Shown in pieces: positions 1 through 64,000 of a stretch of 64,000 bases of DNA. This DNA is from Gammaproteobacteria bacterium (lineage in GTDB: Bacteria > Pseudomonadota > Gammaproteobacteria > Eutrophobiales > Eutrophobiaceae). The notes under the pieces are model-generated. The model saw only the letters and a list, made by a program, of their open reading frames with translations, was not told the DNA's origin and searched no databases. Both the position numbers and the translations under genes were made by a program. Every line of letters starts with the position of its first letter. The stretch's first letter is position 1. Where the stretch lies: the NCBI GenBank assembly GCA_030835405.1, contig JAURPG010000021.1:1-64000 (forward strand), given 5' to 3'.

Positions 1-524
1 TAAAACAATGCGGCTTTAATTTTGGATTTTAATGCCTCAGTTTTTTCAAGGTAACCTGCAAGCTTATGTAATATGGCTTCGAGGATACCGGATTGTTCTC
101 CTGCCTCTACCAGATTGCAATAAAGCGAATTAAAATAGAGCGGATGCTTTCTCAAGGCCTCGGTAAGTGAGTTACCTGATTCCACATCAGCTTTCAGGCT
201 CAAGATTAAATCCTGCATTGCCGCATTTTCATGACCATTACCGACGATTTCAAAGGCTTGAACCAGTGGTACACCGGAAGACATCATGGTTGCCAGCTGC
301 CGGCTGAACACGCAAATATCTTTCGGAATAATCTTGCCTTTACTACCACCTCCACCAAACAATGGCTTAGGTTTCTTTTTAACCTTTAGTGGATTTACGC
401 CTTGCCTGCGGAGCATCGCTTTGACGAGAGCATCACTTTGACCAGGCATTTCCCCCTTGACTTTCTTGCCTGATTTATCTGTTCCTTCCCAGATGAAAAT
501 ATCTGCTTTCGCCGCTTCAGCCAT
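1..524 (-). CDS. pilC: PilC, type IV pilus inner-membrane platform protein (partial, N-terminal part)
   Basis: PilC is the inner-membrane platform on which the PilB motor acts during type IV pilus assembly. The first ~174 codons are present and the rest runs off the left edge. The reading starts at the ATG at 524 (MAEAAKADIFIWEGTDKSGK) and shows the usual N-terminal layout: a W-x-G-x-D-x-x-G-K motif, a basic linker (residues ~50-65), then the first GspF domain with the typical FSRQLATMMSSGVPL stretch near residue 75 and a later EAGEQSG motif. The start lies 7 nt after the pilB stop, so the two genes are almost certainly co-transcribed. No disruption is visible in the part present. Confidence 0.95.
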   Translation of the reverse strand, partial: MAEAAKADIFIWEGTDKSGKKVKGEMPGQSDALVKAMLRRQGVNPLKVKKKPKPLFGGGGSKGKIIPKDICVFSRQLATMMSSGVPLVQAFEIVGNGHENAAMQDLILSLKADVESGNSLTEALRKHPLYFNSLYCNLVEAGEQSGILEAILHKLAGYLEKTEALKSKIKAALF

Positions 525-531
525 AGTTAAT

Positions 532-2256
532 TTACTCTATAGTTACCCTGTTCACTTCGGTTAATGAGGTGGCGCCCTGTCTGGCTTTTGCCAGCCCTGA
601 TTTTCTGATGTCCCATATCCCTTCCTTCAGTGCCTGGTCTGCCAGTTGTACGGCGTTTGCACCTTCAATGATCAGACGCTTCATTGCATCAGAAATATTC
701 ATCACCTGGTAAATTCCGGCACGACCCTTGTAACCACTGGGGCAATCTTTATTACCGGTTATAGGTTCAAATAATTTGATACCTTCTTTGATTTCTTCTT
801 CTGTGAAACCTTCATCTAACAAGGCTTCATCTGGCATTTCCAATGGCTCCCGGTATTCAGAATGTAACCGACGAAGTAGTCTCTGTGCCGTTATAAGATT
901 AATACTGGTTGCCACGGCGAAAGCCGCAATTCCCATGTCTTGTAGACGGGTAAGGGTCTGTGGACCATCATTAGTATGTAATGTAGACATCACCATATGG
1001 CCGGTCTGTGCCGCCTTGACTGCTATGGAGGCTGTACCCAGATCCCGGATCTCGCCCACCAGGATGATATCTGGATCCTGACGTAGAAAGGCTTTAAGTG
1101 CTTTTTCAAAGGTCATACCGGTGCGCTCATCTACCTGGACCTGGTTTACCCCCGCGAGATTAATTTCAACCGGGTCTTCAGCTGTAGAGATATTCACATC
1201 TACCTGGTTAAGGATATTAATCCCCGAATATAGCGAAACGGTTTTACCACTACCTGTTGGTCCGGTGACCAGGAACATCCCATAGGGTTTATGCAGGTTT
1301 TCCAGGAATTTTTCCTTCTGAAAATCTTCGTATCCCAACATGTCGATCTGCAATGCCGCGGCATCAGAGTTCAGGATACGCATACAGGCCTTTTCTCCAA
1401 ATAGAGTAGGACAGGTATTGACACGAAAGTCGATGGACTTTGACTTGGAAAGTTTTAACTTGATCCGGCCGTCCTGGGGTACGCGTTTTTCAGATACATC
1501 GAGTCGGGACATCACTTTAATACGAGCCGCAATTTTCCCCGATAAACTGATAGGCGGTCTCGCTACTTCTGTCAGTACTCCATCAATACGAAACCTGACT
1601 CGATAATATTTTTCATAAGGTTCAAAATGTAAATCAGAAGCACCTTTTTTGATTGCGTCGAGTAAACACTTATTGACAAACTTTACGACAGGCGCGTCAA
1701 CAACCTCATCACTGCCGACGTCTTCATCCTGTTTACCTTCTTCAGCAACTTCAAGGTCATCCAGATCATCGAACTCATCATCATCTATGTCTCCCAGACC
1801 ACCTTCCATATCTTCCAGGCATTTCTCGATGACTTTTGTCAGTTTGTCCTGTTCTACCAGTATGGCTTCAGTGTTAGTGCCGGTGGCAAACTTGATCTCA
1901 TCCAGGGCGAGGAGATTGGTCGGGTCAGAAACCGCGATATAAAGGCGTTTACCGCGTTTGAAGATCGGGATTGCGTTATGCTTTCTGATTAAGTCTTCCT
2001 TGATCAGCTTGACGGTGTCCATATCAATTTCCATACAGTTGATATCTACCACTGGGGCACCGAATTCCTGGGCGGCACAGATGGCAATATCACTGGCCGG
2101 GACAAGCTTATTTTCTACCAGGTAGGGAACGAACCCGATTTTTTTACTGAGGGCCTTCTGGTGATGCTCTGCTGCTGCGGCTTCTTCCAACAGACCATCC
2201 ATGACCAGTTTTCTAGCAAGACCACTTAAATGAATTTTATTTGCCGAAACAGCCAT
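532..2256 (-). CDS. pilB: PilB, type IV pilus extension ATPase lacking the zinc tetracysteine motif
   Basis: This hexameric secretion ATPase powers pilus polymerisation with PilC. The 574 residues contain an N-terminal MshEN-type domain (~15-145; this domain binds c-di-GMP in several relatives), a strongly acidic linker (~155-187), and the GspE/PilB ATPase with Walker A GPTGSGKT at 332-339, Asp box AEDPVE at 359-364, Walker B IILVGE at 397-402 and a His box near 420-427. Length is normal for PilB. One oddity: the C-terminal zinc site, usually RLCxxCKxP plus GCxxCxxGYKGR, reads RLHSEYREP and GNKDCPSGYKGR, so three of the four cysteines (positions 465, 468 and 502) are replaced and only Cys505 remains. 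The function call is secure from the ATPase motifs and the adjacent pilC. Confidence 0.96.
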   Translation of the reverse strand: MAVSANKIHLSGLARKLVMDGLLEEAAAAEHHQKALSKKIGFVPYLVENKLVPASDIAICAAQEFGAPVVDINCMEIDMDTVKLIKEDLIRKHNAIPIFKRGKRLYIAVSDPTNLLALDEIKFATGTNTEAILVEQDKLTKVIEKCLEDMEGGLGDIDDDEFDDLDDLEVAEEGKQDEDVGSDEVVDAPVVKFVNKCLLDAIKKGASDLHFEPYEKYYRVRFRIDGVLTEVARPPISLSGKIAARIKVMSRLDVSEKRVPQDGRIKLKLSKSKSIDFRVNTCPTLFGEKACMRILNSDAAALQIDMLGYEDFQKEKFLENLHKPYGMFLVTGPTGSGKTVSLYSGINILNQVDVNISTAEDPVEINLAGVNQVQVDERTGMTFEKALKAFLRQDPDIILVGEIRDLGTASIAVKAAQTGHMVMSTLHTNDGPQTLTRLQDMGIAAFAVATSINLITAQRLLRRLHSEYREPLEMPDEALLDEGFTEEEIKEGIKLFEPITGNKDCPSGYKGRAGIYQVMNISDAMKRLIIEGANAVQLADQALKEGIWDIRKSGLAKARQGATSLTEVNRVTIE

Positions 2257-2366
2257 TTGAAAATATTTTCTCTTTCTTTCAGATTGAGACGTAAATATTA
2301 GATTATATTACAAAAATTACCAATAGTTTTCAAAATATTGCGGTGCAACATGAAGGTTGGCCATAG

Positions 2367-2415
2367 AAAAATCACCTGTGTTAGCCCTTCAGTCTACTAA
2401 CGGAGTAACACAGGT
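2367..2415 (-). terminator. Rho-independent terminator after clpB
   Basis: A perfect 10-bp inverted repeat (ACCTGTGTTA at 2374-2383 and TAACACAGGT at 2406-2415) lies 25 nt beyond the clpB stop. Read on the minus strand it is followed by GATTTTTC. The 22-nt loop is long for an intrinsic terminator, so strength is uncertain, but position and T-run fit the end of the clpB transcript and separate it from pilB. Confidence 0.65.
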
Positions 2416-2440
2416 CAAGTTTTACCGGTGTTTTAAGGGG

Positions 2441-5026
2441 TTAAATTACCTGGCTGGAAGAAAAAACCAACTTATCTTCTTGTAAATCAACGATAATTTT
2501 ATTGCCCGGGCTATATTGACCAGAGAGGATTTCATTTGCCAGAGGGGTTTCCAGCTGGGTTTGAATGGTGCGTTTTAATGGTCTGGCGCCATAGACCGGG
2601 TCAAATCCACTCCTGCCAAGGTATTCCAATGCCGCAATGGTTACTTCCAGGGTTAAATCCTGATCCATCAAACGCTGGACCAGATGGTCGATCTGTAATC
2701 CGGCAATCTCCAGCACCTGTTCCTGTCTGAGGGCATGAAATACCACCAGATCATCAATACGATTAATGAATTCAGGTCGGAAATGGCCGGCAACTACCTC
2801 CAATACCAAATCTTTCATCTTTTCATACTCTTCATCATCTGACATGGCTTGAATCCTGTCCGACCCCAGATTCGATGTCATGACAATAATGGCATTTCTA
2901 AAGTCCACTGTTCGTCCCTGGCTATCCGTCAAGCGACCATCATCCAGGACCTGTAATAGAATATTGAATACATCGGGGTGGGCCTTTTCAACTTCATCCA
3001 GCAGGATGACGCAATAGGGCCTGCGTCGTACCGCCTCTGTTAAATATCCACCTTCCTCATATCCAATATAGCCGGGGGGGGCGCCAACCAGCCTGGCGAC
3101 GGAATGTTTCTCCATATATTCAGACATGTCGATTCTAATAATCGCCTCTTCGGTATCAAAGAGAAATTCAGCCAGGGATTTACACAATTCAGTTTTTCCA
3201 ACTCCCGTTGGGCCAAGAAACAGAAATGAACCGTTAGGACGGTTGGGGTCGGACAAACCTGCCCGGGATCGTCTTATAGCATTGGCAACAGCATTGATGG
3301 CCTCGTCTTGCCCAACCACACGATTATGCAACACCTGTTCCATCTTAAGTAATTTTTCCTTTTCCCCTTCGAGCATTTTAGACACAGGGATTCCGGTCCA
3401 GTTAGAGATCACTTCGGCAATCTGGTTTTCAGTAACCTTATTTCTCAGCAATTGCATTTCTTTCATTTCCGACTCGGAACTATCTTCAAGCTTCTTTGCC
3501 AATTCTGGAATGATGCCGTATTGAAGCTCTGACATGCGATTGAGATCTCCGGAACGTCTGGCTGATTCAAGCTCCAGTTTTGCCTGTTCCAGGTTTTCCT
3601 TGATGGAATGACTGCCCTGTAAAGCGGCCTTTTCAGCCAGCCATACCTCTTCGAGGTCACTGTACTCCTTCTCTATGGATTTAATTTCCAATTCCAGCTT
3701 ATCAAGACGTTTCAGGGAGGCATCATCTTTTTCTTTTTTTAATGCCTGTCTTTCAATCTTCATCTGGATAAGCCGTCGCTCCAGTTTATCCATGGATTCC
3801 GGTTTGGAATCTATCTCAATACTGATTCTACTGGCGGCTTCATCAATGAGATCGATAGCCTTATCGGGAAGTTGCCGATCAGTTATATACCTGTGGGACA
3901 GGGTTGCTGCTGCGACAATAGCGGGATCAGAAATCTGAACATTGTGGTGAACTTCATAGCGTTCCTTAAGGCCACGAAGTATTGCTATAGTATCTTCAAT
4001 ATTCGGTTCATTGACCATCACTCGTTGAAAACGTCTTTCCAGGGCTGCGTCTTTTTCAATGTTTTCCCTGTATTCATTCAATGTAGTAGCGCCTATGCAG
4101 TGCAGTTCGCCACGGGACAAAGCCGGTTTTAACATATTGCCGGCGTCCATTGAGCCTTCTGCCTTTCCGGCACCCACCATGGTATGGACCTCGTCAATAA
4201 ACAGAATGATCCTTCCTTCCTGTTTACTCAGGTCTTTAAGTACAGATTTTAATCTTTCTTCAAATTCTCCTCTGAATTTTGCTCCGGCAATCAATAGTCC
4301 CATATCAAGTACCAATAGTTGTTTGCCTTTCAGGTTATCAGGCACCTCTCCGTTTATAATGCGTTGTGCTAGACCCTCAACGATAGCTGTTTTTCCTACC
4401 CCTGGCTCACCGATTAACACGGGGTTGTTTTTTGTTCTGCGTTGCAGGACCTGAATAGTTCGCCTGATTTCATCGTCCCGGCCGATAACTGGATCGAGTT
4501 TTCCTTGTTCAGCTCGAGCTGTCAGGTCAATGGTGTATTTTGCGAGCGCCTGTCGATTTTCCTCGTCATTTACATCTAATATATTTTCACCACCCCTGAT
4601 TTTATCTATGGCTGAATTAAGTTTTTCTTTTGTTATCCCTGCCTGTTTCAGTAATGTACCGAGTTTTCCGTTGTCATCCAGCGCAGCGAGGATGAAGAGT
4701 TCACTGGAAATATATTCATCTCCTCTTTGTTGGGAAAATTTATCGGAAAGATTGAGTAGTTTTTCCAGGTCCTTTGAGATATGCATTTCTCCACCGGCCC
4801 CCTGGACTTGCGGATAGCTATTGATTATCCCCTCGAGGTTATTTCTGAAGCCATGGGAATCCGGAATAATACTGGAAATCAGGCTTTTAACTGAGCTGCC
4901 ATCCTGGTTTAGCATGGCAAGCAGCACATGTGCAGGCTCAATATATTGATGATCTTTACCAGCTGCCAGACTTTGGGCATCGGCGAGGGCTTGCTGAAAT
5001 TTACTGGTAAATCTTTCCGGTCGCAT
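2441..5026 (-). CDS. clpB: ClpB, ATP-dependent protein disaggregase
   Basis: ClpB is a hexameric AAA+ disaggregase that works with DnaK/DnaJ/GrpE to recover aggregated proteins after heat stress. The 861-residue product has the standard layout: an N-terminal Clp_N repeat domain (to ~145), NBD1 with Walker A GEPGVGKT (~205) and the nearby [11 protein letters not shown] segment, the long coiled-coil middle domain (~410-525) that distinguishes ClpB from ClpA, NBD2 with Walker A GPTGVGKT (~605), and a C-terminal D2-small domain. Length matches E. coli ClpB closely. A good sigma-32-type promoter lies just upstream. The start ATG at 5026 is preceded by AGGA at a suitable distance. Confidence 0.98.
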
Positions 5027-5034
5027 GATTAATT

Positions 5035-5076
5035 CCTGATATAAAAAACTCCCACTTTAAATGGGGTTATATCAGG
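5035..5076 (-). repeat. Inverted repeat covering the clpB -10 region and ribosome-binding site
   Basis: CCTGATATAA (5035-5044) and TTATATCAGG (5067-5076) form a perfect 10-bp inverted repeat. Inside it, CCCA and TGGG can pair further. On the minus strand the promoter-distal arm carries the CAGGA that serves as the clpB ribosome-binding site, and the repeat also spans the sigma-32 -10 element. It could be a protein-binding site, or a hairpin hiding the ribosome-binding site in any transcript that starts further upstream. Confidence 0.6.
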
Positions 5077-5086
5077 AAATATCAAG
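5059..5086 (-). promoter_or_regulatory. Sigma-32 (heat-shock) promoter of clpB
   Basis: On the minus strand the sequence reads CTTGATA, 13 nt, then CCCCATTT. The gammaproteobacterial sigma-32 consensus is CTTGAAA, 11-16 nt, CCCCATNT, so the -35 differs at one base and the -10 matches fully. The predicted start of transcription is near 5050, giving a leader of about 24 nt before the clpB ATG. clpB is a standard member of this regulon. Confidence 0.85.
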
Positions 5087-5123
5087 GGGTAGACCAGATA
5101 GTTTGTGATATAACAATCGCTGC

Positions 5124-6467
5124 TTAATATACACCAAGATCGATATAAGACCTGGCAATTTTGCTGATGGCAACGACATAGGCGGCTGTACGAAAATCAT
5201 TTACCTTATCATTTGTTTCCAATGTGTCCCTTAACTCCTGATAGGCGTTCCTCATGGTATCGTCCAGACCAGATCGTACCAGATCCAGTTCATCTGCCCC
5301 TTTTATGATTCCTTTCTGCATCCAGTCAGGCATATCTTTTTGGGTCATATTTTGAAGTGCAGAGATGTAATGTTGACCCTTAATTTCATCATAGCGTCTT
5401 TCCATTCTGCCAAACCGAATATGTGAAAGGTTTCGAATCCATTCAAAATAAGACACAGTTACCCCTCCTGCATTAACGTATGCATCAGGAATGATGGTGA
5501 TATTTCGATTCTTCAATATTTCATCAGCCTCAAAAGTTATCGGACCATTGGCAGCCTCAACAATCAATTTGGTATTAATTCTTTCCGCATTATCCCCGGT
5601 TATTTGTGTTTCCATCGCTGCAGGAATCAGGATGTCACATTCCATCTCCAGAAGCGCCTTGCCATTTTCAGTAAAACTGGCATCGGGAAAACCCTTGATT
5701 GTGTTATTGGCATTGATAAATTCCCGCACCCTTTGGATGCTAATGCCCTCTTCATTAATCAATGCACCGTCTTTTTCTATAATGGCAATAATCTTTGCGT
5801 CATCTTCTTCATCTAGAAGTTTTCCAGCATGGTAGCCAACATTACCCAGCCCCTGTATGACAATACGTTTTCCATCAAGTCCTCCATCCATGCCCGCATT
5901 TTTTACATCAGAGGCATGCCTGAAAAATTCCCGCATGGCATATACTACCCCCCTGCCAGTTGCCTCAACCCGGCCACGTATGCCCCCGTGATGTACCGGT
6001 TTTCCGGTGACACAGGCGTTGTAATTAAGGTTTTCCGGATGCAGATGCTTGTAAGTATCGGCTATCCATGCCATTTCTCTTTCTCCGGTTCCCATGTCCG
6101 GGGCAGGTACATTTGTAGATGGACTGATAAAATTCTTACGTATCAATTCCCGGGCAAACCGACGGGTAATTAACTGCAGTTCATCCCGGCTGTATTTTGA
6201 CGGATCGATTTGCAGACCTCCTTTTGAGCCGCCAAAGGGCACGTCCACGATGGCACATTTGTAGGTCATCAGCGCCGCGAGGGCTCTTACCTCATCTTGT
6301 TCTACAATAGGAGCATATCGAATACCTCCTTTGACTGGTAACCTATGTGTACTGTGAGTAGCACGCCAACCGGTAAAGACTTCCAGTTTCCCGTTGAGGT
6401 TGACCGGGAATTGTAATTCTATTATTGCCTCACAGGCCTTGATGGTAGTGGCGGTGCCAGGGTCCAT
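5124..6467 (-). CDS. Glu/Leu/Phe/Val-type amino-acid dehydrogenase (probably glutamate dehydrogenase), 5' frameshifted
   Basis: This enzyme family interconverts an amino acid and its 2-oxo acid with NAD(P)H and ammonium. The readable 447 residues carry the substrate-domain lysine region (PVKGGIRYAP; KCAIVDVPFGGSKGG), the PAPDMGTGEREMAWI segment and a Rossmann domain with GLGNVGYHAG. That pattern fits glutamate dehydrogenase best. No proper start lies at 6467: there is no ribosome-binding site and the family has ~30 more residues. Those residues are encoded upstream in another frame from an ATG at 6541 with a strong GGGGGA site, and in-frame codons GDRAFNVLN precede the Met at 6467. A single missing nucleotide near 6491-6494 explains the split. 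The gene is either inactivated or mis-sequenced; homology of the body is not in doubt. Confidence 0.85.
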   Translation of the reverse strand: MDPGTATTIKACEAIIELQFPVNLNGKLEVFTGWRATHSTHRLPVKGGIRYAPIVEQDEVRALAALMTYKCAIVDVPFGGSKGGLQIDPSKYSRDELQLITRRFARELIRKNFISPSTNVPAPDMGTGEREMAWIADTYKHLHPENLNYNACVTGKPVHHGGIRGRVEATGRGVVYAMREFFRHASDVKNAGMDGGLDGKRIVIQGLGNVGYHAGKLLDEEDDAKIIAIIEKDGALINEEGISIQRVREFINANNTIKGFPDASFTENGKALLEMECDILIPAAMETQITGDNAERINTKLIVEAANGPITFEADEILKNRNITIIPDAYVNAGGVTVSYFEWIRNLSHIRFGRMERRYDEIKGQHYISALQNMTQKDMPDWMQKGIIKGADELDLVRSGLDDTMRNAYQELRDTLETNDKVNDFRTAAYVVAISKIARSYIDLGVY

Positions 6468-6469
6468 GT

Positions 6470-6541
6470 TCAGAACGTTAAAGGCCCTGTCGCCATGTTA
6501 TCGACACTCTCGCTGAATTTGACGATATTCTTATTATTCAT
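6470..6541 (-). pseudogene. Displaced N-terminal segment of the amino-acid dehydrogenase
   Basis: An ATG at 6541 sits behind GGGGGA at ideal spacing and opens a 23-codon frame (MNNKNIVKFSESVDNM, then out-of-frame residues) that ends at TGA 6470-6472. Its first 16 residues resemble the N-terminus usual for this dehydrogenase family. Restoring one nucleotide after the AACATG codons (near 6491-6494) would join it to DRAFNVLNMDPGTATTIKAC and the rest of the enzyme. It is therefore the true 5' end of the neighbouring gene, not an independent peptide. Confidence 0.7.
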
Positions 6542-6579
6542 GTATCCCCCAAATGAATTATTACGACTACAAGCATAGA

Positions 6580-7329
6580 CTATTCATCAATCCAGATCAT
6601 ACTTGCCATGCGGCCTGTGACACCATCTCGACGATAAGAATAAAACAGGTCTGCATCTTTATAAGTACAATAAGATGTGTTAAATACACGGTATATGCCA
6701 TGTTTATTCAGAATGATTTTTATCATCAACTCAAGGTTTGCATGCCAGTGGTCCTGGTCTTTTGTGGTAAATCCAGTTTTTAAATCCTTATCTAGATTAA
6801 CGCATGCGTCGAATACGTCCCTCCCGACTTCGTAATGATGATCGCGAATATGCGGGCCTATCCAGATTAGCAAGTCTTCAGGGGAGGAACCAAACTGGTG
6901 AATTGCATTATCAATGATACCTGATACCAGGCCTCTCCAGCCCACATGTATTGCTCCGACCTTGTTACCATTCGAATTACATATCAGTAATGGGACACAA
7001 TCGGCGATGAGAATGGCACAGGGAACTTGAGGGGTATCAGATATAATGCCGTCTGCTACATTATTTTGATTAAAACCAGTCTTGATAACCCTGGATTTGT
7101 GAACCTGGTTTAGCCAGATTGGTTCGTGTATGAGGCTTAGATTATCTTTTAAATATTTGCGATTTTGTTTTACATCAGATTCTTTGTCACCGACATGTAA
7201 TGCCAGGTTAAATCCATCATATGGCGCAATACTGCAGCCGCCTTTTCTTGTGGTGATCCCTGCCTTGATTCCGGGGGGGGCATCCCATATTGCTGGAATC
7301 CAGGATTTAATTTCATTCTGGGGATTCAT
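6580..7329 (-). CDS. pgeF: PgeF/YfiH, purine nucleoside phosphorylase / peptidoglycan editing factor
   Basis: This is the cytosolic multicopper-oxidase-like (laccase-domain) family. Members have been shown to cleave purine nucleosides, and E. coli YfiH corrects L-Ser misincorporated into peptidoglycan stems. The 249 residues carry the conserved zinc ligands His77 (in LNQVH), Cys111 (in IADCVPLL) and His128 (in HVGWRG). Length is standard. The start overlaps the 3' end of rluD by 17 nt, the usual rluD-pgeF coupling in gammaproteobacteria. Intact. Confidence 0.93.
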   Translation of the reverse strand: MNPQNEIKSWIPAIWDAPPGIKAGITTRKGGCSIAPYDGFNLALHVGDKESDVKQNRKYLKDNLSLIHEPIWLNQVHKSRVIKTGFNQNNVADGIISDTPQVPCAILIADCVPLLICNSNGNKVGAIHVGWRGLVSGIIDNAIHQFGSSPEDLLIWIGPHIRDHHYEVGRDVFDACVNLDKDLKTGFTTKDQDHWHANLELMIKIILNKHGIYRVFNTSYCTYKDADLFYSYRRDGVTGRMASMIWIDE

Positions 7330-8266
7330 TTCTCAATAATAACAGTAATGATTTCATATCATCTGGCAGGTCAGCAGTCCATGTCATTTGTTTGGATGAT
7401 TTAGGGTGAGTCAGTTGTAGACGCCAGGCATGCAGGGCCTGACGTGGAAATGCTTTCAATTTAGTTACTGTTTCGTTTGACATATCTTTCGGATGCCTGG
7501 CTCGCCCACCATATACCGGATCGCCCACCACGGGATGATGGATATGTGTCATATGAACCCTGATCTGATGGGTGCGCCCGGATTCCAATTTTGCTAATAC
7601 GTGAGTAATGTCCTTATATCTGGCCAATACGCGAACATGAGTAACGGCCGGTTTGCCAGCGTCCACCACAGCCATGCGTGTACGTTTCACCGGGTGTCTG
7701 CCAATGGGGGCATCAATGGTACGGCCGGCAGTCAACACACCGTGAACAATTGCCTGATACTCTCGCTTTATCTTTCTTTCCTGCAGGTCTCTAACCAGAT
7801 GGGTATGGGCAGTTAACGATCTCGTGATAACCATTATGCCTGAGGTATCTTTATCCAGACGTTGAATAATCCCTGCCCTGGGGACAGCTTCAAGCTCTGG
7901 AAAATGGTAGAGCAGGGCATTATACAAAGTATTGTCAGGGTTGCCGGCACCAGGGTGAACGATTAGGCCGGCCGGTTTGTTCACTATAATAAGATCATTG
8001 TCCTCGTAGATAATATTAAGCGGAATATTCTGACCACTTGCTGCAGTTTCAGACGGCCCGGAATCAACACAAATATGAATTTGTTCCCCCCCCATGAGTT
8101 TTTCACGTTGAGACAATTGACAGCCATTCACCTTGATGAATCCGGACTTTATCCAGCTTTGTAACCGGCTTCGCGAATAATCAGGTAATAACACAGCAAG
8201 CGCCTGATCTAACCTCATTCCCTGGCAGGATTCCGGTGTCTGTATAATCTGGTCAATTTTTTCCAT
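7313..8266 (-). CDS. rluD: RluD, 23S rRNA pseudouridine synthase (1911/1915/1917)
   Basis: RluD isomerises three uridines in helix 69 of 23S rRNA. The 317-residue protein has an N-terminal S4 RNA-binding domain (~15-75) and the RluA-type catalytic domain with QRLDKDTSGIMV, where Asp138 is the catalytic residue. The RTHQIRVHMTHIHHPVVGDP block near the C-terminus is typical of RluD/RluC. The location divergent from bamD and followed by pgeF is the conserved gammaproteobacterial arrangement and supports RluD over RluA or RluC. Confidence 0.94.
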   Translation of the reverse strand: MEKIDQIIQTPESCQGMRLDQALAVLLPDYSRSRLQSWIKSGFIKVNGCQLSQREKLMGGEQIHICVDSGPSETAASGQNIPLNIIYEDNDLIIVNKPAGLIVHPGAGNPDNTLYNALLYHFPELEAVPRAGIIQRLDKDTSGIMVITRSLTAHTHLVRDLQERKIKREYQAIVHGVLTAGRTIDAPIGRHPVKRTRMAVVDAGKPAVTHVRVLARYKDITHVLAKLESGRTHQIRVHMTHIHHPVVGDPVYGGRARHPKDMSNETVTKLKAFPRQALHAWRLQLTHPKSSKQMTWTADLPDDMKSLLLLLRNESPE

Positions 8267-8372
8267 AATCAGGAATAATAATACATATCTGGTAAAATAA
8301 GTTTCCGGGAACCTCTATATCTGTCAGCGGTCCCTTACATTTACAACTAAACCATGTGATATACTCGAGGCC

Positions 8373-9146
8373 ATGCTGAAAATACTATCCACTATTATAT
8401 TGATTGTTTCCCTGTCCGGGTGCGCTTTATTTGGTAAAGATGAGGATGAAGCGAATAACTGGACACTTGAAAGGCTTTATTCTGAGGCAAAACGCTCAAT
8501 GCAACGACAAAATTATAATCGAGCAATTGAGTTATATGAATTTTTAGAAACCCGATATCCGTTTGGTGTATATGGCCAACAGGCCTTGCTGGACCTTGCC
8601 TATGTCTATTATAAAATTGGTAACCAGGAACAGGCATTATCAACAACTGATCGCTTCATCAGGTTATACCCACAAAATCCGCATGTGGATTATGCCTATT
8701 ACTTACAGGGGCTGATTAATTTTAATAGAAATAAAAGTTTAACTGACAGATTTATACGTACCGACCCCTCTCAACGTGATGTATCAAGTGCCTATGCATC
8801 ATTTCAGAATTTTTCAGAATTACTGGAACGGTTTCCCAATAGTCGATATACCGAAGATTCAATTAAACGTATGGTCTATCTGCGCAATGTCCTCGCCCAG
8901 AATGAAGTTCATGTTGCGAGCTATTACTTGCGACGCCGGGCATTTATAGCCGCAATCAATCGTGCCAGGTATGTGGTGGAAAATTATTCCAAAACACCAT
9001 CTGTCCCTGATGCCCTTGTTATCATGGCCAAGGCATATCGCCTAATTGAGTTGGATGATCTTGCAAACGACACCTTGAGAGTTTTAAAAATGAACCACCC
9101 GTCACACCCGGGTATCCCCGAAGTTGAATCTATTGTTCTGAATTAA
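8373..9146 (+). CDS. bamD: BamD, outer-membrane protein assembly lipoprotein
   Basis: BamD is the essential lipoprotein of the BAM complex that folds beta-barrel proteins into the outer membrane. The product has a short hydrophobic signal and lipobox LSGC (lipidated Cys17), then TPR-type helical repeats containing typical motifs such as AIELYEFLETRYPFG and QALLDLAYVYYKIG. Length (257) is standard. It is transcribed divergently from rluD across ~106 bp, as in E. coli relatives, and converges on nadE with only 9 nt between the stops. Confidence 0.95.
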   Translation: MLKILSTIILIVSLSGCALFGKDEDEANNWTLERLYSEAKRSMQRQNYNRAIELYEFLETRYPFGVYGQQALLDLAYVYYKIGNQEQALSTTDRFIRLYPQNPHVDYAYYLQGLINFNRNKSLTDRFIRTDPSQRDVSSAYASFQNFSELLERFPNSRYTEDSIKRMVYLRNVLAQNEVHVASYYLRRRAFIAAINRARYVVENYSKTPSVPDALVIMAKAYRLIELDDLANDTLRVLKMNHPSHPGIPEVESIVLN

Positions 9147-9155
9147 TATTTATAT

Positions 9156-10775
9156 CTATGATTCACGATAACCAGAAGTAATGGGATAGCGGCGTTCCTT
9201 GCCAAATGCACGTTTGCTTATTTTTACCCCAGGCGGTGCCTGTCGACGTTTAAATTCTGATTGATCAACAAGATTGATAACGGGCAGCACGTGATCTTTT
9301 GAGTAACCGCTTTCAATGATTTGTTGGGGACTTTTGTCTTCTTCAATATACATTTTCAGGATTGGATCCAGAATATCATAGGGTGGCAGCGAGTCCTCAT
9401 CTTTTTGATCATCTCGTAACTCGGCACTGGGGGGTCTGTCTATTATACGTTGTGGTATCAGCATTTGTTGTTGATTGATATATTTTGCGAGCGCATAGAC
9501 CTGTAACTTGGGGATATCCTTTAACGGTGAAAATCCCCCTGCCATATCACCATATAAGGTAGCATACCCAACGGCCATTTCACTTTTGTTTCCCGTTGCG
9601 AGTACCAGGCGTCTGGATTTATTTGATATGGCCATGAGTATCACCCCTCTGGAACGTGCCTGTATATTTTCTTCTGTTGTATCAGTTGAAGTGTCCTTGA
9701 ATAAAGGCTCAAGTAGTTCCATAAATGCTGAGTAAGGTTTTTCGATGGGGATTATCTTGTGTTCAATCCCCAGGTTCCTTGCCAGTGCTACCGAATCATC
9801 GATGCTCATTTTTGCTGTATAACGTGATGGCATCATAATCACTTCCACGTTATCTGCCCCCAGGGCATCTACCGCAAGACAGGTTACCAGGGCAGAATCT
9901 ATTCCTCCGGACAGACCAATGACAACGCCATTAAAGCCGTTTTTGTTCACATAGTCTTTGGTAGCCAATACAAGCGCCTGATAAACAGAACTAGAATCAG
10001 ATGAATCCCGGTTGTCCGTCCAATCGGCGGTAAAGGAAATTCTGTCATTTTGTTTTTCCAGTGTTAGTGTAAAGATCCCGTCCTTGAACTGGGGGGCGAC
10101 AGCTTTAATGGACCCATCAGAATCTATTATCATTGAGCCTCCATCAAAGACCAATTCATCCTGGCCGCCATTGAGATTGGTATAAATTATCGGTAGCCCT
10201 GTTTCTTTATTTCGGGCAGTTAATACCGCCTCCCGTTCAGAGAGTTTGTTTGCATGAAATGGCGAGGCATTGATATTAATGATTAATTCAGCACCATGCT
10301 GCTTTGCCTGTGCGGCTGGCATCGGGTCCCAGATATCCTCACATACAGTCAGAGAGGCTTTGATATCTCCCAATTGGATTAAACAAGGTTGCAAACCTGC
10401 AGAAAAATATCTAACTTCATCAAACACGCCATAATTAGGTAAGACCATTTTGTCATAGGTTGCATCTAGTCTGCCGTCTTTTATATAACCACAACTGTTA
10501 TATATTTTGCCCTCATCCCTTCTTGGATAACCAAATATGATATTGATATTTTGACAATTAGATTCCAGGTCATCTATAGCCTGTCTTATCTGGTTGTAAA
10601 GCTCAGGCCGGTATAACAGGTCTTCAGGTGGGTATCCCGTCAGCGCGAGCTCGGGGAAAATTAATGTCTCAACATGCAGATTTGATCTCGCAGTTTCTAT
10701 ACAATCGAGTATTAATTGCTTGTTTTTTTCGATTGCGCCGACATAGGGGTTGATTTGTGCAATGCCAATAATCAT
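9156..10775 (-). CDS. nadE: NadE, glutamine-dependent NAD+ synthetase
   Basis: The enzyme makes NAD+ from nicotinate adenine dinucleotide with ATP, taking ammonia from glutamine. Two domains are clear in 539 residues: an N-terminal nitrilase-type glutaminase with catalytic Glu42, Lys109 and Cys145 (in VCEDIW), and a C-terminal synthetase with the ATP pyrophosphatase loop SGGIDS at 289-294. This is the two-domain form, not the shorter ammonia-dependent NadE of E. coli. It may be the last gene of a minus-strand series that includes the two spermidine-synthase-like genes. Confidence 0.96.
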   Translation of the reverse strand: MIIGIAQINPYVGAIEKNKQLILDCIETARSNLHVETLIFPELALTGYPPEDLLYRPELYNQIRQAIDDLESNCQNINIIFGYPRRDEGKIYNSCGYIKDGRLDATYDKMVLPNYGVFDEVRYFSAGLQPCLIQLGDIKASLTVCEDIWDPMPAAQAKQHGAELIININASPFHANKLSEREAVLTARNKETGLPIIYTNLNGGQDELVFDGGSMIIDSDGSIKAVAPQFKDGIFTLTLEKQNDRISFTADWTDNRDSSDSSSVYQALVLATKDYVNKNGFNGVVIGLSGGIDSALVTCLAVDALGADNVEVIMMPSRYTAKMSIDDSVALARNLGIEHKIIPIEKPYSAFMELLEPLFKDTSTDTTEENIQARSRGVILMAISNKSRRLVLATGNKSEMAVGYATLYGDMAGGFSPLKDIPKLQVYALAKYINQQQMLIPQRIIDRPPSAELRDDQKDEDSLPPYDILDPILKMYIEEDKSPQQIIESGYSKDHVLPVINLVDQSEFKRRQAPPGVKISKRAFGKERRYPITSGYRES

Positions 10776-10823
10776 TTAATACAATCCAATCCAGTTAGGT
10801 AACACCAGTTTGTGGTACTGACG

Positions 10824-13796
10824 TTAGTTTTGCACCTTAATTTGGGCAAGGAGTATTTCATATTCTAATGGAATTTCACCATTGACTATAAAAATTTCAG
10901 CCATTTCTTCACGCCAGTAATCCAGGGCGTTTTGATGTGCGTCGGTTTTAATTAAACCAATTAAAAACACGGTCTGTAAGTACTTTTTTTGTTCTATATA
11001 GTTAAAGTGAAAACCGGAAAGCAGTGTGGCTGATGCCCTGTTAATTTCATTATAATCTCTATTGAGCATTGCCTTAAACAGGCTTAACCAAGTCAGGTGG
11101 GAGTCTATGCCTCGGTTTTCATTACAATCTGGTGTGAAGGCATCTAACATTTCGATTATTTGTGATTCGGTAAGATATGGCAATATCGTACTGAATATCA
11201 GATACATAGAATCAAGCCAGACGGTCTGATTATAATTGGTATCGCAGTTTGCCGCGGCCGCGTTAAGAAAATTGACACTGGCAATTGCCTCAATATTATT
11301 TTTATCAAATACCTTGTCTCTGAAAAAATCGTAAATATTATTTGCAGAATCAATCTGCTCCGTATTAAAGAATTCAGTATTGCTCAGTTTATTGCGACGT
11401 CCTGGTAAATCTGGGTATAAAAGATCCAATATCGGAACGGCGTTTAGACGAAGGTTTAGAATATTTTTTACATCTTGCTTTAGGAACCTTGCCTTGGTGG
11501 CATTCTGGTCAAGGTATGGAAAGAAATCAGAATTTATCGGGATGGATGAATGTGCAATATAGTTATTAAAAATATCTTGATCACCCAAAAAGCGTATAAG
11601 AATGTCGTCTATATTGTTAACAAATATGGATTCTAGTTGCTTTTTAATTTCTGGCGCTTCCCATATATCCTCTTTTGCCAGCGGAACCGCTCCATCATTA
11701 CTTGCGACTAATAACAGATTGCCATCATCTGCGTAATAGATGCTGTAATGTGGAAATTCGCTGGCTATGGCCTTCAGTACAGAGACCAGTAAATCAAGAT
11801 TGAATTCGTATATATGAATCCATTGAACCAGGATACCATCAGTATTCAGATGTGCTTTAACTATACCGTAAAATTCTTGAGTAAAAAGACTGGATACACC
11901 ACTTACCCAGGGGTTTGATGGTTCGGAAATAATCACATCATATTTACTTTGATATGTGGAGAAAAAGGTTTTTGCATCTTCTATATGGATGTGACTTCTA
12001 GGATCTTTATAGACCCGTTCAGTTTTCTTGCCATAGAGCTTTGCCCCTTCAACCATGGCAGATTCAATCTCAATGGTATCTATTCGACTGACTTGTGGTG
12101 ATCCAAGGGCAACATGAGAGGTTAATCCCGAACCAAGACCAATATTGGCTATTACTTTGGCATCTGGAATTATGGTTAAGGGCAGTGCGCCCAGCAGGGT
12201 CATGGTCGACTCATCACTGGAAGGCGGGGCATCTTCGGCGATTGACATGGCAGCATCAGGTTTTCCATTGGTAATAATAGATAAGCTCACGTCTCTCCAG
12301 TTGGTCACACTGACGGAGGCAGTTTTTCCGTCCTGATGAAAGATAACCTCAGGTCTGAGTTCTGGATCGGACAATCCACCTCGGAATACGCTGGAGGCCA
12401 TCAGGCTGGTGTCAAACCGGGTAAACATGGCGACCAGAAAAACAACTATGCCAGCTGCAAATACCGAGTAATCTATAGGGCGAAAAATTTTAATCGAGAC
12501 GACAGTTTTTAGCAGCAGAATACCGATTATTACATCAATGATCGCACCGCTTAAAATTGTCCCTTTGAGTGATAATAAAGGCATGCCTATGAAAACTGCG
12601 AAAATAACTCCAAAGATTGCACCAATGGTATTGCTGGAATAAATCTGGCCAATGCATTTTTCACCATGACCTTTCTTAATCAGGATATAAGTAAATAATG
12701 GTAAAGTCATTCCGGCACAGATGGTCGTCGGTAGCATAATGAGCAGGGCAATAGCATGACTGGTAAGATTAAAAAGCAGGTATCCTTGTTCCGATTCTTT
12801 TAATGCTGACATGAAAAAAGACTGCAGGTAGAAACTATTGTTATAGAGGACAATGGTGATCAGCGCAAAGCAACCCATAATGATTTGAATCATGGCCGCG
12901 AAATAAACCGGGTTCTCCAGCTTTTCTATTCTTTTTCTCATCCAGAAACCACCAATACCCAGTCCGGTAATAAAGGCGCTCAACATCAATTCGAATGAAT
13001 GGGTGCTTGCCCCCAAGACCATGGATAACATCCTTATCCAGGCGATTTCATAAATAAATGATGCCATGCCAGTGAAAAAAGCCGCGCAGAGAATCAATAT
13101 GGTCCAATTATTTTTAAGGCTGTCTCCTGATTTAATCTTTACTTCTGCAGTTTGGTCTTTGGCAATAAAATAAATGCCCATAGAGATAAGGATGTTGATT
13201 AAACCGGCTATCATCATGGTGCCAGGTAACCCGGACTTCGCTATCAGGTAGAAAGCGCTGAACAATACTGCAACTGCAGCGCCAATGCTGTTTGCGAAAT
13301 ATAAGAAAGAAATAGAATGTCCCGGTGTGCCTGGATATTTCCTGATAAACCCACCGCTCATCAAAGGGAAGGTTGTTCCCAGTAATATTGATTGAGGGAG
13401 TATCAATAGCGATGCAATAAAGATTTTGTAAACATACACCAGTCCTGAAGAACCAATTTCAGGGATGATAGCATTAAATGAAATATCGTAAGTATAGGTA
13501 TAAATGGTATGAAACAAGAGTCCAATTATTCCAATAATACCTTCAATCAGTGCATAGCCCATCAGCAAATTTTTGATTTTGTTCACGTAATGACTTATGA
13601 GCCATGCACCCAGCGCCATGCCACCCATGAAAATTATTAATACCAGGCTTTGAGCATAGGCGGCGTGTCCGAGGAATTGTTTAAGGTAATGCGACCATAC
13701 CGACTCGTAAATAAGCCCTGTCGCACCTGAAAAGGTAAATACTAACAATAATATTTTTTTTTGGCTGTTCTGGTAATCCATCGTACCGATATTCAT
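10824..13796 (-). CDS. Multi-spanning membrane protein fused to a spermidine-synthase-like domain (copy 1)
   Basis: This 990-residue protein has three parts. Residues ~1-490 are hydrophobic with about a dozen membrane segments arranged as an internal duplication: the motif GLIYESVWSHYL near the start recurs as SFIYEIAWIRML in the second half. Residues ~540-720 form a Rossmann fold of the spermidine synthase class, with a GLGSGL cofactor loop, an IEIESAMVEGA ribose-binding strand and ISEPSNPWVSGVSSLFTQ. The C-terminal ~270 residues match nothing I recognise. The family is annotated as fused MFS/spermidine synthase, but aminopropyltransfer is not established for it. It is a tandem paralogue of the next gene upstream (31 nt apart). 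No polyamine gene lies nearby, so the substrate is unknown. Confidence 0.8.
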   Translation of the reverse strand: MNIGTMDYQNSQKKILLLVFTFSGATGLIYESVWSHYLKQFLGHAAYAQSLVLIIFMGGMALGAWLISHYVNKIKNLLMGYALIEGIIGIIGLLFHTIYTYTYDISFNAIIPEIGSSGLVYVYKIFIASLLILPQSILLGTTFPLMSGGFIRKYPGTPGHSISFLYFANSIGAAVAVLFSAFYLIAKSGLPGTMMIAGLINILISMGIYFIAKDQTAEVKIKSGDSLKNNWTILILCAAFFTGMASFIYEIAWIRMLSMVLGASTHSFELMLSAFITGLGIGGFWMRKRIEKLENPVYFAAMIQIIMGCFALITIVLYNNSFYLQSFFMSALKESEQGYLLFNLTSHAIALLIMLPTTICAGMTLPLFTYILIKKGHGEKCIGQIYSSNTIGAIFGVIFAVFIGMPLLSLKGTILSGAIIDVIIGILLLKTVVSIKIFRPIDYSVFAAGIVVFLVAMFTRFDTSLMASSVFRGGLSDPELRPEVIFHQDGKTASVSVTNWRDVSLSIITNGKPDAAMSIAEDAPPSSDESTMTLLGALPLTIIPDAKVIANIGLGSGLTSHVALGSPQVSRIDTIEIESAMVEGAKLYGKKTERVYKDPRSHIHIEDAKTFFSTYQSKYDVIISEPSNPWVSGVSSLFTQEFYGIVKAHLNTDGILVQWIHIYEFNLDLLVSVLKAIASEFPHYSIYYADDGNLLLVASNDGAVPLAKEDIWEAPEIKKQLESIFVNNIDDILIRFLGDQDIFNNYIAHSSIPINSDFFPYLDQNATKARFLKQDVKNILNLRLNAVPILDLLYPDLPGRRNKLSNTEFFNTEQIDSANNIYDFFRDKVFDKNNIEAIASVNFLNAAAANCDTNYNQTVWLDSMYLIFSTILPYLTESQIIEMLDAFTPDCNENRGIDSHLTWLSLFKAMLNRDYNEINRASATLLSGFHFNYIEQKKYLQTVFLIGLIKTDAHQNALDYWREEMAEIFIVNGEIPLEYEILLAQIKVQN

Positions 13797-13827
13797 TTCA
13801 TGGGTATAATGATTAAAAACTTAGATA

Positions 13828-16794
13828 TTAATTTTGATCCAGTTTGGATTCTACCATTCCCAGCAACAATTTGATTTCCAATGGCAATTCATTGTTTTCT
13901 GCGAATATCATCATGACTTCGTAATTCCACATATCTTTCGCATTCTGATAATCACCAAGTTTGATAAGGCTCACCAGTTTTGCTGTGTGAAGAAACCGTT
14001 TGTGAAATAAATCGAGGTTTGTATCTGTTGTTAGTAGCCGGGAGGCTATTTCAATCGTGGTATCCGGGTTGCGTGATCCAAGTGAATGATATAATCCCAG
14101 CCAGTCATTTTCGTATTCTGCCAGTACAGGGAATGCACAGTCTGGTGTGATACGGTCTTTAGTCTCATTTATTTCAGCTAAACTTAAATACGCTATTGTG
14201 GTAGTTAATACTGAGAAAAAAGAGTCAAGCCAGAGCGATTTGTCGTGTTCAACATCGCAACTGTCTGCAATGTTCAGGAGGTGTTTGATCGCAGAGTAAT
14301 AGCTGGAGTCATCAATATTTTGGCCAGTCATGACCATTGAATACACATGGTTGGCCCTGTTACCAAAACTCATACTATTGATTGTGTTATCCGTATAAGA
14401 CAGGTTTTTAAATGCCTGGTTTTCTTTATCGTAGATGAAATCCAGAATCGGAACTGCATTCAGGCGTATGTTTAGCAAATCATCTATGTTGGTTTTAAGA
14501 AACCGGTACTTTGGAGCATGTAAATCCAGTATTGGATAAAAATCTGAATTTGCAGGGACCTGATAACTCGATATATAAGGGTTATATAACGTCTGATCAC
14601 CTAAAAACCTGAAAAGGATGTCCTCAATATTTAAGATGTCAATTTCAGATAGTGATGAGGCAAGTTCCTCATTTTCGAATATTGCGGGGGAGGGAAGTTG
14701 AACGGGCTTGTCCAGACTTGCAATCAAAATAATATTATCTTTATCAGTGAAGTAGATAGAATAATACTGATAGACTGAAGATAGTGACTTTAGTATTGAT
14801 ATTAGTAGACTGATATCAAATTCATACGTGTGTATCCATTGTACAAACATTCCCCCATCGGCAAGGTTATCTTTAGTGACCTGGTAAAATTCCTGTGTAA
14901 ATAAACTGGAGACACCGCTTACCCAGGGGTTGGACGGTTCAGAAAATATTAAATCGTATTTTTCCTTTGATAAGGATAAAAAAGTCCGAGCATCTTCAAT
15001 ATGTATCTTACTTCTGGGGTCGTCAAAGGTATTGATGGTCTCTGGAATGAAATGTCTGGCGCCTTCCACCATGGCAGATTCAATTTCAATAGAATCAATT
15101 CTTTTTATCTTCTGAGAATAAAGGGCCGTATGTACGGTTAAGCCGGAACCCATGCCAATATTGGCTGCATATTGAGGATTGTTATGAATTGACATTGGAA
15201 TCGCCGATATCAATTTCATTGTTATTTCATCAAGCGTCGGAGGTAAATCCGGATTCATGGTAATGGATGCATCGGGTTTGCCGTTGGTTGATATGAGTTT
15301 CGTGTCTTCATTATGTGCAACGACTGAGATTGAAGCAGTCTTGCCGTCCTTGTGATAAATAACATCTGTCCCGGACTCCCATCTATAATGCCCATGACGA
15401 AAAACACCCGATGCCATTTTGCTTAAATCAAATTGAAAGAAGATATTGGCGCAAAGAATTGTAAATATAATGGTGGCAAAAACCGGTTTTGCAATTTTGA
15501 ATGACTGTTTGCTTAGTGATTTACTTACCAGCAGAAACCCGATAAGAATATCTATCATTGCCCCGAGTAAAACGGTGTTTTTAAGCCCCAATAGCGGCAT
15601 GCCAATAAATATTGTGAATAAAATGCCTGTGATTGCCCCAAAGGTATTGCTCGAATATACAAGTCCGATATTTTTTTCCTGATGATTTTCTCTCAGTAAA
15701 ATGTATGTAAATAATGGCAGGGTCATGCCCGCACAAATGGTGGCCGGGAGCATGATGAAAAGTGCAATACCATGATTCGTGATATTAAATAATGTATACC
15801 CCTGTTCGTTTATATCCAGGGCCTGGTATACAAAGCTCATAATTTCAAAACTGTATCCGTATAGGAAAACTGTTGCGAATGCGAATAACCCCATGACAAC
15901 CTGAACAACGCCGACATAGGTAACTGGTGATTTTATATTGTCGATTCGTGTCCTGATCCAATACCCGCCAAGAGCTAGTCCGGTGATGAAAGCACTCAGC
16001 ATGATTTCAAAAGAATGGGTGCTGGAACCCATAACCATAGATAGCATTCGTATCCATGCAATTTCGTATATGAAAGATGCAAGTCCTGTGCAGAAAGAGG
16101 CAACCAGAAAAATGTATGGCCAACCAAGGCCTATAGGTTTCTTGTCAGTATCAAATGGTTTCTGGGGTTTTTTCCTCGCCAGGAAATACGTCGTGATCGC
16201 AATGGCTATATTCAGTAACCCTGCAGAAAATATAGAACCGGGCAAGCCAACAGAGCTGATTAAAAAGAATGTGATAACAAGCAGTGCAATGGCAGCGCCT
16301 ATACTGTTTGCAAAATATAATATAGAAATAGATTTGCCGGGGCTCTCGGTTTTTAAGCGTACAAATCCACTGCACATTAAAGGGAAAGTCGTGCCCAATA
16401 AAATCGACTGCGGCAGAATCAGTACCGCCGCAACCAGTATTTTATAGCTATTGGCGAGGAGGCCGGAGTCTAGGCCTGGAATAATAACCTCATATGAGAT
16501 GGTATTGACGAATACGAATACCTCATGGAATATCAGGCCAAACAGGCCGATTCCTCCCTCTATGATGGCATACGCGAGTAAAGGGTATTGTATTCTGTGG
16601 CTTAACCTGGACACAAACCATGCACCCAGTGCCATGCCACCCATAAATATGATTAACACAAGGGCCTGGGCATAGGCGGCATGCCCAAGAAAGATCTTCA
16701 GATAGTGAGACCAGATGGACTCATATATTAAGCCTGAAAACCCGGACAGAAAAAAAATCAGTAATAAGATTCGTCCAACCAGGCCTGTCTTCAT
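13828..16794 (-). CDS. Multi-spanning membrane protein fused to a spermidine-synthase-like domain (copy 2)
   Basis: This 988-residue paralogue of the following gene has the same three-part design: duplicated membrane half-domains (GLIYESIWSHYL and SFIYEIAWIRML), a spermidine-synthase-like core (GMGSGL; IEIESAMVEGA; FSEPSNPWVSGVSSLFTQ) and a ~270-residue C-terminal region. Conserved blocks in the C-terminal part (RLNAVPILD; FLGDQ near the junction) show that both copies come from a duplication of the whole gene. The surrounding C-terminal sequence differs a lot, so the duplication is old. It lies 64 nt after sucD on the same strand and may be read from the suc promoter. Activity and substrate cannot be told from the sequence. 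Confidence 0.8.
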   Translation of the reverse strand: MKTGLVGRILLLIFFLSGFSGLIYESIWSHYLKIFLGHAAYAQALVLIIFMGGMALGAWFVSRLSHRIQYPLLAYAIIEGGIGLFGLIFHEVFVFVNTISYEVIIPGLDSGLLANSYKILVAAVLILPQSILLGTTFPLMCSGFVRLKTESPGKSISILYFANSIGAAIALLVITFFLISSVGLPGSIFSAGLLNIAIAITTYFLARKKPQKPFDTDKKPIGLGWPYIFLVASFCTGLASFIYEIAWIRMLSMVMGSSTHSFEIMLSAFITGLALGGYWIRTRIDNIKSPVTYVGVVQVVMGLFAFATVFLYGYSFEIMSFVYQALDINEQGYTLFNITNHGIALFIMLPATICAGMTLPLFTYILLRENHQEKNIGLVYSSNTFGAITGILFTIFIGMPLLGLKNTVLLGAMIDILIGFLLVSKSLSKQSFKIAKPVFATIIFTILCANIFFQFDLSKMASGVFRHGHYRWESGTDVIYHKDGKTASISVVAHNEDTKLISTNGKPDASITMNPDLPPTLDEITMKLISAIPMSIHNNPQYAANIGMGSGLTVHTALYSQKIKRIDSIEIESAMVEGARHFIPETINTFDDPRSKIHIEDARTFLSLSKEKYDLIFSEPSNPWVSGVSSLFTQEFYQVTKDNLADGGMFVQWIHTYEFDISLLISILKSLSSVYQYYSIYFTDKDNIILIASLDKPVQLPSPAIFENEELASSLSEIDILNIEDILFRFLGDQTLYNPYISSYQVPANSDFYPILDLHAPKYRFLKTNIDDLLNIRLNAVPILDFIYDKENQAFKNLSYTDNTINSMSFGNRANHVYSMVMTGQNIDDSSYYSAIKHLLNIADSCDVEHDKSLWLDSFFSVLTTTIAYLSLAEINETKDRITPDCAFPVLAEYENDWLGLYHSLGSRNPDTTIEIASRLLTTDTNLDLFHKRFLHTAKLVSLIKLGDYQNAKDMWNYEVMMIFAENNELPLEIKLLLGMVESKLDQN

Positions 16795-16858
16795 AGTTAA
16801 ATGAAATGCTTACATGTAAAACACATGTTTACCAAGCCTGGTGGAAATTTAATATTGA

Positions 16859-17728
16859 TTAGAGATTTTCCGAAATCGTTTTACCCAATACCGCAGGTGA
16901 ACGGACAGTGTGAACGCCTGCAGCTTCCAGGGCTGAGTATTTATCATCTGCAGTCCCTTTGCCGCCAGAGATAATAGCACCAGCATGGCCCATTCTTTTG
17001 CCAGGTGGGGCAGTTACACCAGCAATATATCCGACCACAGGCTTGGTTACATTGGATTTTATATAGTCAGCGGCTTCTTCTTCAGCAGTGCCACCGATTT
17101 CTCCAACCATAATGATACCTTTTGTGTCTTCATCTTCCTGAAACAGGTTTAAACAATCAATAAAATTCATGCCGTGTATGGGATCACCGCCTATCCCGAT
17201 GCATGTACTTTGGCCCAGTTTCGCGAGTGTGGTTTGATGAACTGCTTCATATGTTAATGTCCCAGAACGCGAAACAATTCCAATTTTGCCTGGTGTATGA
17301 ATATTACCCGGCATAATCCCTATTTTGCATTGTCCGGGGGTAATAATTCCTGGACAGTTTGGTCCAATCAGCCTGGTGTCCGGAAACATTTCCAGGCTGG
17401 CCCTTACCTTGAGCATATCCAAAACCGGAATGCCCTCGGTAATACATATAATCAGTTGAATGCCGGCATCGGCTGCTTCCATTATGGCTTCAGCAGCAAA
17501 GGCGGCCGGGACCATAATCATGGTGGCATTTGCACTTGTTTCGCTTACAGCTTCGGCAACAGTATTAAATACCGGCCGATCCAAATGTTTTTGTCCACCC
17601 CTACCCGGCGTTATTCCGCCTACGACATTTGTGCCGTAATCAATGGCTTGTTCCGCATGGAATGTCCCCTGTTTGCCAGTAAAACCCTGGACTATTAGCT
17701 TTGTATTATTATCAATCAGGACAGCCAT
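16859..17728 (-). CDS. sucD: SucD, succinyl-CoA synthetase alpha subunit
   Basis: The alpha subunit of the TCA-cycle ligase that converts succinyl-CoA to succinate with substrate-level phosphorylation. The 289 residues contain the CoA-binding Rossmann domain ([15 protein letters not shown]) and the phosphorylated histidine, His248, in [20 protein letters not shown]. It follows sucC after only 2 nt, as usual. Confidence 0.98.
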
Positions 17729-17730
17729 GA

Positions 17731-18900
17731 TTAGTTTCCTCCTTTAGATGCTTCGACGACCTTGTTTGCTGCATCTGTAAGATCATCTGCAGATATGATT
17801 TTCAAATCGCTTTCGTTAAGTAGTTGCTTGCCTTCATTAACGTTAGTGCCTTGTAATCGCACTACTACCGGGACATTGACACCGACCTCTTTAACAGCAT
17901 GAATGATGCCCTCTGCTATAAGATCACATCGAACAATTCCGCCAAAAATATTAACCAGGATTGCTTTAACCTTAGGATCAGACACTATTAGTTTAAATGC
18001 TTCAGAAACCCGTTCTTTGGTTGCGCCGCCACCGACATCAAGGAAGTTTGCAGGTTCACCGCCATGCAGCTTAATAATATCCATGGTAGCCATTGCGAGT
18101 CCCGCTCCGTTCACCATACATGCGATATTGCCATCTAGAGCAACGAAATTCAGATCAAAACGTTTTGCCGCATTTTCTTTTTCGTTCTCCTGGCTTTCAT
18201 CCCGCAAGGATTCCATTTCCTTTTGCCTGAATATTGCGTTGTCCTCTACTGATACCTTGGCGTCAAGCGCTTCTATATCACCATTTTTGGTAATGATTAA
18301 CGGGTTGATTTCAACAAGACTGAGGTCTTTTTCAGTAAATAATTTATACAGGCCATGTATGGATACGGATAATTGTTTGCGTTGGAGGTCATTTAGTTCC
18401 AGTTCAAATCCCATCTTTCTACATTGATATTCCTGCACTCCCAGAATAGGGTTGATGAAAAAGGTAAATATCTTTTCGGGTTCAGTGGATGCGACCTCCT
18501 CAATATCCATACCTCCGGCCCTGGAACCCATTACAACGATTCGTCGTTTACTCCTGTCCACCAGCATACCCAGGTATAGCTCTGACTCAATATCAGACAT
18601 TGTCTGGATTAATACGCAATTAATCGGGTTGCCTTCTGGCCCAGATTGTTTGGTAATCAACTGAGTACCCAGCATAGCGTCAGCATATTCTTTTACTTCA
18701 TCAATACTCTTGGCCAGTTTTACACCACCAGCTTTACCTCTTCCTCCGGCATGGACCTGCGCTTTTACAACCCAGCCTGTTCCGCCCAGAGTCTTAGCAT
18801 TTTGTTCTGCTTCCTCTACGGTATATGCTGGGAGACCATGAGAGACAGGAATTCCATAATTGCTGAATAGTTGTTTCGCTTGATATTCGTGAAGGTTCAT
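17731..18900 (-). CDS. sucC: SucC, succinyl-CoA synthetase beta subunit
   Basis: The nucleotide- and succinate-binding subunit paired with SucD. The 389 residues start [19 protein letters not shown], the family hallmark, followed by an ATP-grasp domain ([16 protein letters not shown]) and the C-terminal CoA-ligase domain ([16 protein letters not shown]). The ATG at 18900 follows AAAGGGATAAAG, a good ribosome-binding site. The ~258-bp region to pilS is divergent and must hold both promoters; no confident promoter match was found in it. Confidence 0.98.
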
Positions 18901-19158
18901 CTTTATCCCTTTTATTTGTTGATGATTTAACTACCCGGATATAATTAATGTCAGTAAAATCCTGAGTGCAAGGATCGGATTTTAAACAATTAACTCAAAT
19001 ATTCCTAGAAATATGGCCGATATTGCAAAAATTTGTTATCTCAGTAGCTGACCAAGGCAGTAGGTGCGGTTGAATCAGATTGGCAACATACATATTTATC
19101 ACAGTATTGATGTTAAATGATTGCTTAATGGTTGGTTAATTCATCATAAAAGACATAT

Positions 19159-20766
19159 ATGAATACACAATCTAGCAAAATACACACCAACGCCAATACC
19201 TGGGATGCATTGGCTTATTATAATCTATATCGCTTTCTCATTTCTTTTCTATTTGTTGCACTTTACTGGATTGGTCAATTACCAGAGCCACTTGGTATAT
19301 ATGACAGAAATATATTTGCATTATCCGCGCATTTTTATCTTTTTATTTCTATTGTTGCTTTTATTTTTATTCAAATCAAAAAACCTCGATTTAATTATCA
19401 GGTGACCATCCAGATAATTCTGGAGATATTGATTATCAATGTATTTATTTATTCCAGCGCAGGACTGAATAGTGGTTTTGGAATGCTACACATTATTTCC
19501 ATCGCAGGTGGCAGCTTACTTATCCCTGGAAGGATAGGCTTCCTCTTTGCTGCAATCGCTGCATTATCAGTCCTCGGACATGAAGTGTATTTACAATTTT
19601 CATTATTTAGGGCATCACCCAATTACATCCATGCCGGGTTTCTTGGGATCATATATTTTTTGACGGCTATGATCAGTCATATACTGGCTAGTAGAATTGA
19701 AAAAACAGAGGCACTTGCAGAAAAACAGGCCATCGACCTTGAAAATCTTGCCAGATTAAATGAACACATTGTGCAACGCCTGCATTCCGGAATTATCGTA
19801 TTTGATGAAGAATTAAAAATCAGGCTAGCAAATGAATCCGCGAGTAATTTACTTGGTATACATGGCAGAATTGTTGACGAGGATTTGGAAAAACATTTCC
19901 CACAATTAATCCCGTCAATTATGGATTGGATGAATAATAGTGGTCTCTCATCACTTATTCTGAAACCGGAATCCGGCCATACTGAATTACAGGTTTCTAT
20001 AGTTAAAATTTTCATGGAAAACAAATCGGAAATTCTTGTGTTTTTGGATGATGTATCAAGACTTCGACAGCATGCACAAAAATTGAAACTGGCATCTTTA
20101 GGGAGGTTGACAGCCAGTATCGCTCATGAAGTTCGTAATCCACTTGGTGCCATTAGTCATGCGGCACAATTGTTAAATGAGTCTATAGAGGTTGAAAGTG
20201 AGGAGAAGAGATTGTTATCGATCATCACCGAGCAGTCCGTCAGGGTCAATAGTATCATTGAGAATGTACTCAAGATCAGTAGAAGAGAAAGATCTGTATC
20301 ATCTCCAGTCAATTTGTTTAACTGGTTGGATAACTTTGTCCAGGAAATGATAACCAGAAAATCTCTGAATAAAGATGATATCAGGATTGACTGCAAGGAT
20401 AAGGAGTTAAAGGCTAATATTGATATTGGTCAATTATTCCAGGTAATGTGGAATGTGTGTGAAAACGGTTTGAGATACAGTAATTACTCTCCATACCTTG
20501 TATTACGTTGTGATGTTCATCACGACACATCGAGACCTTATATTGATATCATAGATTGTGGAAATGGCATAAATAATGATCTGGCAGAAAATTTATTTGA
20601 ACCATTTTTTACCACAGAAAAAACAGGCACTGGTCTTGGATTATTTATTGCCCGTGAATTATGTGAAGCAAATCAGGCATCTTTAATACTGCATAAAAAT
20701 GATGAAAAAGGTTGTATTTTCAGGATCAATTTTGCATATCCGGATAAACGACAAGAGTTTTTCTGA
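19159..20766 (+). CDS. pilS: PilS, sensor histidine kinase of the pilin two-component system
   Basis: PilS is the membrane kinase that controls pilA transcription through PilR. The 535 residues contain about six membrane helices (~25-180), a cytoplasmic PAS domain (~195-300), a HisKA domain with the phosphorylated His323 in HEVRNPLGAI, and an HATPase_c domain with an N-box (ENGLRYS) and G-boxes (DCGNGI; TGTGLGLFIA). Length and topology fit PilS. Its stop codon overlaps the pilR start by one base, so the two are translationally coupled. pilA lies ~6.7 kb downstream with a sigma-54 promoter, which supports the assignment. Confidence 0.93.
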   Translation: MNTQSSKIHTNANTWDALAYYNLYRFLISFLFVALYWIGQLPEPLGIYDRNIFALSAHFYLFISIVAFIFIQIKKPRFNYQVTIQIILEILIINVFIYSSAGLNSGFGMLHIISIAGGSLLIPGRIGFLFAAIAALSVLGHEVYLQFSLFRASPNYIHAGFLGIIYFLTAMISHILASRIEKTEALAEKQAIDLENLARLNEHIVQRLHSGIIVFDEELKIRLANESASNLLGIHGRIVDEDLEKHFPQLIPSIMDWMNNSGLSSLILKPESGHTELQVSIVKIFMENKSEILVFLDDVSRLRQHAQKLKLASLGRLTASIAHEVRNPLGAISHAAQLLNESIEVESEEKRLLSIITEQSVRVNSIIENVLKISRRERSVSSPVNLFNWLDNFVQEMITRKSLNKDDIRIDCKDKELKANIDIGQLFQVMWNVCENGLRYSNYSPYLVLRCDVHHDTSRPYIDIIDCGNGINNDLAENLFEPFFTTEKTGTGLGLFIARELCEANQASLILHKNDEKGCIFRINFAYPDKRQEFF

Positions 20767-22088
20767 TGGGTAATCATATTGCGCTAATCATTGATGACGA
20801 GCCTGATATTCTTGAGCTTCTCGAGATTACCTTGTCAAGAATGGATATAGATTGTGAAACTGCTCCGGATTTGCGTACAGCAAGACAGCTGTTAGTTCAA
20901 AAAGATTTTAATATTTGCCTTACTGATATGAAACTACCCGATGGCGATGGATTGGATTTTGTCAAATTTGCCCAGGAAAAAAAACCAGGATTACCAGTAG
21001 CTATTATTACTGCGCATGGTTCCATCGATACTGCAATTGAGGCTTTAAAAATCGGGGCTTTTGATTTCCTTACCAAGCCAGTAGATTTGCAAAAATTACG
21101 CCAATTGATTGATAACGCACTGCAAGATATACCTCATGATGGAGGGGTAGATAATTATCTAATAGGTGAGTGTGAAAGCATTTTAAATTTACGGAACATG
21201 GCAAATAAATTGGCGAGGAGTCAGGCACCGGTATATATATATGGCGAATCAGGTGTAGGAAAGGAACTCGTGGCCAGGATGATACATGAACAAGGCCCAC
21301 GCTCGAGAGCTGAATTTGTGCCGGTAAATTGTGGTGCTATTCCATATGAGCTGATGGAGAGTGAATTTTTTGGACACGTAAAAGGTAGTTTTACGGGCGC
21401 TGTAACTGATAGATTGGGATTATTTCAGGCGGCAGATGGCGGGACATTATTTTTGGATGAAATAGCAGAATTACCTCAACAAATGCAGGTAAAATTATTA
21501 CGGGCTATCCAGGAAAAATCAATTCGGCAAATTGGGTCACAGAAAGAAACCCATGTTGATGTTCGAATACTAAGTGCAACACATAAAGACCTGTCTTTAC
21601 TGGTCGCGGATGGGGAATTCAGGCAGGATTTGTATTATCGAATAAATGTGATTGACTTGAAGGTTCCTCCTCTACGTGAACGTAAGTCTGATATTCCGTT
21701 ACTTGTTAAACATATTTTGCAGAAGTCCGAAGCACAATTAGATGGAAATAAATCAACTTCAGTATCAGAGAGGGCTATGAATGCACTAATGGAATATACA
21801 TTTCCGGGTAATATTCGCGAACTGGAGAATATACTCCATAGGGCTGTAGCATTACACGAAGGACAAGAGATAGATATTGATGATCTACAGTTACCAGAAC
21901 CTGAACAGCAAAATATATTAAAGTCTGATAATGATGAAGCATTAGATTCATATCTTGCAAACCAGGAAAAAGAAATCATTCTGGAAACGCTTGAAAAAAC
22001 CAGATGGAATAAGACATCAGCAGCAAAATTGCTTGGCATCAGCTTGAGGGCACTACGCTACAGGCTTGAAAAACTTGGAATAGATTAA
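20766..22088 (+). CDS. pilR: PilR, sigma-54-dependent response regulator
   Basis: PilR is an NtrC-type activator that drives sigma-54-dependent pilin transcription. The 440 residues have a receiver domain with phospho-acceptor Asp54, an AAA+ domain with Walker A GESGVGKE at 160-167, the sigma-54 contact loop GSFTGA at 207-212 and Walker B LFLDEIAELP, and a C-terminal Fis-type helix-turn-helix (TSAAKLLGISLRALRYRLEK). No residue expected to be essential is missing. A sigma-54 promoter is present upstream of pilA in this window. Confidence 0.94.
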   Translation: MGNHIALIIDDEPDILELLEITLSRMDIDCETAPDLRTARQLLVQKDFNICLTDMKLPDGDGLDFVKFAQEKKPGLPVAIITAHGSIDTAIEALKIGAFDFLTKPVDLQKLRQLIDNALQDIPHDGGVDNYLIGECESILNLRNMANKLARSQAPVYIYGESGVGKELVARMIHEQGPRSRAEFVPVNCGAIPYELMESEFFGHVKGSFTGAVTDRLGLFQAADGGTLFLDEIAELPQQMQVKLLRAIQEKSIRQIGSQKETHVDVRILSATHKDLSLLVADGEFRQDLYYRINVIDLKVPPLRERKSDIPLLVKHILQKSEAQLDGNKSTSVSERAMNALMEYTFPGNIRELENILHRAVALHEGQEIDIDDLQLPEPEQQNILKSDNDEALDSYLANQEKEIILETLEKTRWNKTSAAKLLGISLRALRYRLEKLGID

Positions 22089-22125
22089 GACTGTATTGGC
22101 GCAACGTACAATTGACAGGTAAAAA

Positions 22126-23232
22126 GTGACTTCTGATTTATCAATAATAATACCAACATACAATGAAAAAAATAATATTGCACCCCTGATTCAATCTTTG
22201 AGATCTGCATTGGAAGATGTGGAATGGGAGGTTGTTTTTGTAGATGATGATTCTCCAGATGGGACAAGCAAATTATTGAGGGATTATGCGCTGAAAGATA
22301 ATCGGGTCCGCGTTATTCAAAGGTTAGGTCGTAGAGGGCTTGCTTCAGCTTGCATTGAAGGCGTTCTTTCTTCCTCTTCCCCCTATATATGTATCATGGA
22401 TGCAGATTTGCAGCATGATGAAGGGCTCTTGAATCAGATGCTTGATTCACTTCGTAATGAGGATCTAGACCTGGTCATAGGAAGCAGGTATACCGATCAA
22501 GGAAATGCAGATGCAATGCCATATTATCGAAAAAGACTTAGCGAGGCGGCCAACTGGTTTAGTAACAGGATGTTTGGAGTAAATATTACTGATCCCATGA
22601 GTGGTTACTTTATGTTTACCAGGCACTACTTTGAATCAGTCCAGTACAAATTATCAGGTAGAGGTTTTAAAATTTTATTAGACATGTTGATATCATCGCA
22701 TCAACCTGTTCGGTTCAAAGAATTGCCTTATGTTATGCGGCAACGTCAACATGGAGAAAGCAAACTCAATTTTCTGGTGATTTGGGATTTTTTAATCCAG
22801 ATAATTAACCGAGTACTAGGAAAATTTGTTCCTTACCGCTTTTTGTCATTTGTGACGGTAGGGTTTTCCGGACTGGTTATTCATATGTTTGTTCTCTGGC
22901 TTTTGCACGCACAATATCATGGAGATTTCACATATGCGCAATCAGTCGCAACGTTTATAGCAATGACTTCTAATTATATTCTAAATAATATATTTACTTA
23001 CCATGATGCAAGAAAAAAGAACAAGGCACTATGGTCAGGCTTGTTTAAATTTTATCTGGTTTGCTTATTAGGGGCAGTATTAAATGTTGCCCTTGCAAGT
23101 TATTTAAATGATAGAAATATAATTTGGATCATTGCTGGAATTTCTGGAGCAATGGCGGGAGCAGTCTGGAATTTCACCATCAGCAATATATTTGTCTGGA
23201 CGATTTATAAGAAGACAAATAGCCAGGAATGA
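22126..23232 (+). CDS. Polyprenyl-phosphate glycosyltransferase (DPM1-like GT2) fused to a GtrA membrane domain
   Basis: The N-terminal ~230 residues are a GT2 transferase resembling dolichol-phosphate mannose synthase: LSIIIPTYNEKNNI, then VDDDSPDGT, and a metal-binding D92-A-D94 followed by LQHDEG. The C-terminal ~130 residues hold four membrane helices of the GtrA type (VTVGFSGLVIHMFV), a domain proposed to help move lipid-linked sugars across the membrane. Such an enzyme would charge a polyprenyl phosphate with one sugar and supply the donor for GT-C transferases. Two GT-C genes follow directly. Translation starts at GTG 22126, 37 nt after pilR. The transferred sugar cannot be read from the sequence. 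Confidence 0.85.
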   Translation: MTSDLSIIIPTYNEKNNIAPLIQSLRSALEDVEWEVVFVDDDSPDGTSKLLRDYALKDNRVRVIQRLGRRGLASACIEGVLSSSSPYICIMDADLQHDEGLLNQMLDSLRNEDLDLVIGSRYTDQGNADAMPYYRKRLSEAANWFSNRMFGVNITDPMSGYFMFTRHYFESVQYKLSGRGFKILLDMLISSHQPVRFKELPYVMRQRQHGESKLNFLVIWDFLIQIINRVLGKFVPYRFLSFVTVGFSGLVIHMFVLWLLHAQYHGDFTYAQSVATFIAMTSNYILNNIFTYHDARKKNKALWSGLFKFYLVCLLGAVLNVALASYLNDRNIIWIIAGISGAMAGAVWNFTISNIFVWTIYKKTNSQE

Positions 23233-23263
23233 ATAGGGCTTGACACTGAATTTCCTATCCAAC

Positions 23264-25231
23264 ATGAAAAAAATATATTATCCATTACTGGTTTTTTTGG
23301 GAATCTTTGCTATTTATGTTTTTACTTTTCCCGCGACTGTTGTACTAGAAGATGATGGGCTATTTCTCCTGGCTGCCTGGAACGATGGGGTAGCACACCC
23401 TCCCGGATACCCGCTATATACAATGTTGTCACATATGTCCACATGGTTTTTGCCTGGTAGTATTGCATCTCGCGTACATATGTTTAATTCTCTACTTGGC
23501 GCATTGACTTGTCTCATCCTCTTTCAAATTTTATATAAGTTATATTTCACCAGATTATTTTCAGCTTTAGGTGCTTTTATTTTAGGTTTTTCTAATGGCT
23601 TCTGGTCACAGTCCATCATTGCTGAAGTGTATACGCTCAATGTTTTTGTTTTTCTAATTACACTTTATTTAGCATTAATCTATGTGGGTAGCACAGATCA
23701 CCAGAAACAACTTAATATTTTAAGGTTGATGGTATTTTCAATCGGTCTGGGCTTAAGTAATCATTGGCCTTTATTTATACTGTCTATGCCAATCCTGGGG
23801 TTTTTGTTTTGGCCGGTAAAAATTCAGCTTTTTCTACAGTTAAAAAAGGCCTGGGTATATGGAATAGTTGGCTTACTTCCATACGCCTGGATGGTATTGA
23901 GATCGCAAGCTGATCCCCTGATTAGTTTTTATGGTCCAATAAATACAATTGAAGAATTTCTATATATTCTTAGTCGGCAAGGATATGCGGAAATAGATAG
24001 TAGTATAACCGCTGGTGCCAGGGATAAGCTTTCGTTTATTGGGTTTATGATAATGGAAGTCTCACAACAATTTGGAATGGTGGGTGTACCATTTTTATTG
24101 GTGGGGGTCATCGGTCAGCGTAAGTATCTCCCGCGAAATCTTTCGCTTGGATTGAGTATTACATTTATCACAATCATCTTCTCTCTTGGGCTGTTGTTAG
24201 GTTTTGATTATGATTTTTATCATCAGAACATTATAAAGCCTTATCCTCTGATCGCATTTTGTATTGCCTCTATCTGGACCATGATTGGCGTAAAGTGGGT
24301 GTGTGACTGGTTGTCGGCGCGGAAAAATTCAGGTATCAACAAGGAATTTTTGTCTTTGGCATTGGTATTATTTGTTATTGTTTCCATGCTGGTTGTGAAT
24401 TTTTCTGAAAATTTCAGAAAAAATGATAAATGGGCCGAGGATTATGCAAAAGTCATCCTGAATAACATCGATAAGGATGCAATTTTATTTACATACGGCG
24501 ATCTGGATATCTGGACCTTGGGGTATTTACATTTTGTAGAAGGGGTTAGGCCAGATATCACTTTATATAGCACCAAGGGAAATGTGTTTTCCAACAGGTT
24601 GTTCAAGCAACATCAAGTGACAAAGGCAGAGATGGAATCCCGTATTCGGGACTTTATCAGTCGTACAAATCGTCCTGTATATTATGTAAATACATTTATT
24701 GATGGATATAGTGAAACTGATTATGGAATTTATAGAAAGATTAATAGAGATATGAATAGCAATCTACAACAAATAGTCATGTTGCCGGAGGTTAGTCAAT
24801 ATCTTTCAACATTACATGCCCAAGGTGAACCATTGCATAACTGGGAAAAGATGCACTATCGGGAAATTATGGCAACGTCATGCAACTCCTTAATGAAATT
24901 TTCCATAAATTCTGAAAATACTTTAAACCCCGAAATACATGAGCTTAAAAATAATGTGTGTGGAAATTTCCAGGGAAATCTGATCCAGGTTGAGTATATG
25001 CTTACAATGGATAGTCCCGATTTGGCCCAAATAAATGAATTACTGACCCAGGCAGAAAGCCTTCTTGAATATCAAGTCCTTAAAAACGAAAAGTCGAAAT
25101 TATATTATTTACAGGGACGAATACTGGAATTGCAGGGTAACCTCGCAACTGCCAAACTAAAATATATTGATTCATTAAAAAATTGGCTGGCCCCGGATAA
25201 CCCTGCATTACTACGTGTAAGAACAGAATAG
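23264..25231 (+). CDS. DUF2723 (TMEM260-like) membrane glycosyltransferase, copy 1
   Basis: A 655-residue protein with ~10 N-terminal membrane helices and a soluble C-terminal part. The first extracytoplasmic loop has the DUF2723 signature EDDGLFLLAA...GVAHPPGYPLY at residues 29-52. Downstream are SNHWP and the DAILFTYGDLDIWTLGYL...EGVRPD block typical of the family. DUF2723 includes human TMEM260, a protein O-mannosyltransferase; bacterial members are mostly uncharacterised. The ATG at 23264 is chosen because it aligns with the start of the paralogue that follows; a TTG at 23240 would add eight residues but its ribosome-binding site is too close. The preceding DPM1-like gene is a plausible source of its lipid-linked sugar donor. 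Confidence 0.8.
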   Translation: MKKIYYPLLVFLGIFAIYVFTFPATVVLEDDGLFLLAAWNDGVAHPPGYPLYTMLSHMSTWFLPGSIASRVHMFNSLLGALTCLILFQILYKLYFTRLFSALGAFILGFSNGFWSQSIIAEVYTLNVFVFLITLYLALIYVGSTDHQKQLNILRLMVFSIGLGLSNHWPLFILSMPILGFLFWPVKIQLFLQLKKAWVYGIVGLLPYAWMVLRSQADPLISFYGPINTIEEFLYILSRQGYAEIDSSITAGARDKLSFIGFMIMEVSQQFGMVGVPFLLVGVIGQRKYLPRNLSLGLSITFITIIFSLGLLLGFDYDFYHQNIIKPYPLIAFCIASIWTMIGVKWVCDWLSARKNSGINKEFLSLALVLFVIVSMLVVNFSENFRKNDKWAEDYAKVILNNIDKDAILFTYGDLDIWTLGYLHFVEGVRPDITLYSTKGNVFSNRLFKQHQVTKAEMESRIRDFISRTNRPVYYVNTFIDGYSETDYGIYRKINRDMNSNLQQIVMLPEVSQYLSTLHAQGEPLHNWEKMHYREIMATSCNSLMKFSINSENTLNPEIHELKNNVCGNFQGNLIQVEYMLTMDSPDLAQINELLTQAESLLEYQVLKNEKSKLYYLQGRILELQGNLATAKLKYIDSLKNWLAPDNPALLRVRTE

Positions 25232-25315
25232 CCAGGCGGTAACTTTAGATATTCACAGGCACAAGACAATGATAAATCTGTTAATTCAATCGTAGCGTTA
25301 ATTGATATCATTACC

Positions 25316-27250
25316 ATGAGCCTGTCTGAATATCGCAAGCATTTTTTCGTGGTTTTCGGGATTACCTTCCTGGTATATCTCTGGAGTACACCTGAAACAG
25401 TTCAATTTGAGGATGATGGCCTGTTTATTATGGCCGCCTACTTTAACGGAATAGCCCACCCACCAGGCTATCCACTCTATACCATAGTAGGTCATTTCAT
25501 GAGTAAGCTGCCCATAGGTAGCGTTGCATTCAGGATTCATTTGCTAAGTGGTGTATTTGCCAGTCTCGCCTGCGGCCTGATCTGGTTATTGACATTTAAG
25601 CTGTTAAATAACAGGGATTCAGCCTACTTGGCAAGCTTAAGTTTTGGATTCTCAGGGATATTCTGGTCCCAGGCGATTATCGCCGAGGTATATACATTAA
25701 ATATTTTAATAATAGTATTAATATCCTGCTTGTTGATACAGTACTGCAATCACGAGGACCCTCGCTCATCCATTAAAATACTTCGTTGGACAGGATTGAT
25801 TTACGGATTTGGTTTAAGTAATCATTGGCCAATTCTGATCCTCTCCACACCTATGTTTTTAATGCTTGTCTGGAATGTCAGGCAGCGCCTGGTCTGTCAG
25901 TTATGCCACGTCTTACCATTTGTTATGATTGGGCTATTACCGTATGTGTGGATGATATACCGGTCGCAGATGAATCCTGATATCAGTTTTTATGGTCCGA
26001 TCTCTTCGTGGCGAGATTTCTTGTATATTATTTCCAGGGAAGGTTATCAGCAGATGGATAATAGTCCTACTGCAGGTTGGTGGGATAAAATGATGTTCGG
26101 CCGCTATGTTTTATTTGATGGCTGGAGGCAATTTGCCCCTGTAGCATCTCTATTCGTTGTTGCAGGATTATTTTCACAATGGAGATTGTTAGGGTTTAAA
26201 CATTCTATTGCTCTGTTGGCGGGTTATTTGGGAAATACAGTTATCCTGATTTTATTATTAAACTTCGATTATGATATGAAGCATCAAATCGTTTTTCGAG
26301 TCTATCCCCTGGTGGCTTATTTTATTATGTCTGTCTGGCTGGCCTGTGGGTTTCAATATGTAATTTCTATACTTAATAAAAATTTTCAACCGGTATGGTT
26401 TATTCTATTCTTGAGGAAGGCTGGGGTATTCATTCTGTGTACAGTTACGTTTTTTAATAATGTATCTGCCAACTACAGGGCAAACGATGAATATGCAGAT
26501 AACTATTCAAGGGTAATATTGGGTCAACTCGAACGGGATGCAATATTTATCGTTAATTCAGACTTTACTGTATTGCCTGTAGGCTATTTAAACAAAATTG
26601 AAGGTGTTAGAGATGATGTATTACTTTATCAGTCATATGGTCTAATCTTTAATAACAGGTTATTTCGTGGCGACAACCGGATGACTGAACAGGAACGCAT
26701 AGCAAAACTCACGGGATTTATTCAAGATGTTGATAACCCTGTGTATAGTGAAGCTATATTCCCACATCAGTTTGCGGTTGATTATTATGGCTTATACATA
26801 AAGTTAGATAAAAACCGACCGGTAGAGTCATTTAATTTTGTATTTAACCAGTCCATATATAATTATTTTCTTCAATTATTTTCATCTCCTAAACCTGTGG
26901 ATCCATGGAGTTTGATGCTCTATCGATATCAACGTCGGGATTTTTGTTTTTTAAATACTGGCCTGGCTAGTTTTGCGCTAGCACAGGATAAACGTGAATT
27001 CTTTCAGGATATGGTCAACCAATATTGTCAAAATTTCTATGGTGCACTGGGACAAATCGATGCGATGTTATTAGGGGATGGGCATCTAACCCCGGAATTT
27101 GACTGGCAACTATTCAGGCATTTGCTTGACCTGGCGGTAACACAAGATCAACAGGCAATGAATCTTAATGAATTGATTTTTATAGAAAAATTGAAAAATT
27201 TGGGGATTGACAGGGGGTTATTAACAGACCCTGGTAAGAATGGTTCGTGA
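25316..27250 (+). CDS. DUF2723 (TMEM260-like) membrane glycosyltransferase, copy 2
   Basis: A 644-residue paralogue of the gene before it, with the same signature (FEDDGLFIMAAYFNGIAHPP, residues 31-50, continuing GYPLY), the GLSNHWP motif, DISFYGP, and the DAIFIVNSDFTVLPVGYL...EGVRDD block. The two share motif order throughout but differ widely between motifs, so they are old duplicates that may act on different acceptors or add successive sugars. The stop codon lies inside a TGACAA/TTGTCA inverted repeat upstream of the pilA promoter. The ribosome-binding site before ATG 25316 is weak. Confidence 0.8.
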   Translation: MSLSEYRKHFFVVFGITFLVYLWSTPETVQFEDDGLFIMAAYFNGIAHPPGYPLYTIVGHFMSKLPIGSVAFRIHLLSGVFASLACGLIWLLTFKLLNNRDSAYLASLSFGFSGIFWSQAIIAEVYTLNILIIVLISCLLIQYCNHEDPRSSIKILRWTGLIYGFGLSNHWPILILSTPMFLMLVWNVRQRLVCQLCHVLPFVMIGLLPYVWMIYRSQMNPDISFYGPISSWRDFLYIISREGYQQMDNSPTAGWWDKMMFGRYVLFDGWRQFAPVASLFVVAGLFSQWRLLGFKHSIALLAGYLGNTVILILLLNFDYDMKHQIVFRVYPLVAYFIMSVWLACGFQYVISILNKNFQPVWFILFLRKAGVFILCTVTFFNNVSANYRANDEYADNYSRVILGQLERDAIFIVNSDFTVLPVGYLNKIEGVRDDVLLYQSYGLIFNNRLFRGDNRMTEQERIAKLTGFIQDVDNPVYSEAIFPHQFAVDYYGLYIKLDKNRPVESFNFVFNQSIYNYFLQLFSSPKPVDPWSLMLYRYQRRDFCFLNTGLASFALAQDKREFFQDMVNQYCQNFYGALGQIDAMLLGDGHLTPEFDWQLFRHLLDLAVTQDQQAMNLNELIFIEKLKNLGIDRGLLTDPGKNGS

Positions 27251-27262
27251 CAATTTTTGTCA
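27248..27262 (+). promoter_or_regulatory. Inverted repeat TGACAA-TTT-TTGTCA, candidate PilR-binding site upstream of pilA
   Basis: A perfect 6-bp inverted repeat with a 3-nt centre begins at the stop codon of the preceding gene. It lies ~75 bp before the -24 element of the pilA sigma-54 promoter, a normal distance for an upstream activator. Its half-sites contain TGTC, the core reported for PilR sites in Pseudomonas. The link to PilR is inference. Confidence 0.45.
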
Positions 27263-27335
27263 GAATCAGACCTTATTAGGTCAAAGACCTGTGGGGCAGA
27301 AATATTAAAGTCATACAATTCAAATAGTTAAATAG

Positions 27336-27351
27336 TGGCATGATTTTTGTA
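27336..27351 (+). promoter_or_regulatory. Sigma-54 promoter of pilA
   Basis: TGGCATGATTTTTGTA matches the -24/-12 consensus TGGCACRNNNNTTGCW at every fixed position except two C-to-T changes; the invariant GG and the -12 G are present at correct spacing. Transcription would start near 27362, giving a leader of ~64 nt. The neighbouring pilSR genes encode the expected activator system. Confidence 0.88.
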
Positions 27352-27425
27352 TATTCTATTGTCATGCATCTGTAGAATTGGTGCTAATAAATTTCCATAT
27401 AACAACAAGACGAGGAGTCTTAATT

Positions 27426-27845
27426 ATGAAACAACAAGGTTTTACATTAATCGAGTTGATGATCGTGGTTGCCATTATCGGTATTCTTGCCGCTGTGGCT
27501 ATACCGTCCTATCAGGATTACACTGCGCGAGCACAGGTAACTGAGGCTGTTTCGCTGACCGCAGCTTTCAAGACAGGACTTGCAGAATATTATTCGGATC
27601 GTGGTACATGGCCTGCTAATATTACCGCAATCGGTTCAACCACATCAGGTAAGTATGTTGATACTGTAGCACTCACAGGTGCTTCTGGTAGCACGATTAC
27701 AGTACAGGCAACCATGAAGTCTACAGGTGTTAATGCAGCCATCCAAGGCAATACCCTGAATCTGGCAACCACTGACGGTGGTCTGCAGTGGGATTGCTCC
27801 GGCGGTACCCTGGATTCCAAGTACAGACCAGGTACCTGTAAGTAA
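27426..27845 (+). CDS. pilA: PilA, major type IV pilin
   Basis: The structural subunit of the type IV pilus. The 139-residue prepilin has a short leader MKQQG cut before Phe6, then the class IVa N-terminal helix [20 protein letters not shown] with Glu5 of the mature protein. Two C-terminal cysteines (in WDCSGG and PGTCK) frame a disulfide loop. The globular part is rich in Ser, Thr and Gly (for example [13 protein letters not shown]), offering many hydroxyl sites for O-glycosylation. The start at 27426 follows GAGGAG at good spacing. It has its own sigma-54 promoter and a strong terminator, so it is a single-gene unit between glycosyltransferase genes on both sides. Confidence 0.96.
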
Positions 27846-27865
27846 GATAGTTTCAATTCTATCTG

Positions 27866-27897
27866 AAAAAAGGCCACTTTATGTGGCCTTTTTTTTT
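27866..27897 (+). terminator. Rho-independent terminator after pilA
   Basis: AAAAAAGGCCAC (27866-27877) and its exact complement GTGGCCTTTTTT (27883-27894) surround a TTTAT loop and are followed by more T residues, nine in a row in total. It lies ~20 nt after the pilA stop and isolates pilA from the next gene. Confidence 0.95.
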
Positions 27898-27920
27898 AAG
27901 TTGTATAATGATCCTGTTTT

Positions 27921-29795
27921 ATGCGTTTAGCCAATAAACAGCTTTTATTTCCTGCTCTGCTTTGTTTGACAATTGTGGTCTACTGGGGAGGATTAGATAG
28001 TCACTTTATCCTTGATGATTTTTATAATCTCCAGGGTCTCTCTGAGGTTGATAAGCATGGTTATCTATACTATATCTTCACAAATGGATTTGCAGGGGCA
28101 GGTGGCAGGCCAATCTCATTATTAAGCTTCGCCGTACAGCATTCCTCTTGGCCAGATTTTCCAATTGATTTCAAAATAATAAATTTAATCATACACCTGA
28201 TTAATGGATTATTAATCTATGGAATATCAGGATATATATGGCGCCTGACAGGCCAAAAAAAAGAAAATGCTTTCTTATTTCAAATAATCGTAGCTGGACT
28301 CTGGTTGCTTCATCCCATTCAGACCAATACCGTTCTGTATACTGTCCAGCGTATGACGCAATTGTCAGCTTTTTTCTGCTTTCTTGGGATGTTAGCTTAT
28401 ATCAAGGCACGAACGAAGTATGAGGTGCCACCATTACGTTGCGCAATATTTATATATTTATCTGTCTTTGGATGTACCTTACTTGCCGTATTGAGCAAGG
28501 AAAACGGCATCCTGTTACCGCTATTTATAATGTTGTTTGAATGGTTGATTTTTACGGGTAGGCAAAAACAACCAGCCATACGAAAACATGTGTTTATTGC
28601 GACCGGGTTACCGATTGTTACATTTCTTGGTTACTTATTCCTCAAGCGAGAAGGCTTGATTCAGGCATTTGATATCAGGGTATTTACAGCTGGCGAACGA
28701 GTTATGACTGAATTCGTGGTATTGATGGATTACATCAGACATATCCTGTTGCCCAGACCTTCAACCTTTTCATTGTTTCATGACAATTATCCTGTATCTA
28801 CCGGGATGTTGGAACCAGGCACTACATTAATGGCATTAGTCCTTTTAGCATCACTAATAATCATATCGTTATATTACAAAAAAAAATATGTAATCCCCGC
28901 GTTTGGAATGTTGTTTTTTTTGACTGGACATGTCCTCGAAGCAGGACCACTAAGTTTGAATTTGTATTTTGAACATAGAAATTATCTTCCATCCATGGGG
29001 ATCATGTTGATTCCGGGCTTTATTGTCGCAAACGGCTGGCAGCATAATAAATTTAAAATATCAAAACTGTTGTTTATTACATTTTATTTAATCTTGCTGA
29101 CAGGCATAACTTATGAGCAGGCCAGGCTTTGGAGCAATTCACTAAATCATCTGACAGTTTGGAGCCAAAATAATCCTGGCTCAAACTCGGCGCAAAATGC
29201 ACTCGCCACAGAATATGTGCGACTACATGATTTTGAAAATGCTGAAGAGATCCTTAATGGCCTGGCTGCTAATAATAAAAATGATATCTATCCATTAATT
29301 CGACTATTTCATGTTCAATCTTGTTATACACAAAACATTGACAGGGCAACGGCGACAGCAAATGCGTTGCTTGACCGATCGGTTAAGGAGCTAAATTATA
29401 ATTTGGCATCACTTTCTGCCTTTGATATTTTGCTATTGGACATTACCAATGGCAATTGTCCTCAAGTGGATACTGAATTATTGGAGGACATATTCACCAT
29501 ACTGATAAATAATCCAGACTCTAATCTTGATAAAGGGATATTATATGAACTGCTTTCAACATTGACGTTTTTTCAGGGTGATATCACAGCATCATTCAGT
29601 ATTTTACGGAAATCAATATCAACGAGATTTGATATTGAGACCAGGTTGAGAGAAATTTATTTATTAGAAATGTTAGGACGATTCGAAGAAAGACAAGATG
29701 CAGTAATACGGTTAGAGCAAGATTTGGCAACAAAACCAATATTACTGGCGGCAATAAAGAATCGATTATCAGTCTTTAAAGAGAATACAAATTAA
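27921..29795 (+). CDS. TMTC-like GT-C membrane protein with C-terminal TPR-like region
   Basis: A 624-residue protein with ~10-12 membrane helices (to ~410) and a helical, TPR-like C-terminal domain containing paired helices such as FENAEEILNGLAANN. The first extracytoplasmic loop has the acidic pair Asp32-Asp33 (LDDFYNL) expected for a GT-C enzyme, followed by GGRPIS and the HPIQTNTVLYTVQRMTQLSA block (131-150) shared with TMTC proteins, which are O-mannosyltransferases in animals, and with many bacterial proteins of unknown function. Its place directly after pilA mirrors the pilin oligosaccharyl- or glycosyltransferases TfpO/TfpW in Pseudomonas, although it is not clearly homologous to them. 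A pilin-modifying role is inference from position. Confidence 0.7.
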   Translation: MRLANKQLLFPALLCLTIVVYWGGLDSHFILDDFYNLQGLSEVDKHGYLYYIFTNGFAGAGGRPISLLSFAVQHSSWPDFPIDFKIINLIIHLINGLLIYGISGYIWRLTGQKKENAFLFQIIVAGLWLLHPIQTNTVLYTVQRMTQLSAFFCFLGMLAYIKARTKYEVPPLRCAIFIYLSVFGCTLLAVLSKENGILLPLFIMLFEWLIFTGRQKQPAIRKHVFIATGLPIVTFLGYLFLKREGLIQAFDIRVFTAGERVMTEFVVLMDYIRHILLPRPSTFSLFHDNYPVSTGMLEPGTTLMALVLLASLIIISLYYKKKYVIPAFGMLFFLTGHVLEAGPLSLNLYFEHRNYLPSMGIMLIPGFIVANGWQHNKFKISKLLFITFYLILLTGITYEQARLWSNSLNHLTVWSQNNPGSNSAQNALATEYVRLHDFENAEEILNGLAANNKNDIYPLIRLFHVQSCYTQNIDRATATANALLDRSVKELNYNLASLSAFDILLLDITNGNCPQVDTELLEDIFTILINNPDSNLDKGILYELLSTLTFFQGDITASFSILRKSISTRFDIETRLREIYLLEMLGRFEERQDAVIRLEQDLATKPILLAAIKNRLSVFKENTN

Positions 29796-29800
29796 AGAAT

Positions 29801-30658
29801 ATGAATAAAAAAATAAGCATTATTCTGCCTGCCAGAAACGAATCAGTTTCTCTTGAAAAGTTGATTCCTGAACTGAAACAAGAGTTTTCTAATATCGAAA
29901 TAATTATTGTAAATGATGGCTCTACAGACCAGACGTTAGAGGTCGCTCAAAAACATGATGTGCAAATTGTTAATCATCCCTATCCCAAGGGTAATGGTGC
30001 TGCGGTTAAGTCCGGTGCCAGGGCAGCCACAGGAGATATTCTTGTGTTTATGGATGCAGATGGCCAGCATCAACCTAAAGAAATACAAAAACTACTGGCA
30101 AAAATGGTTCAGGGTTATGACATGGTGGTTGGCTGTCGTTCAAATAAGGCACAGGCAAATTGGATGAGACTGATTTTAAATAAAGTTTATAATTTTCTCG
30201 CGTCATGGATAACTGCTCAAAAAATTTATGATTTAACGTCGGGCTTCAGGGTCGTTGACGCCATGAAATTCAAAGAGTTCCTGCATTTACTGCCAAATGG
30301 TTTCTCCTATCCAACGACTATTACAATGGCATTTTTTCGTGCCGGTTATAGTATTTCATATACTAATGTTGATGTGCTGCAAAGAACCGGCACAAGTCAT
30401 ATCCGACCGATTAAAGATGGGGTGAGGTTCTTTTTGATTATCTTCAAGGTTGGGACACTATACTCACCATTAAAATTTTTTGTCCCCATAAGTTTTATTG
30501 TGTTTATTACTGGCGTTTCATATTACCTATACACTTTTTTTACCCAGGGAAGGTTTACAAACATGAGTGCCTTGCTGATAACAACATCTCTTTTAATATT
30601 TTTTATTGGAATTGTTTCAGAGCAGCTTACGATGTTGTTTTACAGGGACAAGAAGTAA
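29801..30658 (+). CDS. GT2 glycosyltransferase, polyprenyl-phosphate sugar synthase type
   Basis: A 285-residue GT2 enzyme: ISIILPARNESVSL at the N-terminus, NDGSTDQT, and the metal-binding D85-A-D87 followed by GQHQPKEI. The C-terminal ~70 residues contain two membrane helices. This form is typical of enzymes that transfer a sugar from a nucleotide donor to polyprenyl phosphate. It starts 5 nt after the TMTC-like gene, so the two are probably expressed together, and it could make that enzyme's donor. The sugar is unknown. Confidence 0.82.
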   Translation: MNKKISIILPARNESVSLEKLIPELKQEFSNIEIIIVNDGSTDQTLEVAQKHDVQIVNHPYPKGNGAAVKSGARAATGDILVFMDADGQHQPKEIQKLLAKMVQGYDMVVGCRSNKAQANWMRLILNKVYNFLASWITAQKIYDLTSGFRVVDAMKFKEFLHLLPNGFSYPTTITMAFFRAGYSISYTNVDVLQRTGTSHIRPIKDGVRFFLIIFKVGTLYSPLKFFVPISFIVFITGVSYYLYTFFTQGRFTNMSALLITTSLLIFFIGIVSEQLTMLFYRDKK

Positions 30659-30930
30659 AGAAAAGCAAGCGCTCGTGCTAATAAATCAGATTTATCTGTC
30701 TATTCAATATATCTAAATTAACCGATATAACAGTAGCAGAAATAAAGATAATATCTGTAAAAGAAACTGGAACAGTATTCAGGTTTAAAAGATATATGCA
30801 TTTTCATTCTATGACTGGGGAAAGTTAATGATTAATAAACTGCCGGGTTTGATGTCTTACGGTTGGTGATAATATAATTTTATTGTTTTTTAATTTAATA
30901 CTCTTTTACGGGTACTAAAAGATTTAATCT

Positions 30931-32130
30931 ATGAAAGTACTGGTTGTCACTTCGACATTTCCCAGGTGGGACTCAGATACAGAACCATCATTTGTCTTTG
31001 AACTTTGCAGATATTTGTGTGAACAAGGCATGCAAATAGACGTTCTGGCGCCGCATTGTCATCAAGCTAGGAAATATGAACAAATGGATGAAGTTCGGGT
31101 TTATCGCTTCAGTTATTTCATCCATCGCTGGCAGAACCTGGCATACCAGGGCGGGATAATGGCTAAACTCAGGAGCCATCCGACCAATTATATGCAAGTC
31201 CCCTTTTTCATTGTCGCTCAATTATTTGCTGTTATAAATCGTTTAAGGTCAGAAAAATATGATGTGGTCCATTGCCACTGGCTCATACCTCAGGGACTGG
31301 TATGTGTATTAGCCAGGTTATTAACAGGTAAAAAACAGACAGGACTTGTATGTACATCACATGGAGGAGACTTGTTTTCATTAAAGAACAGAATATTTGT
31401 TTATTTAAAGCGCTTTATTACAAAAAATATTGATGAGTTATATGTGGTGAGTAATGCGATGATGGATTACGCATTATCTTTAGGTATAAATGCCGAAAAA
31501 ATATCCGTTAAGCCTATGGGGGTTGATCTCAAATACCGGTTTAAAGCAGTTGAAACTGTTCAGCGTGATCAAAACAGGATTATCTTTGTTGGCAGACTGG
31601 TTGAGAAAAAAGGCGTGGAGTATCTTTTGGATGCATTTAACCAGGTAAAGCTGAATCATCCTGATTCAAGATTGTTGATTCTAGGTGATGGACCATTGCG
31701 TCAAAGCCTGGAAATGAAATCTAAAATGCTGGGACTTCATAATTCTGTACAATTTATGGGTGGCATCAGCAGTGAAGAGTTGGCTGCATACTATAGCTCT
31801 GCAGGTATAGCCGTTGTACCATCCATTATTACTCCATCCGGAGACCAGGAAGGTCTGGGATTAGTGATTATTGAGGCCATGGGCTGTGGTTGTGCGGTGG
31901 TTGCCACAGATTTGCCGGCAGTGCGAGATGTTATAGATGAAAAAACAGGTGTACTGGTTCAACCCGGTAACGCAAATCAACTGGCAGAAAAATTAGTCTT
32001 TTTGATTAACAACCGAGATTATCGAAAGCAAATTGCAGTAAGAGGAAACGAGCAAGTGAATAGTCATTTTAGTTGGGATAACTGTGGTCAACGTTATTAT
32101 AAAGCGTTGATGGAGTTTAAACGCGACTAA
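30931..32130 (+). CDS. GT4 family glycosyltransferase
   Basis: A 399-residue GT-B enzyme of family GT4. It has an N-terminal acceptor domain (VVTSTFPRWDSDTEPSFV), the DVVHCHWLIPQG motif and a C-terminal donor domain with IIFVGRLVEKKGVEYLLDAF and the EGLGLVIIEAMGCGCAVVAT nucleotide-sugar binding block with its conserved E-x7-E spacing. No membrane anchor. It stands alone: 272 bp separate it from the preceding gene and it converges on galE. That upstream 272-bp stretch is AT-rich and I see no gene or firm promoter in it. Confidence 0.88.
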   Translation: MKVLVVTSTFPRWDSDTEPSFVFELCRYLCEQGMQIDVLAPHCHQARKYEQMDEVRVYRFSYFIHRWQNLAYQGGIMAKLRSHPTNYMQVPFFIVAQLFAVINRLRSEKYDVVHCHWLIPQGLVCVLARLLTGKKQTGLVCTSHGGDLFSLKNRIFVYLKRFITKNIDELYVVSNAMMDYALSLGINAEKISVKPMGVDLKYRFKAVETVQRDQNRIIFVGRLVEKKGVEYLLDAFNQVKLNHPDSRLLILGDGPLRQSLEMKSKMLGLHNSVQFMGGISSEELAAYYSSAGIAVVPSIITPSGDQEGLGLVIIEAMGCGCAVVATDLPAVRDVIDEKTGVLVQPGNANQLAEKLVFLINNRDYRKQIAVRGNEQVNSHFSWDNCGQRYYKALMEFKRD

Positions 32131-32157
32131 TCCGGGTTTAGTGTTTAGTCCTGTGAT

Positions 32158-33144
32158 TCATCTGTTATCATTATGCCAGTTCCATGCGCTGGTTAATATG
32201 GTATCTAGATCTGAATTCTGAGGGTTAAAGCCAAGTTCCTGTTTGGCTTTACTTGCATTTGCAACCAGAGCAGGGGGGTCTCCGGGACGACGGGGGGAAA
32301 TACAGGTTTTTATCGGTTTTCCTGTTACCAGCTTTGCCGCATTGATGATTTCCTGTACCGAATAACCTGTTTCAGATCCAAGGTTATAAAAGCCTGAAGG
32401 ATTACCTTCCTGTAAATATTGTAATGCCCGAAGATGGGCATCGGCGAGATCATTTACATGAATATAGTCTCGAATACAGGTACCGTCAGGCGTCTCGTAA
32501 TCATTTCCATATATTTCTATTTCAGGTATTTTGCCATCTGCAGCGTTAAGGATTAGTGGTATCAGGTGTGTTTCAGGGTCGTGTGAATCGCCTATCTCGC
32601 CATCCAGATCAGCCCCTGCAGCATTAAAGTAGCGTAGCGAGATAAACTTTAGCTGCCCCCCTGCAGCCAAATCTTCCAGCATGGTTTCGATGATGGCTTT
32701 AGTATTGCCATAGGGATTTACGGGTTGTTTTTTATGAGATTCTGTTAAAGGTAATGTATCAGGTTCGCCGTATACTGCGCAGGTACTTGAAAAAATAAAC
32801 TTCTCAATACCATGTTCTAGCATGACCCGAAGCAGTGTATATGTACCAACAACATTATTTTGATAATAAAGTATGGGGTTGTTGACAGATTCACCAACAT
32901 AGGCAAATGCAGCAAAATGCATGATTGCATCAGGCTGATATTTTTTTATAACCTCACCCAGCCTGTCAGGGTCAAGGATGTCGCCTTTTTCCAATGGTCC
33001 CCATTTCACGGCCCAGTCATGACCTCTGGATAAATTGTCATAGACCACAGGTAAATACCCAACATTGGCCAGGAGTTTACAGGCATGGCTACCAATATAG
33101 CCTGCACCGCCGGTGACAATGATAGTTTTATTTTCTGCAGTCAT
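32158..33144 (-). CDS. galE: GalE, UDP-glucose 4-epimerase
   Basis: The enzyme interconverts UDP-glucose and UDP-galactose (some homologues also act on the N-acetyl forms). The 328 residues show the extended SDR fold: NAD-binding GGAGYIGSH near the N-terminus, SSTCAVYG, and the catalytic YGNTK. Length is normal. It is divergent from the HTH regulator and shares a 137-bp intergenic region containing AGAACATAA-type operator elements, so it may be controlled by that regulator. It would supply galactose units to the polysaccharide island. Confidence 0.92.
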   Translation of the reverse strand: MTAENKTIIVTGGAGYIGSHACKLLANVGYLPVVYDNLSRGHDWAVKWGPLEKGDILDPDRLGEVIKKYQPDAIMHFAAFAYVGESVNNPILYYQNNVVGTYTLLRVMLEHGIEKFIFSSTCAVYGEPDTLPLTESHKKQPVNPYGNTKAIIETMLEDLAAGGQLKFISLRYFNAAGADLDGEIGDSHDPETHLIPLILNAADGKIPEIEIYGNDYETPDGTCIRDYIHVNDLADAHLRALQYLQEGNPSGFYNLGSETGYSVQEIINAAKLVTGKPIKTCISPRRPGDPPALVANASKAKQELGFNPQNSDLDTILTSAWNWHNDNR

Positions 33145-33208
33145 TGAACAAAAAAATATATATATCAGTTAGTTGAAGTGTTAAGAAGTATGCAATCATA
33201 CCTCAATT

Positions 33209-33218
33209 CAGAACATAA
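33209..33218 (+). promoter_or_regulatory. Extra operator half-site upstream of the HTH regulator
   Basis: CAGAACATAA is an exact direct repeat of ten bases of the right arm of the inverted repeat at 33244-33272. The two copies start 52 bp apart, close to five helical turns, which fits a further bound protomer on the same DNA face. It lies ~65 bp upstream of the galE start on the opposite strand. Confidence 0.5.
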
Positions 33219-33243
33219 GTAATTGACAGGATAATAACCATTG

Positions 33244-33272
33244 TTTTATGTTCTGTAAAACAGAACATAAAA
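33244..33272. promoter_or_regulatory. Inverted-repeat operator before the HTH regulator
   Basis: A perfect 13-bp inverted repeat, TTTTATGTTCTGT / ACAGAACATAAAA, with a 3-nt AAA centre. It ends immediately before the ribosome-binding site (AAGGCGAAGAA) of the regulator gene, so a protein bound here would block its transcription or initiation. Length and symmetry are those of a dimeric winged-helix operator; autoregulation is the simplest reading. Confidence 0.7.
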
Positions 33273-33281
33273 GGCGAAGAA

Positions 33282-33833
33282 ATGTCCTTATTTGATGGAT
33301 TAATTACGTCAAAGATGCGGGTGAGAATACTCATGCGGTTATTTCTTAATCCCGATCAACAGGTATATATCCGCGAACTGGCGGATGAAATGCAGGTCTC
33401 TCCCAGCCAGGTCAGTGATGAACTTAAAAAGTTATCTGAATCAGATCTATTGCATGCAAAAAAAGTAGGACGTCAGATTAATTTCAGTGCGAATCAAGCC
33501 CACCCCCTCTACCCGGAATTACATTCAATGGTTAAAAAGTCGCTTGGGATGGACACGATACTGGATAGTATTCTTGAGCGACTTGGTAATGTTGAAAAGA
33601 TTTTGTTATTAGACGATTACGCCATGGGAAAGGATACAGGAATTATTGATCTCGTACTTGTAGGAAAAATAGATAAGGAAAACCTGGACGACATCGTAAA
33701 TAAAACCGAGAAATACCTGAAGCGTAAAATCAGGACACTAATATTAAGCTTGAATGAATATTTGAAACTTGAAGCAGATTTAAGGAAACGTCCTATGCTG
33801 GAATTATGGAATCAGAATAATATCAGCTCCTGA
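33282..33833 (+). CDS. Winged-helix regulator with a nucleotidyltransferase-like C-terminal domain
   Basis: A 183-residue protein. Residues ~1-75 form an ArsR/MarR-type winged helix (SKMRVRILMRLFLNPDQQ; YIRELADEMQVSPSQVSDEL). Residues ~100-183 resemble a minimal nucleotidyltransferase fold, with the usual G-x-D-S-x-x-D-L region appearing as GKDTGIIDLVLVG. Catalysis looks unlikely; a sensing role is possible. Proteins of this design are common at the head of bacterial O-antigen and exopolysaccharide clusters. A long inverted repeat directly precedes the gene, and the Wzm/Wzt exporter genes follow on the same strand, so it probably controls the island and itself. Ligand unknown. Confidence 0.75.
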   Translation: MSLFDGLITSKMRVRILMRLFLNPDQQVYIRELADEMQVSPSQVSDELKKLSESDLLHAKKVGRQINFSANQAHPLYPELHSMVKKSLGMDTILDSILERLGNVEKILLLDDYAMGKDTGIIDLVLVGKIDKENLDDIVNKTEKYLKRKIRTLILSLNEYLKLEADLRKRPMLELWNQNNISS

Positions 33834-33875
33834 TATTTGAGATATCTGATAAAGGTTTATTAAAGAATTATATAT

Positions 33876-34727
33876 ATGAAAAATTCCCCAATCGAAAGAA
33901 AAATATATAGTAATGAACCATTACTAAAAGATCCTAAGCAGCTGTTTAGACAAATGATTATGGATCTGTCAAATTCCAGGGAGCTGGCCTGGAGGTTACT
34001 GGTTCGTAATATTAGCGCCCAATATCGCCAATCTTTGCTGGGGTATATCTGGGCAATATTACCTCCGATTTTTGTAACCGCGATATGGGTATTTTTAAAC
34101 AGTAAAAAAATAATCCAGTTTAGTGTAGTTGATATTCCATATCCAGTTTTTGTATTGACAGGTACTGTGGTATGGCAGTCGTTTGTGGATTCTATTCTGA
34201 TCCCATTAAAATTAATCAATCAATCACAGCCGATGCTGGCAAAAATTAACTTCCCAAGAGAATCACTAATATTGGCAAGTTTGGGTGAAATTTTATTTAA
34301 TCATTTAATACGCTTGTCTGTTTTATTTATATTTCTTTTTTTTTATGAATTTAATATACCCTTAACTACCTGGCTTGCACCAATTGGCATGCTTTCCATA
34401 ATAATTATGGGCATGGCAATAGGTGTGTTATTAACACCACTGGGAATGTTATATGACGATGTTGAACGAGGAGTCCAGTTAGGAGTGCAGGCCTGGTTTT
34501 TTTTGACACCTGTAATCTATTCAGTTCCAGATACATCATCCCATTTAGTATTATTCAATCCCATTGGCCCATTACTTGTCACAACGCGTGAATTCTTAAC
34601 AACAGGTCAGTTTCAATATATGCCTGCCTTCATGATTTATAGTATTTTGGGATTAATTCTTTTATTCATTGGTTGGGTAATATTCAGATTATCGCTACCC
34701 CATATACTATCCAGAATAAGTGCATAG
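33876..34727 (+). CDS. wzm: Wzm-type ABC transporter permease for polysaccharide export
   Basis: A 283-residue ABC-2 type permease with six membrane helices and the N-terminal amphipathic region before RNISAQYRQSLLGYIWAILP, which is typical of O-antigen and capsule exporters (Wzm, RfbA, TagG). It exports a finished lipid-linked glycan to the periplasm together with the ATPase encoded 9 nt downstream. The presence of this pair, with no Wzx or Wzy gene in the cluster, indicates the ABC-dependent pathway. Confidence 0.9.
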   Translation: MKNSPIERKIYSNEPLLKDPKQLFRQMIMDLSNSRELAWRLLVRNISAQYRQSLLGYIWAILPPIFVTAIWVFLNSKKIIQFSVVDIPYPVFVLTGTVVWQSFVDSILIPLKLINQSQPMLAKINFPRESLILASLGEILFNHLIRLSVLFIFLFFYEFNIPLTTWLAPIGMLSIIIMGMAIGVLLTPLGMLYDDVERGVQLGVQAWFFLTPVIYSVPDTSSHLVLFNPIGPLLVTTREFLTTGQFQYMPAFMIYSILGLILLFIGWVIFRLSLPHILSRISA

Positions 34728-34736
34728 ATATTGCCC

Positions 34737-35942
34737 ATGACAAAAGATACTCTAATATCAGTTGAAGACTTATCTAAAAAGTTTTGCCGCTCTTTAAAAC
34801 ATTCACTTTGGTACGGAATACAGGATATATCTCATGAATTAGTAAAATCTTCAGATCAAAACCTGATTTTGAGAGATGAAGAGTTCTGGGTATTGGAAAA
34901 TATTTCATTTGAGTTGAGGCGCGGTGAATGTCTGGGTTTAATAGGGGCAAATGGTGCTGGCAAGAGCACGTTATTAAAAATATTAAATGGGTTGATAAAA
35001 CCAGATGTCGGGAAAATTACAATATGGGGAAATGTTGGAGCTTTAATTGAGTTGGGCTCAGGCATTAATCCAATACTGACTGGTAGGGAAAATATATATA
35101 TAAACGGTGCAGTGCTTGGGCTTGGTAAAAAAGAAGTCGATGAAAAATTAGATTCTATAATTGAATTCGCAGAACTAAAGGACTCCATAGATGCCCCGGT
35201 GAAAAATTATTCTACCGGTATGAAAGTCAGGTTGGGTTTTGCCATAGCGGCACAGATTAAACCGGATATATTAATTATTGACGAAGTCCTGTCTGTCGGT
35301 GATGTGGGATTTCAAGCGAAGTGTTTTAATCATATATGTGACCTTCTGGATTCAACAGCCATTATCCTGGTGTCACATTCAATGCAACAGATTTCCAGAT
35401 TATGCACACACTCTCTGCATTTACATAGTGGCAAGATTAAATATCTTGGTGATGATGTAGGTGCATCTGTGGCAAGTTATTACAAGCATTCGCACTTAAA
35501 TCAGTCCATATTTGAATTTGGAGAAGGGCAGGCAGAGATTCACCGGGTGGACATAGAAAGTGATCAGACACTAAACCCATCAGTCATTAATTCCGGGGAA
35601 TCATTAAAGATACATGTGACCTTCAGCGCAGACAGTGACATAAAAAACCTATCTATAGGGTTTGTATTTTCATCTGAGGGACTGGTAGGCGTGTTGTCAT
35701 GTTTATCCAATCTGGATGGATTTCAAATTCAAAATAACGGAAAACAAATGACAATAACCGCAAATCTAGGTGCTATTAGGCTAAACCCAGGAACATATTG
35801 GTTAAGAGTGGGGATATTGGCAGATAATTTTGGAAAAATACTGGTACGCAAAGACAATATAAAAAGTTTCATTGTAAAAGGCCCCATCGTTCAATGGGCT
35901 CCGGTTCAATGGCGAGCAGATTGGAAAATTAATCCCACCTAA
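34737..35942 (+). CDS. wzt: Wzt-type ABC transporter ATPase with carbohydrate-binding domain
   Basis: A 401-residue ATPase partner of the permease. Walker A GANGAGKST is at 70-78, the signature YSTGMKVRLG near 165, and Walker B ILIIDEVLSVGD near 185. The extra ~140 C-terminal residues have the beta-rich character of the Wzt C-terminal domain, which in characterised O-antigen exporters recognises a modification at the non-reducing end of the glycan. The ATG at 34737 is preferred to the TTG at 34731. A terminal modification is therefore expected, and the methyl- and sulfotransferase genes downstream are candidates to make it. Confidence 0.9.
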   Translation: MTKDTLISVEDLSKKFCRSLKHSLWYGIQDISHELVKSSDQNLILRDEEFWVLENISFELRRGECLGLIGANGAGKSTLLKILNGLIKPDVGKITIWGNVGALIELGSGINPILTGRENIYINGAVLGLGKKEVDEKLDSIIEFAELKDSIDAPVKNYSTGMKVRLGFAIAAQIKPDILIIDEVLSVGDVGFQAKCFNHICDLLDSTAIILVSHSMQQISRLCTHSLHLHSGKIKYLGDDVGASVASYYKHSHLNQSIFEFGEGQAEIHRVDIESDQTLNPSVINSGESLKIHVTFSADSDIKNLSIGFVFSSEGLVGVLSCLSNLDGFQIQNNGKQMTITANLGAIRLNPGTYWLRVGILADNFGKILVRKDNIKSFIVKGPIVQWAPVQWRADWKINPT

Positions 35943-35952
35943 AAGAAACTTT

Positions 35953-36972
35953 ATGATGAATCCAATTAAAGCCCGAACTGACTCGCTAGACAAGAAGAAA
36001 TTCTTTATACATATCGGCACCCCAAAGACCGGGTCGACATCACTGGAAAAATTTTTGTATGAAAACAGGGGCGTATTAAAGACCCAAGGATATCTGTATC
36101 CGGAAGAAACCATCAGGGGTTATGGTCATCACGATATAGCTTATCTGGCGAGCGGTACATACCCGAGGTGGGCAACCCCACAGCAAAGATCATTATCGGA
36201 ATTAATAAATAGTCTTAGATGTGAAACAGGTAACCATAATGATAAAAAGATTATTCTGAGCAGTGAGATATTTTATTTGTTAGCCAATCCCAATGATGTG
36301 GCAAAAGTAATCGAAAGTCTTGGGTTCCAAATACAAGATGTTCAGACTATTGTCTATCTGAGAAGACAGGATGAAGCGCATCAGTCATGGTATAACCAAA
36401 AGGTCAAGGCCCAGGGATACACAGGAAATATTCATGATTCAATTAAGGAATCCTGGGAATTATGGGATTACCAGAAATCTCTTGGGCCCTGGAGTAAGAC
36501 TTTTGGAAAAGAAAACATAATTCTTCGAGCATATGAAACCGAATCATTAATTGGGCAGGATATACGCAGTGATTTTATTCATTGTCTGGGTATTGCCATA
36601 GATAAGCTTGTGTTTTCAGAAGAGAATATAAATTCCCGGTTATGCCGTGATTTGCTTGAATTTCAAAGACATATAAATACATTGCCGATTTCGTTTATCA
36701 AAAAACGAAAATATATGAACAAGTTAATTGAGCTGACAAATGCTTCGAAAGATAACGATAAACTTTCAGATACACCACTACTATCGATAAAGCAGAGAAA
36801 AGAGATCATGAATGCTTATGATGTGACAAATAAATATGTTGCCAGGGAGTATATGAATACAGATCAATTATTTGAATCTTCAATACGCGGTGAAGTACAA
36901 GATGTGGAAGTTGAGACATCATTATCATTAAAAAAACTGTCTTATATTTTATATTGGATATTATTCAGGTAA
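35953..36972 (+). CDS. PAPS-dependent sulfotransferase family protein (first)
   Basis: A 339-residue protein with the sulfotransferase P-loop that binds the 5'-phosphosulfate, FIHIGTPKTGSTSLEKFL (P-loop residues 23-30), and a 3'-phosphate-binding strand IVYLRRQDEAHQSWYNQ around 133-149. Members transfer sulfate from PAPS to glycans or lipids. It directly follows wzt (10 nt). Bacterial sulfotransferases in polysaccharide clusters are uncommon but known. The acceptor cannot be deduced. No PAPS-synthesis gene is in the window, so the donor must come from general sulfate assimilation. Confidence 0.78.
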   Translation: MMNPIKARTDSLDKKKFFIHIGTPKTGSTSLEKFLYENRGVLKTQGYLYPEETIRGYGHHDIAYLASGTYPRWATPQQRSLSELINSLRCETGNHNDKKIILSSEIFYLLANPNDVAKVIESLGFQIQDVQTIVYLRRQDEAHQSWYNQKVKAQGYTGNIHDSIKESWELWDYQKSLGPWSKTFGKENIILRAYETESLIGQDIRSDFIHCLGIAIDKLVFSEENINSRLCRDLLEFQRHINTLPISFIKKRKYMNKLIELTNASKDNDKLSDTPLLSIKQRKEIMNAYDVTNKYVAREYMNTDQLFESSIRGEVQDVEVETSLSLKKLSYILYWILFR

Positions 36973-36987
36973 AGACAAGGGCAATAT

Positions 36988-37698
36988 ATGCATGATTATA
37001 AACAGGATGAGGCCAGATTAACCTTCTATAAGACCCATCCGGAACAATGTGACCCTGATGATTTATGGGGGCAGGTAATGCGGACGGTAAATGGTAAGCC
37101 TGTGCCAGAAGAACAAATTAATTTAATTATTGAATTTGTTGTCAGATCTTTAAATCTACATAAAGAAGATGTATTACTGGATTTGTGCTGTGGTAATGGG
37201 GCCTTGACTGACAGGTTATTTAACTTTTGCGCAGGAGGCGTGGGAATTGATTTCTCAGAGCCATTAATAAGTATCGCTAATAAAAAATTTCATAAGGAAA
37301 ATCAACGGGATTATTTCTTAAGTGATATTGAAGACTTTCTGAATAAAGAAAATACCTGTCATCAATATACAAAAGCGATTTGTTATGGGTCATTTATGTA
37401 TTTGACAGAAAAAAAAGCTTTAAACGTCCTCAAGCTATTGTGTGAGAAATTTACTGGTGTTGAAAAGTTTCTAATTGGAAACCTCCCGGACAAAAACAAG
37501 ATTGAAACATTTGCCAAAAACAGGGGAGTGGAAAAAATAATTGCAGATGATCCTGCTGAACCATTTGGTATCTGGAGGACAAAAAGGGAATTTTCAAAAA
37601 TGGCAAATATGGCAGGATGGAATGTGACATTCAGTGAAATGCCGGAAAATTTTTATTCAGCTGGTTACCGGTATGATGCATTACTAATCAGGCAGTAG
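36988..37698 (+). CDS. Class I SAM-dependent methyltransferase
   Basis: A 236-residue soluble methyltransferase with the SAM-binding motif LLDLCCGNGALTDRLF near residue 60 and a following acidic motif GIDFSE. It lies between the two sulfotransferase genes with short spacers (15 and 8 nt), which places it in the glycan-modification set. In ABC-dependent O-antigen systems a terminal methyl group often stops chain growth and is read by the Wzt C-terminal domain; that role is possible here but unproved. Confidence 0.78.
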   Translation: MHDYKQDEARLTFYKTHPEQCDPDDLWGQVMRTVNGKPVPEEQINLIIEFVVRSLNLHKEDVLLDLCCGNGALTDRLFNFCAGGVGIDFSEPLISIANKKFHKENQRDYFLSDIEDFLNKENTCHQYTKAICYGSFMYLTEKKALNVLKLLCEKFTGVEKFLIGNLPDKNKIETFAKNRGVEKIIADDPAEPFGIWRTKREFSKMANMAGWNVTFSEMPENFYSAGYRYDALLIRQ

Positions 37699-37706
37699 GA
37701 TATTCA

Positions 37707-38513
37707 ATGAACGTAATCTGGTTTAGTGGGATGCCAAGATCGGGGACAAACTGGGTTTCCCAATTCTTTGCGGCTAGTCCGCAGATCAGAGTGAAGTTTT
37801 GTCCGTTATTTTCATATAAATTTAAAAACTCCATGTCCGAGTCAGACGATAAAAATTCCTGGAGACAATTTTTTAATAATGTATATGCAACCCCCGACGA
37901 ATTTATGGACCAGTTATATCTTTCCAGAGAAGGATTGCTGCCAGTCTTTAATGATAAAGAGAATACTCCTTCAACCTTGTTGATTAAATCTAATCGATTT
38001 CATAATTTAAGTTATAAAGTAATGAAGAAAATACCTGAAATGAAAATGGTCGGAATTGTACGTGATCCTGTTGCGGCAATAGGATCATGGCTTAATAATC
38101 CAATTGAGTTTCCAGCGGATGCAAATCCTATTGAAGAGTGGCGTACCGGGGCGTGTAGAAAAACCGGACCAGAAGAATATTGGGGCTTCAATGATTGGAT
38201 GGAGGTAACAAGGTTGTATATGCAAATGGAAAAGGAATTCTCCGAGAGATTTATGCTTGTCCGTTATGAGGAGATTGTGGGAAATCCACATCGGATTGCG
38301 AGGGAAATATTTGAAAAAATGGACTTAAAATATACTCAGCATGTCGATGACTTTATTGATAGTTCTATGTCTACCCATGTTGAACATCCACGTTCTGTAT
38401 TCAGAAAAAACCATGATGTAAAAAAATGGGGAAAAAGCTTAAGTAAAGATATAGTCAATAATATTTATAAGGAAATTAGAGGCACAAGTCTGGAAAGGTT
38501 TATTTATGAATAA
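37707..38513 (+). CDS. PAPS-dependent sulfotransferase family protein (second)
   Basis: A 268-residue protein with the 5'-phosphosulfate loop SGMPRSGTNW (7-16) and the 3'-phosphate site MVGIVRDPVAAIGSWLNN (~114-131), including the expected Arg119 and a following Ser. It is only distantly related to the first sulfotransferase in this cluster, so the two are unlikely to be recent duplicates and may sulfate different positions. It overlaps the next gene by 8 nt through an ATGAATAA junction. Confidence 0.8.
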   Translation: MNVIWFSGMPRSGTNWVSQFFAASPQIRVKFCPLFSYKFKNSMSESDDKNSWRQFFNNVYATPDEFMDQLYLSREGLLPVFNDKENTPSTLLIKSNRFHNLSYKVMKKIPEMKMVGIVRDPVAAIGSWLNNPIEFPADANPIEEWRTGACRKTGPEEYWGFNDWMEVTRLYMQMEKEFSERFMLVRYEEIVGNPHRIAREIFEKMDLKYTQHVDDFIDSSMSTHVEHPRSVFRKNHDVKKWGKSLSKDIVNNIYKEIRGTSLERFIYE

Positions 38514-39753
38514 ACCACTAAAAAACAGAATTGAAGACCTGGCAATATTTTCAGGGAAGAAATTATTTGATAAGCCCAGGCCAATAGGCCAACTATGGTC
38601 TCTAGACAGAAAAATATTTCATGAATTGGTGAATCAGATATATGAGAACCATCGTATTACTAATAATGGGGAACTCATAAAGACATTAGAATCAGAATTG
38701 AGGGAATTACATTCCTGTAACTATGTTATTGCCTTTGCGAACGCAAGTATCGCGATAGCTGCGCTACTGAAAATAATAAATAAAGATTACTATTCACAAA
38801 AAAATGGTGAAGTAATCTTGCCCGCTTTTACATATGTCGGTCTTCCGCATTTGATCAGGTGGGCCGGTTTGAAGCCCATATTTGTCGATGTCGATGAACA
38901 AAACCATACCTTGTCACCTGAGGCCAGTCTGGAAAAAATAAATAGTAATACGGCTGCGATATTACCCGTGCATCAGGTGAACAGGCCAGTCAATATCGAT
39001 GAATTTTCAGCTATTTCCAGTAAATTTGATATTCCAATTATTTATGATGCAGTTCATGGTGTGTTTTGTAGGGTTGACAATGTTCCTGTCGGTGGCTTTG
39101 GTCTGGCAGAAGTATTTAGTCTGCATGCAACAAAATTAATTAACGGTTTTGAGGGTGGCTACGTAACGACGAATGATAAAAGTCTTAAAGAAAAATTAAG
39201 GACAATCAGAAATTTTGGGATTATATCAGGTGATAATATTGACAGTATCGGTATTAATGGAAAATTGAATGAGATACATGCTGCATCAGCACTGTCGTCG
39301 CTAAATAGCTCAAAAGAGATTTTATCTGGGAACAAAAGAAGGTTTAATAAATACACTGAAGTATTCTCAAAAATACCTGGTTTAAGTTGGGTAGACTATG
39401 AAGAACATCCTGAAACCGGGGGGGTATATGAATATAACTATGAATTTTTTCTCCTGGCAGTACCTGAATCCTGGCCACTAGATCGCGACACATTGGTCAG
39501 GATGCTTAGAGATGAGGGTGCATTGGCCCGAGGTTACTATTCGCCTCCTGTCCACCTTAGTTCTCATTTTCCATCAGGACAGACAGTACCATCTTTACCT
39601 ATAACCGAAATGTTATCCAAAAGATATATCCAAATGCCTGTGGGAGAGTTGGTGAATGAGGACGATATAGTTGCCCTGGGAGATTGGTTCTTATTTGTTT
39701 ATAAGCATTCAGAACAAATAAGTAAAAAACTTGGCGGATATACAAATGAATAA
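38506..39753 (+). CDS. DegT/DnrJ/EryC1-family PLP aminotransferase (first)
   Basis: A 415-residue fold-type I enzyme of the sugar-aminotransferase family. The PLP lysine is Lys210 (in FSLHATKLINGFEGG), and Asp181 in IIYDAVHG should contact the pyridine nitrogen. Such enzymes aminate keto-sugar nucleotides, for example toward perosamine or 4-amino-4,6-dideoxyglucose. No dehydratase that would make the keto-sugar lies in the window. It is followed, with an 8-nt overlap, by a second family member with moderate similarity. Confidence 0.85.
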   Translation: MNKPLKNRIEDLAIFSGKKLFDKPRPIGQLWSLDRKIFHELVNQIYENHRITNNGELIKTLESELRELHSCNYVIAFANASIAIAALLKIINKDYYSQKNGEVILPAFTYVGLPHLIRWAGLKPIFVDVDEQNHTLSPEASLEKINSNTAAILPVHQVNRPVNIDEFSAISSKFDIPIIYDAVHGVFCRVDNVPVGGFGLAEVFSLHATKLINGFEGGYVTTNDKSLKEKLRTIRNFGIISGDNIDSIGINGKLNEIHAASALSSLNSSKEILSGNKRRFNKYTEVFSKIPGLSWVDYEEHPETGGVYEYNYEFFLLAVPESWPLDRDTLVRMLRDEGALARGYYSPPVHLSSHFPSGQTVPSLPITEMLSKRYIQMPVGELVNEDDIVALGDWFLFVYKHSEQISKKLGGYTNE

Positions 39754-40948
39754 TCTATTTTCTCTTTTGAGCGATAAAAAACCTGAATTTGATGCCCCTT
39801 TACACGTAGGGCAGTTATATTTACCTGAGAGAAAAGCATTTGATGCGGCATTCAATGCTGTATTCGACCGGCATTATTTTACTAACCATGGACCACTGGT
39901 GGAATCTCTTGACCTGGAAATTGCAGAATATCTGGGTGTAAATCATGCGGTGTGTATGACCAGCGGGACCATAGCCATCATGGTTGCCTGTAAGGCGCTA
40001 GATTTAAAGGGTACTGTTATTGTTCCCTCATTCACCTTTTGTGCCACTGTACAGGCGTTATTATGGTCGGGATTGAAACCTATATTTTGCGATGTAGATA
40101 ACGAATCTCATAATATCGATACAGACAAGATTCAGGCCTTGATTCGGGAAGATACATGCGCAATTGTAGGTGTCCATTTATGGGGGCGACCATGCGATGT
40201 AAATTTACTTCAGTCAATCGCAGATAAAAATAATCTTAAATTGATTTTTGATGCATGTCATGCGTTTGGCGTTACATCAGATAATATAAAGGTTGGAAAT
40301 TTCGGTGATCTTGAGATTTTTTCATTTCATGCAACCAAGATTCTCAATGCTGCAGAAGGTGGTTGTGTTACCACAAACTCACCTGATATTGCAGCAAGGT
40401 TAAAGACTATCCGTAATTTCCATTCATCAGATGTTGATGCTGATGTCTCGCTTAGAATCAATGGCAAGATGTCTGAGGCACAAGCTGCGATGGCCCAGCT
40501 TTCTTTACAAAACCTGGAAATGAACATAGCAAATAATAAAAGTCAGTGGAATACTTATTATAATGAATTAAGTTCTATTGCCGGACTGAAAATAATTATT
40601 TTAGATAATTCGCAAGCACAAAATTACCAGTATTTTGTATGCGAAATTATAGAAGAAGACTTTGGGCTTAGTCGAGACCAGCTTCTGGAATTATTAGTTG
40701 CTGAAAACATCCAGGCAAGAAAATATTTTAATCCACCTGCACATGCTCTTAATGCAATAGACGATTTTACTATTTGGACAAGTTTACCTATTACGGAAAA
40801 GCTTTGCGGACGTGTGCTGCAGTTACCATTAGGCTCATCAGGCAGCATCAAGAATGCTAAACGTGTATCAAATATTATAAGGTTGGCTAATGAGAATTCA
40901 AATCATATCAAACAATACTTTTTAGCTGAGAATACAAAAGATTTTTAA
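39746..40948 (+). CDS. DegT/DnrJ/EryC1-family PLP aminotransferase (second)
   Basis: A 400-residue paralogue of the preceding gene, with the PLP lysine Lys198 (FSFHATKILNAAEGG), Asp169 (FDACHAFG) and the family N-terminus VGQLYLPERKAF. The start is the ATG at 39746, preceded by GGCGGA, which overlaps the previous stop in the same ATGAATAA arrangement used at the junction before it. Two tandem aminotransferases suggest a diamino sugar or two different amino sugars, unless one has moved to another reaction; the substrate is not evident. Confidence 0.86.
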   Translation: MNNLFSLLSDKKPEFDAPLHVGQLYLPERKAFDAAFNAVFDRHYFTNHGPLVESLDLEIAEYLGVNHAVCMTSGTIAIMVACKALDLKGTVIVPSFTFCATVQALLWSGLKPIFCDVDNESHNIDTDKIQALIREDTCAIVGVHLWGRPCDVNLLQSIADKNNLKLIFDACHAFGVTSDNIKVGNFGDLEIFSFHATKILNAAEGGCVTTNSPDIAARLKTIRNFHSSDVDADVSLRINGKMSEAQAAMAQLSLQNLEMNIANNKSQWNTYYNELSSIAGLKIIILDNSQAQNYQYFVCEIIEEDFGLSRDQLLELLVAENIQARKYFNPPAHALNAIDDFTIWTSLPITEKLCGRVLQLPLGSSGSIKNAKRVSNIIRLANENSNHIKQYFLAENTKDF

Positions 40949-40950
40949 AT

Positions 40951-41658
40951 ATGCTGCAATCAATTGCAATAATGCAACCGTATTATTTTCCGTATATTGG
41001 ATATTTCAAACTTATCCATAAAACAGACTTATGGGTGGCTTTCGATATTGTGCAATACAATAGTAAGTCATGGATGAATAGAAATAGGGTTCTACACCCC
41101 AAACAGGGTTGGCAATATATAAACGTTCCAGTCAATAAGGCAGGGCATGGGACAAGCATAAATAAAATCAAGGTAGTGAATAAGCAGCAAGCCTTAAGCA
41201 AGGTGCTAGGACAAATTAATCATTACAAAAAATATGCGCCATATTTTAATCAAGTGATTAAAGTGATAGAGAAAGGTTTTAATGAAACCAGTTCAGATTT
41301 ATTGCTGGATCTTAATTTATCAATTATGTCTTCTGTATGCAGATATTTAGGGATAAGTTTTAATTGGAAACTTTGTTCAGATCTGAAAATTGATAATGCA
41401 AAAATAAAGCATGCAGGTGATTGGGCATTGGAGATATCAGATAAGCTTGGCGCAAAAGAATATTTTAATCTCCCAGGAGGTGTGAATCTATTTAACCATG
41501 AAGACTGGAGGCAAAGAAATATTGGGCTCAATTTTATTGAAACAGATTTGATGGAATATAGCTGTAAACCTTATGTTTTTGAGGAGAATCTCTCAATAAT
41601 TGATGTGTTAATGTGGAATGATCCGAATAGCTTGCTTGAGTATTTGGACGAAAAATAA
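40951..41658 (+). CDS. WbqC-like family protein
   Basis: A 235-residue member of the WbqC family, recognised from the N-terminal pattern IAIMQPYYFPYIGYFKLI, the aromatic-rich WMNRNRV stretch and the DWALEISDKLGAKEYFN region. WbqC proteins occur in many O-antigen clusters beside DegT-type aminotransferases and are suspected of helping to modify an amino sugar, but no reaction is firmly assigned. It starts 2 nt after the second aminotransferase, which fits joint action on the same sugar. Confidence 0.82.
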   Translation: MLQSIAIMQPYYFPYIGYFKLIHKTDLWVAFDIVQYNSKSWMNRNRVLHPKQGWQYINVPVNKAGHGTSINKIKVVNKQQALSKVLGQINHYKKYAPYFNQVIKVIEKGFNETSSDLLLDLNLSIMSSVCRYLGISFNWKLCSDLKIDNAKIKHAGDWALEISDKLGAKEYFNLPGGVNLFNHEDWRQRNIGLNFIETDLMEYSCKPYVFEENLSIIDVLMWNDPNSLLEYLDEK

Positions 41659-41663
41659 AAAAC

Positions 41664-42641
41664 ATGAATATATTTTCAGGAAAAAGTAAACAGCCAAAAC
41701 CAGTTGTCTCGGTTTGTATTCAGACATATCAACACGGTGATTATATCTCACAGGCGTTAGATAGTGTTCTTGAGCAGGAATGTGAATTTCCGTATGAAAT
41801 ACTACTTGGTGAAGATGGATCTACTGACGGAACGCGGGAAATTTGTAATGAATATGCCCAGAAGTATCCGGATGTGATCAGGTTGTTTTTAAATGACCGA
41901 AGTAATGTGATTTATATCGATGGGTACCCGACTGGCAGATGGAATTTTCTTAATAATGTGAAACACGCTAATGGTAAATACATTGCACTTTTATCAGGAG
42001 ATGATTACTGGCAGGCAAATGACAAGTTGCAGCAACAAATCGATATGCTTGAAAATAATGATAAATATTCCATGTGTTTTCACGATGTGAATATTTTGCA
42101 TGATGATGGTTCTCTTGAAGAATTTCCGGATTTGTCAGGCCATACAGAAATTAACCTTGAAGATTTATTTGATCAATGGTTTATCCCAACATGCAGCATG
42201 GTTTTTAGAAACAATATTAATTTTCCAGAATGGTTTACGGATGTGGCAAGTGGCGATATTGCACTACATTTTTTACTAGCAGAACAAGGTAAATTTTACT
42301 ATTTGAAAAATAATATGGGGGTGTACAGAAAGCATGCAGGAGGAGTGTCCAGTACTCATAATCATTATAAAAAAGCAGTGGACATGAGCAGGCTATATCA
42401 TTATCTAGATCTGCATTTTAATAGAAAATATAGAGATAAGATTAATAACGCCATCAAGGGAGAAATTTATCTTCATATTGAACAACCACATCTTCTGGAA
42501 AAGGAAATTACCAAAGCCAAGGTTGATGCGAAAATAAAATCCATGACAAGAGTGTTAAATCACCCGTTAATAAAACCAATAGTTCTTTTATTAAAAAAAA
42601 TTAAAAGGGACAAGAGATTTGGCGTTTATGAAGAAAATTAA
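41664..42641 (+). CDS. GT2 family glycosyltransferase
   Basis: A 325-residue cytoplasmic GT-A enzyme: VSVCIQTYQHGDYISQALDS, GEDGSTDGT, and the metal-binding region ending ALLSGDDYW (GDD in place of DXD). No membrane helices, so probably a polymer-assembly transferase acting at the cytoplasmic membrane face. It is co-directional with the cluster at 5 nt from the WbqC gene. Donor and linkage are unknown. Confidence 0.85.
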   Translation: MNIFSGKSKQPKPVVSVCIQTYQHGDYISQALDSVLEQECEFPYEILLGEDGSTDGTREICNEYAQKYPDVIRLFLNDRSNVIYIDGYPTGRWNFLNNVKHANGKYIALLSGDDYWQANDKLQQQIDMLENNDKYSMCFHDVNILHDDGSLEEFPDLSGHTEINLEDLFDQWFIPTCSMVFRNNINFPEWFTDVASGDIALHFLLAEQGKFYYLKNNMGVYRKHAGGVSSTHNHYKKAVDMSRLYHYLDLHFNRKYRDKINNAIKGEIYLHIEQPHLLEKEITKAKVDAKIKSMTRVLNHPLIKPIVLLLKKIKRDKRFGVYEEN

Positions 42642-42743
42642 ATTATTGTTAATGAGAAGTGAATTTATATCTTATATACGTATATATAGCAGATGGTTGA
42701 ATGCTGAAAAAAATGCTGATAATTGTATTCGAAGAGACTGGTT

Positions 42744-43997
42744 ATGAAAGTTGTACTTTTGTCTACATCAGACATTGGACATGGCGCTGGTGTAGCTGCA
42801 TACAGGTTACACAGATCACTTGTTAGTGCAGGTATTGAATCAAAAATGCTTGTTTGTGAGAAATTGTCTAATGATGATTCAGTATTTGAGATATTGAGTG
42901 AACCAAAGCATAAGGTCTGGAAATATCTCCGTAAGCTTGTTCATAAGTTAGAGAATCTAATAAATTATCTTGGACCTCAGTGTGCATTTTCATTACTAAG
43001 TATATTTTTGATATTCCATCCAATACTTAAATCTGCGGACATTATCCATTTTCATAATATACATTGGACCAGGAAAAACCTTTCTTTATTACTGCTTTTT
43101 TTGAAAAAACCAATTGTATGGACATTGCACGATATGTGGCCGGTAACAGGACATTGTATTTACTCCTATGAATGTGAAAACTGGAAGAATGGGTGTGGTA
43201 GTTGCCCGGATCTTAATATTTATCTTCCATTATTTTTTGACAACACGGCATATCAATGGAAATTAAAAAAATATATATATGACAAAACCAGGCCAATCCT
43301 GGTATCACCGTCAAAATGGCTGGAACAGATAACAAACATATCGCCACTGTTTAATAATTGTCTGAAATATAGAATTCCGTATGGTGTAGACCATCTTGAG
43401 TTTATGCCAATGGATAAATTTGAAGCCAGACAGAAACTTGGGTTAAAAAAGGATTGTAAATATTTATTGTGGGCTGCGTCAGATATTAATGATCAGCGTA
43501 AGGGGTTTAAATATTTTGAGAGGGCTATGGAGTCATTTGCAGCTATCGCCCCGACTGAAAATATTGAAATTTTGATTGTTGGGCGAGGTTATTCACAGTC
43601 AAGTGTGATTGAAAAACATTTTAAAGTTAATGATCTGGGGCATTTGGAAAATTTTAATGACCTGTCCTTCGTAATAGCTGCTGCAAATATATTTATCACG
43701 ACCAGTATTCAGGACAATTTACCAAATATCATTCTTGAAAGCCTGTCATGTGGTACTCCAGTGGTTGGTTTTGGTATTGGCGGTATACCAGATATGGTAA
43801 ACAACGGGAAAAATGGATTGTTAATATCTGAAAATAACCATGAACATCTGGCAAGTGCAATAAACCGGGTAATTTTTGATGATACAAACCTGAAAGCAAT
43901 GGAAGAATCGGCGAGAGACAAGGTGCTAAAAGAATTCACTTTCGAGAAACAGGCTGCAGGATATGAATCGATATATAAAGCAGCACTAGAAAAATAA
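42744..43997 (+). CDS. GT4 family glycosyltransferase
   Basis: A 417-residue GT-B transferase with N-terminal LLSTSDIGHGAGVAAYRLHR, the WTLHDMWPVTGHC block often seen in cluster GT4 enzymes, a cysteine-rich loop (CENWKNGCGSC), and the donor-site LPNIILESLSCGTPVVGFGIGG region. The ATG at 42744 is chosen over a TTG at 42723 because it begins the family motif directly. Linked sugar not determinable. Confidence 0.86.
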   Translation: MKVVLLSTSDIGHGAGVAAYRLHRSLVSAGIESKMLVCEKLSNDDSVFEILSEPKHKVWKYLRKLVHKLENLINYLGPQCAFSLLSIFLIFHPILKSADIIHFHNIHWTRKNLSLLLLFLKKPIVWTLHDMWPVTGHCIYSYECENWKNGCGSCPDLNIYLPLFFDNTAYQWKLKKYIYDKTRPILVSPSKWLEQITNISPLFNNCLKYRIPYGVDHLEFMPMDKFEARQKLGLKKDCKYLLWAASDINDQRKGFKYFERAMESFAAIAPTENIEILIVGRGYSQSSVIEKHFKVNDLGHLENFNDLSFVIAAANIFITTSIQDNLPNIILESLSCGTPVVGFGIGGIPDMVNNGKNGLLISENNHEHLASAINRVIFDDTNLKAMEESARDKVLKEFTFEKQAAGYESIYKAALEK

Positions 43998-44002
43998 GAA
44001 TC

Positions 44003-46021
44003 GTGCAAAAAATTCAAACAACAATCTTTTCATTTGATGTTTTTGATACTGTCATAACACGTACAGTTGCCAATCCCATTGATATGTTTGCACATATTAA
44101 AAATAGAATGGGCCAAATACAGGGGGTTCCTGAAAAATTAATAAATAGTTTTTCACGCATTAGAAGGCATGAAGAGATTGCTGCACGCAGAAAATCCTCA
44201 AATGAAGATATTTCAATAAAAGATATTTATAACGAGATACAGGAAAACTACAACCTTGAAAAAGATGTGGTTGACAGCCTTATCTCTCTGGAAATACAGG
44301 TGGAACGCGAATTTATTAAACCAATTTCACCTACTATAGAAGAGATTAGCCGAATGCGTGCCCGGGGAAGTGAGATAATTTTTATATCTGACATGTATCT
44401 ACCGCAAGAATTTATTGAGTCTATATTATTAGATTTTGGGGCATTTAATCCAGGCGACAGGCTTTACCTTTCCGGACAGATTGGACTATCCAAGGCAACG
44501 GGTAGTCTTTATCGGTATATATTAAATGAGAGGGATTTACGCCCGGACCAATTGGTTCATTATGGTGATAATAAGAAATCAGATATAGACATTCCCCAAT
44601 CTTTTGGTATCAAGATTAATTCGAGCTTGCAATTAAATCTAAATGCAAGTTTGTATGAAAATCTGATGTTATCATCAAAGTGTGATATGCCAGGATTAAA
44701 GTCTGTGTTAGTTGGGGCTAGTCATGCTGCCAGACTTGGGATACCGCATGAAAATGAAAGACAACAAATAATTGGAGACATCTCAGCCAATATCGCCGCA
44801 CCTGCATTTTACTCTTATATTTGGTGGGTATTGTTAAAAGCCAAAAGTAGAGGCATCAAATCACTATATTTTATGTCTAGAGATGGCCATATTCTTCTGC
44901 AAATTGCGAGAATAATAGAAGCAAAATTAAATACCGGGATCAGCTTAAAATATTTATATGTCTCTCGTGAATCCCTGCTACTAGCTTCAATTGCAAATGG
45001 TCTGGAGTCAGACTATATATGGCTGATAACCTACTTGCCAAAAATATCCATCAATAATGTTTGCGAACTATTGGATACTACAACTGAGGAATTAACGCAT
45101 ATTCTTGTTGATTATGGCTTTAAGGAAGAGGATTGGGACATTGAAATTGATCATAAACTCGCTGACTTATTCTGGGATTTCTTTAAAGATCAACGAACAC
45201 AAGAAATAATAAACAAGAATAACCAAACCCGTTTTGACAATACCTTAGGTTATCTAAGACAGGAAGGACTGACTGAAAATAATAATTTTGCTGTGGTGGA
45301 TATAGGATGGCAATGCCATAGTCAAATGGCGCTGAGCAGTATCCTGGATGGGGGAGGACAAAGACCATCTAACGGAGTATCCGGGTTTTATTTTGGTTTT
45401 GGCCGGAAAGTATATGTATATAAAAACGATAGTGTTTTTTCATTTTCTGCTGATTTAGATATTAGAAAAGTATTTTATCATTACAGCATTTTTGAAGTAT
45501 TTGCATCAGCTACACACGGCAAGACGGTGGGGTATGCGCGCGAAGGTGATAACTATGTGCCAGTCTTAAACAAAGAAGAAAACAGTAACGCTATAGCCTG
45601 GGGTTTGGATATTCAGGAACGGACAATTCTGAAATTTAGTGAGTATATATCTGAACATCTTGAACATTCTAATTTCAATTATCAGACAATAAAATCAATA
45701 TTAAAACCGATAATTTTTCGGTTTACACAAAAGCCAACGCCAGTGGAAGCAGATATCTATGGTGATTTTCTATTTTCCTGTTATTTACAAGAATCCGGGT
45801 ATGATCCTATCGCACCAAAACTAAGCAGGAAAGAATTCTGGGAAAAATTAATTGCCGGAGACAGGGTCATTAGTCTCTGGTTTTCCGGCACCTTCTCAAG
45901 ATCCAACCTGAAAATTGAAGGTATGATTTGGAATATCAATATATTTCGCAGGGTATTGCAATCTTATATCAGAGTCAGATACGGTCGACAAAAGAAATAT
46001 TTTTTTAACATGGATATTTGA
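44003..46021 (+). CDS. COG5610-type HAD-superfamily protein
   Basis: A 672-residue protein. Residues ~8-220 form a HAD domain: nucleophile region FDVFDTVITR (Asp12, Asp15), IFISDMYLP, and the C-terminal acid motif HYGDNKKSDI. The rest includes a second segment ISANIAAPAFYSYIWWVLLK followed by SLYFMSRDGHILLQIA, a mark of this family, which is recurrent in O-antigen and capsule clusters. Activity is not established; a phosphatase acting on a sugar or lipid carrier is possible. Translation starts at GTG 44003, 5 nt after the preceding gene. Confidence 0.75.
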   Translation: MQKIQTTIFSFDVFDTVITRTVANPIDMFAHIKNRMGQIQGVPEKLINSFSRIRRHEEIAARRKSSNEDISIKDIYNEIQENYNLEKDVVDSLISLEIQVEREFIKPISPTIEEISRMRARGSEIIFISDMYLPQEFIESILLDFGAFNPGDRLYLSGQIGLSKATGSLYRYILNERDLRPDQLVHYGDNKKSDIDIPQSFGIKINSSLQLNLNASLYENLMLSSKCDMPGLKSVLVGASHAARLGIPHENERQQIIGDISANIAAPAFYSYIWWVLLKAKSRGIKSLYFMSRDGHILLQIARIIEAKLNTGISLKYLYVSRESLLLASIANGLESDYIWLITYLPKISINNVCELLDTTTEELTHILVDYGFKEEDWDIEIDHKLADLFWDFFKDQRTQEIINKNNQTRFDNTLGYLRQEGLTENNNFAVVDIGWQCHSQMALSSILDGGGQRPSNGVSGFYFGFGRKVYVYKNDSVFSFSADLDIRKVFYHYSIFEVFASATHGKTVGYAREGDNYVPVLNKEENSNAIAWGLDIQERTILKFSEYISEHLEHSNFNYQTIKSILKPIIFRFTQKPTPVEADIYGDFLFSCYLQESGYDPIAPKLSRKEFWEKLIAGDRVISLWFSGTFSRSNLKIEGMIWNINIFRRVLQSYIRVRYGRQKKYFFNMDI

Positions 46022-46074
46022 AATGATTCTTTCGATGCAGAAATATTTTAAATTATATATTCCAGGGTTTAAGT

Positions 46075-47058
46075 TTGAAGACAATATATAGTCCGGTTTT
46101 TTCAGGTAGTGGTGTAGTGGTACTACATCAATCACTATCCAGTTTAATAGATGATTATCAATTGGATATTTTTTCATCTAAATGGCAGTTCGCACCATTT
46201 GTATTACCGTTTATTAGCAAGCCTGACAATTGTGATGTAATCCATACAATCCCTGACTACGCCCCATATTTTTACAGACCTGGTGTCAAGCTTGTCGTGA
46301 CATTTCATAATTATGTACTAGACAGTTATATGCTCAAAAATTCCAGTATGTTGCAGCGGATTCACTATAAAACTGATTTGCGCTGGAATATATTAAAATC
46401 GCTCGAGATTGCAGATGTCGTAACTGCTGTGAGCCAAGCTACAGCAGAATTAATAAAGCGTGATTTGGACTACGATGCTGATATTAAGGTTATAAACAAT
46501 GGTGTAGATACATCAATCTATAATCCAGCAAAACACATTGAAAATTGTCATAGAGTAAAAGTTTTTTTCAGTGGTAATTTATCTGCTAGAAAAGGCGCAC
46601 CATTACTGCCGTTTATTGCAGATAAGTTAAAAGAGAATATCACTATTTACTATACTTCTGGTTTAAATAAAAAATCCCAATTACCTGGGCATCCCAGGCT
46701 TGAATGCCTGGGGATGATAAATAACAAGGACATGGCATCTCTATATCGTACGATGGACATATTATTATTACCATCTATAAGAGAAGGGATGAATCTTTCC
46801 ATACTTGAAGCAATGGCGAGTGGCTTGCCTGTCATAACTTCAAACTGCTCATCTATGCCAGAGCAAATCATTGATGGGGATGGAGGTTATCTTTGTGAAC
46901 CGGGTGATGTCGAAGAGTTTGCCGAAAAGATAAATTATTTGGCAGATCGCCCTGATAAAAGAGTGAGTATGGGCAGCTATAATAAAAACCGTGTTATAGA
47001 TAATTTCTCTATAAAAACGATGGTGCAAGGCTATAAATCACTATTTAATGCCTTATAG
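46075..47058 (+). CDS. GT4 family glycosyltransferase
   Basis: A 327-residue GT-B enzyme, somewhat short because the N-terminal domain is compact. It contains VVTFHNYVLDS, the VINNGVDTSIYNP motif and the donor-site block PSIREGMNLSILEAMASGLP. The start is TTG 46075, supported by AGGG eight bases upstream and by the lack of an in-frame ATG. It is the last transferase of the plus-strand run before a 98-bp gap. Confidence 0.84.
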   Translation: MKTIYSPVFSGSGVVVLHQSLSSLIDDYQLDIFSSKWQFAPFVLPFISKPDNCDVIHTIPDYAPYFYRPGVKLVVTFHNYVLDSYMLKNSSMLQRIHYKTDLRWNILKSLEIADVVTAVSQATAELIKRDLDYDADIKVINNGVDTSIYNPAKHIENCHRVKVFFSGNLSARKGAPLLPFIADKLKENITIYYTSGLNKKSQLPGHPRLECLGMINNKDMASLYRTMDILLLPSIREGMNLSILEAMASGLPVITSNCSSMPEQIIDGDGGYLCEPGDVEEFAEKINYLADRPDKRVSMGSYNKNRVIDNFSIKTMVQGYKSLFNAL

Positions 47059-47156
47059 CGTACTATTCCCTGACTTATATTATTAACAGATTATATTTTT
47101 GTATATCATTGAAACATTAAAAAAATAAAACAATTAATATCACAGTACAATATTAA

Positions 47157-48419
47157 ATGAAAAATTATCCCTGCCCAGCACCATTTTCTCAATTATATGT
47201 ATTGCCTAGAACAATGCTTGATCTCAGGTTTTGTAGTTATCATCAGCCTGTTTTTGTGAATGATCAGAAAAAAATGTATGAAGAAGGGACAAAGGGACTA
47301 AATCATTTTTTTAATACGAATCGTGAATTAATTAGAAGACGTGAGGAATATCTTAAAGGTAATTTCATTGAAGGTGCAGGTTGTTCTCCTGACTGTTTCT
47401 GGTACTGCAAATGGAAGACAAGCGGAGAAGGTTTTTCGCCTGATGATTATAAATCGGATTCCGGTGACTATTTAGTTCGAAAGCTTTGGCTGACGATAGG
47501 GCCTGATTGTAATATTTTTTGTCGTTATTGCCTTGACCCAAAAGAATTCCATATTGACTACAATACTTGTGACCTTCAGGTGATGGATTTGGCCCGCGAT
47601 TTTGTCGCACAAGGGGGAGAAATTCTTCTTACCGGGGGTGAGCCTTTCCTTCCAAAATTCAAGTTGAGTCAGGTTTTAGAGCAACTTTCAAACAGTGAGG
47701 ATGTGAAAGGTGAATTTGAGATCCATACAAATGGAATGTTTTTAAATGAAAGAAACCGGGACCTTATTCTCCGGGGGCCAGTCAGGTCAGTTGATATTTC
47801 TATGGATACCTTACGTAAAGATTTATTTGAATACCTTCGAAAAGGTGCTGATTTTGATAAAGTCTGGGGCAATGTACTGTCATTAAAGAAGGAACGAGAT
47901 CAGCTTGGATTGAAAAGACCAAGAATTATGCTCTTGTGTGCCGTGATGACAGATAACTATTCACATTTGGTAGAAACTGTAGAAAAAGCAATTGGTGAAG
48001 GGCTTATGATAAGCTTAAATGCACTTTTTAAAGCATACTATTCTCCTGATTTTAGTGGTGCCCATGGCTTGCACAATCTTGAAATACAAGAATTAAGAAA
48101 GTTATACGATGATATTTTGTATCTGGAAGAAACTTATGGGCCAACAGGACCAGTACATTATCATGGTATTAAAGGTCAGGTAGAAAACCTCATAGAATCA
48201 AAGGAATCGGGTTCAAAGGGACCTCAGGTTGTCCTGGGTGATGGTGGAGAAGCCAAAAGAAAAGCAAGTGTTAAAACATTAATTAGCCGGGGTAAGTTTA
48301 AGCCGGCATTTATGAAACTTGCCAGAAATACCATCGGTCCCCGATTACGTGGAAATACTATTTCATTACTACGACAGGGGAAAATAAAAGAAGGGATTTT
48401 AAATATTTTCAGAAACTAG
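47157..48419 (+). CDS. Radical SAM protein with extra N-terminal cysteines
   Basis: A 420-residue radical SAM enzyme: the cluster motif CNIFCRYC supplies Cys118, Cys122 and Cys125, and GGEPFLP is the SAM-binding GGE motif. Before the core lie five cysteines (6, 26, 76, 80, 84), including CSPDCFWYC, which could hold an auxiliary iron-sulfur cluster; in SPASM proteins such clusters are C-terminal. The C-terminal ~60 residues are basic and rich in short helices. It is separated from the GT genes by 98 bp and converges on suhB. The substrate is unknown; the neighbourhood suggests a sugar or lipid of the surface polysaccharide. Confidence 0.82.
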   Translation: MKNYPCPAPFSQLYVLPRTMLDLRFCSYHQPVFVNDQKKMYEEGTKGLNHFFNTNRELIRRREEYLKGNFIEGAGCSPDCFWYCKWKTSGEGFSPDDYKSDSGDYLVRKLWLTIGPDCNIFCRYCLDPKEFHIDYNTCDLQVMDLARDFVAQGGEILLTGGEPFLPKFKLSQVLEQLSNSEDVKGEFEIHTNGMFLNERNRDLILRGPVRSVDISMDTLRKDLFEYLRKGADFDKVWGNVLSLKKERDQLGLKRPRIMLLCAVMTDNYSHLVETVEKAIGEGLMISLNALFKAYYSPDFSGAHGLHNLEIQELRKLYDDILYLEETYGPTGPVHYHGIKGQVENLIESKESGSKGPQVVLGDGGEAKRKASVKTLISRGKFKPAFMKLARNTIGPRLRGNTISLLRQGKIKEGILNIFRN

Positions 48420-48466
48420 GCAGGCTTAAATACCAGGCGAACTATTTCAGAATATTAAAAGTTAAT

Positions 48467-49246
48467 TCATTCTACAGAGTTGATGATCTTAAATAAATCT
48501 GCATGAATATCCGGGTTGCCACAAAGTATATTGCCACTTGAAAGAAATGATTCGTTATTAGCCACGCCAGTTACGATTCCACCAGCCTCCTGAACCAAAA
48601 GTGACCCTGCCGCTATGTCCCATTGCTTGAGTCCATATTCCCAGTATCCATCCAATCTTCCACAGGCCACATAGGCCAGGTCCAATGAAGCTGCACCTGC
48701 CCTTCGAATACCTGCGGTTACTGGAAAAATAGCTCGAAATGTTTTAAGAAAGGTTTCCATGTCAAGGCTTTCCCCGAAAGGAAACCCGGTCCCCAATAAA
48801 GCACCATTTAAATGCTTTCTTTTGCTGACACGTATTTTTCTATTATCGAGCAGGGCACCTTCTCCTCTTGTGGCGGTAAATAGTTCCTGTTTTAAGGGGT
48901 CATAAACTATTGCGTGGTTAATTTGGTCTTTTTGTTTAACGGCAATGGATATTGCAAATTGAGGGAATCCATGCAGAAAATTTGTTGTTCCGTCGAGGGG
49001 ATCAATTATCCATTGAAATTCACCTTCTCCGTGTAAGCCACTTTCTTCTGCAATTATCCCGTGGTCCGGATAAGAACTATGAATTGTATCAATGATAATT
49101 CTTTCGGAGTTTCTATCAATTTCTGATACAAAATCATTTAGTTTTTTTTCGTGAATCTGGATATCAGATGCCCTGTCCAGATTACGGATAATATAATCAC
49201 CTGCTTTTCTTGCAGCGCGTATACCTATAGTAATGAGTGGATGCAT
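48467..49246 (-). CDS. suhB: SuhB, inositol-1-monophosphatase family protein
   Basis: A 259-residue Mg-dependent phosphatase of the IMPase family; in E. coli SuhB also works with Nus factors in rRNA transcription. Metal ligands are visible: Glu67/Glu68 (IIAEES), the DPLDGTTN motif at 82-89, and the C-terminal WDIAAGSLLVQEAGG. Intact and of normal length. In relatives suhB is divergent from trmJ; here both are present in that orientation but a GT2 gene lies between them. Confidence 0.93.
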   Translation of the reverse strand: MHPLITIGIRAARKAGDYIIRNLDRASDIQIHEKKLNDFVSEIDRNSERIIIDTIHSSYPDHGIIAEESGLHGEGEFQWIIDPLDGTTNFLHGFPQFAISIAVKQKDQINHAIVYDPLKQELFTATRGEGALLDNRKIRVSKRKHLNGALLGTGFPFGESLDMETFLKTFRAIFPVTAGIRRAGAASLDLAYVACGRLDGYWEYGLKQWDIAAGSLLVQEAGGIVTGVANNESFLSSGNILCGNPDIHADLFKIINSVE

Positions 49247-49410
49247 TGATTATGATTATCAGAATATCTAAGTGGATTTATCCAAGCGTATATATTATTA
49301 CTTTATTGCTTCAATATTGGTATCTATATTTTAAGATATCACACGGATTAGATTGCGTGTTAGATTAACTTCATTCTAAATTGGCAGGTTATTTCTGCGG
49401 TTAATCAGGA

Positions 49411-50112
49411 TTAGTACTTTAAAAATCCATATCTAAAAATGCAGTAGATCGCGCTTACTCCATCTTGCCAACTAATTTTTTTTCCTTCCGCATAAGTTCG
49501 GCCAGCATAAGAAATACCAACCTCATAGATTTTAATTTCAGGTATTCGAGATAGCTTTATTGTGATCTCTGGTTCAAATCCAAACCGGTTTTCCTGCAAA
49601 TTGATTTTTTGGATTATTTCTCTTCGGATTAATTTGTAACAGCTTTCCATATCAGTGAGGTTAAGGTCACTCACCATATTACAGAGTAACGTCAAGAATT
49701 TATTGCCTATTGAATGCCAGAAATACAATACCCGGTGAGACTCTCCCCCCAGGAAGCGACTGCCAAAGACCACATCGGCATTATGTTTAATAACTGGTTG
49801 AAGCATCAGATCATATTCTGCCGGGTCATATTCAAGATCTGCATCCTGAATAATGACATAATCCCCTGTGGCTTGCTGGATCCCTGTTCTGATTGCTGCT
49901 CCCTTTCCCTGATTTGATTCGTGAAATAATAGTATATCAATAAGCGAATGAAGTTCGCCCTTTAACAAATCACGTGTGCCATCAGTTGAGCCATCATCAA
50001 CAACAATAATTTGTTTGTTTTCAACAGGCAATAAATGCACCTGGTTAATAAGTTTTTCAACTGTTGCAAGTTCATTAAAGCAGGGAATGATGATGGATAG
50101 TCAATATGACAT
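49411..50112 (-). pseudogene. GT2 glycosyltransferase interrupted by a TGA at codon 4
   Basis: The body is a DPM1/DPG-synthase-like GT2 enzyme: VVDDGSTDGT, GKGAAIRTGI, the metal-binding DADLEYDPAEY and GSRFLGGE. Reading back from the body, the frame continues through LSIIIPCFNE, the expected family N-terminus, to an in-frame TGA (50101-50103) and then ATG TCA TAT (50112-50104). A single nonsense codon therefore separates the start from an otherwise complete gene. Initiation at GTG 50040 would give 209 residues without the first beta strand. No good ribosome-binding site is seen at either start. It is therefore a likely pseudogene, unless the base call is wrong. Confidence 0.65.
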
Positions 50113-50261
50113 AATATAGGCTTATTACCGTAATGGAATCTCCCTCTGGATTATAAGAACCTTACAGGGAATAATCTATATGATGAAGATTGATCTGGTT
50201 TGATATATGAATTTTAGAAATCATCCTTGCAGTTTATCATGATGTTAAGACGTCATTCACA

Positions 50262-50990
50262 GTGAAAAATATCCATATCATCCTTGTGGAGACAACACAT
50301 CCAGGCAACATTGGTGCTTCCGCCCGTGCAATGAAGACTATGGGCTTGTATTCACTTAGGTTGGTCAATCCAAAAATATTTCCCAGTGCTGATGCTACTG
50401 TACGTGCTGCAGGTGCCGACGACATCCTTTCAGAAGCGACATTACATGAAACGCTGGCTGATGCAGTAGGAGACTGTAAGTTTGTTTATGGCACGAGTAC
50501 TCGAAAGCGTAATTTGCAATGTGAAGTCTTGAGCCCGGTTTCAATGGCGGGTGAAATTAGTAAATTTATATATGATAACGTCAATATTGGTATCGTATTT
50601 GGCAGAGAGCGAACCGGTCTGACAAATACTGAACTTGATTTATGTGACAAGATGATAGCTATCCCTGCCAACCCAGCCTTCTCTTCCCTTAATCTCGCGT
50701 CCGCGGTGCAGATTGTTTGTTATGAAGTCATGAAGGCATTCTCTGTAAATGAACAAACCACGATGATAGACATGCCCAAAGTGATACCCGTGGAACGTGC
50801 GGAGCTGGAACGATTTTATGCACACCTGGAACAATGCCTGATAGATGTGGAATTCCTGGACCCGGATAAACCCAGGCGATTGATGAGAAGATTAAAGCAA
50901 ATGTTTAATCGCATCGGGATGGATCAGAATGAATATAATATGATGCGAGGGGTCTTGACTGCCATACAGGAAAAAATTAGACAAAGATAA
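50262..50990 (+). CDS. trmJ: TrmJ, tRNA (cytidine/uridine-2'-O)-methyltransferase
   Basis: A 242-residue SPOUT-class enzyme that 2'-O-methylates position 32 of several tRNAs. The knot motifs are clear: [20 protein letters not shown] near the N-terminus, [13 protein letters not shown] and the [14 protein letters not shown] block. A C-terminal helical extension is present as in gammaproteobacterial TrmJ. Translation starts at GTG 50262. Its 3' end overlaps that of the convergent purM by 14 nt. Confidence 0.94.
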
Positions 50991-52026
50991 CCTGATCGGT
51001 ATCGTTATCATTTCTTTCGATGACTTCACCCATTTGCCAGGCATCAATATCGTTTGATTTTAAGATATTGATTACAGTGTCAGATTCAGCCGCATTAACC
51101 ATTAAAACCATCCCCACACCACAATTGAATACCCGGTACATCTCGTCTTGTGTGATATTGCCTGTGGATTGTAACCAGTTAAAAATTTCCGGGCATTGCC
51201 AGCTGTTACTATCAATGGAGACAGCCAGGTTCTCCGGTAGTATTCTGGGAATGTTCTCTATCAGCCCACCACCGGTTATATGGGCGATACCATAAACTGC
51301 CTTGGTTTTTATCGTCTCCAGAACCGGTTTCACGTAAATAACTGTGGGTGTTAGTAGAATGTCCTGAAACAGTTTGCCTGACAGAGATTCAGTTAACTTA
51401 GTCTGAGATATCTCCAGTACCTTGCGGACCAGTGAGAAACCATTGGAGTGCAAACCGCTGGATGCCAGGCCAATAGCAACATTACCCGGAACGATAGACT
51501 GACCATCAATTATATTGTCTTTCTCCACCACGCCAACACAAAAGCCTGCCAGGTCATAATCATTTCCCTTGTACATCCCGGGCATTTCGGCAGTTTCCCC
51601 GCCCAGTAACGCACAACCAGCCATTTCACATCCCTTTACGATGCCAGAAATAAGTGCCTCCCCCTGGTCTACGTCGAGTTTGCCTGTCGCATAATAATCT
51701 AGAAAAATAAGTGGTTCCGCGCCTAATACCACCAGGTCATTGACGCACATGGCCACCAGGTCTATCCCAACTTCATCATGTTTGTTAGTTTCAATAGCGA
51801 GTTTTAACTTGGTACCAACCCCATCGGTACCGGAAACCAGTACGGGCTGTTTGTATCCGAGGCTGGAAATATCGAAAAGCCCACCAAAACCGCCAACATT
51901 CCCCAATACACCTGGACGACTGGTTTTGGGCACCAGATGCTTGATTCGATCAACCAATTCGTTGCCATTATTAATATTTACGCCGGCTTCGGCATAATTG
52001 AGATTTGATAGTTCAGATTTGGCCAT
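50977..52026 (-). CDS. purM: PurM, phosphoribosylformylglycinamidine cyclo-ligase (AIR synthetase)
   Basis: PurM closes the imidazole ring in purine synthesis, giving aminoimidazole ribotide. The protein has the family N-terminus [20 protein letters not shown], the [17 protein letters not shown] loop, [13 protein letters not shown] and the [13 protein letters not shown] motif. I place the start at the ATG at 52026 because normal family proteins begin there; a TTG at 52062 would add twelve residues. It is divergent from the DUF2066 gene. Confidence 0.96.
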
Positions 52027-52102
52027 GTGTGTAATAGTATCTGTACGGCTTTCGGCTGGCAATCCTTGACTTGTCAGAGACTCTTGCTTAGCTTGTCAAC
52101 CC

Positions 52103-53152
52103 ATGAAAACCGCTAATATTCGTTTATTACTAATTTGCCTGATATGTTTTCATAGCCAGGTATATGGTATCAGGGTGCCCGGGCTTTATGAAGCTGGGGT
52201 TTACGTGGAAGATCAGTCTGTCCAGGTCAGGCAGGTTGCCACGGAAGCTGCAATGAAAATGGTACTGGTAAAGTTGACCGGTGACAGAAATGCAGCCACG
52301 CGCATGGAACTACAGCCATTAATTGACAGGTCACAAGACTATGTCCAGCAATACCGTTATCTTGAGCCTGATCAGAATCAGGCCCTTATTGGCTTTGACA
52401 ATCAATTGACGATTAATGTGCTCTTTGATGAAACCAATTTGAATGATGCGTTAAGAAGTTTGGGTATTCAGGTATGGGGCAGGGAAAGACCCTCTACACT
52501 CGTCTGGATTGCGATACAGGACGAAACCAGTAGAAGGATTATTCAGCCAGAGCTATCTCCCGATATTTTTAATGAAATTGAAACCCGTGCACAGGAACGT
52601 GGTATTGTTTTAATCAATCCACTTTTTGATCTGCAGGATAACTCGGCATTAAGGGCCAGTGATATCTGGGGAGGGTTTCATTTCTCAGTTAAAAATGTAT
52701 CACAGCGCTATTATCCGGACATCATAGTTACCGGAAAAATAGAATCTGCAGTACCAGGCATATGGGAGGGGCAATGGACTGTTTACCTCAATGATAAGAT
52801 TGAACAGTATTTTACCCAAGGTTCATATCTTGAATCGGTGTTGAGAGAGGGGGTTGATGGTCTGGCCGATATTATAGCAAGTAACTATAGCCAATCGGTC
52901 ATGGCAGAAATTGGGAGCATAGAATTGCAGGTAGTTGATGTAGTAACCGTTGACCAGTATGCAAAAGTTCTTAAGTATTTTGAATCATTAAGTCCGGTAA
53001 CAGAGGTAGAGGTGCTGGAAATTAAACCGGGACAAGTGAATTTCAGGATAAGTGCACATGGAGGTTCATCTGCGGTTGTCCAGGCGATAAACTTTGGACG
53101 CATACTAGAAGCGGTTGGTAACAACCAGAGCTTATATCGCGTCTTACCCTGA
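52103..53152 (+). CDS. DUF2066 protein, probable periplasmic
   Basis: A 349-residue protein with an N-terminal hydrophobic signal (ending near CFHSQVYG) and the DUF2066 N-terminal pattern GLYEAGVYVEDQS...KLTGDRNA. The rest is soluble with no catalytic motif I recognise. Genes of this family lie between purM and hda in many gammaproteobacteria and the function is unknown. The location here matches that arrangement, which supports the assignment. Confidence 0.82.
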   Translation: MKTANIRLLLICLICFHSQVYGIRVPGLYEAGVYVEDQSVQVRQVATEAAMKMVLVKLTGDRNAATRMELQPLIDRSQDYVQQYRYLEPDQNQALIGFDNQLTINVLFDETNLNDALRSLGIQVWGRERPSTLVWIAIQDETSRRIIQPELSPDIFNEIETRAQERGIVLINPLFDLQDNSALRASDIWGGFHFSVKNVSQRYYPDIIVTGKIESAVPGIWEGQWTVYLNDKIEQYFTQGSYLESVLREGVDGLADIIASNYSQSVMAEIGSIELQVVDVVTVDQYAKVLKYFESLSPVTEVEVLEIKPGQVNFRISAHGGSSAVVQAINFGRILEAVGNNQSLYRVLP

Positions 53153-53220
53153 GAATGTTGTTTATTCAACGCAAGCTGTCAGCCGAAATACATTAATATG
53201 CCTTTTTTGAGATTTAGCAA

Positions 53221-53916
53221 ATGGTAGATGAGCAAATTCCGTTGCCCATAGGCATATCAGACAAGTTTACTTTTTCTAATTATATTCCCGGTAACAACCA
53301 ACATGTCTTGGAAAATCTGACAAAATATATACAGGATGGGAAAAGTGGGTTTCTGTATTTATGGGGAAAAACCGGGACTGGTAAGAGTCATTTATTACAT
53401 GCAAGTTGTAAGGCGGCGGCACAGGCAAACAGTAAACCTGTTTATCTACCGTTAACTGAATTCCCGGACATGCAGCCTGACATTTTTTTGAGTATGGAAA
53501 ACCAGGACCTGGTTTGTATTGATGATATCAATTCCATTGAAGGTAATGCCCCATGGGAAAGGAGCCTTTTTAATCTTTATAACCAGTTGCAGGAACGGCA
53601 AAAATTGCTGATTGTTACCGCAACAACAAGCCCGTCCGGGAGTGGGTTTGAATTACCTGATCTTAAATCCAGGTTGGCATCAGGTATTATTTATCACCTG
53701 GTTGACCTGGATGATAAACAGCGATTAATCGTGGTTAAAGAACGTGCCAGACAGCGTGGTTTTGAATTGTCAACTGAAGTACTTGATTACCTTGGAAGCC
53801 GGGTGGCCCGTGATCTGAAGAGTTTGTTATCCTGGCTGGACAGGCTGGATGAAGCCTCCCTGGTGACGAAGCGAAAGATCACTGTGCCTTTAATTCGGGA
53901 TTTATTAAACGAGTAA
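53221..53916 (+). CDS. hda: Hda, DnaA regulatory inactivator
   Basis: A 231-residue DnaA-like AAA+ protein without the DnaA DNA-binding domain. Together with the DNA sliding clamp it promotes ATP hydrolysis by DnaA and so limits re-initiation. Features: an N-terminal segment containing QIPLPIGI (a clamp-binding type Q-x-x-L-P sequence), Walker A GKTGTGKS at 49-56, Walker B VCIDDINSI, and sensor/Arg-finger regions. Convergent with wrbA (2 nt apart). Confidence 0.93.
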   Translation: MVDEQIPLPIGISDKFTFSNYIPGNNQHVLENLTKYIQDGKSGFLYLWGKTGTGKSHLLHASCKAAAQANSKPVYLPLTEFPDMQPDIFLSMENQDLVCIDDINSIEGNAPWERSLFNLYNQLQERQKLLIVTATTSPSGSGFELPDLKSRLASGIIYHLVDLDDKQRLIVVKERARQRGFELSTEVLDYLGSRVARDLKSLLSWLDRLDEASLVTKRKITVPLIRDLLNE

Positions 53917-53918
53917 TT

Positions 53919-54864
<946 letters not shown>

Positions 54865-54966
54865 TATTACCTCCGGGTAGCTATCAATGATATTCTTATG
54901 GTTATAGCAAATCGCTTACTGAATTTTTAAAGTGAATATCTCACGATTATACTTGATATAGGCAGC

Positions 54967-56223
54967 ATGAATACACGATATTTACATCGGTTGCGGTATT
55001 TCATTGAATGGGTTATCTACTTTACCCGTTTTTTCTTCAGGCAATTCTATCACCAGCGTGGTTTACAAATAGCATCCTCATTGGCTTACGCAACGCTACT
55101 AGCACTGGTTCCACTAATCATAGTTATGTTTGGGTTTTTGGGTGGTCTGCCTGTGTTTGAAAACGTTGGTAATACAATCCAGTCTTACGTTTTTAATAAT
55201 TTTGTCCCGGCATTTGGTGAAACGGTACTGGCGTATTTACGTACCTTTTCTCAAAAGGCATCGCAGCTGACGATAACCGGCCTGATAATGATATTTTTCA
55301 TTGCAATCATGTTAATGGCCACAATTGATAACGCATTTAATACAATCTGGCATATTCGTAACAGACGAAATCCGGTTGCCCGTTTTCTGGTCTATTGGGC
55401 AATCCTTACAATGGGACCATTGTTAGTTGGTGTGGGGATGTTCTCAACATCATATATCTTGTCATTACCTGCAATCAGTGATGTGGAATCTGGGTTTGGA
55501 TTAAGAGAGAGGTTCCTGTCCTGGTTACCGTTTCTGACAACCTCAGTAGCCTTCACCATATTATATATCCTGGTGCCAAATTGCTTCGTCCTCAGAAGAC
55601 ATGCCATTGTTGGTGGAATAACAGCAGCATTGTTATTCGAATTTGCCAAATATGGATTTGGAATATATGTAAGAAATATCGCAAGTTTTGAAACCATTTA
55701 CGGTACCTTGGCGGTGGTTCCAATTTTTCTTATCTGGATTTATACCTCCTGGGTGGTATTGATTCTGGGTGCACACATTACGTTTTGTCTTTCGGCGTTC
55801 CGGTTTTCTTCGGAAAAACGTGGAATGAAAGATAATGAATGGTCATTTGCTGATGTGTACCAGGTTATATATCTTTTGTGGCTCGCACAAAAAGACGGTA
55901 AGACAATGTCTGCTTATGAGCTAAGACGGGGAGGAGTAAAAGCACCTCAATACCAGATAAATGAAATTTTGGGACATCTGCAAAATATGAACTGGGTACA
56001 AAATACTGGCTCTGGAAAATGGATACTGTCACGCGATATGGACGAGGTATCCGTTATGGATTTTGTGAAAATTATTCCAAAACCGTTACCGCTTGGAGTA
56101 GATAAAGAAAGTCATGGATCAAATTCTGGTGGTTTTGAGGATCTGCTGACTGAATATAATAAAAGTCTTGATAAAAATCTTGCCGTACCACTGAGCCAAT
56201 TATTGCAGAAGACTCTGGGATAA
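54967..56223 (+). CDS. YihY/BrkB-family inner-membrane protein
   Basis: A 418-residue protein with six membrane helices in the first ~290 residues and the family motifs RGLQIASSLAYATLLALVP and the GTLAVVPIFLIWIYTSW region. The following ~130 residues are soluble and look like a winged helix (SAYELRRGGVKAPQYQINEIL). The family was once called RNase BN, a name later withdrawn; its actual function is unknown. The extended C-terminus is usual for gammaproteobacterial members. Confidence 0.85.
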   Translation: MNTRYLHRLRYFIEWVIYFTRFFFRQFYHQRGLQIASSLAYATLLALVPLIIVMFGFLGGLPVFENVGNTIQSYVFNNFVPAFGETVLAYLRTFSQKASQLTITGLIMIFFIAIMLMATIDNAFNTIWHIRNRRNPVARFLVYWAILTMGPLLVGVGMFSTSYILSLPAISDVESGFGLRERFLSWLPFLTTSVAFTILYILVPNCFVLRRHAIVGGITAALLFEFAKYGFGIYVRNIASFETIYGTLAVVPIFLIWIYTSWVVLILGAHITFCLSAFRFSSEKRGMKDNEWSFADVYQVIYLLWLAQKDGKTMSAYELRRGGVKAPQYQINEILGHLQNMNWVQNTGSGKWILSRDMDEVSVMDFVKIIPKPLPLGVDKESHGSNSGGFEDLLTEYNKSLDKNLAVPLSQLLQKTLG

Positions 56224-56255
56224 AGTAATGATCTTGTTTGAGTGAGTATTATAAT

Positions 56256-57799
56256 TTAGAGAGTAATCGTTTTATCAATTGAAAATTGTTCAAACCCAGT
56301 GGTCGATTCAAGTAAGTCTTGGGCCTTTGTCCTGATATTATTGTCGTTAATACATAATTCAATTTCCCGGTTTTTTATATACATTCCTTTACTGGTAATA
56401 ATTGAATAACCACTATCAGGTTTTTTTTGTATGACTAATGCGCGTCTGAATCGCATGTCCTGACTGCTGCCACTGCATGCCCGGACGGCAGCTGCCCGGG
56501 TATTGGTTGAGATTATCTGTGGGCCTATCCGATAAAGTTTGCCATCCATAATCATTAACCATCGTACCGTGCCTATTGCCCATTTATTACTCGTTTTTTT
56601 CGTATCAATAATGATGAGGTCACCAACTTTAACGCTATGTAATGGTTTTAAATTTCGGATAACTGCAAATCCTCGGGTACTTTGATCAACCAATTCCCAT
56701 TCATCAGTTTTATAGTTGATATTTGTCTGGGGTCATACTGATCATTATCCGGGAAATCGGGATCACCTTGTTCTGATTCAGGAAGCCTGGGAGGAATAAA
56801 TTCTTCCTCGTTATTTATAAAGTAGTAAACTTCATTAATGCCGCAGGCAAGTTTAAGTCTTCCGGAGCGAGGTTTTCTGGAACTGCTTCTTTTCGGAGGA
56901 CGTCCCCAGACAAGTGATAGATGTTCGAGAAGCATTTTCGCAAAGTAAGGCGAGATCTTGACAGATTTGTCCAGTCTTCCTCCCGATTCAAGTGTCTTTA
57001 GGTGGTTCTGGATCTTTTCATAAATACTTTCTGCTTTAATTAACCTGTGCCTATCTCCTGCCTTCTTTAAATTGAATTTTGAATAGGGGATAGGATTGTT
57101 ATCGGCCCCAAGATTGACCACAAAAAGATTAAAATCATCCTGCATTTGTGAAAACGGTGAGATTTGTACCAATTCCACTCAATCATTTAGTTGTTCATAT
57201 ATCTCCCAGATAGCGCCATATGGCAGGTGATGAGGGTCCGCCAGCGAAGCCATCACGATCCGTTTATAGACACCTGAAATGGTCCTGAGGTTAATATTAG
57301 CAAATGCCTCAGGTACTGTAATAGTAGTATTGGCCTGCTGTAAAGATTCTGCAAGGTTATAGATATAATTGATCTCTTTCCAGACGCCCCTGGGAGCCGG
57401 AGAATATTCCAGGTAGCTGAATATCAATACATGGGAAAGATAATTCAACGAAAATAAGAAGTTTGCCAGGGGCGGTTTGGGTTGTTTCCACAGGGTTTTC
57501 CTCTTCAATGTTTCTTCAGCAGATAATCTACAGGCGCGGGCGAGATTGCTAGCTATCTTTTTTAATACTCTGATTTGTTCCCGTGCAGTTTCGATAGACT
57601 GAAGAGTGTGCTGGGCACCTGCCTTGATCTGTGAGTCAATATAATATTGATAAGGTTGACCATATAGTTCTACCAGCTCCAAGCGCGCGGCGGGTTTGAT
57701 GTCTTGATCGTTGGTCAGGGCAGTAGCCTCTGCCAATAAGGTACTGGTTTTTTTAAAATCGATATATGGGAGATTATCCAGCCATTCTTCAATATACAT
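56256..57799 (-). pseudogene. PilZ-domain protein (c-di-GMP effector type), broken by a nonsense codon and a frameshift
   Basis: One ~514-codon gene appears as three pieces. Piece 1 (57799-57179) ends YEQLND then TGA; the same frame continues directly from GTG 57178 as VELVQISPFSQ, so a single in-frame TGA divides them (a Trp codon one base away would fit). Piece 2 (57178-56648) leaves the true frame near the CCCC at ~56728-56731; adding one C would give DPQTNINYKTDEWELVDQST, joining piece 3 (to 56256). Piece 3 carries the PilZ-type D-x-S-x-x-G motif (DQSTRG), and an R-x-x-x-R sequence (RSSSR) lies in piece 2. I see two independent lesions, so the gene is probably dead. The exact function of the intact family is not known to me. 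Confidence 0.75.
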
Positions 57800-57972
57800 A
57801 GGCCGGGTTTCGATCTGCAGACCGTTTGCCGTTTTTCTTTTCGGAATATCCAGGTTATTTAATGTCGTTACAGATTATTATTTTTGTTATAAACAAATAA
57901 CTAAGCAAATACTATTCCAGGATTTATAATGATTAATAAACTTATGGGTAGAATAGCCATTAAGGGAGAAGA

Positions 57973-58092
57973 ATGGGAACCAGTTCACAAAACATATTAG
58001 CTACCAATATCATTAAAACCTTTAAGACTGCGAGTAATTTCGGTATGTACTTAATATCATGCTATCAGGTAGCCAGTTTTGTCGCAATCTAG
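57973..58092 (+). CDS. Possible 39-residue small protein upstream of acyP
   Basis: An ATG at 57973 is preceded by AAGGGAGAAGA, one of the strongest ribosome-binding sites in the window, and opens a 39-codon frame (MGTSSQNILATNIIKTFKTA and so on) that ends at TAG 58090. It overlaps the TTG start of acyP in another frame, so it could be a coupled leader. I do not recognise the peptide, and chance cannot be excluded. Confidence 0.3.
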   Translation: MGTSSQNILATNIIKTFKTASNFGMYLISCYQVASFVAI

Positions 58093-58378
58093 AGACAGTA
58101 CGGAAGTTGGTTTAAAAACGGTCTATTTCAGGGTGAAAGGCCGGGTCCAGGGGGTTTTTTTTCGGGCCTCGACCAGGTCTACAGCGGAAAAAATTGGTTT
58201 ATCAGGTTGGGTGAAAAACATGCCTGATGGTGACGTGGAAGGCATGGTGACAGGTCCTGAAAAACCATTACAGGAGTTTATTGCCTGGTTACATCATGGG
58301 CCAAAATTATCATCTGTGACAGCGGTGGAAATTTCTCCCCATCAAGTTGAGCAGTTTAGCGGCTTTGAGATCCGCTAA
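58079..58378 (+). CDS. acyP: AcyP, acylphosphatase
   Basis: A 99-residue enzyme that hydrolyses acyl phosphates. The catalytic motif [12 protein letters not shown] holds the phosphate-binding Arg, and [16 protein letters not shown] holds the catalytic Asn. The family core begins at residue ~13, so the TTG at 58079 is the only plausible start. The 3' end overlaps the convergent proS by 4 nt. Confidence 0.9.
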
Positions 58379-60087
58379 TCCGGGTCATTTCTGTCCCTGA
58401 TAAATGCCAGAATGTCATCTCTTGGGAGATCTCTGGATTCGGCATCGCTTCGACCTTTATATTCAACAGTGCCAGCATCCAGCGCCTTATCGCTTAAAAC
58501 AATTCGGTGAGGGATACCCAATAGCTCCATGTCAGCAAACATGACACCAGGACGTTCCTTTCTGTTGTCAAGTAGCACATCAAACCCTGCCGCTTTAGCC
58601 TGTTGATAGAGTTCCATAACCGAATCATATAAGCGTTTAGATTTGTGCATGTTAATTGGCACAATGGCAAGGTCGTACGGCGCAATGGATTTTGGCCAGA
58701 CTATCCCACGGTCATCATGATTTTGTTCGATTGCTGCTGCAACAATTCTGCTGATACCAATTCCGTAACAGCCCATGATTAAGGTAATGGATTTACCATT
58801 TTCATCTAGGCAGGATACTTTCATCGATTCGCTGTACTTGGTTCCCAGTTGAAAAATATGTCCAACTTCAATTCCCCTGGCAATCTTGACTGGACCATTA
58901 TCTCCAGGGGAAGGTTCGCCCTGCGAAATATTTCTCAAATCTACAAAATCAGGTTCGGGTAAGTCTCTGCCCCAGTTTACACCTTTATAGTGGAAACCGT
59001 TTTCATTCGCACCGCAAATAAAGTCGGACATTACCGATGTACTGTAATCTGCATAAACAGGAATGTTTAGTTTAACCGGTCCAATAGATCCGACATCACA
59101 TTTTAATTCTTTTGAGATTATTTCTGCTGAGGCAAATTTCAAAGGTGATCGAACTTTATCCAGGCGTTCGGCCTTAACCCGGTTTAATTCGTGATCACCT
59201 CGTAAGACTATGCCGACAAGTGAATCTTTCTCTCCATGGACAATTAGGGTCTTTAGGGTTTTGTCCTCGGAAACACTAAAAAAGGTGCTTACCTCTGAGA
59301 TACTATGCTTACCCGGGGTGGAAACCTTTTCTATGGAGGCTTCAGGCGAAGGCCTTTGTGCTGAAGGCATTTGTGTTGCTACCATTTCCATATTTGCCGC
59401 AAAGTTTCCATTGTTAGTAAAGACAATCTGGTCTTCCCCAGATTCCGCCAGCACATGGAATTCATGCGAAGTATCACCGCCAATATTGCCACTGTCTGCA
59501 ACGACTGCCCGGTACTCCAGACCTAAACGATCAAAAATTTTTTCATAGGTTTGGTACATAACTTCATATGTTTCCTGTAGTGACTTCTCATCCAGATGAA
59601 ATGAGTAGGCATCTTTCATAATAAACTCTCTGGATCGCATTACCCCGAATCTGGGTCTAATTTCATCCCTGAATTTGGTTTGTATCTGGTAAAAAATTGC
59701 AGGTAACTGTTTGTAACTTCTGATTTCACTACGTACCAGGTCTGTTATAACTTCTTCGTGGGTTGGTCCAAGACAGAAGCCCCTGTCGTGCCGATCTGAA
59801 AACCGGAGTAATTCAGGACCAAACTGGTCCCATCTACCGGTTTCCTCCCAGAGTTCAGCTGGCTGGACCCCAGGCATAAGTATTTCCTGTGCCTTTGCGG
59901 CATCCATTTCTTCCCGGACAATCTGCTCTATATTCCTCAATACCTTTAATCCGGTTGGTAGCCAGGTATAGACACCCGAGGCAAGTTGACGGATGAGTCC
60001 GGCACGTAGCATTAACTGGTGGCTCACTGTCTCTGCATCTGCCGGTATCTGACGTTGGGTAGCTAATAGTCGCTGTGCTGTCTCCAT
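58375..60087 (-). CDS. proS: ProS, prolyl-tRNA synthetase (bacterial type with editing domain)
   Basis: A 570-residue class II synthetase. It has the N-terminal family signature ([20 protein letters not shown]), motif 2 ([19 protein letters not shown]), the inserted INS editing domain (~225-390) that hydrolyses mischarged Ala-tRNAPro, motif 3 ([20 protein letters not shown]) and a C-terminal anticodon-binding domain. Length is normal. It is divergent from the ilv genes, whose leader begins right at its start. Confidence 0.97.
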
Positions 60088-60272
60088 TTTCTCACTCTTT
60101 GGTTAAATCCATGGCCGCGTATGTTATCTCACAGGGCCATCAGGGTGAAATTAAATACCCAACCCATGTATTGGCGGAATTTATGAAAATTTGTGCAAAG
60201 CACAACTTGACCTCTGTGAGGAAAATCAGTAGTTTATCAGGATTTATCATACAGGAATATTTGAGGGAAAAA

Positions 60273-62000
60273 TTGACTGAATCTACTGAAAAATTACGCG
60301 GTGCCGACATCTTTGTCAGATCACTGATAGATGAAGGCGTCAATCACCTTTTTGGTTATCCGGGTGGGGCTGTATTGCATATATATGATGCCCTTTACCG
60401 GCAAACCGAGATTGACCATATACTGGTCCGCCATGAGCAGGGTGCTACCCACGCGGCGGACGGTTATGCACGTGCAACCGGTAAGCCCGGAGTGGTATTG
60501 GTTACCTCCGGCCCCGGTGTCACCAATGCCATTACAGGTATTGCCACTGCATATATGGATTCCATTCCCATGGTGGTATTTTCCGGTCAGGTGCCGCGCA
60601 ACATGATTGGCAATGACGCCTTTCAGGAAGTCGATGCCATTGGTATTTCAAGACCATGTGTTAAACATAATTTTCTGGTAAAAGACGTTAAAGATCTGGC
60701 CAGTATTATCAAGAAGGCATTTTATGTGGCCAAGAGTGGCCGTCCAGGTCCCGTACTGGTGGATATACCCAAGGATGTAACTGCGGATTTATGTGAGTAC
60801 AGTTACCCGCAGGATATTGAAATGCGTTCATATCGCCCGGTTACCAAGGGTCATCCGGGGCAGATTAAACGTGCGATCAAGTTACTGGCTTCGGCGAAAA
60901 AACCCATGATTTATACAGGTGGCGGGGTCATCCTAGGCGAAGCCCACGAAGAACTTACCAATATGACACAGAAACTGGGATACCCCATCACCAACACCCT
61001 GATGGGCTTGGGGGCCTATCCTGCATCTGACGGCCAGTTTCTGGGTATGCTGGGTATGCACGGGACCTATGAAGCCAATATGGCCATGCATCATTGTGAT
61101 GTTCTATTTGCCATTGGTGCACGTTTTGATGACAGGGTTACAGGTGACCTGGAGCAGTTCTGCCCTAATGCCAGGATCATTCAGATTGATGTGGACCCGG
61201 CATCCATCTCCAAGAATGTACCAGTGGACATTCCTATCGTAGGTGATGTTAAGAGTGTTTTGACTGACATTAACAAGCTTCTGGATTCACAAGTTCATAA
61301 GATTGATAAGGATGCGATTTCTCAGTGGTGGGAGCAAATAAAAGAATGGCAAAAAATGGACTGTTTACGCTTTGATAGGAAGACTGAAAAAATCAAGCCG
61401 CAGTATGTGATTGAAACACTGCATGAGTTAACTAATGGAGACGCTTATGTTACATCTGATGTTGGACAACATCAGATGTGGGCTGCGCAGTTTTATAATT
61501 TCAATAAACCCAGACGCTGGATTAATTCAGGAGGTCTGGGAACAATGGGATTTGGATTGCCTGCCGCAATGGGCGTCAAAGTCGCGTTTCCGGATGAAAC
61601 TGTCGCCTGTATAAGTGGAGAAGCCAGCCTGGTGATGTGTATTCAGGAACTGTCTACCTGTCTTCAGTATCATTTGCCGATAAAGATCATCCTGTTAAAT
61701 AATCGATATATGGGAATGGTTCGCCAATGGCAGGAATTCTTTTATGATAAAAGATATTCACATTCGTATATGGATGCATTGCCGGATTTTATTAAACTGG
61801 CCGAAAGCTTTGGCCACGTCGGGCTAAGGGTTGAAAAAACAAGTGATGTAAAAGATGTTCTCAAGCAAGGTCTCGCCATGAAAGACAAATTGGTATTAAT
61901 GGATTTTATTACCGACCAAACAGAGAATGTTTACCCTATGATAGCAGCCGGGAAAGGGCAACATGAAATGCACCTTACTCCAGAGCGGGAATTGGCCTGA
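60273..62000 (+). CDS. ilvB: IlvB/IlvI, acetolactate synthase large subunit
   Basis: The thiamine-diphosphate enzyme that condenses pyruvate to acetolactate (or acetohydroxybutyrate), first step of valine and isoleucine synthesis. I place the start at TTG 60273: GAGGG lies five bases upstream and the protein then begins MTESTEKLRGADIFVRSLID, as in homologues (575 residues). An open frame extends upstream to 60075 but the extra 66 residues have no family match. Catalytic Glu55 is in LVRHEQGATHAADG. The ThDP-binding motif usually written GDG or GEG here reads GEA before SLVM, with the distal NN present (ILLNN). The small subunit follows after 6 nt. Confidence 0.94.
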   Translation: MTESTEKLRGADIFVRSLIDEGVNHLFGYPGGAVLHIYDALYRQTEIDHILVRHEQGATHAADGYARATGKPGVVLVTSGPGVTNAITGIATAYMDSIPMVVFSGQVPRNMIGNDAFQEVDAIGISRPCVKHNFLVKDVKDLASIIKKAFYVAKSGRPGPVLVDIPKDVTADLCEYSYPQDIEMRSYRPVTKGHPGQIKRAIKLLASAKKPMIYTGGGVILGEAHEELTNMTQKLGYPITNTLMGLGAYPASDGQFLGMLGMHGTYEANMAMHHCDVLFAIGARFDDRVTGDLEQFCPNARIIQIDVDPASISKNVPVDIPIVGDVKSVLTDINKLLDSQVHKIDKDAISQWWEQIKEWQKMDCLRFDRKTEKIKPQYVIETLHELTNGDAYVTSDVGQHQMWAAQFYNFNKPRRWINSGGLGTMGFGLPAAMGVKVAFPDETVACISGEASLVMCIQELSTCLQYHLPIKIILLNNRYMGMVRQWQEFFYDKRYSHSYMDALPDFIKLAESFGHVGLRVEKTSDVKDVLKQGLAMKDKLVLMDFITDQTENVYPMIAAGKGQHEMHLTPERELA

Positions 62001-62006
62001 TTTAAT

Positions 62007-62498
62007 ATGCGACATATTCTATCTTTGCTCGTTGAAAACGAAGCTGGCGCTTTGTCTAGAATTTCAGGTTTATTTTCTGCCCGTGCATTTAATATCGAAT
62101 CATTAACGGTGGCACCGACTGAAGATGAATCTCTTTCCCGTATGACCATAGTGACAACCGGATCTGAGCAGATAATTGAACAGATTACCAAGCAGGTAAA
62201 CAAGCTGGTTGACGTGATCAAGGTAGTGGACTTAAATGAAAGGGCATATATTGAAAGGGAATTGTTATTGATCAAACTGGATGCCGATAAAGTCGAAAAT
62301 AAAAAACTGGAGTCTATAGTTAGTGAGTACAAGGGTTCAATTATCGATGAGAGTGAAAATACGTTTATGGTAGAAATAATCAATACCGGCGAGGTCCTGG
62401 ACAATGTTATCGAAAATTTTGATCAGTCCTGGATACTAGAAGTTGTTAGATCAGGGGTATCTGGTATTGCCCTTGGTGCCAGTGTTATAAATAAATAA
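62007..62498 (+). CDS. ilvH: IlvH/IlvN, acetolactate synthase small regulatory subunit
   Basis: The 163-residue regulatory subunit. It has an N-terminal ACT domain (ILSLLVENEAGALSRISGLFSARAFNIESL) that confers valine feedback inhibition in homologues, and a C-terminal domain with LLLIKLDADKVENK. Part of the ilvB-ilvH-ilvC operon. Confidence 0.96.
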   Translation: MRHILSLLVENEAGALSRISGLFSARAFNIESLTVAPTEDESLSRMTIVTTGSEQIIEQITKQVNKLVDVIKVVDLNERAYIERELLLIKLDADKVENKKLESIVSEYKGSIIDESENTFMVEIINTGEVLDNVIENFDQSWILEVVRSGVSGIALGASVINK

Positions 62499-62502
62499 TT
62501 AA

Positions 62503-63537
<1,035 letters not shown>

Positions 63538-63594
63538 ATATATTTCTGTCTATTCACAGGTGTTTGTATACCGTTGGAGTTTTACAGGTATTAA

Positions 63595-64000
63595 ATGATT
63601 GTAGCCCGAGAAATTAGGTTGCCTCTGATAGTCCTGGTTATTATCGCCATCACAATCAAGGTCTACATGGGGTGGATACCAGCAATATTGATTGCCGGTC
63701 TGATTATCGTTCTTGCTTATTTGTTTAGGGATCCTGTTCGTTGCATTCCCTCAGCACCACTGGCAATTATCAGTCCTGCCAGTGGGCGTATTATTGGAGT
63801 AGAGAAAACTAGTGATTCCTATCTTGACAGGCAGGCGATCAGGATCAGGATTAGCATGTCATTTCTTGATATGCATATATTACGCAGCCCTATTGAAGGC
63901 AAAGTCAGAAATCAGTGGGCAGAATCCAGTCCTGATAAAGATGTTAAAAAACGTTATACCTACTGGATACAGACTGATGAAGGAGATGATATTGTTTATT
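63595..64000 (+). CDS. Phosphatidylserine decarboxylase-like protein (partial)
   Basis: The first 135 codons of a protein of the short (archaeal-type) phosphatidylserine decarboxylase family. It has two N-terminal membrane segments, then LFRDPVRCIP, and SPASGRIIGVE where the family has SPADG; the usual catalytic Asp is Ser. The catalytic His region is kept (MSFLDMHILRSPIEGKV). The processing site that makes the pyruvoyl group is beyond the right edge. A psd gene after ilvC is a known gammaproteobacterial arrangement. If the C-terminal serine is also lost, this is a non-catalytic relative. Confidence 0.75.
   Translation, partial: MIVAREIRLPLIVLVIIAITIKVYMGWIPAILIAGLIIVLAYLFRDPVRCIPSAPLAIISPASGRIIGVEKTSDSYLDRQAIRIRISMSFLDMHILRSPIEGKVRNQWAESSPDKDVKKRYTYWIQTDEGDDIVY

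Follow-up and report, generated by a model that had tools for sequence, protein, structure and literature searches.

Two predicted sulfotransferases of different families in a candidate mobile surface-glycan cassette of a gammaproteobacterium

Sulfated bacterial glycans are thought to be uncommon, and a 2026 paper states that they have been reported only in cyanobacteria (PMC13390465). This statement is contradicted by published capsules of Vibrio and Cobetia. Sulfated capsule structures are reported as solved for Vibrio sp. KMM 8419 (PMC11641403) and Cobetia marina KMM 1449 (PMC11766843), and PAPS genes and sulfotransferases are described in their ABC-transporter polysaccharide loci. A sequence-only reading of the DNA studied here had called such glycans rarely described, which is fair but dated now that these capsules are published with their gene clusters. 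Both differ from the present locus in being Kps-type capsules with sulfated rhamnose (PMC11641403, PMC11766843), and the terms methyltransferase and WbqC have zero occurrences in the Vibrio paper (PMC11641403).

Three further systems are close in gene content. The wps-1 surface-glycan cluster of Actinoplanes missouriensis is described as carrying a pair of sulfotransferases from different families, one of them heparan-sulfate-like, together with a SAM methyltransferase, and both sulfotransferase genes are reported to be needed for normal sporangia (PMC13390465). It is a precedent for this combination in one cluster but, compared by description, differs in its Wzx/Wzy pathway, its actinomycete host and the predicted status of its sulfation (PMC13390465). 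The wbsalmo cluster of Aeromonas salmonicida encodes an ABC-dependent O-antigen and has a sulfotransferase-domain ORF directly 3' of Wzt, but this is a single sulfotransferase-like ORF of 216 aa, given as hypothetical in Table 2 (PMC4483657). The viosamine island of Pseudomonas syringae is listed as vioA, vioM, vioB, vioT, vioS, vioR and acp, and its aminotransferase, acylating enzyme and methyltransferase are described as yielding a terminal modified 4-amino sugar (PMC3927599). That list contains no sulfotransferase and one aminotransferase, whereas the present locus has a second DegT and a WbqC protein; according to the same source, VioB attaches the acyl group that VioS/VioR/ACP produce, and the target is flagellin.

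Gene map and the two sulfotransferases

The window, a stretch of 64,000 nucleotides analysed as a whole, comes from a genome of 2.8 Mb in 136 contigs (100% complete, 1.56% contamination). Three complete plus-strand genes exactly fill positions 35953-38513 and encode proteins of 339 aa (ST1), 236 aa (the methyltransferase, MT) and 268 aa (ST2). The features around them are as follows.

33282-33833, + strand: winged-helix regulator upstream of Wzm; 50% identity to the gene at the same position in a Desulfobacteraceae locus (L019)
33876-34727, + strand: Wzm-like ABC-2 permease preceding Wzt; weak NCBIfam match to galactan Wzm, none in Pfam
34731-35942, + strand: Wzt, with an ATPase domain (ABC_tran E 4.5e-23) and a C-terminal domain for carbohydrate binding (Wzt_C E 2.7e-15)
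35953-36972, + strand: ST1, predicted sulfotransferase with a heparan-sulfate-sulfotransferase-like fold; no matching Pfam or NCBIfam sulfotransferase model
36988-37698, + strand: MT, class I SAM methyltransferase; Methyltransf_25 E 6.1e-8, found in 14/14 relatives
37707-38513, + strand: ST2, Sulfotransfer_3 family, predicted TPST-like fold; optional cassette member, 6/14 relatives
38506-39753, + strand: DegT1 aminotransferase; nearest solved structure 2po3
39731-40948, + strand: DegT2, second aminotransferase; nearest solved structure 2po3
40951-41658, + strand: WbqC family protein, last core cassette gene; WbqC E 2.9e-64, 14/14 relatives
41664-42641, + strand: GT2 glycosyltransferase; its best-match relatives (45-51% identity) adjoin the cassette in L019, L020 and L021
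42723-43997, + strand: GT4 glycosyltransferase, by family match
44003-46021, + strand: HAD-like N-terminal domain (weak matches) with a large region assigned to no family
46075-47058, + strand: GT4 glycosyltransferase, by family match
47157-48419, + strand: radical SAM protein, by family match; possible cluster end

The end of ST2 overlaps DegT1 by 8 bases. The permease match is far and below the cut-off (E 6.8e-6), and the Wzm call is weaker than the Wzt call. The G+C content is 34-38% across 34-48 kb versus 43-46% in the first 8 kb of the window, which fits an acquired segment but is no proof of one. In scans for promoters and terminators, the region had site numbers no higher than those of shuffles. 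The gene at 48467-49246 was considered as a CysQ-like helper and rejected, as inositol monophosphatase scores higher (296.7 versus 93.8 bits, both below cut-off).

ST1 carries a 5'-phosphosulfate loop (H20-I-G-T-P-K-T-G-S-T29) and 3'-phosphate residues (R137...S145). In an alignment of 15 orthologues that includes the ST1 of the window, P24-K25-T26-G27-(S/T)-T29, R137 and S145 are kept in 15/15 sequences, with S or T at position 28. E105 is likewise invariant (15/15) and is a candidate for the catalytic base. ST1 itself matched no sulfotransferase model in Pfam (E 5) or NCBIfam (E 0.1), and among its orthologues there are weak Pfam matches to Sulfotransfer_3 (5/15) and Sulfotransfer_1 (3/15), with a best E of 0.0026. 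Searched against the PDB as a single sequence, it gave chance-level matches only (best E 0.084), and the ST1 profile gave 3rnl as its sole match (E 0.012). The AlphaFold model (pLDDT 84.8) also has 3rnl as its best VIA match (Z 14.8, rmsd 3.9, 224 aligned). All of the first 15 VIA rows are sulfotransferases (Z 14.8 to 13.7), and those after 3rnl are heparan-sulfate 3-O- and N-sulfotransferases only; below row 15, Z falls to 10.4 at SULT7A1. The predicted fold resembles the 3-O-sulfotransferase 1t8t (Z 14.6) and the N-sulfotransferase 1nst (Z 14.5), but at 16% and 13% identity, respectively. Foldseek gave a weaker result, with 4 matches at E <= 0.001 and a best value of 1.7e-5.

ST2 has its own 5'-phosphosulfate loop (G8-M-P-R-S-G-T14) and 3'-phosphate residues (R119...S127), and its PAPS residues are conserved in 8/8 aligned sequences. 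It passes the cut-off of Pfam Sulfotransfer_3 (59.1 bits versus 27, E 1e-15). Its model (pLDDT 83.5) is nearest to human TPST1 and TPST2, with a first match at Z 16.8, rmsd 3.0 and 212 aligned residues. The loop pattern matched 2 of the 53 ORFs in the window, namely ST1 and ST2, where 0.005 would be expected in composition-shuffled proteins. Taken together, conserved residues and predicted folds make a convincing case that ST1 and ST2 are both PAPS-dependent P-loop sulfotransferases.

The profiles of ST1 and ST2 align with a probability of 4% (E 0.01, 97 columns), R137 pairing with R119 and S145 with S127, and no relationship between the two is detectable at profile level. The sequence-only reading had proposed two sulfotransferases with PAPS sites and little else in common, a methyltransferase between them and a Wzt with a carbohydrate-binding tail; each of these points holds.

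On plasmids, 17 of the 20 listed ST1 matches (of 100 records) are labelled hypothetical; phages yielded no ST1 relative at E 1e-5. In genomes with ST1 relatives labelled hypothetical, a cassette with such an unmodelled sulfotransferase would make a prediction of sulfation possible.

The cassette, its relatives and their exporters

The cassette spans 35953-41658 and comprises ST1, MT, the optional ST2, DegT1, DegT2 and WbqC. With three aligned ST1 sequences as the query, 84,980 species genomes were scanned and 14 loci were returned; this number is a lower bound because the scan used two peptide patterns only. Relatives of MT, DegT1, DegT2 and WbqC adjoin ST1 in all 14, and the hosts belong to the Alpha-, Beta- and Gammaproteobacteria, Desulfobacterota, Acidimicrobiales and Eremiobacterota. 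ST2 is present in six (L019, L020, L021, L024, L030 and L031). A late single gain of ST2 finds no support: the tree, which is poorly resolved, needs about four changes, and about one-fifth of shuffles reach this figure. Variations occur in L026, where the WbqC gene ends at the contig edge and DegT2 is shortened, in L027, where WbqC is inverted, and in L030-L032, where ST1 is divergent; in L032, MT is placed after WbqC.

The cassette genes co-vary. Mantel correlations of ST1 distances are r 0.87 with MT, 0.77 with DegT1, 0.52 with DegT2 and 0.88 with WbqC (p <= 0.001), and over 15 gene pairs r ranges from 0.52 to 0.98 (p <= 0.0015, uncorrected). The values for DegT2 are the least secure because the DegT2 distances of L026 and L032 rest on cross-matches to DegT1. 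Such co-variation is the expectation for joint inheritance, although shared ancestry of the organisms could cause part of it. The tree of ST1, MT and DegT1 places Rhizobium, Azospirillum and the betaproteobacterium Pararobbsia together with full support, a grouping that points to cassette transfer between classes. A looser cassette, flanked by transposase genes, occurs on a plasmid of Desulfolutivibrio sulfodismutans (L034, 6876-12667) and contains a far ST1-like gene, a diverged DegT, MT, ST2 and WbqC. Within the class of the source organism, MT at E 1e-20 was found in its own genome alone among 274, and ST1 at E < 1e-70 in 2 of 57 other relatives (L025 and L029, counted once). No description of the cassette was found in the open-access literature, the scope of a search outside which most subscription papers lie.

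The surroundings vary more than the cassette. A Wzm/Wzt pair adjoins it in 2/14 relatives. One is L019, a Desulfobacteraceae MAG with the gene order of the window (regulator, Wzm, Wzt, ST1, MT, ST2, DegT1, DegT2, WbqC, GT2), the two Wzm proteins sharing only 21% identity; the other is L028, whose ABC-2 permease is paired with an ATPase giving no Wzt_C match. The L020 contig starts within another ABC-transporter gene, a Polysacc_synt_2 gene precedes the cassette in L029 and, by eye, in L025, and several other loci have glycosyltransferases only, or unrelated genes, around it. The sequence-only reading had placed the sulfotransferases in an ABC-dependent O-antigen cluster. An ABC-exported surface-glycan cluster is retained here, but a tie of the cassette to an ABC O-antigen is not supported, given the rarity of Wzm/Wzt beside the cassette. 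The single Wzy_C/ligase-type protein encoded elsewhere in the genome is not specific for attachment to lipid A-core.

The source genome has a second ABC-type polysaccharide cluster (G000:C52; L042, L043) with a Wzm/Wzt_C pair, RmlB and APS kinase, the last two <1 kb apart, which perhaps makes a second sulfated glycan. By eye, gene names included, the flank of this cluster resembles the uvrB/malic-enzyme flank adjoining the cassette in two relatives, a likeness that suggests the cassette has switched loci.

For sulfate supply, the genome encodes ATP sulfurylase (PF01747) and APS kinase; a CysD-type ATP sulfurylase had no match in it. In L032, 2.8 kb separate the gene of a CysN-APS kinase fusion from the closest gene of the cassette. 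APS kinase is found in 14/14 cassette genomes (one weak, E 4.1e-6) versus 11/14 control genomes, and its presence is therefore unspecific and permissive only.

A proposed sugar product and the competing readings

We propose, with somewhat better than even confidence, that a mobile cassette, with ST1 and ST2 as its sulfating arm, makes one unusual sugar that decorates a surface glycan. The most likely product is a 4-amino-4,6-dideoxy sugar that is N-substituted, methylated and sulfated. RmlB, whose gene lies elsewhere in the genome, would provide dTDP-4-keto-6-deoxyglucose. DegT1 and DegT2 both have 2po3, listed as a 4-dehydrase, as their best solved-structure match (E 3.7e-66 and 1.5e-80, respectively), which we take to be DesI of the desosamine pathway. 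For both, the best NCBIfam model is dTDP-4-dehydro-6-deoxyglucose aminotransferase (DesI equivalog), below cut-off. By this relatedness, they may add the amino group or groups, probably giving a 4-amino-4,6-dideoxy sugar. WbqC, possibly an amino acid-moving enzyme, could then substitute the amino group, as its gene company suggests. For WbqC, no characterised homologue or solved-structure relative was found, no functional study was apparent from the titles in a literature search (several matches were unrelated acronyms), and the literature on glycine transfer or N-acetylglycine in O-antigens yielded nothing of use. MT, a methyltransferase by family, would methylate the sugar. ST1, and ST2 where present, would transfer sulfate to it from PAPS, supplied by ATP sulfurylase and APS kinase. 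The finished residue would decorate or cap the surface glycan of the host cluster, which here is presumably exported by Wzm/Wzt.

In this light the cassette resembles a sulfated version of the viosamine island, an analogy that we adopt as a working model; Pfam placed no cassette gene in the VioB-type acetyltransferase or VioS/VioR/ACP families. Against the model, there are two aminotransferases, one beyond the need of a 4-amino sugar, and the core cassette is without a dehydratase. No structure was found for any glycan that depends on the cassette. Because the cassette is portable and ST2 optional, sulfation is most likely on one special sugar rather than on the polymer at large. The earlier suggestion of a glycan sulfated at two positions or at its chain end thus keeps its two different sulfotransferases but is changed to this single sugar. 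A broader claim is possible but doubtful: that the mobile cassette gives unrelated bacteria the same sulfated and methylated N-substituted 4-amino sugar as a portable surface tag for varied exporters, that ST1 founds a bacterial glycan sulfotransferase family missed by standard annotation, and that ST2 serves as an exchangeable module for a second sulfation.

It is unlikely that ST1 and ST2 instead sulfate two positions of an ABC-exported O-antigen repeat, with the other cassette genes supplying repeat-unit sugars. The cluster does have Wzm/Wzt and glycosyltransferases, L019 keeps the gene order from regulator through GT2, and the capsules of Vibrio and Cobetia are described with sulfated repeat units (PMC11641403, PMC11766843), but the cassette travels apart from Wzm/Wzt in most relatives. 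The genome of Azospirillum doebereinerae GSF71 also carries the cassette (L022), without ST2. In a paper on the synthesis of the repeat, the O-antigen repeat of A. doebereinerae is given as three rhamnoses, one glucosamine and two O-acetyls (PMC7372237). Since the repeat as described has no sulfate or 4-amino sugar, the cassette product there would be a minor end group, part of another glycan or not made, and sulfate need not sit in the repeat unit, although that cassette lacks ST2. The presence of the cassette in named, cultured and sequenced strains such as this one and Azoarcus sp. L1K30, in which ST2 is present, makes its chemistry directly testable.

That the cassette product ends the chain, with the Wzt tail recognising the sulfated end, is improbable. 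A Wzt_C domain adjoins ST1 in both the window and L019, and in Aeromonas salmonicida a sulfotransferase-domain ORF directly follows Wzt (PMC4483657). Compared with each other, the Wzt tails of the window and of L019 are no more alike than shuffles (z 0.0), yet the second Wzt of the source genome resembles both the window tail (z 7.0) and the L019 tail (z 9.2). In E. coli O8/O9a, methyl or phosphate caps terminate the chain and are read by the Wzt tail. Some tail likeness would be expected here were the cassette product the Wzt signal, and the idea that Wzt recognises this product is not supported; the mismatch is not decisive because such tails may diverge fast. The exporter ATPase of L028, which Wzt_C does not match, and the majority of loci, which have no Wzm/Wzt beside the cassette, also argue against this reading. 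Improbable too is an acceptor other than a polysaccharide, either a small molecule or a protein such as the pilin, whose gene is 8 kb upstream. In its favour, tyrosylprotein sulfotransferases are the closest match of the ST2 model, the region 22126-30658 contains a pilin gene and genes for glycosyltransferase-like membrane proteins, and an NRPS-like protein is encoded 5.6 kb from ST1 in L030. Against it, the closest matches of the ST1 model are glycan sulfotransferases, the company of WbqC, DegT and glycosyltransferases typifies surface-glycan loci, other genes separate the pilin region from the cassette, and no pilin was seen by eye beside the cassette in other loci.

Other observations in the window and in relatives

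ST1-like stretches also occur in larger proteins. In G038:C17:130253-135546 (L004, L009, L012 and L013), open frames of 1137 and 763 aa each contain two tandem ST1-like matches and are possible multi-domain sulfotransferases. On a Qingshengfaniella plasmid (L036, 1-2060 and 5655-9440), ST1-like stretches lie within large proteins annotated as glycosyltransferases, which are possibly fused transferase-sulfotransferases.

The region 22126-30658 of the window encodes a GT2 carrying a GtrA domain, a pair of neighbouring TMEM260-like (PF11028) membrane proteins, a type IV pilin, a 624 aa protein that matched nothing in Pfam and a further GT2; it may be an island for the glycosylation of pilin or of proteins. 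On the minus strand at 10824-16794, two neighbouring proteins of ~990 aa are alike by eye and have many hydrophobic segments, and their C-terminal part resembles, also by eye, spermidine synthase-like proteins.
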